Part shown: one piece after another, positions 1 through 64,000 of the stretch
Numbering within the stretch: the stretch's first letter is position 1
Layout: every line of letters starts with the position of its first letter
Assembly (NCBI RefSeq): GCF_000004825.1
Contig: NW_008805072.1
Location: forward strand, 1,556,435-1,620,434
DNA: 64,000 nucleotides
DNA from: Heterostelium album PN500
Lineage: Eukaryota; Evosea; Eumycetozoa; Acytosteliales; Acytosteliaceae
Direction of reading: 5' to 3'
Program-made: the position numbers and the translations under genes
Notes under the pieces: model-generated
The model's database searches: none
Told to the model about the DNA's origin: nothing
Seen by the model: the letters and a program-made list of their open reading frames with translations, nothing else

Positions 1-66
1 AAACAACAACAACAATCATCTTCCTCTACTTCTTCATTTAGACAGTCTGTCATTTTTTCAATTTAA
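1..66 (+). CDS. Possible C-terminal end of a gene leaving the left edge
   Basis: The first 66 bases read as an open frame from the window edge: Lys, four Gln, then a Ser/Thr-rich stretch and the end FRQSVIFSI, closed by TAA at 64-66. The sequence is less T/A-homopolymeric than the leader that follows, and a Q/S-rich tail is common in this genome. No domain can be seen in 21 residues. It could equally be chance read-through of intergenic CAA repeats. Confidence 0.3.
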   Translation, partial: KQQQQSSSSTSSFRQSVIFSI

Positions 67-1023
67 TTATAACATCATAATCATTGCGTAAAACAAAGAA
101 TTTTTTTTTATCAAAAATAAATTATACCTATACAGAAGAAATTCAATCAAATAACAACATATCAAAACAATCTATATCAACATCTCTCCCTCTCTTCCCC
201 TCTCTCTAAAACATAACATTAAAAAAAAACAAACAAATACAAAAAAGAAATAGTTTCACAGTTTAATCATTTTTAATTACCGTTAAAAAAAACAGCAAAA
301 ATACCAACAACAACAACAACAAACAACAATAATCAATAATAATTTTTTATCATTCATTCACTTTATAGATTTATTTAGAATTCTATTTTAAAATTGAGGC
401 AATCAAAAAGCAGCAATAGTTTAGTTATATCATTTTATCATTTTTTTTTTAGCATTTTCATCATCTAATTTCCTCTTGGGTTTAGGAGTCTCATTATCTG
501 ATTCCTTTCTTCTTTCATTCACGATTCAATTATTTTTAATCATTTTCACACATTAATATTATTAATATTATTATTATTATTTATTATCATTTTTAAAGTT
601 TATTTTGTTGTATTTTTAATATTTATATAAATATATATCTATATCGGTTTATTTTTTATATCTTAAAAAAACAAAAAACAAAAACAAAGAAGGTTAGACA
701 TTATATCCTATTCTTCTACTTCTTCACTTGCCAAAAAGCAACAAACAACAACAATCAAATCAATAAACAAACAAAAAAATAAATATTATAATTAAACTCA
801 ATAGTTAGATAGAAAGCAAATAACAATAATAACAAAGAACAAATACAGATAATCATAATAAGCATAATCATAATAATATAGTTATTATTAGACAAAAAAA
901 AAAAAGAATAATATCAATAAAAGAATAAAAAAAAAAACAGAACAAAACAAAACAATTAAAGTAAATATATATTTTTTTGTTTGGGAATTCATTTGGTTTG
1001 ATATCGAAATCCATTCCATCTGA
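67..1023. other. Intergenic leader upstream of the vasculin-like gene
   Basis: Very AT-rich DNA with A-runs, CAA repeats and pyrimidine tracts (for example around 180-207). No coding frame was seen. It probably holds the promoter and 5' leader of the gene starting at 1024. An in-frame TGA lies directly before that start codon (1021-1023). Confidence 0.6.
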
Positions 1024-1962
1024 ATGGGAGATCATCATATGAAATCCTCTTTTGTACCCGATTGGCTACGTTCAAAGGAGTTATCTCATCAAGGTAAGTC
1101 GATATCAACTATTGCTTTTGCTTTTCATTTAATTACAATATTGTAACATGGATTAATTAATCGATTATTAACCAAATAATAGATATCTCACCACGCACCG
1201 CTCTTAATGTATCACCACCAAATGGAACTGGCGAACAAACAACACCAGTTGTCAATATACCAAAATTAAATCGATCAAAGTCATCTCCACATATTGAACT
1301 AAATGTTCAAGAGGCTGCCCAACTATTACTACGACAACAACAACAACAACAACAACCACCAACCAATGTTGTACAATCTTCATCTCCACCACATCAACAT
1401 TTTTCTTCAACAACCTCATCAACATCAACTTTATCGATAAATAATAGCATCAACAACAGTAGTAATAGTAGTAAAGTATCATCAATAACAACAACAACAT
1501 CATCATCATCATCAGTAACACATCAAACAACATCAACAACATCACATGTAAATCACGATAGAGGAGTTACATCTTCACCAGTATTGCAATCGAATGTTAC
1601 ATTCCGATCTATTAACACTGCAAACAGTATCAACATCAATAGTATCAATAACAACAATAATTTTATTTTAAACAGTAACTCCTCCTTCACCAAATACAAG
1701 TCAAAACCACCTTTAGTGAGTTATAAATCACAACCGAATCTCAACAATGTTGATCAAGCATCATCGACTAATCTTAAGCAACAACACTCACAACCACAAC
1801 AACACTTCCAACAACCGCGTTATCATTCTATTTCACCAAATCACCTTCAAATGAACGAGCATCAATCCAGTCAGGATACATCTAATCATTATCTTGTCCA
1901 TGGACAATTCAATAATAATTATCATCATCACCATTCATCTTCATCCTCAAATTATCATCACC

Positions 1963-2008
<46 letters not shown>

Positions 2009-3491
2009 CAACAATGATTATAACAACAACAATGGCAGTGATGACAACAATCTCTTGGTCAACGATAATCATAACCAATCACTGTCTCAACAAATACAAC
2101 AACAGCAACAGCAGATGTTACATCCACCAAGAGAGAGTGAACAATTCCCACCATTGATCCAACCAAAATCACCTAAAACAACATTTGTTAGTTTAACTAC
2201 ACGATCTATTTCCCCTACCAATTCTATTCAGCAGCAAAGCAGCCATCATCACCATCATCAGCAACAACAGCAGCAATCACAACAACAACAAAGTTTTTCC
2301 CCATCAGCAGCTGCTGGAGCCTCACTGTCACCTAGCGTTACACCACTACAACCACCATCGAGTGTATCATCATCGGGTATACCAACTTTGGCTGCCCTCA
2401 TCACTCCCATCCAACCATCGTTATCACCGCTCAATTCCTCCTCCGAAGAAACACTTCACAAAGAAAAAGAAAAAGAAAAAGAGAAGGCCAAAGTAGTAGT
2501 TCCCATCTTGAGTTCGGCCAATACAGCCGTAACTGGCAAATCGATCAAAACAATCACCTCACTCTCTCAGTCCGGTAGCATCACCAATCCTGCACTCAAA
2601 AAGCAACAACAACAAGGAGGAACTCTTACAAAGCCAGCTATTCGTAGTGGTATTGCCAATCCTAAATTTATCCGTGCCTACTCCGAGCCCAATCTGCAGA
2701 GTCCAGTTCCTGGATCCGGTAGCGGCAACAAGGATGAAGTCATTTCTGTCTCTCGAAAGCAACTGACAGATCCATCACGTAAACCAAAGACACCAAAAAT
2801 TGAAAAGCTCATGGCCAAGAATATTTTCTACGAGAAAATTCAGAAAACCGAAGACATGGCCAAGAAGATGCAAGAGGAAGGTCTATCGCGCGAGGAAATC
2901 GAGAAGCAACAAGAAAAGATTATGTCAGAGGCAGAGGTAAAACTCATCAGCAGCATAACCGATTCCAATAGCAATCAAGTGGTCGTGGTCGGCAAGCAAT
3001 CTGAGATACCTTCTCCAACCTCGAGTTCCGCTTCAACATCGCCATACACCTCTCCTGCTGTTATTAACATCACCTCCTCAGTGATTGCTTCCAGTAAAGA
3101 CACCACTCCAGAAGGACTCGCCATCTCACCGACCGTCACTGCCTCAAGTTCTCCAGCAAATCACAGTGTCACCCATGAATTCAATGGTGGTGATCACTGC
3201 TCGGCCAGCACACTCGACACTAAACACGTACCTCCTCCCATTGGCATAGACATTAGCAACAGCGGAAGTGTCAGCAGCAGCAACGATGAGGAGGAAGACG
3301 AAGAACACGAAGAACGATTCCTCCGAGGTCTTGGTTGGGTTCCTGCTGAAGAGGACCCCTTATCAGACTCTGAGATGGAGGAAAATCAGTTTGAAAATGA
3401 AAGAAATTCGTTTAATCAAATAATTGTGGAACCTTTTTATACTAAAGTGTATTTACAATTTCCACACAAAAATATTATTGTGACAAAATAA
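1024..3491 (+). CDS. Vasculin/GPBP1-like low-complexity protein
   Basis: Two exons, 1024-1093 and 1183-3491, joined over an 89-nt intron (GTAAGT...ATAG), give about 792 residues. The ATG is fixed by an in-frame TGA immediately upstream. The N-terminus reads KSSFVPDWLRSKE, like the FVPAWL start of vasculin (GC-rich promoter-binding protein 1). The C-terminal part has a charged helix (YEKIQKTEDMAKKMQEEG) and the block RFLRGLGWVP, followed by acidic residues and LSDSEMEE, matching the vasculin pattern of a Gly-Trp motif followed by a short acidic helix. Between them lie Gln, His, Asn (about 20 consecutive) and Ser/Thr/Pro-rich tracts. Vasculin is a nuclear regulator in animals; the same role here is inference. 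The family call rests on two short conserved blocks only. Confidence 0.55.
1963..2018 (+). repeat. (AAT/AAC)n trinucleotide tract coding poly-Asn
   Basis: An uninterrupted AAT run followed by AAC repeats lies inside the vasculin-like coding region and encodes a long Asn run. It is preceded by His-rich CAT/CAC repeats. Such in-frame trinucleotide tracts are typical of dictyostelid coding DNA and likely vary in length between strains. Confidence 0.9.
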
Positions 3492-4139
3492 AAATATGTT
3501 TAAATTAATTGAGACTATTATTGTAATTATGCTTGTAATTTATGATTTGAACTTTTATAAAAGACATATTGACTAAAAATTCCATCTAAGAATCAAAAAA
3601 ATAATAAGTATAATTGTTTTATTGCTTTTCAAATTACATGTAACAAAAAATTAAATTTACAGTAGATAGAGAGAATCGGAATTTTTATTTCTTTGTTCTC
3701 TCTGGAAGGATTTAACAGGTCTTTTTACTGAGTACCTCAAAAAAATATGTTTTTAAAATCTAATTTTATAGTAAATATAAATAGGGGCGGGTAAATTTGA
3801 AACAGTAAATTAATTAAGTATAATAAGATGATTTAAACTTATGTGGGTACAGTTTAAATAACAAAAAAAAAAAAACCAAATTAGATTAGTTTATTTATAA
3901 CAGCTAAAATTTTGTGTTTTATGGTAAGATTATTGTCATGCAATCATTTGGACTGTGGGTGTGGTGTGATCAGAACGCATACACAATCATTTGATCAGAA
4001 ATTTTTTTTACTATTCTATTATTAATACATTAAATTAATAAATAATGATCATTTTCAAGAAGTTTTATCAAAAAAGATCTAATTAGAATATGGGTAATAA
4101 TATTTCCCAATAATATTTATCTATTTTTACAATAAAAGA
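3492..4139. other. Intergenic region, vasculin-like to receptor gene 1
   Basis: AT-rich, no supported gene. Contains A-runs and a slightly G-richer patch near 3940-3990. It is presumably the 3' end of the upstream gene and the promoter of the receptor gene. Confidence 0.6.
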
Positions 4140-7100
4140 ATGAAGTTATTTTATATATTTATTTTATTGTTATTTATAAAAATATTTAGTTATTACCCAA
4201 TATGTAGGTGATTTTAATTATAAATATTTTATCATTTAAATGGTTCATTATTAATTTGATAATTTTTACAAGATGGAGTCAATATATATTTAGCAGTGGA
4301 TGGAAAAGATGATAGAGATTGTCGACAATCTGATTCACCTTGTTATTCACTGCAATATGCTGCTAAACAATATAGTCAATACAGTAATTTAGATATATTT
4401 TTACGACCCGGTCATTATAATTATAGTGAATGCAATTTAGCTACTTTCACAAAAACCAATGTTACTATCCACGGAGGATATGGAGGTGGTGTAACCTTTA
4501 TTAAATTGGCAGAATCAGGAAATACGATGAAATTAACAAATTCACAAGTCAAGATCAATGATATTCAATTTATACATGCAACAGCCAGGGAGAATTCTAC
4601 AAAAAGAAATGTTTCTACACCAGATGTAAAAGTTAGAACCAATCCAGGTTCGAGTCACCAATTTAAAAATCGAAATCTAGATCAATCATTTTTTTTAACA
4701 GGTGCAGATTTTACTTTATTTAACTCCATCATATCATTTAATAATGTAGTAATTTTTAATAATACAAATAATAATTTGATATTTTCAAATGATAGTAAGT
4801 TTATTATTTTAAAATTAAATCTCTCTTTTTTTAATATTAACATAAATAAATTAGGTACAATAATAATTAATAATTGTAATATACAATTGAATAACTATCA
4901 AACTTTTTTGGATGTATCTCAATCACATGTAATTTTCAACAATACAAGGTTAATAAGTAATCAATTTACTACGATGATTACTGGAGATCGTTCAGATATT
5001 CTTTTTAATCGATCGACTTTTATATATAACATATCAGTTTATGGAATCATTTTAAGTAAGCATTTAATATTCTCCAACAAGCGAAAAAAAGAAAAAGAAT
5101 TTTACTAAATTTGCTTTTGTAATCATATCATTTTCTAAATCTAGCGAATTCACCACTAGAAATCAGAACATGTATATTCAAAGAAAATAGATCAGTAATA
5201 GGACAGTTTGTAGGTCTCGGTTCAAGAATAAGATGTGCAAATACACGTTTTATAAAGTGTGACGCGTCTGCAGCTTCAGGAATTGTATATTTAGATGATC
5301 AATCAGTTGGAGAGTAAATATATATAGGTTGAAACGGTTGTTATACAAGTATCATTATTGACTCTATTATTATTATTATTATTATATTTTAGATTTATAT
5401 TAAATATATTTGATGATAATTACTCGCCTGGTGGATCGATAGCAGGAAGTGCAGCACCGTTGTTATTGTTTGATAATTGTTGGTTCAACTCATCCTCACG
5501 TGTATCAGTGTTTATATCGATTTACTCTAATGGCCAATTGTATGTCTATGGCTGTGCATTCAATGATATCTATGGCATCTTGTTGTCAACCGATTCCAAT
5601 TCCATTATACTTGTATTGAATACTGTTTTCTCTTGTAAGTTTGTTTATTATAACATATGATATGATATGAAAGGGTAGAGTTTAATCCTTTTTGTAACTT
5701 CTATAACTATAGTTATTCAAGGTAGAATATTTGAATCATATGGTGCAGGACATGTAGTGTTTGCATCGATTGTCTATGATCATTGCGGGTCATTCGATCA
5801 GCTGAATCTTGTTTCCAATCATGTGACTGCTTTCTTCTACGATCTACGAGTGTTCTCATCTACTGTTGCTTCGTTCATCCAAACCAACTTTCAATCGTAT
5901 CTGGTTATAGTCCGAGGTTATTTCTACAACAATCAAGTATTAACCAGTATAGTCTCTTGTTACAACGGATATCAAGCATTTCTCAACGGTTGCATATTCT
6001 ATGGTACTGTTGGTTTCTATGTATGTTGATTCATTAATCCAATCCCACACCGCTATAATAACAACTAATAATAATAACTAATATATCACTAAACATTTTT
6101 CATTATTTTAGGGAGGAGCAGTATCGGAGTTGGATATCTCTGGAAATATTACAGTCATCAATAGTAGGATAGATAATAATGTTTCGCCAAATGGACCATT
6201 CATGTATTTGAAAGCGCCGAATGTTGATGAAATGCAGTGTTTGCCCAACACTTTTTTGAATAACACATTTTTCAATAACTATGCATTGACTTCTGGTGCA
6301 CTCGTTTACTACAGTACGACAGCGCTTCAATGTGATTTCACCTGTTACAATTGTATGCAAAGCAATAACACAGCTGCATATGGAGATCTCGTTAACAGTG
6401 AATATTACAACTTTACGATTTCAACTGCAGCGATTCTCTCCACGCCAACCACCACTCAGGTAGTCATTACTGCACTCGATGCCTTTGGGAATATTTACCG
6501 TGGCCACACCGACGTCATCTTTGAGATGACCTACCCCAATTGCACCAATATCAACATCACCGGAGTGAATCAAGTCACCATCAATCTCAATGGTACTCCA
6601 ATCATGTACAATCTCCTAGTCTCAGCGAAACCCGGTACCAGTTGCACCTTGGTTTTCACCTCGTCGCCAGCGGCGGTCACCGGCGATCTCACGTTTGATA
6701 TCTACGTGAAGCATTGTGCGAAAGGCCAGATAGAGTTTCAGACGCCAGGCGATTACCAATACTACTGTCTGAAGAAAGCGGGACTGTCATCGATAACTAA
6801 AATCACAATAGTAGCGATTGCAGCAGTTGTATTTTTAGCGACGGTGTTTTGTTTCATTTTGGTTTTCGTTCACCGACATAATCGACTCATCAACTATTCC
6901 AACCCTTACTTCCTGATGACCAATCTACTTGGATGTATGGTGTTGCTCGTTTCGATTATTCCCAACATGGTAGTGTCCAGTATTGCCTGTATAATCCGAC
7001 CGATTATCATCCCGGTTGGTTTCTTCCTTTGTGCACTCTCCATTATCGTTAAACAATGGAGTATTTGGGAGAAAAGAAAAGAACTTAACTTTCAAACTAA

Positions 7101-8503
7101 AAGAATGGTTTGTATTCATATTTAAATATATATAGACTATCTAACTAACTAACTAACTAACTAACAACCAACCAACCAATCGACTATTATTATCCATTAT
7201 AAATAGATGGAAACAAGTTATTTTTTTAAACGTTTGGCTATATTATTTATAATACCAGTGGTATGTATCTAATTAAATTCAATCAAATTAATAATAGGAT
7301 ATTGATTTTTATCTTTTGTTGTTTGGTATCACTATCTTTAGATTGCATTGATATTGAATACAGCACTTTCAAGAGCAACACCACAGTATGTTTTCGATAC
7401 AGTCTATAAGAAACAAATAGAACATGCATGTATCGCAAGTTTAGATTGGATTTACACTGTTTCACATTTAGTTTATCTCGTAACTATACTATAATCTCTT
7501 TTAGTAATTAATATTTTAAATACTTATCATCAACATTACATTATTACTCTTATATAATAGACATTATTATTGGTATATTGTAGTGTTTTAGTATATCTTG
7601 GTAGACCATATCGATCATCACCAGGAACATTTAACGAACCAACTTATATTGGAATATTAGTAATGTTATTTTTCTTTTAACTTTTCAAACCTAACTCTGC
7701 CTGCCTATCAATACTAATACTAATACATTTATTTTGTGTGTGCGTGTAGATCTATAATTATATATTGTTATTACTCATTTTGATTCCACTTAGATTTTCC
7801 TTTCCTTTCAGTTCGACTGCACACTTTTTAATTCTCTCGATTATCTCGATCGTATTCGTTGTCTGTACACTATGCGTATTATTTGTACCGAAATTCTATC
7901 TTTTATTCAGAAAAAGAAAAGTTTTATTAACTGTATGTATATTATATTAATATATTAGACTTATCTTATTGTCACTGTTGATTATTAATCAAATCAATAC
8001 TACATCTAATTTAGATGATGAAATTCATTGAAGAACAAGAAACACAATTGGAAAGAAACAAAGATATACTTCAATTCTATGAGATCTATGGTAACCAGTT
8101 TGGTCTTTTAAACTTTGCAAACAGAGACATTTTCACGCCTGATGCTCTATCACCACTAACACTGTCAGCTACTGACTTATCAAAACCTCCAAATACTGAC
8201 ATAACCAATAACAAAAGTAACAACAATAGTGATAATAGTGATACTAATTTTCCTATAAATGTACCAACACAAAATAATAATGGTAGTAACAATAGTAATA
8301 ATATCAGTAATGGAAATAATAGTAGTAGTAGTAATGGTAACCCTGTAGTTTTAAATCAAGATGACAATAATAATAATAATAATAATAATAACAATAACAA
8401 TAATAATAATAATAATGGAAAAAAGAAAAAAGGTAAAATTCGAAGGTTTTTATCAAGATCTACACCAAGTTCCCCATCTCCAGTAACAAAGAAAAGAAGA
8501 TAA
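4140..8503 (+). CDS. Class C (GABA-B/Grl-like) GPCR with beta-helix ectodomain, copy 1
   Basis: Twelve exons: 4140-4203, 4273-4794, 4855-5055, 5145-5313, 5393-5634, 5713-6020, 6112-7107, 7207-7260, 7342-7479, 7561-7659, 7750-7932, 8015-8503 (about 1,154 residues). A signal peptide (MKLFYIFILLLFIKIFSYYP) is split from the ectodomain by a phase-1 intron. The ectodomain opens with NIYLAVDGKDDRDC and continues as short Asn/Ile/Phe-rich strands of parallel beta-helix (pectin-lyase-like) type. A beta-sandwich-like segment around ALDAFGNIYRG and a Cys pair come before the membrane. The seven-helix part carries class C marks: NPYFLMTNLLG in helix 2, CIIRPIIIPVGFFL and KQW in helix 3, and FVPKFYLLFRKRK after helix 7. 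The cytosolic tail has DILQFYEIYGNQ, an Asn run and a basic Ser-rich end. Plasma-membrane receptor; ligand unknown. Confidence 0.8.
7141..7164 (+). repeat. (CTAA)n tetranucleotide repeat in an intron
   Basis: Six tandem CTAA units followed by CCAA-like units lie in the 99-nt intron between exons 7 and 8 of receptor gene 1. CTAA resembles a branch-point core, so the intron has several possible branch sites; no functional claim is made. Confidence 0.85.
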
Positions 8504-9414
8504 ACAGTTAGTTTTATAAGATAGATTAGATAGTTTTATTTATTAATTTCTTTCTTGATAATATGTTGAACAATACCCACTCTGTTTAAAATAAAATAAA
8601 AAACAAACACACATCACATTTATCTTTCTTATTTATTATAATCTCCATTGAGAGCTCTAATTTTAGATGATGTTTTAAGACAACCCACAGGTTCTTATAA
8701 AATGATGAATAAAACATCGTATGATTAAAATTTTTATTTTACACAAAATGGTCAAAGTGTGTAAATAAATTAAAATAAATGAAAATAGTCAACCACAAAA
8801 AAAACACACATATAAACTCACACACACACACACACACACATTACACCATTAAAATATATATATGTATAATGTTTTGGTAAATGTTTTGATGTGTGTCAAT
8901 ATTAATTATAGTATATTGATGTGTTGTTGTAAATATTATTGGTGATTCAACTATGTAACACAAAATCATTATTAGTTCAATATAAATAAACAACCATTTT
9001 TTTCAAAAGTTGTCGAAATATTGTTTTTGTTTTGTTTGTTTACAGTTAAATTTATAAGGTCAATGTGAGTGAGAGTGAAGATTTTAAATATTAATTTTCC
9101 AAAAAAAACAAAAATTAAAATATAATCATAAATCAAATTATTTCTTTTTTTTTTTTTCAAACACATATAATAAATAATACCAATATTATACCTTTTACCA
9201 CAATTTTTCATTTCTATTTCTATTTTTTTTTTTTGTATGTTGAAAAGAGAGAGAAATAAAAGTTCCAAAATTGATATACATACCCTAACTTTTCATTCCC
9301 TATCCATACATTTATTTTCATTGCAATTATAATAGTAGTTTATTTTATTTAAATATAGTTTCTTATAATAATAATTTTAATAGTATCAGTAATAGTGATA
9401 ATATCGCAAAGAGA
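8504..9414. other. Intergenic region between receptor 1 and the coiled-coil fimbrin-like gene
   Basis: AT-rich, with a (CA)n tract at 8818-8840 and T-runs at 9141-9235. No gene supported. Directly before 9415 the frame is open back to an AAATATAG (9351-9358) that looks like a splice acceptor, so a 5'-leader intron may exist here, but no upstream in-frame ATG was found. Confidence 0.55.
8818..8840. repeat. (CA)n dinucleotide repeat
   Basis: About eleven CA units in the 3' flank of receptor gene 1. It is a simple microsatellite. Confidence 0.9.
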
Positions 9415-12400
9415 ATGATTTCCAATCAAATTAAAAGTCAGATGAAACAATCAATAACATCATCAGTTGGGTCACCGACATCAGAATTTTCTCCTAATTT
9501 CAAAGGAAACAGTAATGCAAATAATAACAACAACAATAATAATAATAATAACAATCATTTGAATGGAGACTCAAATATGTCACCATTCAGTATATCAAGG
9601 AATTCTCATTTGAATTTCTCACCACCTATGTCACCAATGTCCTACTCGAGAGTGAATAACTCAAGTATTAATAGTAATAGTAAAACACCTCCCATTGAAG
9701 TTGTTTCTCAATTCAAAGAGAAAATGCAACAATTAGGTAAATTTACAATCTTTATTAAGAATGGAAATTTGTAAAACTAACTTTTTTTGGATGAATATTA
9801 AAATATTTTAGGATGGATTGGTACACCTAATATGGGTAGAGGTAGACAAAGATCGAATACGATGGCAGTTGATTCTCCTGGATCACCGAGTACACCTTAT
9901 AGTTTAATTAATACATTGGAGCAGGTTTCAAAACAATTGGACGAGCGTGAAAAAGATGTACAATTGGCTGCGGAAATTGGAAAGTTGTTACTCGAAAAGA
10001 ATAGTGAATTAGAATATCAAGTATCTCAACTATTCGATTATGAAAAGAAATATATTGATATATATTCACAGAATGAGGTTTTGAAAAATGTATATATTTA
10101 AATTTTTTTATTAAAAAACAAAAAGAAAAGAGAAGTAGTTACTAATTATTTTTTAAAATATAATATTAGCAAAATGAAAATCTATCATTCAATTTAAAAG
10201 AAGCTACTTTGGTGAATGAATTGATGGTAGACAAGTTGAATGAAGCCAACTTTGATTTGTCGAAATTTAAAAATCAACAACAATCTGGTAAAAAGTCGAA
10301 AAAATCAGCACAAGTCGATATTGATCTGCTCCAACGAGAATTACAAGAACTAAACTCAAAAGATCTATCAAGAGAGAAGAATCTTATTAAATTAAGATGT
10401 GATAATGGTAATGAAACAAATTTATATAAATATCTCTTATTATTGTTATACTAATAATCAAAACATAATAATAAAAATTACAGAATCGTTGACTGATAAG
10501 AATGAAAAGTTACAGAATAAAGTTAATGACTATGAAGAGTTTATCAAAGATTATAATCAAGTGAAAGAAAAGTATCAGTATTTAGTTGTAAAGAATCAAT
10601 CTTTATTAAGTTTAGCTAAGGATGTATGTGTTTTGTTTGTTTGTTTGTTTGTTTTACAATTTAAGAGTTATTTTGAATGTTCCAACTAACTAATGGTAAC
10701 ATTACATTACATTCTTTTAGATTGCAACAAAGAAATCTATTGTCGATGAATACAATATGATTAAAGAAAGTTTCGAAGTGTCATTGGAGAACATCATTAC
10801 GAATACCGCTACATCTAGAACATACGATGCTGAAGAAGAAGTCAAACTACTACAAGAAGCAAGAGAAACGATTGATAAACTAACTACAAAGTATGTTTTT
10901 GTTGTTTTTTGATTTTGATTTCATTTGTTTTTTTTTTTTGGTTGTAAACTAACATCATCAAACATTAACAGTGAAAATAGTAATTCAATTGTATTACAAT
11001 TGGTTAGTTTGTTAAAGGGAAAAGAAGATAATAGTTCAAAGTTCTTAGATGATGATGAAGCTATTCGGTTCAGTCTGGACGACGATGCCACCGAAGAAGA
11101 TCAAAAGTTATATCACGACAGTCAGCTAGCCAAACAAATAGAGATATCAACTCAGAATCTATCAAGAAGTTCTATTTTATTGGTAAGTTTTTATTTATTA
11201 ATCATTCTTTCATTTTAAGATTAATATTAATAGTGTTGTTATTGCTAGCTTATTGCATTATATATAAGTAATAAACATAAAGATCTAAATGATCAATTGA
11301 GTAGAAATATATCATCAATGTCAGAGTTGCAAGAGGATATCAAAGAGTTGACAGAGAAGCTTCAAATCAATACAAAGTTGAATGCCAAGTTGGAAATGGA
11401 TTCGCTGTCCAATCAAAATCTCATTGATGAACTACAGCAACAGACAGAGTCTCTACAGAATGAAATACAATCTCTCCAACAGAGTTACAATCAATTGCAA
11501 ACCGATAAACAAAAAGAGATTCAATTGCTACAAGAGGAATTGTCTTTTCAACATGATAATGATAGAGTATGTTGTTTTTAATTAATTAGTTTGTAATTTG
11601 ACCAAAAACTAGATATTTATTAATCATCATACTACTTCAATAATAATAATAATAATAATAGAAATATCAAACATTGGAAGAGAGATATCATAGAATGGAA
11701 CAAGATTACTTGAATCTTCAAAAGGATATGGAGAGACAGACAAATGATTTACAATCGTCGTGTGATGCATACAAGATTCAATTGGCAAATTTGAACAGAG
11801 AGAAGGAAGAGTGTGATTCGAAGATCGAAGAACTCGTTTCACAGATCAACAGTTCGAATGAAGTGAGCGGAAAGCAATCGGGTGAATTGGAATCAAAGAT
11901 AACCGAGCTACTAAAGGAGCTGGACGATTGGAAGGAAAAGAACAATCAATTAGTTCTCTGCAATGAATCTGCTATCGAAAAGATACGGTTAGATCATAAG
12001 CAATCTTTACAGTCTTTGGAATGCCAGCTTCAAGAGAAACAAAGCCTAATCGATACACTTCAACAGAATATCACAGAGTTGAACAACCAGCTAGTAGAGT
12101 TGAAATCTTTGAATGAAGAGAGAACCGCGAGATTGAAACAATTGGAGTCGACATCAGATGAAATGGCTAAAGTGAAAGACGACATTATTCAGCAACTCAA
12201 TGAAAAGATAAATCAACTGACACATGAGCTGCAATCGAGATCCAGTTCTGGTGATGAAGCAGCTTCCAAGATTTCATTGCTAGAGTCAACTATTGCCAGC
12301 TTGAGACAAGAGTTGGAGTCTGCCAATGGTGAGCTGGCGAAGCGCTCCACTTCCTACGAGGAGTCTGTCGCCAAAGAGAAGAGTTTGACTCTTGAACTTC

Positions 12401-14979
12401 GTTCTAAAGAGGAAGAGAATGAAAGACTTCAAAATCAACTACTTTCCATCAAATCATCGAGTGAAACCAGTATGGTTGAAATGGAATCGTTGCGATCACA
12501 AATCCTTGAGTTGGAGTCTACTCTTTCCGTTCGAAAAGAACTAGTTTCCAAGATGGAGAGTGATAAATCGACGTTGGAGAATCAGTTGGGCGAGAAGGAG
12601 AGAATGTTCAATGAGTACAGAGACGATACTCAAAAGTTGTTAAGTGACTATGAGAGTAAACTTAAATCAAAGGGAGAGGAGTTTGATTCACTGACAGAGG
12701 AATTGGAGTTGGCCAGACAACCAAAAGAGTGTTTGGATTGTCACAAACACTTGGAGCGTGGAAGAGTACTACAGAGTCAACTCAATGAATTTGAGACACA
12801 GATGGAGATGATGAAGAAGAGTCACAGCGATGAATTGACACGTTTGAATGAGAGAGAATGTCCTGGATGTCTGGAGCATAATCAGACAAAGAAGACTTGT
12901 GATGAATTGGTTGGCGTAGTTCAGACTCACAAGAAACAAGTTGAAGATATGAAACTGGCATTGGAGGCACTGAAGAATAGTTCCACTGTTTGTGAATCGT
13001 GTGTTGGTCTGCAACAGGAACTTGATGCTTTGCGTAAGGAACTTAACGAGTTGAAGCAATCCAAAGAGAGAGAGAAGCAGTTGGAAGAGGAGAACAATCT
13101 ACTAAGACAAGAGATGAAGAAGAGTCAGTCTGATTTCATTGTGAAGGAGAGTGAGTTGCTGAGATTGCAACTCGAGGAGCAAAAGAAGGTGGAGAAAGAA
13201 CAATCACTTCTCATTGAAATGATGGAGTCGAACAAACAACTTGAAGCCAAGCTGGCACAGGTTACTTCAAATGAAGTACTCGACAGTCACCAGTGCATAG
13301 ATGGCTCACTCACCGGCAGAGATTTAGAAATGATAAAATATATTAATGGACTGCTACCAAACCAACTCTCACTAACTTGCAAATACTGTGTAGCCAGTCA
13401 ACTTCGTGATGGATTTGTATTTTGGTATGTTTTAATCAATTTAATGAAAATCTATTATTATTAACATATCCTTTCCATTAAAAAACAAACAAATAGTAAT
13501 GTTGTAAATCATTTTATTGATGATGGTATTGATTCAAGAGCACTTCATAAACCACCATGTAATAAATCACATATGTCTCAGAATGTCAACTTAATTGTAA
13601 ACTCAATACAATCATATGGAGCCGATCGTAAACTTTCAAATCTAGATATAAATGTAAGAAAGAAAAGATGTTTTTACTATAATAATATTGTTACTAACCA
13701 TTTGGTAATGTTATTCTTCTACAGAATGATTTACTGTTATTTAAGCTTTTATTTGAAATTATTTATATTGGATTCCTTCAACGAGTGAATTTGAAGCATC
13801 ATCCTGAACTTGCTTATCTCTGGAAACACAATCCAGAGAAGAAACCCGATGACAAGAAAGAGAGTTGGGATAATTTCATTATGTTGGAACCGCCTGCCTA
13901 TCTGAAGAGATGGATCAATCACTACATGAAACAAACACATCAACCCCTGATTACCAATTTTACCAACATTGGCGAAAAAGTTTTATTATCGTTGTTCTCG
14001 CAACTCCATCCGGATTTCAAGGATAACAATAATATCGATGCAATGATGCTCTATTGCAAGGGAATCGGTTGTGGTCTAATTTCGCGTGACGATATAAATG
14101 ATGATCAGACCTCTCATTCGACTCTATTGTTTTTGGCACAGCTATTCGATAAGAACTCGGGAATCAGCTTGTCCATGGACAAGGAAACGATCGCCTCTGA
14201 CTCACCGGAGATCACCAGTGAAGAGAAAGCTGCCAAACAATGGTTAAAAACCGTGGATATCGCTGCTGCTAGCATGGATGATTTTAGAGATGGACTGTTA
14301 CTCTTGAGAGCTCTCGATCAAGTCTCACCGGGAATCGTTAATTGGAAGCACGTCAACACCAATCCAACCAATTTGTATAGTATGACAGAGAATTGTAACT
14401 ACTGTGTTAAACTAGGAAAAGATCTCAAATTCTCGTTGGTCGGTATTGCCGGTAAGGATTTCGTTGACGGACACAAAAAGTTCTTGCTCTCCTTTGTCTG
14501 GCAAATGATGAGATACAGTGTACTCCGTAAGGTAAATCTCAAAGGTAAAAACGGTAAAGACATCACCGAGGCTGATCTCGTATCTTGGGCAAACAATCAA
14601 GTCGCTTCATCTGGTTTCCATACGGCCATCAAGAGTTTCAGTGACTCTAGCCTGAAAGACAGTCTATTCCTCTTGGATCTCTTAGAATCGATTTGCAGAG
14701 GTTGCATTGATTCATCAAATGTTTTCACAAAGGATTTTGATGGTATGTTATTTCTATCATCACTTATTATTATAGTTTTCTTTCAACTAATTTTAATTTA
14801 AATATTTTATTTTTATAATTTTTTAATTAATAGGAGAATCTAGAAAATCAAATGCTAAATATGTAATTAGTGTAGCAAGAAGATTAGGTTCTACCGCTAT
14901 AATATTCTGGGAAGATATTGTCGAAGTAAAAGCTAATATGATCATGTTATTTATTCTCGATTTAATGTCACTAATTTAA
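9415..14979 (+). CDS. Coiled-coil protein with C-terminal fimbrin-type four-CH actin-binding core
   Basis: Eleven exons: 9415-9736, 9812-10089, 10170-10407, 10484-10623, 10721-10890, 10972-11182, 11249-11566, 11662-13424, 13497-13653, 13725-14742, 14834-14979 (about 1,586 residues). Residues 1-110 are Ser/Asn-rich. About 140-1090 is nearly continuous coiled coil with heptads rich in Glu, Lys, Leu and Gln. The last 480 residues match plastin/fimbrin throughout: CH1 (LRDGFVFW, NVNLIVNSIQSYG, VNLKHHPEL), CH2 (LKRWINHYM, CKGIGCGLISRDD), CH3 (FRDGLLLLRALD, KFLLSFVWQMMRYSV) and CH4 (NAKYVISVARRLG, EDIVEVKANMIM). Fimbrin bundles actin through two CH pairs. Here the N-terminal EF-hands are replaced by a long coiled coil, so a dimeric actin cross-linker or linker to another structure is inferred. 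Three CxxC motifs sit in the coil at near-equal spacing. Confidence 0.85.
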
Positions 14980-15092
14980 AAAAAAATAAAATTATTATTT
15001 ATTAATTAATATTGCACCACCAATCTATTGATGATCATATTCAAAAAAAAAAAAAGTAAATCAAAAATACACGTGTGATGAATATAAAATAT

Positions 15093-15127
<35 letters not shown>

Positions 15128-15270
15128 CAAACACTAACACAACTTTTTGTTTGAAAAGCAAAATGATATATTTATTGAAATTATTAATACTATCAAAAAA
15201 AACATACTATTTAATTATCTAAAACCATGATCGATCTGTTTAATATTTTTATTTAATTAAATAGTAATTA
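14980..15270. other. Intergenic region with (AT)n microsatellite
   Basis: Short AT-rich spacer carrying a (AT)n run at 15095-15123. It separates the fimbrin-like gene from the second receptor gene and must hold that gene's promoter. No other feature seen. Confidence 0.7.
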
Positions 15271-18200
15271 ATGAAATATTCTTTTATTTATTTATTATTT
15301 TTATTCTATTTAGGTATAAGTGTAGTTTGTAAGTTATTATTAAAATATGGTATCAAGATTTACTATTGTTTCATTAATTTTTTATAAAAAAAACAATCTT
15401 TTTTTAATAATAGATGGATTCGATATTTATCTTTCACCTAATGGAACAGATATAGATGGATGTGGAAGTTCGACAGGAAGTGCTTGTTTTAGTTTACAGG
15501 GAGCAAAACAATATCTAGTAGATAATAAAATAGTGATTTATAATGTGTTGATGGCTCCTGGTTATTATGATTACAGGTTTATTCCAATTTTGGAATTGAA
15601 TAATATCTATCTATTGGTTGTCAGTGGTGAGGCTGGAAGAGCGAATGAAACTATTATTACCATGTCAGACTCGGGGGAGTTCATTTCATTGTTCAAAAGC
15701 CTTTTAAGATTAAATCAACTGACAATAGCACATTCTACCATCGGAAAGGTGCCTTACAATAGAATAGTCTTGTTTCCGTCAAGCTTTGGCTTTGATTCTA
15801 TTCTTCTTACAATTCGACCAACTATTTCAGATTTCTATCTTCAAAATTCAACATTAATAGTAGATAATGTAACATTCTTTAATAATACTAGAAAATTATT
15901 AATTTTGGCAGAAGGGAGTAAGTTTTAATTTTGGTATTAAATTTATATTTTTCTAACATAATTTATAAAGGTTTATTTGTATTTAGAAATTCGACTATTC
16001 AGAAAAATATTTATGATGTTCTATTCGAGTTCACTGAATCATCAGTTTTATTTACTGGACCAAGAATTATTAGTAATAGTCTTACTTTAGCTATCATGAG
16101 TGCAAATGACACCTATATTACTCTGAATCGAGCATTATTCATTTATAATTATTCAATTTATGGAATTATTTTTTGTAACTATTAGATTTTATTCTCTGTT
16201 TTTAATCATCTATTAATTTTTTTCTGACTATAGATGAAACCTATTTTTATTTAAACTCCAGCAGAATTCAAAATAATGTCTCAAGAATAGGTATTTTGAT
16301 TTCGATAAACTCAAAGATAATACTTCAGAATTGTATAATACAAGAAAATATATCCAGTACATCTTCAGGCATTATATATATTTCAGAGACAAGCTCAGGA
16401 TAGTAAGTTAAAAACAATAAGAACAAGATTAGAAAAAAAGAATTTTGTTAAGTCTATTATTACTTATTTTAAATAGTATAAGTACTTGTATTATAAATGG
16501 GAATTTTGGTCCTTCAGTATCTGATATTGGTACTGCATCAACTTCGTATGAAATAATGTTAACAATATTTTCCAACTCTTCTGTGAATCAACATTCAATT
16601 TCAATGTATGACTCTGGATCTTTAACAATTCAAGATTGTGCATTTTTCAATATCAACGGAACAATAATTAGATCTGATTCTAGAGTTAGTGTAGTAGTTA
16701 TGTACACCTTGTTTCACGGTATGTATGTTAATATTTTTGCAAAAATTATAAACTAATTTCCAATGTTCTTAATTTTTAGATATTGACGGAGTAGCTTTCG
16801 ATATTGATGGTGGTGGATTTTTATTGATGATTTCAAATTTCATTAGGGACTGTACCAGTAGAGATGCACTCTTTAGATTTACGGATAGGGCATACTTTCT
16901 GGCTGCAGGTCTTATTGTAATATCAACAAAATCATCTAAATTGATATCAGCTTCGATGGAATCGAAAGTGTATCTTTATATTTGCTATTTTGAAAACAAT
17001 GAAGTCGATAATGGTCTTATTTATGGCAAAGAGCTTTATCAAATCTATTTAAGCTCCAGCATTTTTCAACACAATACAGGAACTACTGTAAGAATTTTTT
17101 ATTGACTAATTATTATGTTATAATCGTGAGTTTATTAATTTTTTAAAATTTTAGTTGGAAGGTTTAATATCATTGGATCAAACAGGTGTTTTTGTGGCAG
17201 AGGTTACAAGAGCAACGAATAACTATGCACCGTATGGTACATTTATTACCTATCGAGAATTGGACGATGGTGGACAAAATAGAACGTGTATAAGTGAGAT
17301 CGACTCATCAACATTCATAGATAATCGAGCTTGGATTTCAGGTGCAACCGTTTATTATATGACACCCGATATAATTTGCAAAGTAATATTTAACAACTCT
17401 CATTTCATCAATAGTACTTCTACCTTTGGTGGCAATATAAATAGTTACTACAATAACTTCTCGGTGATATTGCCGCGTATCTTGGACACACCAGAGGTGA
17501 TCCAAGTCAGTATTGCGGCATTCGATGCGTTTGGAAACGACTATAGAGGTTCCAACGAAATTTCATTCTACGTTCAGGAGAGATGTGACAATGTCAACAT
17601 AAGTGGAATCCAACAGGTCTCTTTGACGCCAACGGGTAAATCGATTATGTATAACATTGAAATTAGTGGATTTCCCGGTACCTCTTGTGACCTGATATTT
17701 ACATCGATTCCGCCGGCACGTACTGGCCCTCTGGCCTACAACATCATCATCATACCATGCAAGAAGGACTATAAACCGTATGCCTACCAAGGAAAATACT
17801 ATTGTTTGAAACAAAGAGATATTTCACACACCTCGATTGTTGCATTTTCAGTTTTAACTGCTGTTCTAATGGCTATCACCTTGGTGTTTGGAATAATGAT
17901 ACTCGTATATTGGAAGAATATTATGATTCAACATTCGAATCCCTACTTCCTCCTCACAGTTATCGTTGGATTACTTTTTATAGCTGCTTCAAACTTCTTA
18001 CTCTTTGGAACAAGTACATTCTCTTGCATAGGAAAATTGGTGGCTGTTCCAATCGGTGTCATCCTATGTGTAAATCCTGTAATCATCAAAGAATGGAGAA
18101 TATGGAAAACAAGAAAAGATAGTTATTTCGAACAGAAATCAAATGTAATTACTACTTAATTTAAGTTAATCATGCCAAACACCTACTAATTTATTGTTCT

Positions 18201-19436
18201 TTTTATATTATTATTATTTAAAAGTTGGAAACATTCTTTTTATTTAAATGGCTAATTATTCTCTCTATTATACCAATTGTAAGTTATTATTATTATTATT
18301 ATACAATATTATATATTTATTCTTACTAATAAAATGAAATAAATTAAAATTTAGATTCTACTTATTGTTAATGTTGCAGTTTCTAATTCGAAACCAATGT
18401 ATGTCTATGATATCGATAAGAGAGAGGTCAGTCATGTTTGCTCTAATCCTGAAGGCTGGGTCTATATTGTAATAACTTTGGTATACTTGATGATATTACT
18501 GATGATTTGTTGTGCATATGTTTACATGGGAAGGAGATATCTATCATCACCAGGATCATTTAATGAACCAACTTATATTGGTATATTAGTATGTATCTAG
18601 CTAAATAGACTTTATAGTTACTAGAGTATATTAATCATCATTTTAAAACAATAGATCTACAACTATATTATATTAATCATTGTATTCATTTCATTGAGAT
18701 TCTCATTCCCAAATAATTACAATGCACAATATATCACCACTGCAAGTGTAGATTCTGCATTCATACTATGTACTCTTCTCCTATTGTTTTGTCCCAAATT
18801 CTATGTAATACTAAGAAAACGTCATGTTGTTCTTTCTGTGAGTTATCACTTTCACTATAAAGCATTAAAGTATAATAATATATTAACAAACAATTGATAT
18901 AAATTTAGTTAACGAAATTCATTGAATATCAAAAGAAAGAATTAGTAAGAAACAAAGATATCTTGCAGTTCTACCAGATGTATTGTAATGATCAAGGTCA
19001 ATTGAACTTGGCCAATCACGATATATTCACACCCGATACACCGGCACAACCGACGATCATTCCAGACTCCACTTTATTTACATCGTCATCTGTAGACAGT
19101 ACTTCACCGCCATCACCATCGTCATCATCTTCATCTTTAACAACTAAAAACAAAAAATCGAAATCCAAAACTACAAACAACAATATCTATAATAATAATA
19201 TTTCTCATTCTATACCAGATCCAAACAATTTAAATTTACCTCCTATTATTAGTGATGCCAATGATAACAATGTAATTAATAATGATAACAATGTAATTAA
19301 TAATAATTACAAAGCTAAATCAACATCTGAACCATCATCACCATTTTCATCATCTTCATCATTAGATGAGATATTCGAGTCTCAAAATAATAACATCGTC
19401 AATCATTCTAAAAAAAGAAAGAAAAGAAAAAAATAA
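15271..19436 (+). CDS. Class C (GABA-B/Grl-like) GPCR with beta-helix ectodomain, copy 2
   Basis: Eleven exons: 15271-15328, 15414-15917, 15971-16174, 16234-16402, 16477-16718, 16780-17087, 17155-18144, 18225-18278, 18355-18588, 18655-18837, 18909-19436 (about 1,157 residues). The ATG at 15271 was chosen because it gives a signal peptide (MKYSFIYLLFLFYLGISVV) and the same phase-1 intron as copy 1. The ectodomain begins FDIYLSPNGTDIDGCGSS and continues as beta-helix strands, then AFDAFGNDYRG, FPGTSCDLIF and a Cys pair before helix 1. Class C marks are NPYFLLTVIVG, IKEWRIWK and FCPKFYVILRKR. The tail shares DILQFYQMYCND and DIFTPDTP with copy 1, then turns Ser/Asn-rich and ends in a Lys/Arg cluster. 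Exons 4, 5, 6 and 8 are exactly as long as in copy 1; one copy-1 intron (7480-7560) is absent here. Confidence 0.8.
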
Positions 19437-19541
19437 AATTATAAAAAAAATTTAAATAAAAATAATTAAAAATTTATATAGTCCCAACAATAAACTGATC
19501 AGCTTAGATTAGACATCATCAATATTATTTAATTAAAAGAT

Positions 19542-20245
19542 ATGATCAATTCAATTACAATAACAAATCTTAATGGAAATGTTATATTTTCAAAGTATTA
19601 TAATACAACAATCGAAGAGAAACAATTAGAGTTTGAAAAATCATTGTATCAACTAACTAAAGATGAATGGATCTATGCAAAGAGTGAAAGACATCTAGTT
19701 GCTGATATTGGGTAATATTGTTTTATTTATCGTTATTTATTATTAGATGGTGTTAATATATTAACATAATTTGATAACAGTGGTAGCATCGTTGTATATA
19801 CAAATATAGGTGATTTAATGATATTCTTAGTTGGTTCTTCAGATGTTTATGATGAATTATCTTGTAAGTCTTTTGGAAACTAACTTAAACGAATAAATAA
19901 AAGTTACTAATTCATATTATCATGTCATATCATATTCTTTATAGTATCGGATGTAATGCATCCAATCTCTGAATGTATTAAAGATGTTTGTAAGAAGAAA
20001 GGTGTTACTGAATTGTATCTTATTGAACAGATACCAAAGTTTGTATTATATTTAGATGAAGTCATTCAAAGAGTATGTATAACTAGCAATACTTTATTAC
20101 TCATCAATCGCTTTTGTTTTTCATAACTAACGTAACATATTGTTCTATTGAATCACTACAATTGAAGGGTCACTTGGATCAAATTCAATTCGAAAGTATT
20201 TCAAACTATAGTTTATTGAAACATGACAAGAAAGAAACTGTATAA
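19542..20245 (+). CDS. Coatomer zeta-subunit-like longin-fold protein
   Basis: Four exons, 19542-19711, 19781-19863, 19945-20072 and 20168-20245, give 152 residues. The order of blocks fits the COPI zeta / adaptor sigma family: an opening strand with SITITNLNGNVIFSKYY, a central VVYTNIGDLMIFLVGSS, then LSDVMHPISECIKDV and FVLYLDEVIQRGHLDQ near the end. The GSS plus the LDE...GG/GH ending favours coatomer zeta over AP sigma subunits. It would act in the coat of Golgi-to-ER vesicles. Residue identity to animal zeta looks low, so a divergent zeta paralogue or another longin-domain protein is possible. Confidence 0.55.
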
Positions 20246-20496
20246 ATTATTTATAAATCAATAGTAACAATCAAGAATATATTAATAATAATAACAATCA
20301 ATAGTAAATAAAAATATGTATACATAATAATCATAATTAAGCTATATAGCTTGAAAAACAAACTAAAACGAATAGCATTAATCAAAATATGTTGATTAAA
20401 TTTTTTTTTATTCTTCTTTAAATGAGTAATAATAATTTAAATTTAAGAGAAAACCTTTTTGTAGGTCTACTTTTGAAAAGTAAAACACAGGTCTCT
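20246..20496. other. Convergent 3' ends
   Basis: Only 251 bases separate the stop codons of the coatomer-zeta-like gene (+) and the small secreted protein gene (-). The DNA is AT-rich with AATAAA-type hexamers for the plus strand near 20307. No gene seen. Confidence 0.6.
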
Positions 20497-21305
20497 TTAA
20501 ACGAGGATAATTGCTATCAATTTACCCAAGGATTCACCAGAGGCATCATAGTTACCAGCTTGGAAGTTAGCAGTAATACCCTATTGATTGGAAAATTGAT
20601 TAATTTTAGAATGATGTTAACAATATATTAAAGTATAGTTTTTGGTTTTTATTAAGACTTACTCTCAAATCAGTTGAGATTTCACCCTTCTTGGCAAAGA
20701 TCTTCAAACCTTCTTGGGTGGCCAAAGCAGTGATACTTTTAAAAGAAAAAGAAAAGAAAAATTAGTCACGAATGAATGAATTAATAAAAGGAAATTATGT
20801 ATAACTTACCCTCCGGTCTTGATGGTACGGACGATCTTGGCAATGTCAATTACGATTTGGGTTGAACCACAGTCCTTGAGCAATGGGTAGATGGCTTCGA
20901 ATCCGTTACCCAACTCATCAATGGATTGGTTGACGACATCAGCAGAGACATTGGTGAAACCAATAGATAACAATTGGAATGCCTTACCAAAGTGTGATCC
21001 AACAGCATCGGCTCTGATGAAACATTTTGAAGCATTTTGTGGGTTGACACCAACCTTTTAGGGTAAAGAAAGAAAGTGAGAAATAAAGAGCATTTAAAAA
21101 TTAATTAGGTTATATAAGTTAATTAATAATTATATTTCTACTTTACCTCAATACCACGGAAAACACCACCCATAAAGGTACCAAAGTCATAAAAACTAAA
21201 TTCAGTAGAGAAGAGGATATCTTCCTTTTCTATTTTCTTTTCCTTTTTGGCCATGGTGCTGGCGACCAAAAGTGACATAATGAAAATGACTAATACTAAT
21301 CTCAT
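20497..21305 (-). CDS. Small secreted protein of unrecognised family
   Basis: Read on the minus strand in four exons, 21305-21147, 21054-20810, 20735-20663 and 20580-20497, giving 186 residues. The start (MRLVLVIFIMSLLVASTMA) is a clear signal peptide, followed by a Lys/Glu-rich linker. The mature part is short and helical-looking with FYDFGTFMGGVFRGIE, NASKCFIRADAVG, LLKDCGSTQIVIDIAK, ITALATQEGLKIFAKKG and NYDASGESLGKLIAIIL. It has two well-separated Cys that could pair. Recurrent Gly-x-x-x-Gly spacing hints at packed helices. I do not recognise the family and assign no function; secretion or lysosomal delivery is inferred from the signal peptide only. Confidence 0.75.
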
Positions 21306-23481
21306 GGTTGTTTTTTCTTTAGATTTAGAAATATTAATAATCCAAGTTTAGGTGTTATAGTTGTTGTTGTTCTTGATATGAAAAGGATTGAAAACAATGA
21401 TGAACCAAATCAAAATGCTCCAGTATTTATAATTAACTTCTGCCATTATAAAAATATATTTTTAATATTTAAAATATGATTGGATTAATATTATTGATGT
21501 GATACTACAATGCATGCTGCAACACTCTAACATTGCATTATTTTTGCTCATTGTTATCCGGATGTGTTTGTTTCCTTCCTTTACAAAATACCAATTAATA
21601 TAATGAGTTTTTGATGATCATAATGAAAATGAACATCAGATAACTACAACTCATCTTTGGCACCACTAGAATATGCAGCAGTCTAGCAATCATTGCTTCA
21701 TTTTTTTTTCATATCAACATTAGGTATGAGTGTGTTAGCTCATTTTATTACTTTTTTTTTTTTTATATATATATATTATCACCTTTTCACACACATCCAC
21801 ACACACCTCACACCAAATAAATCTTCCAACCTATCAACAACAACATCGAACTAAATCATCTGATGTTTATAAAGTATAGCGCTAACATGCTTCACCCCTA
21901 TATAAATAATAAAAACAATGCAATGCAAACGATTGAAAGAACAGTAATGAAAAAAGTTATGATGAAAAATAATTGTATTGTATAATATTATTATAAGTTT
22001 ATATGATCAGAAGTGTTGAAGTTTAGAGTGAATACATACACCAATCATTATATCTTTGTTCATTACACTATTGTGTTGTTATTATTAAAGTAACTAACAT
22101 TTAATATGTTCATTCTGATGATACACATATTTTTGAACCTCTAATTCTTTTTAATTTCTCCACCCAATGAATGACATTACAAAATTACCATATTAACTAT
22201 ATTAGTGAAAACAAATAGATATTGGGCAAATCTTGTTCATATAAAATTATTATTTTTGTAAATGTTTGTTCTACAATTAATTGTTTGTAAAGAGAGGTAA
22301 ACACTTTTATTTAAATGCTTGATCTTTGAAAAAATAAACTTTTGACTGTAGGAGTACTGCGCCATTATAAACAGACGAGAAAAAGAGTTTTTGGAATCTC
22401 TAATTAGATTTGCTTGATAACTTTGTATAATTGAGTGGTGAACTGCGTAGATCTACGTTTTTTTCTTGTTTGGAACCGACTCTACCCACTTTGTGATAAA
22501 CATTACAATTTTTTCAAAGGTCAGTCAAAGAAATAAACTTTCTTTATTGTATAACAGAATAATGAAGTTACTCTAGAGCATTATTCTAATGATTACCACT
22601 GCAATAACTACATTCTGATAGGTTGTCAGTTTTGATGAGGTTTTCGTAGGAAGAGTAGTAACAACACCTCCATATAGAAAATAACACCTTTCCACCAACA
22701 AACTCTACAGAAATATCCTAAAGGACCTTTTCCAAGTCAGTCAAACAGTCTAAATAGAGGTATTAATTTTGAAAGATCTGAAGCCTCTTCGCTGCAATTT
22801 CCGATCCAAGCGGGGTTTCATTCTCTCCCTCGCAACCTCATTTGTTACAACCAAATTAATCTTCAAAAAATAAAATAAAATAAAATAAAAACAACATCAA
22901 ATTAAAAAAAAAGAGTAATCCTGACTTAATTAGAGGATTGAAAATTACAAAAAAAAACCACAAATTATTATAAATATCTTTTTATTTTCAGTAATGGGTT
23001 GCAATTTTGCGAGCAAGATATTTTTTAAGTAAAATTCTTGTTTAACGTAGTTGATATTTTTTTAAAGATTGATGAAGTAAGAGGGGCATAAAGCTTTAAG
23101 AAAAAAACAAAAAAAAAACAAAAAAACTAGAATCGATGTGTGTCAAAAAACACCAGTTACCACACACCAGTTTCATCACCAAATCTTTTTTTATTCTTAA
23201 AAGAAGGGTTTTTATTTTTTTTTTCTCTCGGACAAACAATGTTGGGATTTTTTTGATTCTTTTTTTGATTTTAAATCTATTATACTACAAATATCTATCA
23301 ATATATACAAATTTGTTTGGAGAAGTAAACCATATATTTATTGAAATATAAAAGTTTCTCGAGAGAAAAGAAAAATAAAGATAAATAGTTTTTTATTTGT
23401 TTTTGTTTTTTTTTTTTTGTAAATTTCCATTTTACAATAGATTCAATTTGCCAATTGTTTCTAAGAGTGTTGCATCGAGAA
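21306..23481. other. Long divergent intergenic region
   Basis: About 2.2 kb between two divergently transcribed genes for signal-peptide proteins. Mostly AT-rich with T-runs and a (AAAAT)n stretch at 22866-22890. From about 22340 to 22860 the base composition is less extreme and short open stretches occur on the minus strand, but no gene model with start, splice sites and stop could be supported. Presumably holds both promoters. Confidence 0.55.
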
Positions 23482-26400
23482 ATGAATATACAAAGAATGT
23501 TGGTTAGGTGGTGGAGTTCTACTTTTATTATACTTCTGTTTTTGGTGTTGGCTATATATATACCGACACCTAGCCTGGCCATTGAAGTTCAGTCGTCGGT
23601 GGTCTCTGAGAAAAGTACAAATGTAGTTGGACTCGATATGAATTTTGCATTGATGGAGGTGACTTTTGACAGTGATCTCTACATGCTTCAATCGATAAGT
23701 TGCTCCAATTTCACATGTGAAACACCAGCCATCGATTGTACCTGCGACTACACTAGCACATCGCGATGTGGACAAACCGTGTCTGGCAATCCTTCGTGTC
23801 CTGCCTGTCCAACCAACACCACTGCACACTATGGCAATGAGGAAGTTATATACCAACTGTGTGACTATGTCAACAAACCCTGGATACCAATTGAAGCCAA
23901 CCGAACCTACAGCTATGAAAATATTCAAGGACCTCTAGCTTTCCGTTATAAAGCTAATACATCATATTGCGAGGGTATAAGAGTAATGTATCAAATTTCA
24001 TATCGATTTGAATGAAAATTAAACCAATTTTCTAATTAATTTATTATTACTGTGTTTTATTTTTAGTTATATGCATCACAAGAACAAGGTAGTTTTATTT
24101 TGTTTGCAAATACAGATAATACAGAAACTGGAAGAATGATTGGATATGAAAACCCATATCTAAATAATATTTTGAATATCTGTCCAACCGATAATGTCGA
24201 CTGGGCCAATGTGTTGGTGTGGACCAACGATACTTATTTCATTTCTATAATTCCCACGACGCAATCTATTTCTTTTTCTTTGTCTATTTTTTCTGCGCCA
24301 ATTTCAAAGCCATTGCCAACTGCTCCAAAATGTACAGATCTCACAACCGATCACAAATGTATTAACGATGGAGAACTTATTACTGGCCAATCACATATTA
24401 GCGAACAGCCAAATTTCTACACATTTGTAGTGGACAGGCCAATGAATCTATCGATTGGTTGTCCAGCACTTCAAGAGGATATAGATTTCTTTATTTCCGA
24501 TGATCCGAGTGAACCTTATCCAACAGCAATCTCTCAAAACATTAAATGGGTTTATAATCATCCAGGTAAGAAGAAAAGATAATCAACTTTTTCAAAAGTT
24601 ATTTAGTTTGCTTTTTTCAACACAGAGAAGAAAATTAATTTTAATGTTATTTTTCAATATTTACTTAGTTGATGACTATGTTACTTTGGCTATTGGTCCC
24701 TATGAGAATGGAACTAAAAAAATATTATATATTTCGATTGTTCCGTATTATCCTTCTAACTATTCATGTTCTGTTACCAGTTCAGCACAGATCTGGCCAA
24801 TATCGATTGTAAATAATTCACCGAGCGGTGGAACCTACAATATTATGGGCACAGCCAGACTGTTGTATCCCGATGGTTCGGTTACACGTAGTGACTATTG
24901 GGAGAATACCAGAGCATTTTTTGTATCCTATCCAAGAGTGAACATCAATCCATTGTGGCCAGTACCCTATGTACTAGAGTCGTTCGATCTCTTCAAAAAG
25001 ATCAACTTTTTCGAAACTCTACAATTCAACGACAATCAAAATCCACCAAAGAATCACACATTCCAAGCCGCTTTTATTCTATCGTACCGTGAAGACTCCT
25101 TAGTTATTCACAGTGATATCAACACAATCGTTGGATCGAAGCTTCAATTTTTAAATACATTAGTTGATTCCAAAGGAAATGTAAGTAATAGCATTGTTTC
25201 ATGAATTTTAAAGACTCTACTAACAAACAAAACATTATTACATTTTAATTTATTAGCCAGTTGATATTACAGTTGGATTCCAATTGAATAATTCAAAATG
25301 TGATTATGATCAATTCAATCAGGTGTTGGATCTAATCAAGTCAACAGAGAGTCAGATTTTCAATTCGAAATCGTATGCAGAGGTATCGACTTTGAGATAC
25401 ATGATCGATATCTACACACTTAGAGATGCTTGGGTTGGTTGTATGGGTCAAGCCAATGATCTTCTGCAAATAGAAACAGTGGACACCAATCAGCTATCGA
25501 CTATCTGTACCTATACACCAAGCGATCCAGAGTATCAATTGGACCCATGTTGCAATTCCACTCGTCAATTCTTCCAGTGTTGTATACCACGTAATGTGAC
25601 TGTGCCAACCAAGAGTTTCGTTGGTGTCTACAATAACTTGGTCGATCAACAGTGTTCCAGCTATGGTTGTACCGTATCGATTCTCGATGATTACTACAAG
25701 TCTTTGACCGATGTGGAGGACGGTGCCTGTGCAATTAGCTATGCAGACTACCAGGAATTCCAATCGAGCATTGCCAACACACTGCGTTCTTGTAAATATG
25801 TATACGATCGAATCAGTTGTGACAACGACTCGATGTGTGGAAACGGTACCACATGCAATCTATACTCTCGTTACTGTGAACCAAGTAGAATAAGCCAAGA
25901 CTATGCTTACATCGATTGTGTTTTGAATTCCAGTTCGTCTGCAACCATCTACTTCCTCAAGAGCCAAAATCATTGGTCGACAGTAGATGATCTTTACAAT
26001 TCATTCTTGTCGGACGATTGTGTTTATCATTCTGGTAATTTCTATCGAACTAGATACACCTATGAAACAACAGCGAACATCTCGCTGTGCTATCCACCAC
26101 CGTCATGTGTCGATGAGACTTGTGAAGTCGAACACGATGTCTGCTACGATGGTTACTACGGTGGTTATCGTTGGACCAAGAATCAATACTCTCCAGAGAT
26201 GTGTGAGCTTAACACTTTGTGTCCTTGGATAGAGTGTTTGAATGACGACCCAACTTGTGAACAACAATGTAATACAAAGACCCACTATTGTGGTCATTGT
26301 TCGAATAACCAGACATTCTGCCATTACATCCCCGATTACAATTCTGAAGCTACCTGTAAAGATAAACAGGTTTGTTTGTTGCCAAATGGTGACTACCAAG

Positions 26401-28832
26401 TTGGAAAGACAGCAACTGAATGTGCAGCACTAGGTAGATGTACTCAAGCTTGTGGAAAGAAGTGTGTTGGTCCATCGAAAGTTTGTATTGCACCAGCGAT
26501 CACTCAAGCCAATTGCGTGGATGCAAACGTTCCATTTGCCAACTGGAATTCAACGTTTGGTTATTGTTACAACAACTACACTCAGGCACAATGCACAGGC
26601 ACCAAATTCAAGTGGTTAAACTGTCCTGCTTTGGCGTCATCTGAATGCAAATACCAAGTGTTAGGAAACGATATGTGTGCCGTAGAAGACATACCTTGTG
26701 CAACCGAGCAACAATGTACATCGAAAGGAGGTTCATGTTCTGACAGCTACTTCTTTGACCCAGCGAACGTATTGAACTATCCACCTGGAATAGGTAAATG
26801 TGTACACGGACACTACGCCTACTTCAGTGAGAATACACTACCGACTTGTAACTATGAGAATGAACACGATTCTCCAAGAGGATGTTTCTCTGCAGTTCCT
26901 AAAGTCTATACCAAAACGGATTGTTTGAAATTGGGTAATAACTATACATGGTGGGAACAATCTACAAACAAGACAACTTGTGAGTCGTATTTCGGTTGTA
27001 AGATACCAGATGATGCGCCATTCAGTGCTCAGAATCAACATCGTTTCAATGAGATGACCGAAGAACAATGTGGTCATTGCGATAGTAATCACGAGTGGTC
27101 TAAAATGTTTCAATGGACACCGGCACGATGGTTGCCAGGTGTACTAAAGACTGTGCAATGGTTGCCTGCTGCACCTATCAACGTAACATCTTGGGAGCCT
27201 GCTTTCGACTTGGAAGCATTCTCGGAAGCTATGAGTAATGCTTACTACGGTCACGTCGTAGATCTTCTACGTTCTTCAGCTATGTGTAGAATGGAACGTC
27301 TGCAAGAAACCTTGAGTTCGATTGCCTGCAGTTGTTCAGGTCCTGGTGGTTCACAATGTTTTACATCGTCGGCAATCCTACTGGGTACAACTCAAGCGTG
27401 TGCTCTCGATTCATCTATATTCAAATTCTCGCTCGGTCATCTCATTTTCAATCCAGATTCCGTACCGAGTTCATGTAACAGTGTCATTGTCTCACAGATT
27501 AGTAAGCAGCTATTCAAGGCAACGACAACCACCTCACTTAGTTCCGATTTCGTATCCTACAAGAAACCCGATAACTATGCAATCTATAATTCACACGGTG
27601 GATTAATTGGTTCGTTATTGAATGACGGTATCAAAGTGCAAGCTACCGGTGTCAATAACTACGGTGTGTGTCTTCAAGCCGGTGAGTTGTCTTCACAGTT
27701 CGAGTACTATGACTTTGCTACAGAGAGCGTCAACGATTCCAGTGTATTGGTACCTGTAGATGCAGAGATAACTGCAACCATTAGAGAACCTGGTTCACCT
27801 GTAATGATTTGTGCCAACTTCTCTGCACCCTATCAATCGTATTTCCCAATTGTACGTGTTGCTAATTGGCGTGACGTTCAAAAGGAGATATTCGATCGAT
27901 CGGCAACAGCAATGATCTACACACTCGGTGCTATCTTTGCTTTGAACGCACTCTGGGGAATCATTCAACTTGGAATGGTACTCTACAAAGTGATTTACAA
28001 TATCGATCGATTCAAGCTGGTACACTTGTTAATTGCCACCGTTACTTTGTTCATAACGATTAGAGCGATCTACTTCTTTATGTTACCAAGTGGTAAACTA
28101 TCGCAATCGGGTATTGCCGACTATATCTTGGTTGTATTGCCAACCTTTATTTACTTTACATCGTTCTCTATCATTGTTGTATTGTGGTACGTCATCGTAA
28201 GATCTAAACTCAGTAACAACATTCTCTCGAAATTCTCAACGATGATCGGTGTAATCAATATCATCCTCTACGTATTGTTTATCATTATTATATTGGTGTT
28301 TAACTTCTCGGAACGAAAGTATTCCAACGATTGTGGTGCACGTCTCGTCGTTGAGCAAACCAACACAACACCACAACGTATCGTATCGATATTCTATGCT
28401 GTGGTACAAGCTGTCATCTCGCTTATTATCGGAGCTGCATTCGTTTATCTTGGTGGTTCGATCTACTTGATGATGAAGTTCAGAAAGAGTGTAACCACCA
28501 GCGAAAGCGGATCGGAACAACAACAACGTATCTTCTTGGTGACACACACCTGTTCGATTGGTTTCATCTTGCATTGCGTATTCGTATTGATCTTGGTCGC
28601 TGCCAACCCATCGAATATCGTATTCAGCTTCGTTGGTCTCATAGTGACTGAGATCATCCCGGTCATGAGTATTCTCTACTCTTACAACCAAGGTCATCTC
28701 GGTGGTATCCGTCAGAGTACCAACACAACCAGAATGGCTTATATCACACCTTCGAAAGAGTCATTCACAACCCAAAGAGATACTTCAATGAAGAGCAGCA
28801 GCACAACATCAATGTCATCAATGATGCGTTAA
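23482..28832 (+). CDS. Large Cys-rich receptor-like protein with C-terminal TOM1/TOM3-like 7TM domain
   Basis: Four exons, 23482-23982, 24067-24565, 24669-25180 and 25257-28832, give 1,695 residues. The ATG at 23482 leads into a signal anchor/peptide (about residues 10-35). The next 1,350 residues are extracellular-looking: many N-glycosylation sites and dozens of Cys, with a dense Cys-rich part at about 660-960. From about 1,387 to 1,650 there are seven hydrophobic helices separated by short basic loops. The segments FKLVHLLIATVTLFITIRAI and VVLPTFIYFTSFSIIVVLWY fit the THH1/TOM1/TOM3 pattern (first helix pair, then Leu-Pro and an aromatic helix ending in Trp). The cytosolic tail is short and Ser/Thr-rich. 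A seven-helix surface protein is well supported; a receptor role and the TOM1/TOM3 relation are inference from pattern. Confidence 0.7.
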
Positions 28833-29153
28833 CCCAAAACAAAACAAAACAAAACAAACAGATATTTAAAAAAAAAATGTGTAATATTACATAAAAAAAC
28901 TTATACATATATATTTAACTCAAATTTTCAAATAAAGTATATAAACTAAACTCAACTCTCAAACTACTACTATAAGTTTGAGTTCTTAATTTATAATTAA
29001 CAATTGTCATAAATTCTTCTATTTAAATTAGTTTCTCTTTTGCTAAATTAACTGTCACAAAAATGTTTTTAAAATTTGAAAAAAAAAAAAAAAAATATAT
29101 TTGTTTGAATCATTTATAAACTAATAGTTAGTTAGTTAGTTATTAATATAAAG
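28833..29153. other. Intergenic spacer
   Basis: AT-rich spacer with (AAAAC)n at 28837-28856, AATAAA at 28931, an A15-class run near 29081 and a GTTA repeat just before the BUD31 start. It holds the upstream 3' end and the BUD31 promoter. Nothing else seen. Confidence 0.6.
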
Positions 29154-29661
29154 ATGCCAAAGATAAAGACAAAGAGAAAGAAGTATCCAGAAGGATGGGA
29201 AGAGTTAGAACCAAAATTAGATGAATTTCAACAACAGATGAGAGAAGGTATGTAGTTGCTAATATTGATGTCAAAGTTTATTATATATTAATATAAAAGA
29301 CGAAATTACTATTTCAGCTGAAAACGAACCACACGAAGGTAAAAGAAAAGTAGAAGTATTATGGCCAATCTTTAGAATTCATCATCAAAGATCTAGATAT
29401 ATATATGAATTGTTCTACAAGAAAGATGGAATCAGCAGAGAACTATACGAGTTTTGTTTGAACGAAGGCTATGCCGATAAGAATCTAATAGCTAAATGGA
29501 AGAAGATTGGATACGAACGTCTATGCTGTCTACGGTGTATACAAACTAAAGATCATAATCATTCAACTTGTATATGTCGTGTACCAAAAGATAAACTGGA
29601 AGAAGGAAACATCGTTCAATGTGTACAATGTGGTTGTAAAGGTTGTGCAAGTGGCGATTAA
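29154..29661 (+). CDS. bud31: BUD31/G10 spliceosome protein
   Basis: Two exons, 29154-29247 and 29318-29661, give 145 residues, the usual BUD31 length (about 144). Conservation is high along the whole protein: basic start [20 protein letters not shown], then [43 protein letters not shown] and the Cys-rich zinc-binding end with [15 protein letters not shown] and [12 protein letters not shown]31 is a nuclear component of the activated spliceosome, contacting U2/U6 in the Bact and C complexes. The start is unambiguous because the family begins MPK at this site. Its 3' end faces an FNIP-repeat gene on the other strand. Confidence 0.97.
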
Positions 29662-29840
29662 CTAATAAATATGATAGGCTTTAAACATGTAGATTTTTTT
29701 GATATGTTGAATACGATACAAACGACAGTATATTCAACTAAAGAGTTTAGTTTTATTATTATTTTTACAAATGTTAATAGTAGTTATCTTTACTTGGTAT
29801 TGTTATAAAACATTCATTTAATAATTAATTAAATCTTATT

Positions 29841-31166
29841 TTAATCATTATCACACAGCATGTATTTAAGTTGATTTCCATGGAGAAGTAGTCTTTTCAG
29901 GTCGGAAGTCGTCATGAATCCACCGTCGTAGCAACCGGACAGCGCCAGTATATAGGGTTCATAGTACCGGTGGATTTCAATTGAACTATCGAATATCTTG
30001 ATGATGGCGCTCGAAGGAATTGAATAGAATGGATGTAGTTTGATATATTTACGACCGAGCTTGATGTGTCTGACCGAGTCTGGTATCGATTTCTCTGGCA
30101 GCTTGATGATGTAGTCCTCACAGAACTTTAGCTTTTTCAACTTCTGTGGCAACACATTGGCTTTGATCTCCTGATTGAAAGAGTTACCAAACTTGAGATA
30201 TATTAGTGATTGAGGCAGCACGTCGTACTCAATGGGTTGGTTAAAGTCACGGTCGAACCGCAGATAGACCAGTCCGTTCGGCAGACTTCCAGGCTCCAGA
30301 GGCTGGTTAAACGATGCGCCAAAGCGAAGTGTTTCCAGACAGCTAGGTAACACGCCCGGCTCTATCAGTTGGTTGTAGTGGTCGGACAGCTTAAGATAGG
30401 TAATGGTATTGGGTAGAATGTTCTTTGCAAACGGTTGATTGTAGCGAGTTCCAAGGTCGAGTGTTTGGAGATGCGGTGGCAGAACATCTCTCTCAAACAA
30501 CCGATTAAAGTGAAAACCAAACGTCAGATTCTTTAGATTCGAAGGCAGTGTATGAGGTTGTAATTCACAATCGAAATACCATCCAAACGTCAGATTAGTA
30601 ATGCTACTGGGTAGAGTTCCTGTGATATCTTGATTGAATGTAAATCCAAACTGTAGTGAAACCAACGATTCTGGAATGGTACGTGGTGGAATATAATAAT
30701 TAAACTTTGCACCAAAAGTAAGATTTAAAACATCTCTTGGAATATTTGGTATCTTTCCAGTTGCTAAATTAATTAAATTTAATTAATTTCCAAACCTTTT
30801 TTTTTTTTTTAAAAAAATATAATAATACTATAAAACAATAAAAAACTTACATGGATCTAAAGAATTTACAATAAAGTTTGTTGGTTGTTCATTGTCTTTG
30901 CCCAGTATGATAGAGAGTTGCGATAAAGATGGTGCACTCAGGTTAAGAGACTGTATGATTTGTTCAGAGAATGAATGTAGACTGTATTTATGTTGGTGGT
31001 AGTACTCTTTGGAGTGATAGACATTGGCAGTGTCCACAGAGAATATCAGATATTTGTCTCTATGTGAAAACAGAGTCTTGCACGACAGAACAAAACAAAT
31101 CCTATCAGAGTTGTCCTCTATATTATTAATGATATTCTTTAATATTATATGTGGAAGAGATAACAT
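29841..31166 (-). CDS. FNIP-repeat protein with F-box-like N-terminus
   Basis: Minus strand, exon 1 31166-30851 and exon 2 30763-29841, together 412 residues. The first 45 residues (LPHIILKNIINNIEDNSDR, then FVLSCKTLF) look like a short F-box-like motif. From about residue 110 come roughly nine 22-residue FNIP/IP22 repeats of the form Leu-Pro-x-x-Leu-x-x-Leu-x-x-Gly-x-x-Phe-Asn-Gln, for example LRFGASFNQPLEPGSLPNGL. FNIP repeats form a leucine-rich-repeat-like solenoid and are hugely expanded in dictyostelids; partners are generally unknown. A ubiquitin-ligase adaptor role is inference. It ends convergently with BUD31 and its promoter faces the small membrane protein gene. Confidence 0.9.
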
Positions 31167-31577
31167 TCTTTAATTAAATCTCTATCCTTCTCTCTATTCT
31201 ATCTTTAGAGGAGAAAAAAAAAACAAAAAAATTAATTATTAATTTCATTTTTAAGATATATTTATATTTTTGGAATAAAATACACACAAAAATTAATTTA
31301 AAAAAAAAAAACCAATTAAATTAAATAAATAATACAAAAAAAAATTCTCAAAAAAACTAGCATTAAAAAAAACACAACACTGTGAACTTATTTAATTAAC
31401 ATTTGCATCGACTCAAGTTACAAAAAAACAGAAAAAAAAAAAGTTGTGTATTTAAAATCTCCAATCATATGATAATTAATTGAATAAAATATTTTATTGG
31501 TGTTTATATTTGTTAATAATAACCAACTTTTTTTTTTTATGGTGTGAGATAGAAGAATAGAGAAAAATATCAATATC
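31167..31577. other. Divergent promoter region, FNIP gene and small membrane protein
   Basis: About 410 bases of A/T homopolymer DNA between two start codons on opposite strands. No coding frame or RNA gene seen. Probably a shared or back-to-back promoter. Confidence 0.5.
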
Positions 31578-32057
31578 ATGAAATTAGTTTGTTCATATTT
31601 ACCGTTGTCTTTCGGTTTGGCAATGTCTTTGACTTTGTTTGGTGGTAGATTGTATGAAGTTCTGATGGTCGATAGTAAGTGGAATAAGAAACCATCGCTC
31701 ATTCAACCAAAGGCAGGTGGCATCGAAAAGAATAATATAATCACCAAATGTGGTACCGTTCTCTTAGAGGTCACAGTAATCTACTCACTTTATCTATATC
31801 AGAATCATAGGGATGTATTGATTCCACTGACTATCAGTGCAGTCAGCCATTGCATTGAACGACTGTTCGAACTACTCTATTTGACGCCCAAACTAACAGA
31901 GATTGAGAAACTACCAGAGGCTGCCGTAACAGAGAGTATCGCTAATAAATACATCAAGAGAAGCAAACTAAGAATACCTCTTTCCATTATTACCAACCTA
32001 TATTTAATGGAGTCATTGTTTGTTATTATAAAAAATAATTATAATAAATTAAAATAA
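31578..32057 (+). CDS. Small multi-pass membrane protein, unknown
   Basis: A single exon of 159 residues. Hydrophobic segments at about 7-27 (YLPLSFGLAMSLTLFGGRLY), 58-76, 80-100 and 134-152 suggest three or four membrane helices joined by short charged loops; the tail is basic (NNYNKLK). Codon use is less AT-extreme than the flanks, and the frame is closed by TAA with no intron, so it looks real. No family is recognised. It sits between two divergent FNIP-repeat genes, but nothing ties it to them functionally. Confidence 0.7.
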   Translation: MKLVCSYLPLSFGLAMSLTLFGGRLYEVLMVDSKWNKKPSLIQPKAGGIEKNNIITKCGTVLLEVTVIYSLYLYQNHRDVLIPLTISAVSHCIERLFELLYLTPKLTEIEKLPEAAVTESIANKYIKRSKLRIPLSIITNLYLMESLFVIIKNNYNKLK

Positions 32058-32159
32058 TAGATAACCAAAAAAAACTAAGAATAGTTTTCGTTTTCAAATA
32101 AAATTGAAATCTAGATTTCTTTTCTACTCTTTTTTTTGATAATAATAATATTTATAAGA

Positions 32160-33790
32160 ATGAATGATAAATCATTATTATCATTAAACTTTGTTACTAT
32201 CCTTGATATATTCAAGTTAATAAAGTCGAATGTAGATCAAATATCTTTATTGTTCACTTGTAAATACTTTTATTATCATAAAAGTAGATTATTAACTTTA
32301 AAGTTTTATTCATCTCATTCCTTTAAACAACATTGTCTACTAAGAGATACAATTTCTATACTATATGAGAAACATGTAGCTGAAATAAAAACAAATGATG
32401 CTGCTAATATGTTTTCAATATACTTATCCAAAACATCAGAGGATGAAAAGTTTATTTTATCAAAAAGTATGTATTTAATACAAAGAAAACCATAGTAAAC
32501 ATTTGTCTAATACTATTGTTATATGTAGATGGTAGAAATAGAGTAACTGTATATATAAATAATAAAAATAATAATGATATGAAGGAAATAGAAACATTAT
32601 CAAAGGTATATAATACTCTAAAGATTAAGGATAACCTCCATTCCACATTGAAATCTTTGAACTCCATCGAAAATGCTGAGATCAGTAAAAGATTCACTGC
32701 TACCCTAACCGAAGGAATGTTACCATCGAATCTAAAGAAACTGTATATCAAAGAGAATACCGTCATTGGAGTAAACAGTTTACCAGAATCATTGCGATCT
32801 CTTCGATTGGGTGTTTACTACGGTCATGGATTAACAATTGGAATGCTGCCAAAGTATCTGACTACCTTGAGGCTGATGTCACCGATGGTGTTGGTACCTG
32901 GCCTACTTCCACAGTCCCTTCAGAAATTTGAATACGATACAACCTTTAATATCACTATAAATAGATCCATTCTTCCAAACAACCTTAAAGTATTGATCGC
33001 AGGACTATCTATGAAATTCGAGGCCGGCGCCATTCCATCATCAGTCAGGAAATTCGTAAGCTCCGCTCACTTTGATATCGAGGCATTTGAAAATCCCAAT
33101 ACCCTAGAAATTTTACAGTTCTCACCATTATTTAACGATCCTATAGGGCCAGGTAGTCTACCAATGAATATCAAAGAGTTGATATTTGGCCGCTTCTTTA
33201 ACCAACCAATTGAACGTGATGTCATTCCATCTAACACCGAAACCGTCATATTTCATTGTTTCCAAGCGAAAACCGTTCTCCACCCAAATATTTTTCCAAA
33301 CTCTGTAAAAACCATTGAATTTTATCAAGGTTTCAATGAACGTTTAACAAATGGAGTACTACCATCGACATTGCAGACACTCGATTTGGGTCAATGTTTC
33401 AACCAACCTATTTTACCATTGTCTCTCCCGAATAGTTTGAAACAATTAGTGTTTGGAACCTCATTCAATCAGCCATTAGTACCACACTCTTTGCCGTCCA
33501 ATCTTGAGTTGTTGAATCTAGGTGGCTATAATCATAGAATTATCAAGGGTACAATACCATCTTCTTTAACTCAACTCATTTTTGGTTATGATTTTACCGA
33601 CTACAAAGAAATGGTTCACAGTGTCAGATCGATTGCCAAGTCTTTACCAGAGAATCTCAATCGCTGGAAAATAGAATCATACAATCACGATGTTGTTATT
33701 CAAAGAATATCAAATAATCATTTATTACTTCAAACTGAAAGTTTGACTTTTGGTGGATTTTTAAAAATTGAAGATGATCAACTAGATTAA
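32160..33790 (+). CDS. FNIP-repeat protein, second gene
   Basis: Exons 32160-32466 and 32529-33790, phase-1 intron, 522 residues. The N-terminus (LLSLNFVTILDIFKLIKSN, LLFTCKYFYYHKSRL) is F-box-like and lines up with the start of the minus-strand FNIP gene. From about residue 175 onward are degenerate then better FNIP repeats, the clearest being LIFGRFFNQPIERDVIP, LDLGQCFNQPILPLSLP and LVFGTSFNQPLVPHSLP. Early repeats have lost the Phe-Asn-Gln core. Likely a cytosolic adaptor; function unknown. The two FNIP genes have their single intron at comparable places, before the repeat domain, which suggests common descent. Confidence 0.9.
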
Positions 33791-34004
33791 AACAATAAAG
33801 ATTGTTTGGTTATTATTTGTAAGGAAAAAAAAAGTGCCAACTATCAATGATTTTAGATTTACATTAAAGAATCCTTTCGTAATTCTCTTTTAAAATCTTT
33901 TTTTTTTATCATCTGTTTTGTCGGCTGAGTGTTTCTGTTTAGTTTATTTGCGAAATACGAATATATAGATATATTATATAAAGCTGATAGCTGATAAAGA
34001 AAGA

Positions 34005-35594
34005 TTATTCTTCATCATCTGATGAAAATTGTTGTTGTTGTTGTTGGTGCTGGCTTTCTTCAAAAATACCAAATAAACAGTTTTTCGTTGTGCCTCTTGG
34101 TGGTGTCAGTGCATTAAATCGGTGTGCTTCTATAGAGGAGTTTAGTGAAGATCGGAGTAGTCCATGTTTCTTGATGGGTATTGGTGTTGACGAACTGTTT
34201 GATCCTCTCAGTTTGTTGGGTGAGGGTGGTGGAGCGTTTTCGATGCCGCTATTGCTGCTGGTGAGGTAGTTGCTGTTGCCGATGCCACTACTACTGCCGC
34301 TACCAGAGAGTGTAAGTGATCGTTGCAAGTCGGGTGTTGTGGCCAAGCTTGAGGTGTTGTTGATTTCGCGCGATTGCACAAGTAGTGGCGATGGTACTGA
34401 TGAGAGCAAAGGCGATGGATCTTGCTGTACCTGTGTGATCCAACGATGTGACAATGCCTTTTTGGCAGTGAGACGCTTGGCTGGGTCGTGTTCCAGCAGT
34501 CCTCTGATCATATCCTTCACATCGTCAGAGTATTCGTGCTGGTTCGATGGGAACGACCACTTGCCGGTGGACACCAGCTTGTAGATCTCTGATTCATCGT
34601 TGTGATAGAATGGCGGCTTGCCAAACAAAATAAAATAGAGAATGCATCCGCAACTCCACATGTCGACGCCCTTTCGATAGACCTTGTTGTTGTTGATCTC
34701 TGGCGCGCTGTACGCCGGTGTGCCACAGGCCGACTCCATACCGACCGACTCTTCGTAGTATTTCGACAGTCCAAAATCCGCCAACTTGACATCGCCCTCC
34801 TCCGAGTTAAATAAAATATTTTCAGGTTTAAGATCTCGGTGCACCAGAGATCTTTCATGGAGATAATCAACAGCGGAAAACAATGATTTCATTGTCAGCC
34901 TTGATTCCTCCTCTGTGAAAACTCCTTTCTTTACTATTCTATCAAATAAATCTCCATTTGGAATCCTATATAAAAATTTGTATGAATGAATGTGATATGA
35001 TGATTAGAGTGTGTGTGTGTTTGTGTTTGTGTGTTTATAAAAATTTTGTTAATAATCTTTTTTGTTTCCCAAATGATTAAAAACAAATCCAATGAAATAC
35101 CACATATATAGTATACATGTCGATATTCATTTTCATTCACTCATGTGTGTGTGTATATATCATATCACTTACCACTCAAGTACTAAACAAATGTCTTGAT
35201 CCGATTCAAAATGCTCGTAAAATTCAACAATATTTGGATGTCTACATTTCGAGAGAATCGCTATTTCCCAATCTACCATTTCTCTTCGCTGAGAATTATT
35301 TATACATTCTTTATCTATAATCTTTACAAGTCAAATGAATGATCAATTAGTTTGGTGTTGTTGTTGTTGTTGCTGCTGATGACTCTAATCATTTCAACAT
35401 ACCTTAACAGCATATCTTTTACCTGATTTTCTATGTGTCGCTAAAGTAACAGAGGAAAATGTACCTCTTTAAATAAAAAAGTTAATTATTGAATAATAAA
35501 ATAAATAAATAAATAAAAAAGTAAACTTTACATACTCTCCTATAATATCTGTTATATCGTAATCATCATATATCGAACTCTCTGTATTTGGCAT
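34005..35594 (-). CDS. CAMK-group Ser/Thr protein kinase
   Basis: Minus strand, four exons, 35594-35536, 35466-35403, 35321-35173 and 34965-34005, giving 410 residues. All kinase motifs are present: the Gly loop GEGTFSSV, the AVK lysine, Glu in WEIAIL, HRDLKPENIL, DFGLSKYY, GTPAYSAPEI in place of the usual YxAPE, and DMWSCGCILYFILFG. The PFYHNDESEIY and HRWI elements are typical of CaMK1/DAPK-like kinases. After about residue 290 there is a Ser/Pro-rich, poorly conserved tail ending in a Gln run and acidic SSDDEE; no clear calmodulin-binding helix was found. It is cytosolic as far as can be seen; the substrate is unknown. It converges with the second FNIP gene, 214 bases apart. Confidence 0.9.
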
Positions 35595-35823
35595 CTTGTG
35601 ATATAAATGTTTATAAAAATTAAATAAACTATTGAAATAGATAATAATAATAAAAAAAAACAGAAACAAACAACAACTAAACTAAATATCTATTGTGTAT
35701 GTTTTATGAGAATATCTACTTTATGTTTGTTTTTTTGAAATATGTTATTTAATTGTTGTTTGTCGTTTCTTAGAAAATTACTTTCGATTCTTTTTATCCT
35801 TACTGATGTTATATTATTGTACT

Positions 35824-35872
<49 letters not shown>

Positions 35873-36994
35873 TATATTATATTGTATTGTATTGGTATTG
35901 TTATTGATATGTTATTGTATGTACACACTTTTAAATTGTATCATCGATATTAATTAGCGTAGCAGTTGCTAACTTGAATAAGTTTTTAAAAGTTATAATT
36001 ATAATAGTTAATGTAATTGGTTAGATAAGTGATGTACAAGAGAAATAGAAATAAAAGAAAAAATAGTATTACTTAAGTGATAAAAAGAAAACGAACTTAA
36101 ATAAAATCTAATACAAAAATAAAATAAAATAAAAATGATTAAAATATATTAATATAAATAAAAATAAATAACAATAAACGAAAGAAAAACAAAACAAAAA
36201 AAAAGGTAAAAGATTTATAAATATATAGATTTATTTTATTCAATAACAACAAGTAATTATCATTAAAAAACAGTCAACCTTTGATTTGATAGAATGAAAA
36301 AAAAAATGAAAAAAAAATACACAAAACAATAAAAATAAATAAACAATTACAAATTTTGAAAAAAAGATATGGAATTGGTGGTTTTGGTTGTTTGAGAAAG
36401 AAAAAATTCAATTGAGTGAAAAAACACACTATTCTTAAAATTTTCAAACTTTGTTTTGGAAATAATAGTACCAAAATTGCAAAAAAAATAAAAATAAAAC
36501 CTTTTAAAAAATTTCAAAAATCTAAGATTCAATTGTTTAAAATAACTTCAACCTTTTTTTTTTTATTCATTTGGTTTTTTCAAAAAAAAAAAAAAAAGAA
36601 AGATGAATGGATGATCTAAAGAAGATTAACCAAAACTGGAATCAAAGAAGTTATTTGTTTGAACTAAAATTAATAAATCAAAGTAAAAAAAAAAAAAGAG
36701 AATGAAAAGATTATTTTTTTAAAAAAAATGAAAATGAAATTTAAAAAAAAACGTAATTACGTATTAAATTTAATATTTTTACATAGGTATTTAAATGTGC
36801 ACATTCGGGAATTAAAACAAATCAATGAAAATTCTGTTTAACAACCACACTCGAATTCCAATTGGTTAAATTTTTTTTTAGTTTATTCGTTTAAATATTA
36901 CAGTTAGTTTGTAGTACACCTATATACATATTTATTTTATCATTTAAATTATTTATATTTATTATTATTACTATTATTAGAGAAGAAAAGAACA
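35595..36994. other. Divergent intergenic region, kinase and RPE genes
   Basis: 1.4 kb of extremely AT-rich DNA. Holds a (TA)n tract at 35826-35869 and many A-runs between 36290 and 36760. No supported gene. Both flanking start codons face outward, so it contains both promoters. Confidence 0.6.
35826..35869. repeat. (TA)n dinucleotide repeat
   Basis: About 22 uninterrupted TA units between the kinase and RPE genes; a microsatellite. Confidence 0.95.
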
Positions 36995-37867
36995 ATGACA
37001 AATAAAGAACTTCAACCAATTATATGTCCATCTTTGTTATCCGGTGATTTTGCATTCCTTGCTCGTGATGCAAACTATATGCTTGAGCAAGGTGCTGAAT
37101 GGTTACATATGGATGTTATGGTATGTTAAGATAACAAAACAACATCATCCTCTATTGCTATTAACGATTAAACTTTTACTTTTAGGATAAGTAAGTAAGA
37201 AAGAGTAGAGAATGGATGGAATCATGTGTAGATTTTTAAGAAAACGAAATATTAATCTTGTTGTTTGTGTGTTGCTTGTGTTGTTGTGTTTAATTATAGT
37301 CATTTCGTACCAAATTTAACAATTGGTGCACCCGTTATTAAGAGCTTGAGAAAGCATACTAAAGGACATTTGGATTGCCACTTGATGGTCACCAATCCAG
37401 AGTCGATGATCGATGACTTTAAGAATGCCGGTGCCGACGGTATCACTTTCCACATTGAGGCAACCGAGCGTGGAGACGGCCGTTCGATCACCAAGGAAGT
37501 GATTCACAAGATCAAGTCGAGTGGAATGATGTGCGGTATCAGTGTGAAGCCAAACACTCCGATCGAATCGATCTTTGACTTTGTAGAGTCGATCGATTTC
37601 GTGTTGATCATGACAGTCGAGCCTGGTTTCGGTGGTCAGTCGTTCATGACCCACATGATGCCCAAAGTAGAGACTCTCAGAAAGAAGTACCCACATCTAC
37701 CGATCCAAGTCGACGGTGGACTCGACCCAAACACAATCGACGCCGCTGCCAAAGCCGGTGCAAACATCATCGTTGCCGGTTCATCTCTATTCAAACCCGG
37801 TCAAAACCCCAAAGACACAATGCAACTATTTAGAGATACCATTAACAAACATAAACCAAATTGGTAA
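36995..37867 (+). CDS. rpe: Ribulose-phosphate 3-epimerase
   Basis: Three exons, 36995-37120, 37186-37190 and 37300-37867, give 232 residues. The enzyme interconverts ribulose-5-phosphate and xylulose-5-phosphate in the non-oxidative pentose phosphate pathway, in the cytosol. The TIM-barrel motifs are complete: ICPSLLSGDF, the metal-site HMDVMDNHFVPN, LDCHLMV, HIEA, VEPGFGGQSFM, QVDGGL with the catalytic Asp, and VAGSSLF at the phosphate site. Middle exon GATAA is only 5 nt and supplies Asp and most of Asn in the DNH metal motif; leaving it out would shift the frame. Length matches the family. Confidence 0.96.
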
Positions 37868-39390
37868 AAATAAAACAAAAGAAGTAGTAGCAGTAGTAAT
37901 AGTAGCAAAAAAAAGTAAATTAAAATAAAATAAATCAATACAAACTACAAAACAATGGTGTATAAATAACTTTTATTATAGTATAGTATATGTAAAATCA
38001 GTGATTATTACTACTTTCGTAAAGTAATATATATTCTCGTAGTATGGACATTTAACAAAGCAAGTGTAATGTATACAAATACTGATACAATAATAATCTT
38101 GATCCAATGTTATTTATAATGTCAATCAATCAGATAAAACACTCAGTCAGTTATTTATTATTTTATAAAAAATAACACATTAAAATAATAATAAAAACAA
38201 ACAATTGTTTTTGTTATTATTATTATTAATAATATTACTCTCACAGTTTGTGGATTTTTAGTCGATGCCGTAGCTAGCGTTCAACAATCCTATCAAACAA
38301 AAGTAATGTATCTACCCACACTAATCATCCGGATAATAATTATGCAATTGCACTGCAGCCAACACACCAACTATTATTTGTACTGAATTTCTGATCGACA
38401 GCACCAAATCAAACATTCAATAACATACAGCACATTGATTATTTTATGTTTATAACTTGACTAATTGGATTGATTTGTTTTGTAATTACATTTGGAATTT
38501 GGGTGTGAGAATTGAATAGATAATTAACGCATTGTATTTTTTTTTTCTAACCTAAACTAAATAACAGCCAAAATCAAACAACACAAATAGACACACACAC
38601 ACAAACAAATATCACACACATACAATTAATAAAATGTGGTAGGTTGTGTGTTAAGCATATACCATGGTCAATATGATATAGATATTGTTTAATTTTACTT
38701 TAACAAACTAACTCACTTCATTTATCTTACTAATCTACTTTTACTATTTTTTCACACATCATTACACTCATTCACACTTATTCATTCAATAACACAAACA
38801 ACCCAAAAAAAAAAAAAAAAAAAATATGAAAATTTTAAAAAAAAAATTGAAAAAATTAATTGTAATAAATATTTTTATTTTATTTTTTTTTTCAGCTCCT
38901 GGAATTACAACACAATAAAATCACTGTTATAACTTCTCAACCACATTTAAAATAAAAAAAAAAAAATTTTTTTTCAACGATCTCACTAATTTAAATTAAA
39001 AAAAAAAAAAATTAATTGTTTTGGTTTTTTTGAGTTTGTATACACTCACTCTAATCTTTCAAATTTTGTTCTTTTTTTTTTTATTTTCTATTAACAAAGA
39101 AATAAATAATAATCACTTTCATATTTATTTTTATATATATATATATTGTTTATTTTTTCATTCATTTATTTATAAATAATTAGTTTATTTATTTATTTAT
39201 TTATTTATCATTAATAATAATAATAATCATTTTTTTTGTATATTAAATTGAATATTAATAATTACTAGTAATTGAATATATATCAAATAATATAATATAA
39301 AATCATCAAATAGTAAAAATATCTTATTGATAAATAAATAAAAAAAAAAGAAAAAAAAAGAGATAATTTGTTTTTATTTAGTATTTTTGA
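37868..39390. other. Intergenic region upstream of BTG gene, with possible 5'-leader intron
   Basis: 1.5 kb of AT-rich DNA. A donor-like GTAGGT at 38639 and a strong T-tract acceptor TTTTTTTTTTTCAG ending at 38895 could bound a 257-nt leader intron. Splicing it would create a 13-codon upstream frame (ATG at 38634, TAA at 38930). Long A-runs at 38809-38824 and T-rich DNA follow. No other gene supported. Confidence 0.45.
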
Positions 39391-40443
39391 ATGACACCTT
39401 TTTCAGAGAGTAATGAAAGTGGTGGTGTTGGCGGTGAAAGTACGGTAGTAGATGGTAACGCTGACGGCGGTGGCATGGTGGCGGGCAATGGCAGCACTCT
39501 TGACATCGGCTCGTCGAATCAAGCTACCACTGGTTCGTCTTCATCGTCATCGACACCCATCAGTAAGCCACTCTCAATTCCATCGCCATCAGGCGGTGGC
39601 AGTGCAGCAACCAGCTTAAACTCATCGACAGGAACACCCAACCCATCGACTTCGCCACCCCTCTCCGACATCGAGCAGTATCTCAGTGCCTACAGCTCGG
39701 ATCTGCCAGAGCTGGTTGTAGCCGCCTGTTGGTGGGCAGACTCGCTCGCAAAGCTCAACAATCATATACCGAAAGACAACATCAGACGCTTCCGCAAAGA
39801 GCTGATCATAGGTCTCCGCGATCGCACCAAAGGACATTGGTATCCGGACAATCCAGAACGTGGCCAAGGATACCGTGCCGTCGTATGCGAGGAGACCACT
39901 GACCGCCTCTTAATTGATGCCGCCAAGCGCTCCGATATTCACGGTGAATTTAGATCTTTCTTTAAACAAAATACAACAATGTGGATCGATCCTGGCAATG
40001 TAACATATAGACATGGCAAACATTATGAAAAGACATTATACCCATTCAACAGTAACAGTAGCAGTAGCAGCAGCAACATCAGCAGCTCCTCAATGCAATA
40101 CAGCAACGGCAGCAACAACAGCAGCTCCTACACCAGTAACAATATAAATAGTAGTAATAGTAACATATATTTCGGTTCCAATGGCATCAATAATTCCATC
40201 TTGAACCAAGTCGTCAATCAGACACCTCCACGCCAGAATGTAACTAGAATCTCCTCTCCATCATTATCCTCCCTTGCACCCGTCTTTTCACCCTCCTCTC
40301 CATCTGTATATCATCCCCACCTTTCACAATCACCAACTGTTTCGCCACCAACTTCACCAGCCAAAGATCTTCAAAACTCCAATGTATATTCTTCTTACAA
40401 CAACTACACCAACAGAGGTCCAATAAAAATTTACCAACCATAA
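39391..40443 (+). CDS. BTG/TOB family anti-proliferative protein
   Basis: A single exon of 350 residues. The first 85 residues are Gly/Ser/Thr-rich. The BTG/TOB domain spans about 90-215: ELVVAACWWADSLAKL, IPKDNIRRFRKEL, GHWYPDNPERGQGYRAV (the diagnostic Gly-His-Trp-Tyr-Pro box), then TTMWIDPGNVTYRHG (the Trp-Ile-Asp-Pro box). The rest is Ser/Asn-rich and Pro-rich, ending RGPIKIYQP. In animals these proteins bind the CCR4-NOT deadenylase CAF1 and slow proliferation; mRNA decay or growth-arrest control here is inference from the domain. TOB-like long tails also occur in animals. Start at 39391 is the first ATG in a frame with coding composition. Confidence 0.92.
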   Translation: MTPFSESNESGGVGGESTVVDGNADGGGMVAGNGSTLDIGSSNQATTGSSSSSSTPISKPLSIPSPSGGGSAATSLNSSTGTPNPSTSPPLSDIEQYLSAYSSDLPELVVAACWWADSLAKLNNHIPKDNIRRFRKELIIGLRDRTKGHWYPDNPERGQGYRAVVCEETTDRLLIDAAKRSDIHGEFRSFFKQNTTMWIDPGNVTYRHGKHYEKTLYPFNSNSSSSSSNISSSSMQYSNGSNNSSSYTSNNINSSNSNIYFGSNGINNSILNQVVNQTPPRQNVTRISSPSLSSLAPVFSPSSPSVYHPHLSQSPTVSPPTSPAKDLQNSNVYSSYNNYTNRGPIKIYQP

Positions 40444-40775
40444 AAAAAAAAAAAGCAAAAACATCTAAAAAAAAAAAACAAAAGCGTCTCAAATTTATTT
40501 GATTTTCTTTAAAATTAATTTATTATTTTAAATGATTGATTGGTTGATTGCTCATCATATCACGTTCATCTCTCGGGAACAATCAAATCACCATACTTTT
40601 CATTAACACACCCAAAGGGTTGAAATTTTATAATTTATTTTTTTCAATTTTTTTTTTTTTCAATTTTGATTTTCTTTAAAAAACATAATAGTTTGTTGTT
40701 ACTTCATTGCCTTTTGATCAAATTACTGTTTTTATTTACACTATTTATTTATTTAGAAAGCGAAAATCTCAAAAT
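40444..40775. other. Intergenic spacer
   Basis: 332 bases, T- and A-rich, between the BTG gene and the enoyl-CoA hydratase gene. It holds the 3' flank and the next promoter. Nothing else seen. Confidence 0.6.
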
Positions 40776-41967
40776 ATGTATAAATCATTGTTCAGACAAA
40801 GCTCATCAATCAACTCTTTAGTTAGAACCAATATATTCAAGAATTCATTTTGTACTACCAGCAGTAAGTTGTCATCTGATTGACAGTCAATCTTAGTAGT
40901 GGAACCTGATTTATTGATTATGTTTTTTTTTAATATCAAATTATAATTAATTAAGCAACTGGATTCCAAAATATTTTGGTTGAAAAGAAAGGAAAGGTTG
41001 GTGTTGTCACACTCAACCGTCCAAAGGCTTTGAATGCATTGTCAGACGGTTTGATCAATGAGATCAACTCTGCCGTCAAGCAATTCCAAGAGGACAAAGA
41101 AGTAGGTTCAATCATTATTACCGGTAGTGAGAAGGCATTCGCTGCCGGTGCCGACATCAAAGAGATGGAAAAGAAGACACTCGCTGAAGCCTACAACACC
41201 GATATGTTGGCTCAATGGCACGATCTCACCTACATCCGTAAGCCAATCATTGCTGCTGTCAACGGTTACGCTCTGGGTGGTGGTTGCGAGTTGGCCATGA
41301 TGTGTGATATCATCATCGCCGGTGATAAAGCTGTCTTTGGTCAACCAGAGATTAAATTGGGAACCATCCCAGGTTGTGGTGGAACTCAACGTTTGATTCG
41401 TGCAATCGGTAAATCTAAAGCTATGGAATTGGTTCTCACTGGAAACAACATGAACGCTGTCGAAGCTGAAAAGGCTGGTCTCGTAAGCAGAGTCGTTCCA
41501 GCTGAAGAACTTTTGGCTGAAGCAATGAAAACAGCTGAAAAGATTGCCTCATACTCACAACTCACTGGTATGAAAAGAAAATCCACACAACTCACCACCA
41601 ATTTAGAATCGATCGAAAAACAAACAGAAAATAATTAACACACAACTCTCTTCTATTCTATTATTATTTTTTTTAATACTATAGTATCTATGGCAAAGGA
41701 AGCTGTTAACTCATCATATGAATTAACATTAAAGGAAGGTATTCATTTTGAACGTAGAATTTTCCATGCTACATTCGGAACTGTAAGTATTTAAAAACAA
41801 TAATTAGCAGGATATAATTAAAAAGTCCTGTCCATTTTATAAAAAATAGATTATATATATTAATTTTATTTTATCCATCTATTACTACCAATACAACACA
41901 GCACGATCAAAAAGAAGGTATGAGCGCTTTTGTCGAAAAGAGAACCCCAACATGGCATAACAAATAA
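40776..41967 (+). CDS. echs1: Mitochondrial short-chain enoyl-CoA hydratase
   Basis: Four exons, 40776-40863, 40956-41567, 41685-41782 and 41902-41967, give 287 residues, close to human ECHS1 (290). It hydrates 2-enoyl-CoA to 3-hydroxyacyl-CoA in mitochondrial beta-oxidation and branched-chain amino-acid breakdown. The first 32 residues ([17 protein letters not shown]...) are Ser/Arg-rich without acids, as in a mitochondrial presequence. Crotonase motifs follow: [25 protein letters not shown] at the oxyanion hole, [36 protein letters not shown] with the catalytic Glu pair, and the ending [12 protein letters not shown]. Exon 2 read-through past 41567 gives an alternative end without [12 protein letters not shown], which I reject because the family requires it. 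Confidence 0.95.
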
Positions 41968-42649
41968 ACAAATAAACAATAATCACACAAATATTTTTTT
42001 TCATCCATCTGTATATGCAACTTTCCATTATCATCATCATCTGATCATTCTTTAATAGAAATATTATTCAACTAACATCTCTACAGTGAAGTGACTATCT
42101 TTAAACTAATAAATAATCGGATGGTCAGTTATCACACAACATAGTTGATATTGGTAGATGAAAAAGTAAAGATAATCAAAAGTTAACACTTTTACACACT
42201 TAAATCACGCAAGCTAATTGTATTTTATTCACAAAAAAAAACATACACTTTTCTTCATTAAAATTGTTATCACGCAAATGTTCACACCACCAATCAGCAG
42301 GCGCTTCATTCTCAATATGATTTTTCATATTTGATTTTAATACACAAACCCAAATAATGATTTACCACATAACGAATTTGATCACTCATTGCAAAAAGAA
42401 AAAAAAATGTTAATATAAATGTTACAGTAATATATCTAATGGTTTTAATTAGTATATATTTATAAATAATCAAAATATTCCTCCCTCTAAAAAAAATTAT
42501 AACTAGTAATAATTAATTTATTCCAGATAAAATAAAACTAAATATAATAATATTTTAATAATAATTAAATAGAAAAAAATCAAAGCAATAATTAAAAGGT
42601 ATTCAGTTTTATTTTATCTTTTTTTTTAAATACATTAAAAATCAAGAAA
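41968..42649. other. Intergenic region
   Basis: About 680 bases, AT-rich, with no coding frame seen. Promoter region of the secreted SdrD-B-type gene. Confidence 0.6.
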
Positions 42650-45502
42650 ATGGAAAACAAGATTTTTTTTATCTTGTTATTATTCTCTGTTTTTTATGTC
42701 TCCTCAGGAATGTCAATTGAATATTTTAGATCGAAAACATTCAATATCTTCCAGCCACCTCTCTCGCCTATCACCACCTCTTTATTTGATAATTTTACAG
42801 ATGTAATGTTTACCCTCTATGGAGATGATATGAAGAATAATCCACCTATTCTTCTTGGTACCTTACTTCCCCAGTCAGGTACTGATAATCCACTTTTTCA
42901 AAACCTCTACCAAAACTCCCAATATATCAAGATGTTAGCCCATTTTAATTGTCCATGTGAAAAGGAAAGTTGTATTAAATTCAATTTCACAAAATCAGTC
43001 AAAGATCTTTGTTTGATGGTTGCATCGGTAGATGGTTACGATAGAGTATCAATTTCCACTTCAAACCTTGGTGAAGCAAATGTGATGAGCAATTGGACTA
43101 TTATTTTGAATGGTTCTATCTCCAATAGACTTCCTCCTGCTGTAACCCCGGAAATTAGACACGATAAGAATCAGATTCAACTTGGATGCTTTGAGGAGCC
43201 CATGGAAAACATTAATTACGAATTGTTCCAACCAGATAATCCTTTTGACCAGATGAAACTATGCTATAAATCTTATGATGTTAGATCTCAATATGTTTAT
43301 TATTCTTTCATTCAATGTGCTGAAAACAAAGGAACACAATCCCCATATGGTGAAGAATTTGCACTCAGTGGTTTTGCATTTGTGGACAGAATGCACAACA
43401 GTCAGTTCTCTGCTGAAAACATTCCACTTGAAGGAGTAAAAGTTACTTTGTTATCAAATGGAGTGCAAACCTATGACAAGGATGGTTACTTGATGCAGCC
43501 TGTATATACCAACAAAAAAGGATACTATTTCTTTCAAAATATTTATAGAAATATCTATACAGTTAAATTTGAATACTCCAATCCAGATTTTGTTAGTTTC
43601 TCAACAATCCAATCAACAAATCAATCACAACCACTTACGAATAAAGTCAATCAACAAGGTATTACCATTCCACTTAGAGTAACAACTGCAGCTTTGGGAA
43701 ATTTACAACTTGACGAATTGGAAAAGACCTACATTACAAAAGGAAAATCTGGAATTCTAAGAGATATCAATGCTGGTTTCATTTTTGAAACTGACGGTAT
43801 GATTAGTGGTACTGTTTTCATCGACTACAACGCCAATGGTATAATGGATACCACTCCTGGTCTACAGGCAATAGATATACCTAAACCCAACATTCAAGTT
43901 TTGCTCTTATTGTCATCTGATAATACCACACTTGTCTCCTCCCGGTTTACAGATGAAAATGGATACTTCTCATTTACCAATCTTTCTTACTCTTCTAAAT
44001 ACACGGTCGATGTCAATTTGACTCTAGATTGGGTAAAGACTAAGCCACCTCCCGCTCCACCAGCCAATAAAGTATCAGTTTCCTACTACACCTCTATCTA
44101 TCCAAGTGGAAATGTTAATGTTGGTATCGTAAACTATGCAGGTTCTTGTCAAGATAATCCACCAATCGCACTTACCTGCTTCACCAAAGGAAGTTATAAC
44201 GGTCCAAATGCTAACGACTCAGTTGTCATATCGTTCCCTCTCCATTCCAAACCTAATTTGTACAATGACACCAGCAACAAAGTTATCCATTGGGCAACTC
44301 ATGGACAAATCGGTGCTGTCTATGGTCTTGGATTCCACAGAAAATCACAAAGTCTTTTCGTCTCTGCTTTCACCAAATACTTTACTTCATATGGACCTAG
44401 TGGTACTGGTGCCATCTACCGTATTATTATGAAGAGTGAAGTGGTAGATACTCCCTTTATCACCACTTTCTTTGACCTCAACAAAAAGGCTGGAGAAAAC
44501 TATGCTGGTGAAGATTTACATCCTGCCAACATTACAAACTATGATGAAACCATCGACCAAGTTGGAAAGGCATCTTTTGGTGATTTGGATATTGATGATT
44601 ACCAATTCTACACTATCGCATTGCAAACGAAAGAACTTCTTACTGTGAGCATCTCCGATCCAAACAAATACAATTTAACTCAAACCTTTAACCCATGCGA
44701 GAACCAATCAGATTGGAGACCATTTGCCATTGGTATCAATAGTCTAGGTGAACTTCACATCGGTGGTGTATGCTCAATGGAATCTAGTGACTTGGAAACA
44801 CCACCAGTAGCATATATTCTCAAGGGCAATGAAACTGTCATCTCATTACAACTCGACTATCCAATGGGTTGCAAGATGTTTGGAAACGGTTTGTGTACAC
44901 CTGGTCGATGGGTAAGATGGTCACCAGTCTACTATGATCCACAACCAATTATCTCGGATATCACCTTTGAACCTGATGATTCCAGCTTGATCATGTCTAT
45001 CAGAGACAGAGGTGGTGATATGAATTTGGATGTCGGTATCTACGATATGGTGAAGGCATGCAAGAATCCAAATACCGGAAAGTATGAATGGGAATACTTA
45101 GGTTCCTGTGGAGGCAAAGTCGGTGCACACCCACGTCCGAGCGGATACCTTGGTATGCCAGATGGTATTGGTGGTGGCGAGTTTTTCGATGACAACTTCT
45201 TCTATCCACCCGATAACACCGGTCATGACAATTTGGCAGCAACCTCTTCTTTCTTCATTCCGGGCTATCGTTACTTGTTTGGTACCTCACTGGACATCGA
45301 TAGGGTTGGTCAAGGTGCATTCAAATGGTGGGACAAAGATAACGGTACCTTTGCAGGAGGTCTTGGTGTTTACCTACTGGAAATGAATAAAAACTCACTA
45401 TTTGGAAAATCCAATGGACTCGGTGATACAGCTGCACTCTGTGACTATGTGGGTGTAGGCAATTACAGAAAGAAGTATACGAATAATTTAAAGAAAATCT
45501 AA
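42650..45502 (+). CDS. Secreted SdrD-B-domain protein with bacterial-type surface-protein architecture
   Basis: A single exon of 950 residues with an N-terminal signal peptide (MENKIFFILLLFSVFYVSS). A poorly conserved Cys-containing region (residues 20-235) is followed by two SdrD B-like (Cna-B-type) beta domains: FALSGFAFVD... at about 237-330 and MISGTVFIDYNANGIMD... at about 383-465. Residues 500-930 form one large region, with GAVYGLGFHRKSQSLFVSAF, YGPSGTGAIYRI, GVGKASFGDLDID-like acidic strands, HDNLAATSSFFIPGY and FGKSNGLGDTAALCDYVGVG. This order is familiar from bacterial SD-repeat surface proteins, where FGKANGLGD...LC leads into further B repeats; here the protein stops. Dictyostelid colossin-like proteins share the B domain. 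It is probably cell-surface or extracellular matrix; no anchor is visible. Confidence 0.8.
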   Translation: MENKIFFILLLFSVFYVSSGMSIEYFRSKTFNIFQPPLSPITTSLFDNFTDVMFTLYGDDMKNNPPILLGTLLPQSGTDNPLFQNLYQNSQYIKMLAHFNCPCEKESCIKFNFTKSVKDLCLMVASVDGYDRVSISTSNLGEANVMSNWTIILNGSISNRLPPAVTPEIRHDKNQIQLGCFEEPMENINYELFQPDNPFDQMKLCYKSYDVRSQYVYYSFIQCAENKGTQSPYGEEFALSGFAFVDRMHNSQFSAENIPLEGVKVTLLSNGVQTYDKDGYLMQPVYTNKKGYYFFQNIYRNIYTVKFEYSNPDFVSFSTIQSTNQSQPLTNKVNQQGITIPLRVTTAALGNLQLDELEKTYITKGKSGILRDINAGFIFETDGMISGTVFIDYNANGIMDTTPGLQAIDIPKPNIQVLLLLSSDNTTLVSSRFTDENGYFSFTNLSYSSKYTVDVNLTLDWVKTKPPPAPPANKVSVSYYTSIYPSGNVNVGIVNYAGSCQDNPPIALTCFTKGSYNGPNANDSVVISFPLHSKPNLYNDTSNKVIHWATHGQIGAVYGLGFHRKSQSLFVSAFTKYFTSYGPSGTGAIYRIIMKSEVVDTPFITTFFDLNKKAGENYAGEDLHPANITNYDETIDQVGKASFGDLDIDDYQFYTIALQTKELLTVSISDPNKYNLTQTFNPCENQSDWRPFAIGINSLGELHIGGVCSMESSDLETPPVAYILKGNETVISLQLDYPMGCKMFGNGLCTPGRWVRWSPVYYDPQPIISDITFEPDDSSLIMSIRDRGGDMNLDVGIYDMVKACKNPNTGKYEWEYLGSCGGKVGAHPRPSGYLGMPDGIGGGEFFDDNFFYPPDNTGHDNLAATSSFFIPGYRYLFGTSLDIDRVGQGAFKWWDKDNGTFAGGLGVYLLEMNKNSLFGKSNGLGDTAALCDYVGVGNYRKKYTNNLKKI

Positions 45503-45704
45503 ATCTAAACTAAATTTTTAACAAAAAAAAAAATCAACCAACTTTAATCAATTTCTAATAAAATTTTTGAAATATTATTTATATATACATGTTAATATAA
45601 TCGTACTGATTGCAATGATGATTGATGATGTGAGATCTATTATTTAATTATAACATATATCTAGTTTTTTTTAAGATTTTTATTTTATATTTTTTGAAAT
45701 TATT
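45503..45704. other. Convergent 3' flanks
   Basis: 202 bases between the stop codons of the SdrD-B gene (+) and the Rab1-like gene (-), AT-rich, no gene seen. Confidence 0.6.
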
Positions 45705-46697
45705 TTAAATAAGACAAAGTTTCTTCTTTTTGGTTCCAGTTTTACTTGGTGTTGAGATGGTTACACCGTCACCCTTTGGTGCCTCTTGAATATCAGCAAG
45801 TCTATAGATTTATGGTTACCAACCAGTTAGTAAGGATTACATTAGAATAAAGAAAAGAGAAGTGCTGCTATGATTCAATAAATATTTACCTGTTCTTAAT
45901 ATCTCTGGCCATTGAACAAAAACATTCCTCTACGTTGGTGGCATTCTTTGCACTTGTTTCAATAAATGGAATACCCATGCTCTCTGCAAAACTTTTAGCC
46001 TGATTGGTATCGACAACCTTTTCGTTGACGAGATCGGTTTTATTTCCTACCAAGAGTTTGTTGACGTTTTCACATGCATATCTATCGATTTCACCCATCC
46101 ATTGTTTAACGTTGTTGAATGAGTCTTGATCGGTACAATCATAGACCAAAATAATACCTTGTGCACCACGATAGTAACTGGATGTGATAGTTCTGAATCT
46201 TTCTTGTCCAGCAGTATCCCACTATAATAATTATTGAATAGAGAATAAATCATAAATATTAGTTATTCTACTCTTCTTTATGATTCGCAAGACCCTTCTC
46301 ATCTTCACGTCTATCCAGAGAAGAAAAAAAGAATAAAAAAAACCTACGATTTGTAATTTAATAGTCTTTCCATCTAAGTTTAAGGTTTTAATTTTAAAGT
46401 CTACACCAATGGTACTGATATGAGTGTCAGTCCATGAATCGTCCTATTATATGAGTAGATTGATTGTTATTTCACTGGTAAGTAAACTATATAATATATT
46501 TTGTTTAGCCTGTAGGAAATAAATAAACTTACAGCAAATCTAAGTAAAAGACAAGATTTTCCTACACCACTGTCACCAATTAAAAGGATCTTAAAAAAGA
46601 AATCACTGTTTATGATATGATATGAAATGATTAGTTAATTGTGATGACGATGATGAGATGATGTGTGAATGTTTAATATTTACTGTTCTGGGGCCAT
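45705..46697 (-). CDS. Rab1-like small GTPase
   Basis: Minus strand, five exons, 46697-46684, 46605-46533, 46443-46348, 46221-45890 and 45801-45705, giving 203 residues. Nucleotide-binding motifs are intact: GDSGVGKS, Thr in [25 protein letters not shown] and [12 protein letters not shown]. The effector and interswitch region ([39 protein letters not shown]) is that of the Rab1/Ypt1 subfamily, which controls ER-to-Golgi vesicle traffic. Switch entry is DDSWTDTH rather than DDTYTESY, so it is a diverged paralogue. The C-terminus is basic and ends KKKKLCLI, with one Cys three from the end, not the usual CC or CxC. The intron at codon 5 is very early, which is common in Rabs of this lineage. Confidence 0.92.
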
Positions 46698-48091
46698 CTT
46701 ATTATAATTTGTTTTGTCTATCTATCTGATCTATATAAAGCTATATTTTGTTTGTTTGCTTTAAATTTATAAAAAAGTTAGTAACTCTGACAATTTGGCT
46801 GGAAAGAACTTTACATTATCAATGAACAGCAAACACATTAAAAAAAAATACAAAAATAAAAATAAAAAAAAGACAAACCAAACAGCAGCAGCAACAACAA
46901 ATGTTCAAATTCAAACTTAAGTAAAGTATGAATGAAGCTAAGCAATAAGTTCTTTGTTTGGTTGTTTTTTTGTTGTTTTGATTAATTATTTTATTTGACA
47001 AAGAATCAAATAAAAATAAAAAACTAAATATTTTCGAAAAAGAGAGATGGAGAGAGAGAGAAGAAGATAGTGGTATTTGTTTGTTGGTGATAGACAGTGG
47101 GATGGCTTATTGGTTGGTCAATGTAGTGTGTGCTGTGTTGTGTTGTGTTTGTATGTGGTAACAAAAATTGATAGTGCTCGCATTATTTTATTGCTTGTAA
47201 TTAATGAATGAGTGAACTTGATTTGCAAAAACAAGCAAAGGTAAAAGTGTTGTTGTTTGTTGATAATGTGTTGTGTGTTGTCTTTTTAGTAAATCTAATG
47301 ATTATTTTAAAAGTCGATTTCAAGTTGATATCAAAACCATTATTATTATACTACACCAATATTATTATTTACTATTATTTTATTATAGTATTAAACTTAA
47401 AAAAAGATTATTAAAAAAACAAATGTACAATATAATATTATCTAATCTTTTGTCTTTTTTTTTGTTTTTTTTTGTTTTTATTTTTTTTTAAACTAAAGAA
47501 ACATGTAAGAATATAAAAATAATAATAATAAACCTACTTGTTGATTTGTTTTATTATTTAATTTTACAATTGTTGTTACTAGTGAATTGATCTTTGTTAT
47601 TATGTTATTGTTTGTTTTTGGTTGTTGATTTATTGTTTTTATTGTTTTTATTGGTTTTTGTTAAATAACGATTATTACTACGACTACTAATATCAATAAT
47701 TAATAGGCTTTGAAAAATGATTTGGGTATTTTAAAAATAAATAAATAAAATTATTACTAACTAAATGGATCGCAAAGTTAAGTTTGATTTCACTGTATAT
47801 ATAAACAATAATAATAATAGCAATAACTACTCTATAATTAATAATATAATATCTAAAATGTGACCGGCACAGTGCGATATGATAAAAAAATTGCAAAAAA
47901 AAAATTTTTATAATTTTTATAATTTATTGAATTTTTTTATGATAATGGACCAAAGTGGCACAAACTTTAAAGATGATCTGAAAAATCACCTAATTTGTGG
48001 AAAAAAAAATCATCAAAAAAAAACAAAAAAAAACTAATTAGTCTTTTGAAATGGGTCATAGATAAGGAGTGTGAGCATGTTGTCAACAACG

Positions 48092-48116
48092 TTTTTTTTT
48101 TTTTTTTTTTTTTTTT
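48092..48116. repeat. T homopolymer tract
   Basis: About 25 consecutive T in the promoter-side spacer of the VPS9 gene. Such tracts exclude nucleosomes in AT-rich genomes; here only the sequence is seen. Confidence 0.9.
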
Positions 48117-48547
48117 ATAAACATTATTTTAAATAATCTTGATCGAACCGGTTATTAATGTTATAAAACAAGTTTGTTTTCAAATTATAAATTCCGGTTA
48201 GAACACAACCTTTATTTATATCTATGATATCAAAAAAAAAAAAAAAAAATTAAAAAATTTAATTCAAATGATTTAATTAAAATTTGTTGTTTTTTTTTTG
48301 AAAGAATATAATAAAAAATGATGACCATTTTATTGACAAAGATCAGCATTGAAAATGAGGGATCTTGATCAATGATCCCGAATTCCATCCAAATCAGTTC
48401 TTGAATATTCGACTTTTTTATTTTTATTTTTTTTATTTTTTTTTATTTTTAGATATTTTATATCTATCTTAAAATATACAAGAGTAATTTAAATAAATAC
48501 ATCTAAACTTATATATCATTATTAAAAAAATATACTAAATTGTTTTC

Positions 48548-48575
48548 AAAAAAAAAAAAAAAAAAAAAAAAAAAA
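48548..48575. repeat. A homopolymer tract
   Basis: About 28 consecutive A, roughly 140 bases before the VPS9 gene start codon. Confidence 0.9.
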
Positions 48576-48712
48576 CCAATACCAATTAATTAAATTCGCA
48601 CACATCATTTGCATTCGCAATCAAATTTCATCAAACAACTGCTCTTTTATTTTTTATTCCGTATACCATTATTATTCTATAGCTATATAACTATAAAAAA
48701 AATATATATTCA

Positions 48713-50806
48713 ATGTGGTTCCCTTCTTTACATTCACAAACTCCTACTGTACAACAACAGCAACAGCAACAGCAGCAACAACAAACATCAAAGAATAATA
48801 ATAATAGTGGTATACCAAAATCAAGTAGTTCTACATCACTTGTTAATTCCGAATCATATGACTCTTTAGTTGCTATTGATAATCAACAACAACAACAACA
48901 ACAACAACAAAAGAATGGCAATGGTAAACAAACAACATCAACATCTACACCGTTGAATACAAGCAGTGGAATGGAGAATGTAAGAATCGGAGGTGGTAAT
49001 GGTATCGTCACTGTAGAGGAGAGTGCTCGTGAAAAAGCAAGTTTCTTTACAAAACTAAAGAATCCTAAAGCATTGGAGATTAAAAAGAGTCTAAATAAGT
49101 ATGTTTGGCACAACTGAATAACATCATATGATATCATTATACTTATTGATTGATTGATCGATATCATATTATTATTATTATTTAGTTTTACACATCAATT
49201 TGCATCGAATGGACCAGGTAAACTTGAGGAACAAGGTCATACTGTTGTTACATATTCGAGAGAGTTGGAGAATTGGATACTTTCCAATCAATTGTGGGAG
49301 AATGCAAACGATGCTGAGATCGAAGGTATCAGAGATGGAATTGAAAAGTTCATAATGACTAAAGTATTTCATTGGTATGTTCTGTTCTATATAATATATA
49401 TAGTTTTTTATAGGTTAAAGTTAAAGTTATTAACTTGATCATTGTAAAGTACATTTATGCCAGCTAGATTAGGAGGATTGGAAGCAAGTGATGGAAATAT
49501 TGTACCGGAACAAGGTTTGATAGCAACGGAAGAAGATTTAAAGATATACAAGCTGATTCTTACACTGTCATTCATTACACCACTGCACTTGGATATCCAA
49601 AAGTTTGTTCAATCGAATGGCGCACTCATCGAAAAGTCAATGATTGAACTCAGAAAGATGAATACCTACAAGACACCGCGTGATAAAATGATTTGTATTT
49701 ATAATAGTTGTAAAGTTATCTTTAGAGTAATGTATCATCATTGTTATTATTATTATTATTGTTGTTGTTTAAAACAATAACATTCCAATTCTATGACTAC
49801 TAACATTCATAATGATGAATATTTATAATTTATAGTTATTATCATCAATGAATAATACGCCCTCGGGAGCAGACGATTTCCTGCCTATTCTAATTTTTGT
49901 AGTTTTAAAAGCAAATCCACCAATGTTACATTCAAACATACAGTATATATCAACATTTAGAAATCCAAGTAGAATGTCAACAGAGACAGGTTGTTATTTC
50001 ACACATTTGGTGTCGGCACTCACATTCATCGAGAATATACAGCCATCCGATCTGACCATCGAGGAATCAGAGTTTTACAGACTTAGAGAGCGTTGTGAGG
50101 CAGAGTTACCTACTAAGCTGCATCCAGACGTTCTGAAACGAATGAACCTATTGAAGACACTCCAACAAAACAGCATGAATCAAGCACCGCTCTCCAATCA
50201 ATATATAGCAACAACACCAAAGCCAACAATGACACCAACAACACTAACACCAACACCACCAACCTCTATTGTACAACCGACACGCACACCACACCGACAC
50301 ACCAGACACCTCTCTATCAGCAGCACCCCAAACAGTACATTTTTCGACGAAGATTTCGATATCAGTGATGATCATCATTCTTTCGATGAGAGAGTAGGTT
50401 AAATTTAAATGATTTGATTGCAATTGAAGAACTTGCTTATTTACATTGACCTATCAATTTCTAGAAATACGAGTTTATTAATTATAATGTGGATGATTTA
50501 AAGATTGGACAATTACAAAAACTTTTAGATGACTACAAGAGATTGGCAATGGAAAACAATATACTACGATCAAAGATGTCAGGATTCAACTCGGAAGCAT
50601 CATCACTTTCCTCATCACCAGCATTGAGCAGAATGCCATCTTGGACATCTTCTTCACCGTCTCTCTCTTTCTCAAATGCACCACCCCAAGCATTCACATC
50701 GACACTCACACAGATCATGGAGAAAGTCGAAAGTCAACAACCACCACCACCTTTAACACCAACGAAATCATCGTCATCACCATCCAACCAATCTTTATTA
50801 GATTAA
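48713..50806 (+). CDS. VPS9-domain Rab5-type guanine-nucleotide exchange factor
   Basis: Five exons, 48713-49098, 49186-49374, 49450-49726, 49836-50393 and 50465-50806, give 583 residues. The first 110 residues hold two Gln runs and Ser/Thr. A helical bundle follows ([20 protein letters not shown]). The VPS9 core is at about 205-400: [51 protein letters not shown] with the conserved Asp of the catalytic face, and [19 protein letters not shown]. The tail has Thr/Pro-rich DNA-like low complexity, a short coiled coil ([19 protein letters not shown]) and Ser/Pro. VPS9 domains load GTP on Rab5/Vps21 on early endosomes; similarity to Rabex-5 is in the VPS9 core and preceding bundle only. The third exon start is set by joining TG to T at 49450. 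Confidence 0.93.
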
Positions 50807-50870
50807 TATCAGTTAATTAATTAAAATATAATTATATATAAAATTTGTAAAAAAAGTAGTAATTAAGTAT
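50807..50870. other. Very short convergent spacer
   Basis: Only 64 bases separate the TAA of the VPS9 gene (+) and the stop codon of FEN1 (-). Both 3' untranslated regions must overlap or be very short. Confidence 0.7.
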
Positions 50871-52257
50871 TTATTTTTTACCAGCAGCTTTCTTGGCAGC
50901 AGGTTTCTTTTTGGAACCAGCGGCTCCAGGTTTTGCAACTGTTTTTTGCTTCTTCTTGGCAGAACCAGCATCTTCATCCCTTGGTCTCTTTATCATCGGA
51001 AAAAATGTATCGATTCTTGTTTGTACACCTGTATCTTTATATTTCTTTAATTTCTCAATTCCCTGTTGAACTCTTGTTTCATTGAAACCCATCTCTCCAA
51101 CCAAATATTTAATTAAACCATCAACATCTGGTTCTTTCCAAACGATCTTGATGATAGATCGATCAATTTAGTTTTAGTTAATTGATTATGTTGAATCTGA
51201 TAATATAATAACATACCTCTGGTAAATCTTGACATTTAATTACATCTGGATTCTTGAAAAGTTCACGAACCTCTTCGTATGGAAAAGATTCTGGAATTGG
51301 GTTTTTTGTGCGATCTATATTTTGGATGACGGTTTGAATGTTCTTGTGTTTGGTTATCATGTCGAAACTCTTCTTGGGACCGATTCCTTTGATGGTATCG
51401 CAATAGTCGCAACCCAACAATATACAGAGATCAACGAATTGATCGTGTGTCAAATCCAAACCATCGAGCACCTTCTCCAGTTCGATCTCCATGATTGGCA
51501 GTTTTCTGGCTTCGGAGAACGTAAGACGACGCAACAGTATTGTTGTTCCGAGTGTGAGAGAATCCATATCCTCAGAGCCGGTTGCCCATGCTTTGCCTCC
51601 CTTACATAGCTCGGCACACTGTGCTTCCGCCTCGCATGGTGCCTGTACAATGGGGACACCCATCAACTCTAACAACTTCTTACACTCTTCATTTTGTTTT
51701 CTCGAAGCAGAGATAGTTCTCTTTTGAAACTTTTGAACGTCCTCTGAATTACCAACTTCGTTTGCCTCTTCCAACTGTTGTTCTGCTTCCTTTCTTCTTG
51801 CATATCTTTTAGCCAACTTTAATTATTAATAATATTTTAAAGGATTAATAAATGTTTATTAGTTACAAATATAGACTACACAGTATATAATAACCTACCT
51901 CACCACTCTTTAAAACCGGTGCTTTACCATCGAATACATAGATTGGTTTGATTCCACGTGTCATCAATTTGATTGTTCTATAAAACATACCTTGAAGATG
52001 ACTGTTTAAAGATACATATGTTAAGTTAGTTGAAAGTTAATAAAGATAGTCATTGATGGAATAACTTACCTTGTAGTTTCACCATTTGCATTCATAAGAG
52101 CAGCACCCATTTCTGTATTAATTGCAATAAGGAATTGATACATACTGGTGGAAGCATCGATTGCTACGATTCTACCAGAGTAACTCTTTAGATCATTAGA
52201 TTTAATTGCAGAGGGTGCATTCTCCTCAATTAATGATGTTAGGTTTTTAATTCCCAT
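50871..52257 (-). CDS. fen1: Flap endonuclease 1
   Basis: Minus strand, four exons, 52257-52070, 52001-51899, 51816-51217 and 51146-50871, giving 388 residues, the usual FEN1 length. It removes 5' flaps in Okazaki-fragment maturation and long-patch base excision repair in the nucleus. The N and I nuclease domains carry the metal-binding acids: [33 protein letters not shown] and [23 protein letters not shown]-binding box QTRIDTFF lies near residue 345, followed by a Lys/Ala-rich nuclear tail ([13 protein letters not shown]). The initiator helix reads [15 protein letters not shown] where most relatives have MGIKGL, a mild change. It shares an intergenic region with the PEMT gene. Confidence 0.97.
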
Positions 52258-52730
52258 ATCTATACTACTATTAAAACAACAAATAAATCAAAACAAATAA
52301 TTTAACTATTTAACAAATATAAACAAACATAGTATAATATTTTTTAAATTTTTGAGAACTGTCAATTTTAAATTTCTACGAAAAAGGCGCCTTTTCTAAT
52401 TTTTTTTTGATTTGAAATTTTCAAATGTTATATACAAATTTAAATCACTTTTAAAAACAACTCTGTGACGTTTTTTATTGATAATTAAAAACAAATCAAA
52501 CATAATGAAAAAACAAAAAAATATATTATAACTATGATAGATTTAAATTAATTTGTCTAGACCTAAAGATTTTTTTAAATAATTTTTTTTTTTTTTTTCA
52601 GATTCTTTTGGTTTTTGGTTTTTTTGGTGGGACCAAAAATGAATGATCAATTTTTTTTTTTTTGTGTTGTCAATAACAATATACTTTTTTTAGATATATA
52701 ATTAATTTATTCAGATTAGTTCAAAAGAGG
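52258..52730. other. Divergent promoter region, FEN1 and PEMT
   Basis: 473 bases between start codons of FEN1 (-) and PEMT (+). AT-rich, with a GAAAAAGGCGCCTTTTC palindrome at about 52379-52395 whose GGCGCC core resembles E2F-type sites; a similar AAAAAGGCGCG element occurs near 55240 upstream of the RBBP4-like gene. Confidence 0.5.
52379..52395. promoter_or_regulatory. Palindromic GGCGCC element (possible E2F-like site)
   Basis: The sequence GAAAAAGGCGCCTTTTC is a near-perfect palindrome in otherwise almost pure A/T DNA, 122 bases upstream of the FEN1 start. E2F/DP sites have a GGCGC core flanked by T/A runs, and FEN1 is an S-phase gene in other eukaryotes, so a cell-cycle site is plausible. 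This is inference from sequence and context. Confidence 0.45.
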
Positions 52731-53489
52731 ATGGATCAGTTGTCAATGCAAACATTGTTGGAACTACCACACTATATAGATTTCCAAGAGAAATACTTGT
52801 GGTATACTATTTTAGTTATTACAAGCACTCCAACATGGTGGAACATCGTTGCCAGACGTGAATACAAAACTCACTTTTTAACCAAGTTGTGTGGAGGTGC
52901 CTACAAAGGATGTTATTTCCTTGCATTCCTTATTTTCACATGTGGAGCATTGAGAGACTATTTGTATGTAACAAACAAAAAACACAACAAACAACACTTT
53001 AGAAAACTAAACTAATAGAACTTTCATTATCAACTTGATTGCTGCTATTCGATTAAATCTATATATAGATTTGCAGAATCAATGAAACGTCAACCAATTC
53101 ATCCATTACTTGAACAATTTTCACAAGAGTTACAAACTGTATCCTATGCATTGTATGCGATCGGTGGTATTTTGGTAGGTGCCACCTACTACCGTTTGGG
53201 TATCACAGGTACCTATCTTGGAGATTACTTTGGTATTTTAATGAAGGAAAGAGTCTATGGATTCCCATTCAACGTAATGTCAAATCCAATGTACAACGGA
53301 TCGACCATTTTGTTTTTGGCACACGCTCTTCACGGAAAGAGTGTTGCCGGTATCTTCCTCTCGTTGATCGTCTTTATCACATATCGTATTGCCCTCACTT
53401 TCGAAGAACCATTCACCGCTCACATCTACTCGAAGCGTACTTCCACTGGAGGTCAAGAACAAAAGAGATCCGCCAAGAAGATTCAATAA
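52731..53489 (+). CDS. pemt: Phosphatidylethanolamine N-methyltransferase (PEMT family)
   Basis: Two exons, 52731-52963 and 53069-53489, give 217 residues with four hydrophobic segments. It makes phosphatidylcholine by methylating phosphatidylethanolamine (or its methylated intermediates) with S-adenosylmethionine in the ER membrane. Conserved blocks are TPTWWNIVARREYKTHFLTK, the SAM-site GITGTYLGDYFGILM and the loop FPFNVMSNPMYNGSTILFL, then TFEEPFTAHIY with the paired Glu of the second SAM motif. The C-terminus is basic (KRSAKKIQ). The length is close to animal PEMT (199-236). Confidence 0.96.
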
Positions 53490-53621
53490 AATAGCAACTA
53501 AAATTAAAACAACAAAGCAAAACAACAATCTATCTTTCAATAGTTTTTTTTTAAATTAAACATATCACCTTTTTTTTTTCTTTTTTCAATCTTATTTTAT
53601 TTAGCATTATCATTATTATTA
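53490..53621. other. Convergent 3' flanks, PEMT and RBBP4-like
   Basis: 132 bases, T-rich, between two opposing stop codons. Nothing else seen. Confidence 0.6.
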
Positions 53622-55229
<1,608 letters not shown>

Positions 55230-55234
55230 TTAAA

Positions 55235-55252
55235 AATGAAAAAAGGCGCGAT
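55235..55252. promoter_or_regulatory. GGCGCG element upstream of RBBP4-like gene
   Basis: AAAAAAGGCGCGATATTT, the only G/C-rich word in the short upstream spacer, about 120 bases before the start codon at 55121 (minus strand). It shares the A-run plus GGCGC core with the element before FEN1. Possible cell-cycle (E2F-like) site; inference only. Confidence 0.4.
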
Positions 55253-55339
55253 ATTTTTATATATGGGAGTGAAGTTCATCATGTTCAACAATTAATTGTT
55301 TATTAATATAAAAAGGATAGAGATAACTATATTTATAGT

Positions 55340-56720
55340 TTATTTCGTTATTATTAAATTATTAATTATTTCCCATTCATTGTTTTTCATCTTTACCAAA
55401 ATCTTTTCAAAATATTGATTTAGTTTATCATTTGATTTTAGTAATTTTACAAAAGTATTATTATTATTATTATTTGATTGTAAATATTGATTGAATTGTT
55501 TAATTATTAATGATTGATTATGTATGGTATAGTCTGAGAATCTTCTTGACAATCCACACCATTTGTAAAAGGAATTCTGCAGTCGTTTCGAAGTACATTG
55601 TTCTTTGATGACCTGTTGTTTCAACGATTTACCAGAGTCAAGGAACCCATTGATCAATCGATCGATACTCCCAACCAATCTCTTTATACTATTGAAATAA
55701 CTTATATCTTGATTCGAAGGTATCAATATATCGATATTACAATTTAATGTTTGATTGTTATCTTCTTCTTCTTCTTCATCTTCTTTTTCGTTCAATGAAA
55801 TCAAAGGTTGATTTAAATAGTCAGATAATAGCGCTTTATCTTTTTGCAGTACCAACTTTTCTAAATACCTTGATAGCTTGCTGTTTGATTCTATTGTTTT
55901 TTGTATCGTATTGGTAGTTAGTTGTTGTGGATGAAATGATGGTGTTGTTGGTATTGTTGGTTGTATAGTATTGTTAATATGATGATCATTATTATTATTA
56001 TCTTGTTGTTTTGTTGTTTTCAATATGATGGATAGTGACAGTTGAAATAAAAGATCGATAAAGTAATCTGGTATTTCGAAATAATTGATTTCACCATGTG
56101 ATATTCTATCTCTGATTCTCGGTCCTTCTTGGTACATCAGAAGATCCAACAGTGCCAAAACAATGTCTTTTCCAAGAATTCGATACATTTGATTTTCAAA
56201 TTCAATTAATTTACATTCATTTGTCTGTTCCTCCGTTACTACTTTTCCTTCTTTTCCTTCTTCTTGTTGTTGTTGTTGTTGTTGTTGTTGTGATAATTTA
56301 CTATATTTTGGATCTTGATATTTATAGTATGGTTTGGTGGTATTACCTTCCAAAGAAGACGATGCAGAAGAAGATTGTGAAATTTGAAGTTGTTGAGACT
56401 GCGACGATTCGTTTAGAGTAAGTTTGTCAGATAAGAAGATGTCAAGTGTAGTGTAGTAACTAAGATAGTCGGCATTCAGGAATCGTTCTGACAGCTTGTT
56501 ACACTCTACAAACAGACAACGAAGAGAATGTTCAAGTTGTGGAAGTAGCAAAACTAATGAGAAGTATTTATAATATTTAGAGTTGTCGTTGTTGTTGTTG
56601 TTGTTGTCTTTCTCTAATTGTAATTTAGACATTTGGTAATATTTGAATGATTGTAACCATATTGAATGTCTACCTTTAACTATGAATTGTTCATTCATTA
56701 TTAGTAGTTTTTCAAATATC

Positions 56721-56769
<49 letters not shown>

Positions 56770-57773
56770 CGTTGATGAATATTGTTGTTGTTGTTGGTAG
56801 ATTCTTAAATCTATTTTTAAGACTCAATAATGGTTTAATTGTTATAGTTTTGTTTGCTGGAGATGAAGATGAGGAGAAAGAAGCTATCTTTTGGTTGAAA
56901 TCATCTACTATTTGATAGAAAATGATGAATAGAAGAAGAATGAGTGACAGGTCATATTCCTCTGGCGAGATGAAACCATGCATTATGATATTTCGTAGAT
57001 TGATTCCAATTGGTGGGCCAATGATTACTTTCAATAGCCATAGGAGATTCACACCGATTGCTCTCTCTAAATATCTATCTTCAAGTATATCTCTTAGCAT
57101 TTTGTGATCTGCAGGTGCTTTAAAACTCTGGTATACCAACGATGATGATTCCATTAGATATTGTAATCTTATTATATTACCGAGAAGTCTTTCCATTATA
57201 GATGCTAAAATCGATGAATACAATATAATATCACTGTTGTTATAGTTATTGTTTGATGATACTATTGTAGTAGTATTACTACTATTGGTGGATAGTAATC
57301 TTATTGAATTTGCAATGAAATCACCTATTTTATCAATGATAATTAACTAATATGATGTTAGTTATTGTGTGATATTATTGTTAATTTAGATATTATTGTT
57401 ATAATTGGTTAAATCTAATAGTTACATCATCTAATATTGTTATATTGGAATCGGACCATCCTTTAAATGGAAGTTGATTCAGGAGTGAAGATGTTGTTTC
57501 AATTTCAATCGATCGATTTATATCATTTAGAATTGTATCACCTAATGTTCTTAGCTTCAATGCAGTACTAAAATAATGAGTTACCAAATTGATATCTAAC
57601 TCATTTTGATTATTCTTTGTAAACTCTTTTAGATCGAATAAAATCAATTCTAATATTTCATCTTTAAGCTTAAAATTATTGTAATTGACTGATTGCTGTT
57701 GTTGTTTTTGTTGTTGTTTATCCAATAGAATTGATTTCACATATTCCGATAGATATGTTGATTTTTGGTTCAT
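55340..57773 (-). CDS. ERMARD-like DUF4209 protein with two RX4H motifs
   Basis: Minus strand, exon 1 57773-57426 and exon 2 57346-55340, giving 784 residues; the acceptor at 57347 was chosen because it keeps phase 0 and gives LIIIDKIGDFIANSI. The central region has LRDILEDRYLERAIGVN then a hydrophobic GPPIGINLRNIIMHGF, and a second copy GPRIRDRISHGEINYF, the signature pair of the ERMARD / DUF4209 family. ERMARD in mammals is an ER-membrane-associated protein named for RNA degradation. Both signature motifs fit the HEPN pattern Arg-x4-His. Two Gln runs (one of about 16), Asn and Ser/Thr tracts expand loops. A conserved second half is poorly resolved by eye; function in amoebae is unknown. Confidence 0.8.
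56721..56769 (-). repeat. (TTG)n trinucleotide tract coding poly-Gln
   Basis: About sixteen TTG units on the plus strand, read as CAA codons in the minus-strand ERMARD-like gene. A strain-variable Gln tract is likely. Confidence 0.9.
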
Positions 57774-58278
57774 TATTATTATTAATATTTTTAGATCTAT
57801 GCGCTTGTGAGATAAAATAAAAGTATTTTTTTAAAAAAAAAAATCAAAATTTATAAATTTTGATTCTCTGTCCTTATCAAGAAAAAAGAACATTTCTTTA
57901 TCCCATATCGATCTCTTTAAAATAATCTTAAATCAAATCAAGTGATAACAGAATATATTTTAATTAACTTTTTACTCTACAAACAAAACTATCTAAATTT
58001 TTATAGATTGAAAAAGTAATCCGCTCATCCTTGACCTTTAATATTTAAAAGGTTAAAATAAATTTGTAACATGACTTTTTTTCATTAGTTTTTGTTATGT
58101 TAAAAAAATAAGATCATAAAAACCATCACCCCCTTTTTAATTAAACACAAAAAATATATCATTGTTTTTTTTAATCAATCATGAGAGGTTCATCTTAACT
58201 TTTTTTCATTTTTATTGTTTTTAATATTAAATATTCATTATTAATAAAGGATAAGATAAAAGATCAGTAATAATTATA
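57774..58278. other. Divergent promoter region
   Basis: About 500 AT-rich bases between the ERMARD-like (-) and small membrane protein (+) start codons. No gene or clear element seen. Confidence 0.55.
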
Positions 58279-58681
58279 ATGACACCTTATTTAAAACTTA
58301 TAAGAATAAGTAAACATGGATGGAGTGCTTTAATATACTTTATCTATTTCATAACGAGATATGCATATGATTTGCTACTGAATCTACCATTGTCACATAG
58401 AATTCTCTTGTCTGTACTCTACATTGTCATACTAATGACTATGATATTCAGATACTTTTATGGTTCACCTGTTAAATATCTACAGGAATACTTTGGTAAG
58501 TTTAGATTTTCTCTCAATTCGATCATTGCAAATGAAAATTAATATCCACTTTATATAATCCATATATAAAGGTCAACTTCCAGGTGATAATTTTACTTCA
58601 TTTCCTTTGACGTCATTCACATTAATGTTGGCAGTGTCATCTCTGTTATTCTCTGGTATTGTAGTTCTCGATATTTATTGA
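58279..58681 (+). CDS. Small membrane protein, unknown
   Basis: Two exons, 58279-58495 and 58572-58681, give 108 residues. Three hydrophobic segments are visible: GWSALIYFIYFITRYAY, ILLSVLYIVILMTMIF and TLMLAVSSLLFSGIVVL. An intervening loop has FYGSPVKYLQEYFGQLPGD. The N-terminus is basic (KLIRISKHG), suggesting it faces the cytosol. The correct reading frame continues cleanly across a standard GTAAG...AG intron, which supports a real gene. I do not recognise the family and assign no function. Confidence 0.65.
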
Positions 58682-60496
58682 TTATGATCAAGGTTGCTGC
58701 AACTGAATATTGATAAATTGTAAATAAATCACAAAATGTAAATATTGCTAATATTTTAAAATCAACACTATATTAGCTTGTACATATGGTAAAATAAACC
58801 AATTCAAACATTTAATATCTTCACATTTTAATCCTCTATACGATAATTATTATCTTGATACTATTACCAAAATTTAATATTAAAATTAGGTAAATAGTTG
58901 TACAACTTAAGAAAATGTTTGACTCTTTTTTGAACATAGCTCCTAATACTTGGATACCTTTTTAAATTTTTGAAAATAATATTTAATTTAGTATTCTAAT
59001 AATAAAACAAATTAATTTTTTAAATGTATTTAATTAAAATAAAACAAAATAAAATAATATATGTATTAAAATTTGAATTAAACAAACTTTAGCCTAACAT
59101 AGGTTTTCAAACAACTCAGCTTGTATCACCAAGCAATAGAATGGCAAAAATTGATTGAAGCACTGGTGCTTCCAATCACAAACTCTGTAACTATAGTACA
59201 TGAGATATTTATGTTTGATTAGAGAATGGAATTCTGTGGCAATATGGATTTTAAGTTACCAAAGTTGTTATTAATAATAAAAATCATTACAGATAGAGTC
59301 ATTTGGAAGTAGGTTATTTTTGTAGAGGTGCGCAACAAAATTATTATTTTCAATAGAACTAGATTTGATAAACACCAATCAAGTGATTTTTGTACAAAAA
59401 GTTAAATCCTTACTACTATCGGTAATAAATGATGCAATTATTATCTCATTAATTAATTAATTAAAACAGTTCACCACCAATCAATTGATCTTCATAACAG
59501 GTATTATATATTACACCTCTATGATTTTTAAAGAGTATTAATTTGAAAAGTAATTATAATTTACTTCTTTCCACGAATTGGTTGTGATCACTAATAATCT
59601 GAACATTTGTAATTATTGAGTTATTGTTAATGATCTCATTCACATACTATTACCAATAACAATAACTTACAATATAAATTATTATTTCTTGTATTTAACC
59701 ATTGGTCATAATAAATGTTACAGATTATCTTATGTGTGTTATTTCATTTTATCGGTTGGGTTTATGTTTGCCACTAAATCTGTGCAAAATTTTTTCATTT
59801 TTGGGGGAGGGATAAAATGAAATAATTACACTTGTTATAGTAATAAATTTCTTTAATTATTGTTTGTTGTTTAATTATTCTATTGACATTAGTGTCATTC
59901 CAATAATGATTTTAAAAATATAGAAAACAAAAGGGTAGTAATAATTTAAATTTGAACCATATATAGTGAAGAAATACAACATTTGTTTTTTTATTACACA
60001 ATGCAAAACTAGCAATTATCCTGTAACATTTATCAAACTAAATAAAAAACACACTAATCATATTAACCCTTGTTAAAAACTTTTTAACACACCACTAAAT
60101 CAACAAGATACTTGATTAAATACAAAATGTATTTTGAGGTGGAAATTATTTGTTTTTTGGTGGTAACATTTTATAATTTTAAAAGATACCACCAATATAC
60201 TTTTTGAAATTATAAAAAAAATAAAGGTATTTTCCTTTAATCATATCTAATTTGAATGATTTAAGCTTAAAAAACCAATTTACTATATTGATGTTCAAAA
60301 CAATACATCTAATCAAATATACTATTTGATAAAAAATTCAGGATTAAATTAAGTAAAACACACGGAGTATATATTGATGAAGAAATCAATTAGTGATTAT
60401 TATTTTTAATTTATTTTAATATATATTAAACATTTGCAACTTTTATCAATTGCAAATAAATAATAGTTTTAAGAATAAAGAATTTCTTTTTTAGAA
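58682..60496. other. Long intergenic region upstream of the polyketide synthase
   Basis: 1.8 kb of AT-rich DNA with no supported gene. A GGGGGAGGG word near 59803 stands out. A long upstream region is common before developmentally regulated dictyostelid polyketide synthase genes; that link is inference. Confidence 0.55.
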
Positions 60497-63400
60497 ATGA
60501 TAGATAATATTAATTTAACATCTGGAAATGATGTTGCTGTTGTTGGAATTGGTTTACGTTTTCCTGGAAAAGTAAATTCACCCCAAAAATTCTGGGAGTC
60601 ACTCGAAAAATCATTTGATGGAATTGTAAAAGTCCCAAAAGAGAGATGGTCAGAGACTTTCCATGAACATGAATTAATTTCAACTGTAAATGCTGGTTTG
60701 GTGGATCTCGATGAATGGAAAAAGTTTGATCCGTTATTCTTTGAGATATCACCAAAGGATGCTGATATTCTTGATCCACAAGAAAGAATAATGCTCACTC
60801 TTGCTTATGAAGCTTTGGAAGATGCTCAAATCCCAGTGAGATCTCTTAGATCATCAAATACTGGTGTATTTGTTGGTGTATCACTTATTGATTACCACCA
60901 ATTACAAAATGGCCCATGCCAAATTGACACTGTACCAAAGGTATTATGCGATTTCTTCACACATTCTGTGATTGCAAATCGAGTTTCATATTGTTTCGAT
61001 TTCAGAGGTCCATCGATGTGTGTCGATACTGCATGTTCATCATCTTTGACAACAACAGATCTTGCAATCAAATACATTCAAGATGGTGAATGTGATGTTG
61101 CTCTGACATGTGGAATTAATGCTTTGTTTGATCCAAATACAACCAGATTGTATGATAATATTGGTGTTCTTGCAGATCATTGTCGTCCATTCGATCAAGA
61201 CGCCAATGGATTTGTTCGAGGTGAAGGATGTGGTGTTGTTGTTTTGAAGAAACTTTCGTTGGCTGAAAGAGATGGGAATCGAATCTATGCAGTCATAAAA
61301 GGAAGAGGAATCAATACCGATGGTCATTGTAACAAGGATACAATGTCAACACCATCAAGTACAACTCAATCTGAGAATATCAAACAAACACTTCAAAGAT
61401 CAAATATCGATGCTTCACAAATCTATTATGTTGAAGCACATTCAACTGGAACTGTGGTTGGTGATCCAATTGAAGTGAATGCATTGATCAATGTATTCTC
61501 TTCAAATCATTCTCCAGAGAGACCATTGAAGATTGGATCTGTGAAATCAAATATTGGACATCTTGAAAGTGCTGCTGGAGTTGCATCACTCATCAAAGTA
61601 TCATTGATGTTAAAGAATCGTAAACTTGTTCCAAGTATCAAGTTGAATAATTTCAATCAAAAGATTCCATTCAAACAATCGAATATTCAAGTTATCACTG
61701 AAACTGAAGATCTTCCGGATGATCAATTGATCATGATGGGAATCAATTCATTTGGAATTGGTGGATCAAATAGTCATGTCATTCTTCAAGAATATAAAAT
61801 TGATAAAAATAAATGGTTAGTATTTTTTAATTAAACAAATTAAATTAATGTTACTAATTAACAAATTAAAAATTTAGGAATCAAAATGATATTAAAAATA
61901 ATGATAAATATTATTTGATTCCAATCAGTGCAAATTCATCAACATCAAACGATAAATATTTTGAATCAATCAAAGAATATCAAGATAGAATATCATTGAA
62001 AGAATTTGCACTTTATCAATCATTGACCAAGTCATTCCATTCTCAAAGAAGAGTGATCATTGCAAAAGATTGGAATGATTTCAATTCAAAATCAGTTGAG
62101 ATTAATGGTCTATCACCAATCAAAGATTCAATTGGAAAGAAATTGATTTTTGTATTTTGTGGACAAGGACCACAATGGAATCAAATGGGAATGAATCTTT
62201 ATGAGAATGAACCAATATTCAAATCAACAGTTGATGAATTAGATTCATTACTCAAAGAATATTCTGGATATAGTCTCATTGAAAAGATGAAACAAATTCC
62301 AAATGATTCAAATGATATTCACAAACCAATCATTGCACAACCTGCGTTATTCTTGTTCCAAGTTGCATTGTTTGAACTTTATCGTTATTGGGGATTGAAT
62401 CCATCAATTGTTTTTGGTCATAGGTATGTTTTTAAATTTATTTAAAGTTAAAAGAATACTTATTAAATTAAAAAAACTATTTTAGTTTTGGAGATATCAC
62501 ATCTGCATATATTTCTGGAAATTTGACATTATCAGATGCAATCAAAGTTGTTCATTTGAGAGCATCATTCCAAAATGAAACAATTGGATCTGGAAGAATG
62601 TTGGTTGTTGGAATCAGTTCTGATCAGTTCGAAAAGAATTATCAAAATCAATTCCCAAATCTTGAGATTGCATGCTATAATTCTGATAATTCAATTGTAA
62701 TCACTGGAAACAATGATAATTTAAATGAATTCACAAAACAATTGAAACAATCAGATATCTTTCACACATTCCTCAGAACACCATGTTCATTCCACTCATC
62801 ACATCAAGAAGTTATCAAAGATAAAGTAATCAATGAAATCAATGATTTGAAATCAAAACAATCAACGATTCCATGGTATTCAACTGTAACTGGTGATCTA
62901 AAATTAGATCCTATGGTTTCACAGTATATTTATGATAACATAAGAAATCCAGTATATTTCAAGAAGACATTGGATTCAATTGTCAGAGATCTCAAAGGTG
63001 ATTTGAAAGATTATGTATTCATTGAAATATCACCACATCCAACATTATCTGGATTGATAACACAAACAATTCCATCTGCAAAAGTGATTTCACCAATTCA
63101 AAGAAACAAAGATGAACAATTATTATTCAAATCATCATTGGCAACACTTCATTGTATTGGTGTCAATATTGATTTCAAATCACAATTCAATCAATTTGAT
63201 ATTTCAAATCCGATTTGGAGAGATAATGTTTCAATTCTTCCTCGATATCAATGGGATTCTGATTTATATTGGAGAGAATCACATCAATCAAAATTCAAAA
63301 GATTGAATGGTCCTTCAACTTCAATTCTCGGAATAAAATCAGTTTTCAATGGAAATGAAAATTATATCTCGGATATTGATATTGAAAGGAAACCATACCA

Positions 63401-64000
63401 ATATTTGAAAGATCATCAAGTAAAAGATCGTCCAATTCTTCCAGGTGCTGCTTATGTTGAAGCAATCATTGAAATATTCCAATCGAAACAACAAGATATT
63501 CTAATTAATAGATTAGAATTTATGGTACCATTCTTTTTAGAAAAGAAGAAAGGACAATCCTTAAAATTAGTCACTGATATTGAAAAGATATCGAAATTGG
63601 AATATTCAATTGATTTCTACAACAAGAATTCTGACTTTTATGATTTAGAAGATGAAATTTTCAAATCTGCTAAATCTAAAGTTACACTTCTTTCAAAATC
63701 AAACAATCGAATAATCGATATTGAATCTTTCAAGAATCAATGTAATTTGACAACATTCACACAAGAAGAGTTGTACAAGAGAACCCCCAGAGTTGGATTG
63801 AGATATGGACCTGCATTCCAACATATTAAATCGATTTCCATTGGAAATCAAATGTCATTTGCAGTTTTACAAACGAAATCAACATCAAATACACCTTCAA
63901 AGATTCTCGATGCGACATTGATTGATAATTGTGCTCACGGATTAATTGGTTTTCTTGACGAACGAAGACAATTCATTTTCAAATCAATTGATGATATGAG
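60497..64000 (+). CDS. Type I polyketide synthase, N-terminal KS-AT-DH part (continues past the right edge)
   Basis: Three exons so far: 60497-61815, 61878-62423 and 62486 to the window end. The ketosynthase (about residues 11-430) has VAVVGIGLRFPGKVNSP, active Cys in DTACSSSL (about 180), His in EAHSTGT (about 315) and His in KSNIGHLESAAG (about 355). The acyltransferase has FVFCGQGPQWNQMG and the nucleophile in GHSFGD, whose Ser codon is split by the second intron; the FHSSH motif later fits malonyl-type specificity. The dehydratase has HQVKDRPILPGAAYVEA with its catalytic His near 932, and LDATLIDNCAHG with the Asp. Domain order is that of iterative highly reducing polyketide/fatty-acid-like synthases, of which dictyostelids have many. 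Expected downstream: methyltransferase/ER/KR/ACP, not visible here. Confidence 0.96.

Follow-up and report, generated by a model that had tools for sequence, protein, structure and literature searches.

Two genes of Heterostelium album PN500, here called gene A (4140..8503) and gene B (15271..19436), are likely to encode paralogous family 3 (class C, GABA-B-like) dictyostelid Grl receptors of the GrlP/GrlQ/GrlR kind, in which a beta-helix replaces the Venus-flytrap or Bmp ectodomain. Both genes lie on the plus strand of the window, a stretch of 64,000 nucleotides whose numbering is used throughout. Three paralogues in the same genome are referred to as C27, C12, and C3.

Gene models

Gene A has 12 exons encoding 1154 amino acids. 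Hand splicing, followed by a homology-guided check, placed exons 1-6 at 4140-4203, 4273-4794, 4855-5055, 5145-5313, 5393-5634, and 5713-6020, and exons 7-12 at 6112-7107, 7207-7260, 7342-7479, 7561-7659, 7750-7932, and 8015-8503. The ATG is at 4140, and removal of 11 GT-AG introns of 60-99 nt leaves one open frame. Exon 1 (4140..4203) encodes a hydrophobic, signal-peptide-like N terminus, and protein B begins in the same way, both as judged from hydropathy only. Exons 2-6 with their introns (4273..6020) cover most of the ectodomain, a predicted right-handed beta-helix (residues ~22-502). Exon 7 (6112..7107; residues 503-834) encodes the end of the ectodomain, a segment named after its DAFGN motif, and the first transmembrane helices, while exons 8-12 (7207..8503) encode the remainder of the class C domain, followed by a cytoplasmic tail that is Asn-rich and of low complexity.

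Gene B has 11 exons encoding 1157 amino acids. Exons 1-6 are at 15271-15328, 15414-15917, 15971-16174, 16234-16402, 16477-16718, and 16780-17087, and exons 7-11 at 17155-18144, 18225-18278, 18355-18588, 18655-18837, and 18909-19436. The stop codon ends at 19436, and the 10 GT-AG introns (53-85 nt) again leave one open frame after splicing. Exon 7 (17155..18144) carries the ectodomain end, the DAFGN segment, and the first transmembrane helices in an unbroken frame. The intron at 7480-7560 of gene A is absent from gene B.

The outer limits of the pair in the earlier note, 4140..19436, proved exact, being the ATG of gene A and the end of the gene B stop codon. The note had called the genes a tandem pair. 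They are indeed two paralogous receptor genes on the same strand, but an unrelated plus-strand gene (about 9415-14979), encoding a coiled coil and then calponin-homology domains at its end, lies between them. Thus, a strictly tandem duplication was rejected. Elsewhere in the window, a 1182-aa frame (25284-28832) joins a cysteine-rich stretch, likely to be extracellular, to a downstream THH1/TOM1-3 membrane domain (Pfam E 1.9e-10), and is a further multi-helix protein with a large ectodomain close to the two receptors. A 950-aa frame (42650-45502) has SdrD_B-like domains (E 7e-15), a domain name taken from bacterial surface proteins. The window also holds FNIP repeats (32516-33790), a BTG domain (39391-40443), DUF4209 (55340-57223, minus strand), and ketoacyl synthase domains (60497-61834).

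The seven-helix domain

The 7tm_3 search that the earlier note proposed gave strong matches in both proteins, at residues 728-979 of A (E 5.2e-32) and 718-969 of B (E 2.8e-33), covering nearly the full Pfam profile with scores well over the curated cut-off. By sequence, GABA-B subunits are among the closest solved seven-helix domains, the best being GABA-B subunit 2 (E 8.9e-8 with the ectodomain included and 3.6e-8 with the seven-helix part alone). Thus, the label "GABA-B-like" is right.

The ectodomain

Three lines of evidence support the claim that a beta-helix ectodomain precedes the class C domain: Pfam matches, a repeat period, and a structural model. As an isolated sequence, the ectodomain of A matches the Pfam Beta_helix profile at 30.8 bits (cut-off 25.9; best stretch 294-375), and that of B at 25.2 bits, just below the cut-off (251-381). 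In full-length scans, A scored 16 bits and B 19.3 bits (353-504), both under the curated cut-off of 25.9. Among the paralogues, C27 (22.1 bits) and C12 (13.6 bits) are also below the curated cut-off, and Pfam gave no Beta_helix match in the partial C3 sequence. None of the four shuffled sequences scanned, out of eight made, had a Pfam match at E<=1. Parallel-strand coils of about 22-25 residues each were taken as the mark of a beta-helix, and a 23-residue periodicity runs across ectodomain residues 24-611.

Structure prediction agreed for one part of the ectodomain but failed for another. Residues 23-262 of A were modelled as a beta-helix, from a sequence that includes 20 residues of intron read-through; the best model has a moderate mean pLDDT of 60.3, and the other four have 52.4, 44.1, 43.8, and 33.9. 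The AlphaFold model of A residues 503-737, which takes in the C-terminal stretch of the helix as well as the DAFGN segment, has strands only and a mean pLDDT of 33. Foldseek with the A ectodomain model returned nothing at E<=0.001 (best 0.019). In a list of 50 VIA-align rows for the model, polysaccharide lyases are the best structural matches, and two SRRP structures (5nxk, 5ny0) and one autotransporter structure (7akv) also occur. Venus-flytrap folds are absent from these 50 rows, which on its own excludes nothing. A PDB profile search with the five family ectodomains found no beta-helix and only a single chance-level match (E 0.37). Overall, the prediction that the N-terminal part of A and B has a beta-helix-like fold is supported; beyond residue 262 of A, it rests on Pfam and periodicity.

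A Venus-flytrap or BMP-like fold would have contradicted the earlier note. Pfam gave no ANF or Bmp match at E<=1 in A or B, none of the nine Bmp matches in the genome lies at either gene, and A residues 23-262 are modelled as a beta-helix. Nor did Pfam match EGF-like domains in A or B, or Chlam_PMP, whose model is a 19-position repeat, at E<=1. In a genome search at E<=0.01, which scored single frames without splicing, none of the eight Chlam_PMP matches was at a class C gene. The corresponding six-frame search with Beta_helix, also unspliced and at E<=0.01, gave 35 matches, none in an exon of A, B, or the three paralogues. None of the 35 is at a class C gene; several fall in frames of 1300-1580 aa (e.g., C10:567-589 kb, C7:1069-1070 kb, C2:1450 kb, and C32:201 kb), and some are clustered on C10.

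The DAFGN motif is present in A, B, C27, and C12, and reads DYFGN in C3. The four cysteines of the segment (A residues 646, 680, 704, and 721) are invariant in all five family members. Its best Pfam matches are DUF7822 for A (E 0.13) and Big_7 for C27 (E 0.11), with none for B; neither Pfam, NCBIfam, nor AlphaFold provided a usable fold assignment for this segment, and the beta-sandwich that the earlier note gave it is a putative one.

Possible function

If the 23-residue period holds throughout, the ectodomain would form a beta-helix of about 25 coils (590 residues at 23 per coil) projecting from the membrane. The long face of the helix might bind an elongated ligand outside the cell, a glycan or cell-surface polymer being the most plausible candidate. 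The cysteine-containing DAFGN segment could serve as a rigid connector, in the manner of the cysteine-rich domain of other class C receptors, and ligand binding would then alter the packing of the seven helices and activate a heterotrimeric G protein. The idea of an elongated glycan or polymer sensor derives from the fold kinship with carbohydrate-acting proteins and from the faster divergence of the ectodomain: A and B are identical at 178 of 572 aligned residues (31%) there versus 122 of 265 (46%) in the seven-helix domain. I regard this sensing role as possible and put it forward tentatively.

The ligand step could be replaced by another, in which the beta-helix works as a scaffold of the adhesive or stand-off type, touching other cells or bacteria and the signal arises by contact or tension. 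The SRRP and autotransporter entries among the structural matches fit such a scaffold, as does the number of N-glycosylation sequons (17 and 18 within residues 1-740 of the two receptors). The lower conservation of the ectodomain would also be explained by adhesion, although fast divergence suits a ligand-binding sensor just as well. On the other hand, no adhesin-specific Pfam family was matched in A or B, and a common fold says nothing on function. Adhesion seems somewhat unlikely. It is very unlikely that the receptor carries its ectodomain as a tethered enzyme, an active lyase or hydrolase of polysaccharides: polysaccharide lyases are the best structural matches, but Pfam gave no pectate lyase, pectinesterase, or GH28 match at E<=1 in A, B, or the three paralogues, and NCBIfam gave no match at E<=1 for A and B.

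The sensor reading can be carried further. Class C receptor activation is usually explained by flytrap closure. A solenoid ectodomain would not close like a flytrap, so another activation principle would be needed. The beta-helix class C receptors might then form a separate pattern-recognition branch of amoebae, using the solenoid to read extended glycans, bacterial or developmental, along its length and signalling via the cysteine-bearing linker. This is speculative and I consider it doubtful; if true, it would represent a sensing principle not yet characterised in a class C receptor in the available open-licence PMC literature.

Shared exons and the receptor family

When protein B was used as the query of a homology-guided splicer, all 11 hand-placed introns of gene A were recovered. 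Exons of 169, 242, 308, and 183 nt have the same length in A, B, and C27, and two further exons are nearly equal (201/204/201 nt and 996/990/987 nt, respectively). The C12 model shares exons of 201, 308, 54, and 183 nt and has others of 245 and 984 nt; its 169-nt exon is split into 70 and 99 nt by an extra intron, which may be genuine or an artefact of the splicer. The C27 and C12 models end short of the terminus of the cytoplasmic tail, and the C3 model is reliable for 747 aa of a longer gene, the part used here. As the gene models were read from genomic sequence alone, they might wrongly merge a secreted beta-helix protein with a neighbouring short class C receptor, but this artefact was rejected as very unlikely, indeed next to negligible, because exon 7 runs unbroken from the ectodomain end through the DAFGN segment into the first transmembrane helices in A and B, two paralogues elsewhere in the genome keep its counterpart (987 nt in C27 and 984 nt in C12) and most introns, and the protein B guide gives identical introns in A. 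The unbroken exon 7 and the shared introns thus bear out the placement of ectodomain and class C domain in one gene.

A genome search with 7tm_3 gave 17 matches, which were grouped into at least 15 genes. Nine of the 15 have a Bmp match 0.3-0.8 kb upstream, five constitute the present family (A, B, C27, C12, and C3), and one (C24:568521) has neither Bmp nor membership of the family. In a tree of 12 seven-helix domains (the five family members and seven of the ten other class C genes, with L003 and two Bmp genes left out), a branch with 100/100 support separates the five members from the rest, although the tree tool flagged long branches. Since they fall together in this way, the simplest reading for the genes tested is a single acquisition of the ectodomain, with later amplification of A, B, C27, and C12. 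C3 (L049), on the minus strand, is a more diverged fifth member with a longer N-terminus; as a guess, it is perhaps the counterpart of GrlP.

Comparison with known receptors

According to the available text of PMC10445921 (2023), Polysphondylium (Heterostelium) pallidum has 15 family 3 receptors. Judging from the equal counts, 15 here and 15 published, A, B, and the other family genes are very probably catalogued already. The same source describes amplifications in groups 2 and 3, with grlQ/grlR amplified in groups 3 and 4 only; from this pattern, A and B may have arisen by amplification within one lineage. PbH1 is in its abbreviation list, and the receptors concerned are not named in the available text. 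As for bacteria, the available part of PMC2474670 tabulates responses to P. aeruginosa and includes grlQ with values of 0.77 and 0.98 for the two strains, which is a weak lead. In the available part of PMC2443395, grlB and grlJ are named as candidates. In the available parts, PMC12716839 does not use the words "pectin" and "beta-helix", nor PMC3251606 "pectin" and "helix repeat".

Mammalian GABA-B receptors are close to A and B by sequence in the seven-helix domain, but they have a Venus-flytrap ectodomain. The Bmp-bearing dictyostelid Grl receptors (e.g., GrlJ and GrlL/Far1), of which nine genes were found here, belong to the same seven-helix family and have an ectodomain of the periplasmic-binding-protein type, in contrast to the beta-helix-like one of A and B.

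The polymorphic membrane protein (Pmp) of Chlamydia is a beta-helix. GrlP, GrlQ, and GrlR of D. discoideum (1407, 1095, and 1604 aa) have no Bmp domain and contain a region with homology to this protein, as stated in the available part of PMC1885808 (2007). A and B resemble them in being long dictyostelid class C proteins without Bmp. The N-terminal region of GrlP/Q/R was likened to a bacterial surface protein, a homology for which the available part names no method; A and B have no Chlam_PMP match at E<=1. Table 1 of that paper gives no signal peptide for the three, in contrast to the hydrophobic N terminus of A and B. The second precedent is a set of about 100 gut-fungal class C receptors, around 30% of which have a pectin-lyase fold, PbH1 repeats and/or an EGF-like domain, with putative carbohydrate binding proposed (PMC5168858, 2016, available part). 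Like these, A and B join a beta-helix-type ectodomain to a class C seven-helix domain, but some of the fungal receptors have EGF-like domains, for which A and B have no Pfam match.

As far as the available texts of PMC1885808 and PMC5168858 go, the architecture of A and B is thus of a known kind and not undescribed, as the earlier note had supposed; given GrlP/Q/R, its account of known class C receptors, limited to Venus-flytrap or periplasmic-binding-like ectodomains, was too narrow. In the available open-licence PMC literature, receptors of this architecture are in print without a reported ligand or structure. Since dictyostelid family 3 clades 8-11 are listed without recognised domains in the available text of PMC10445921, a firm beta-helix assignment would be a modest, testable addition to what is known of them.
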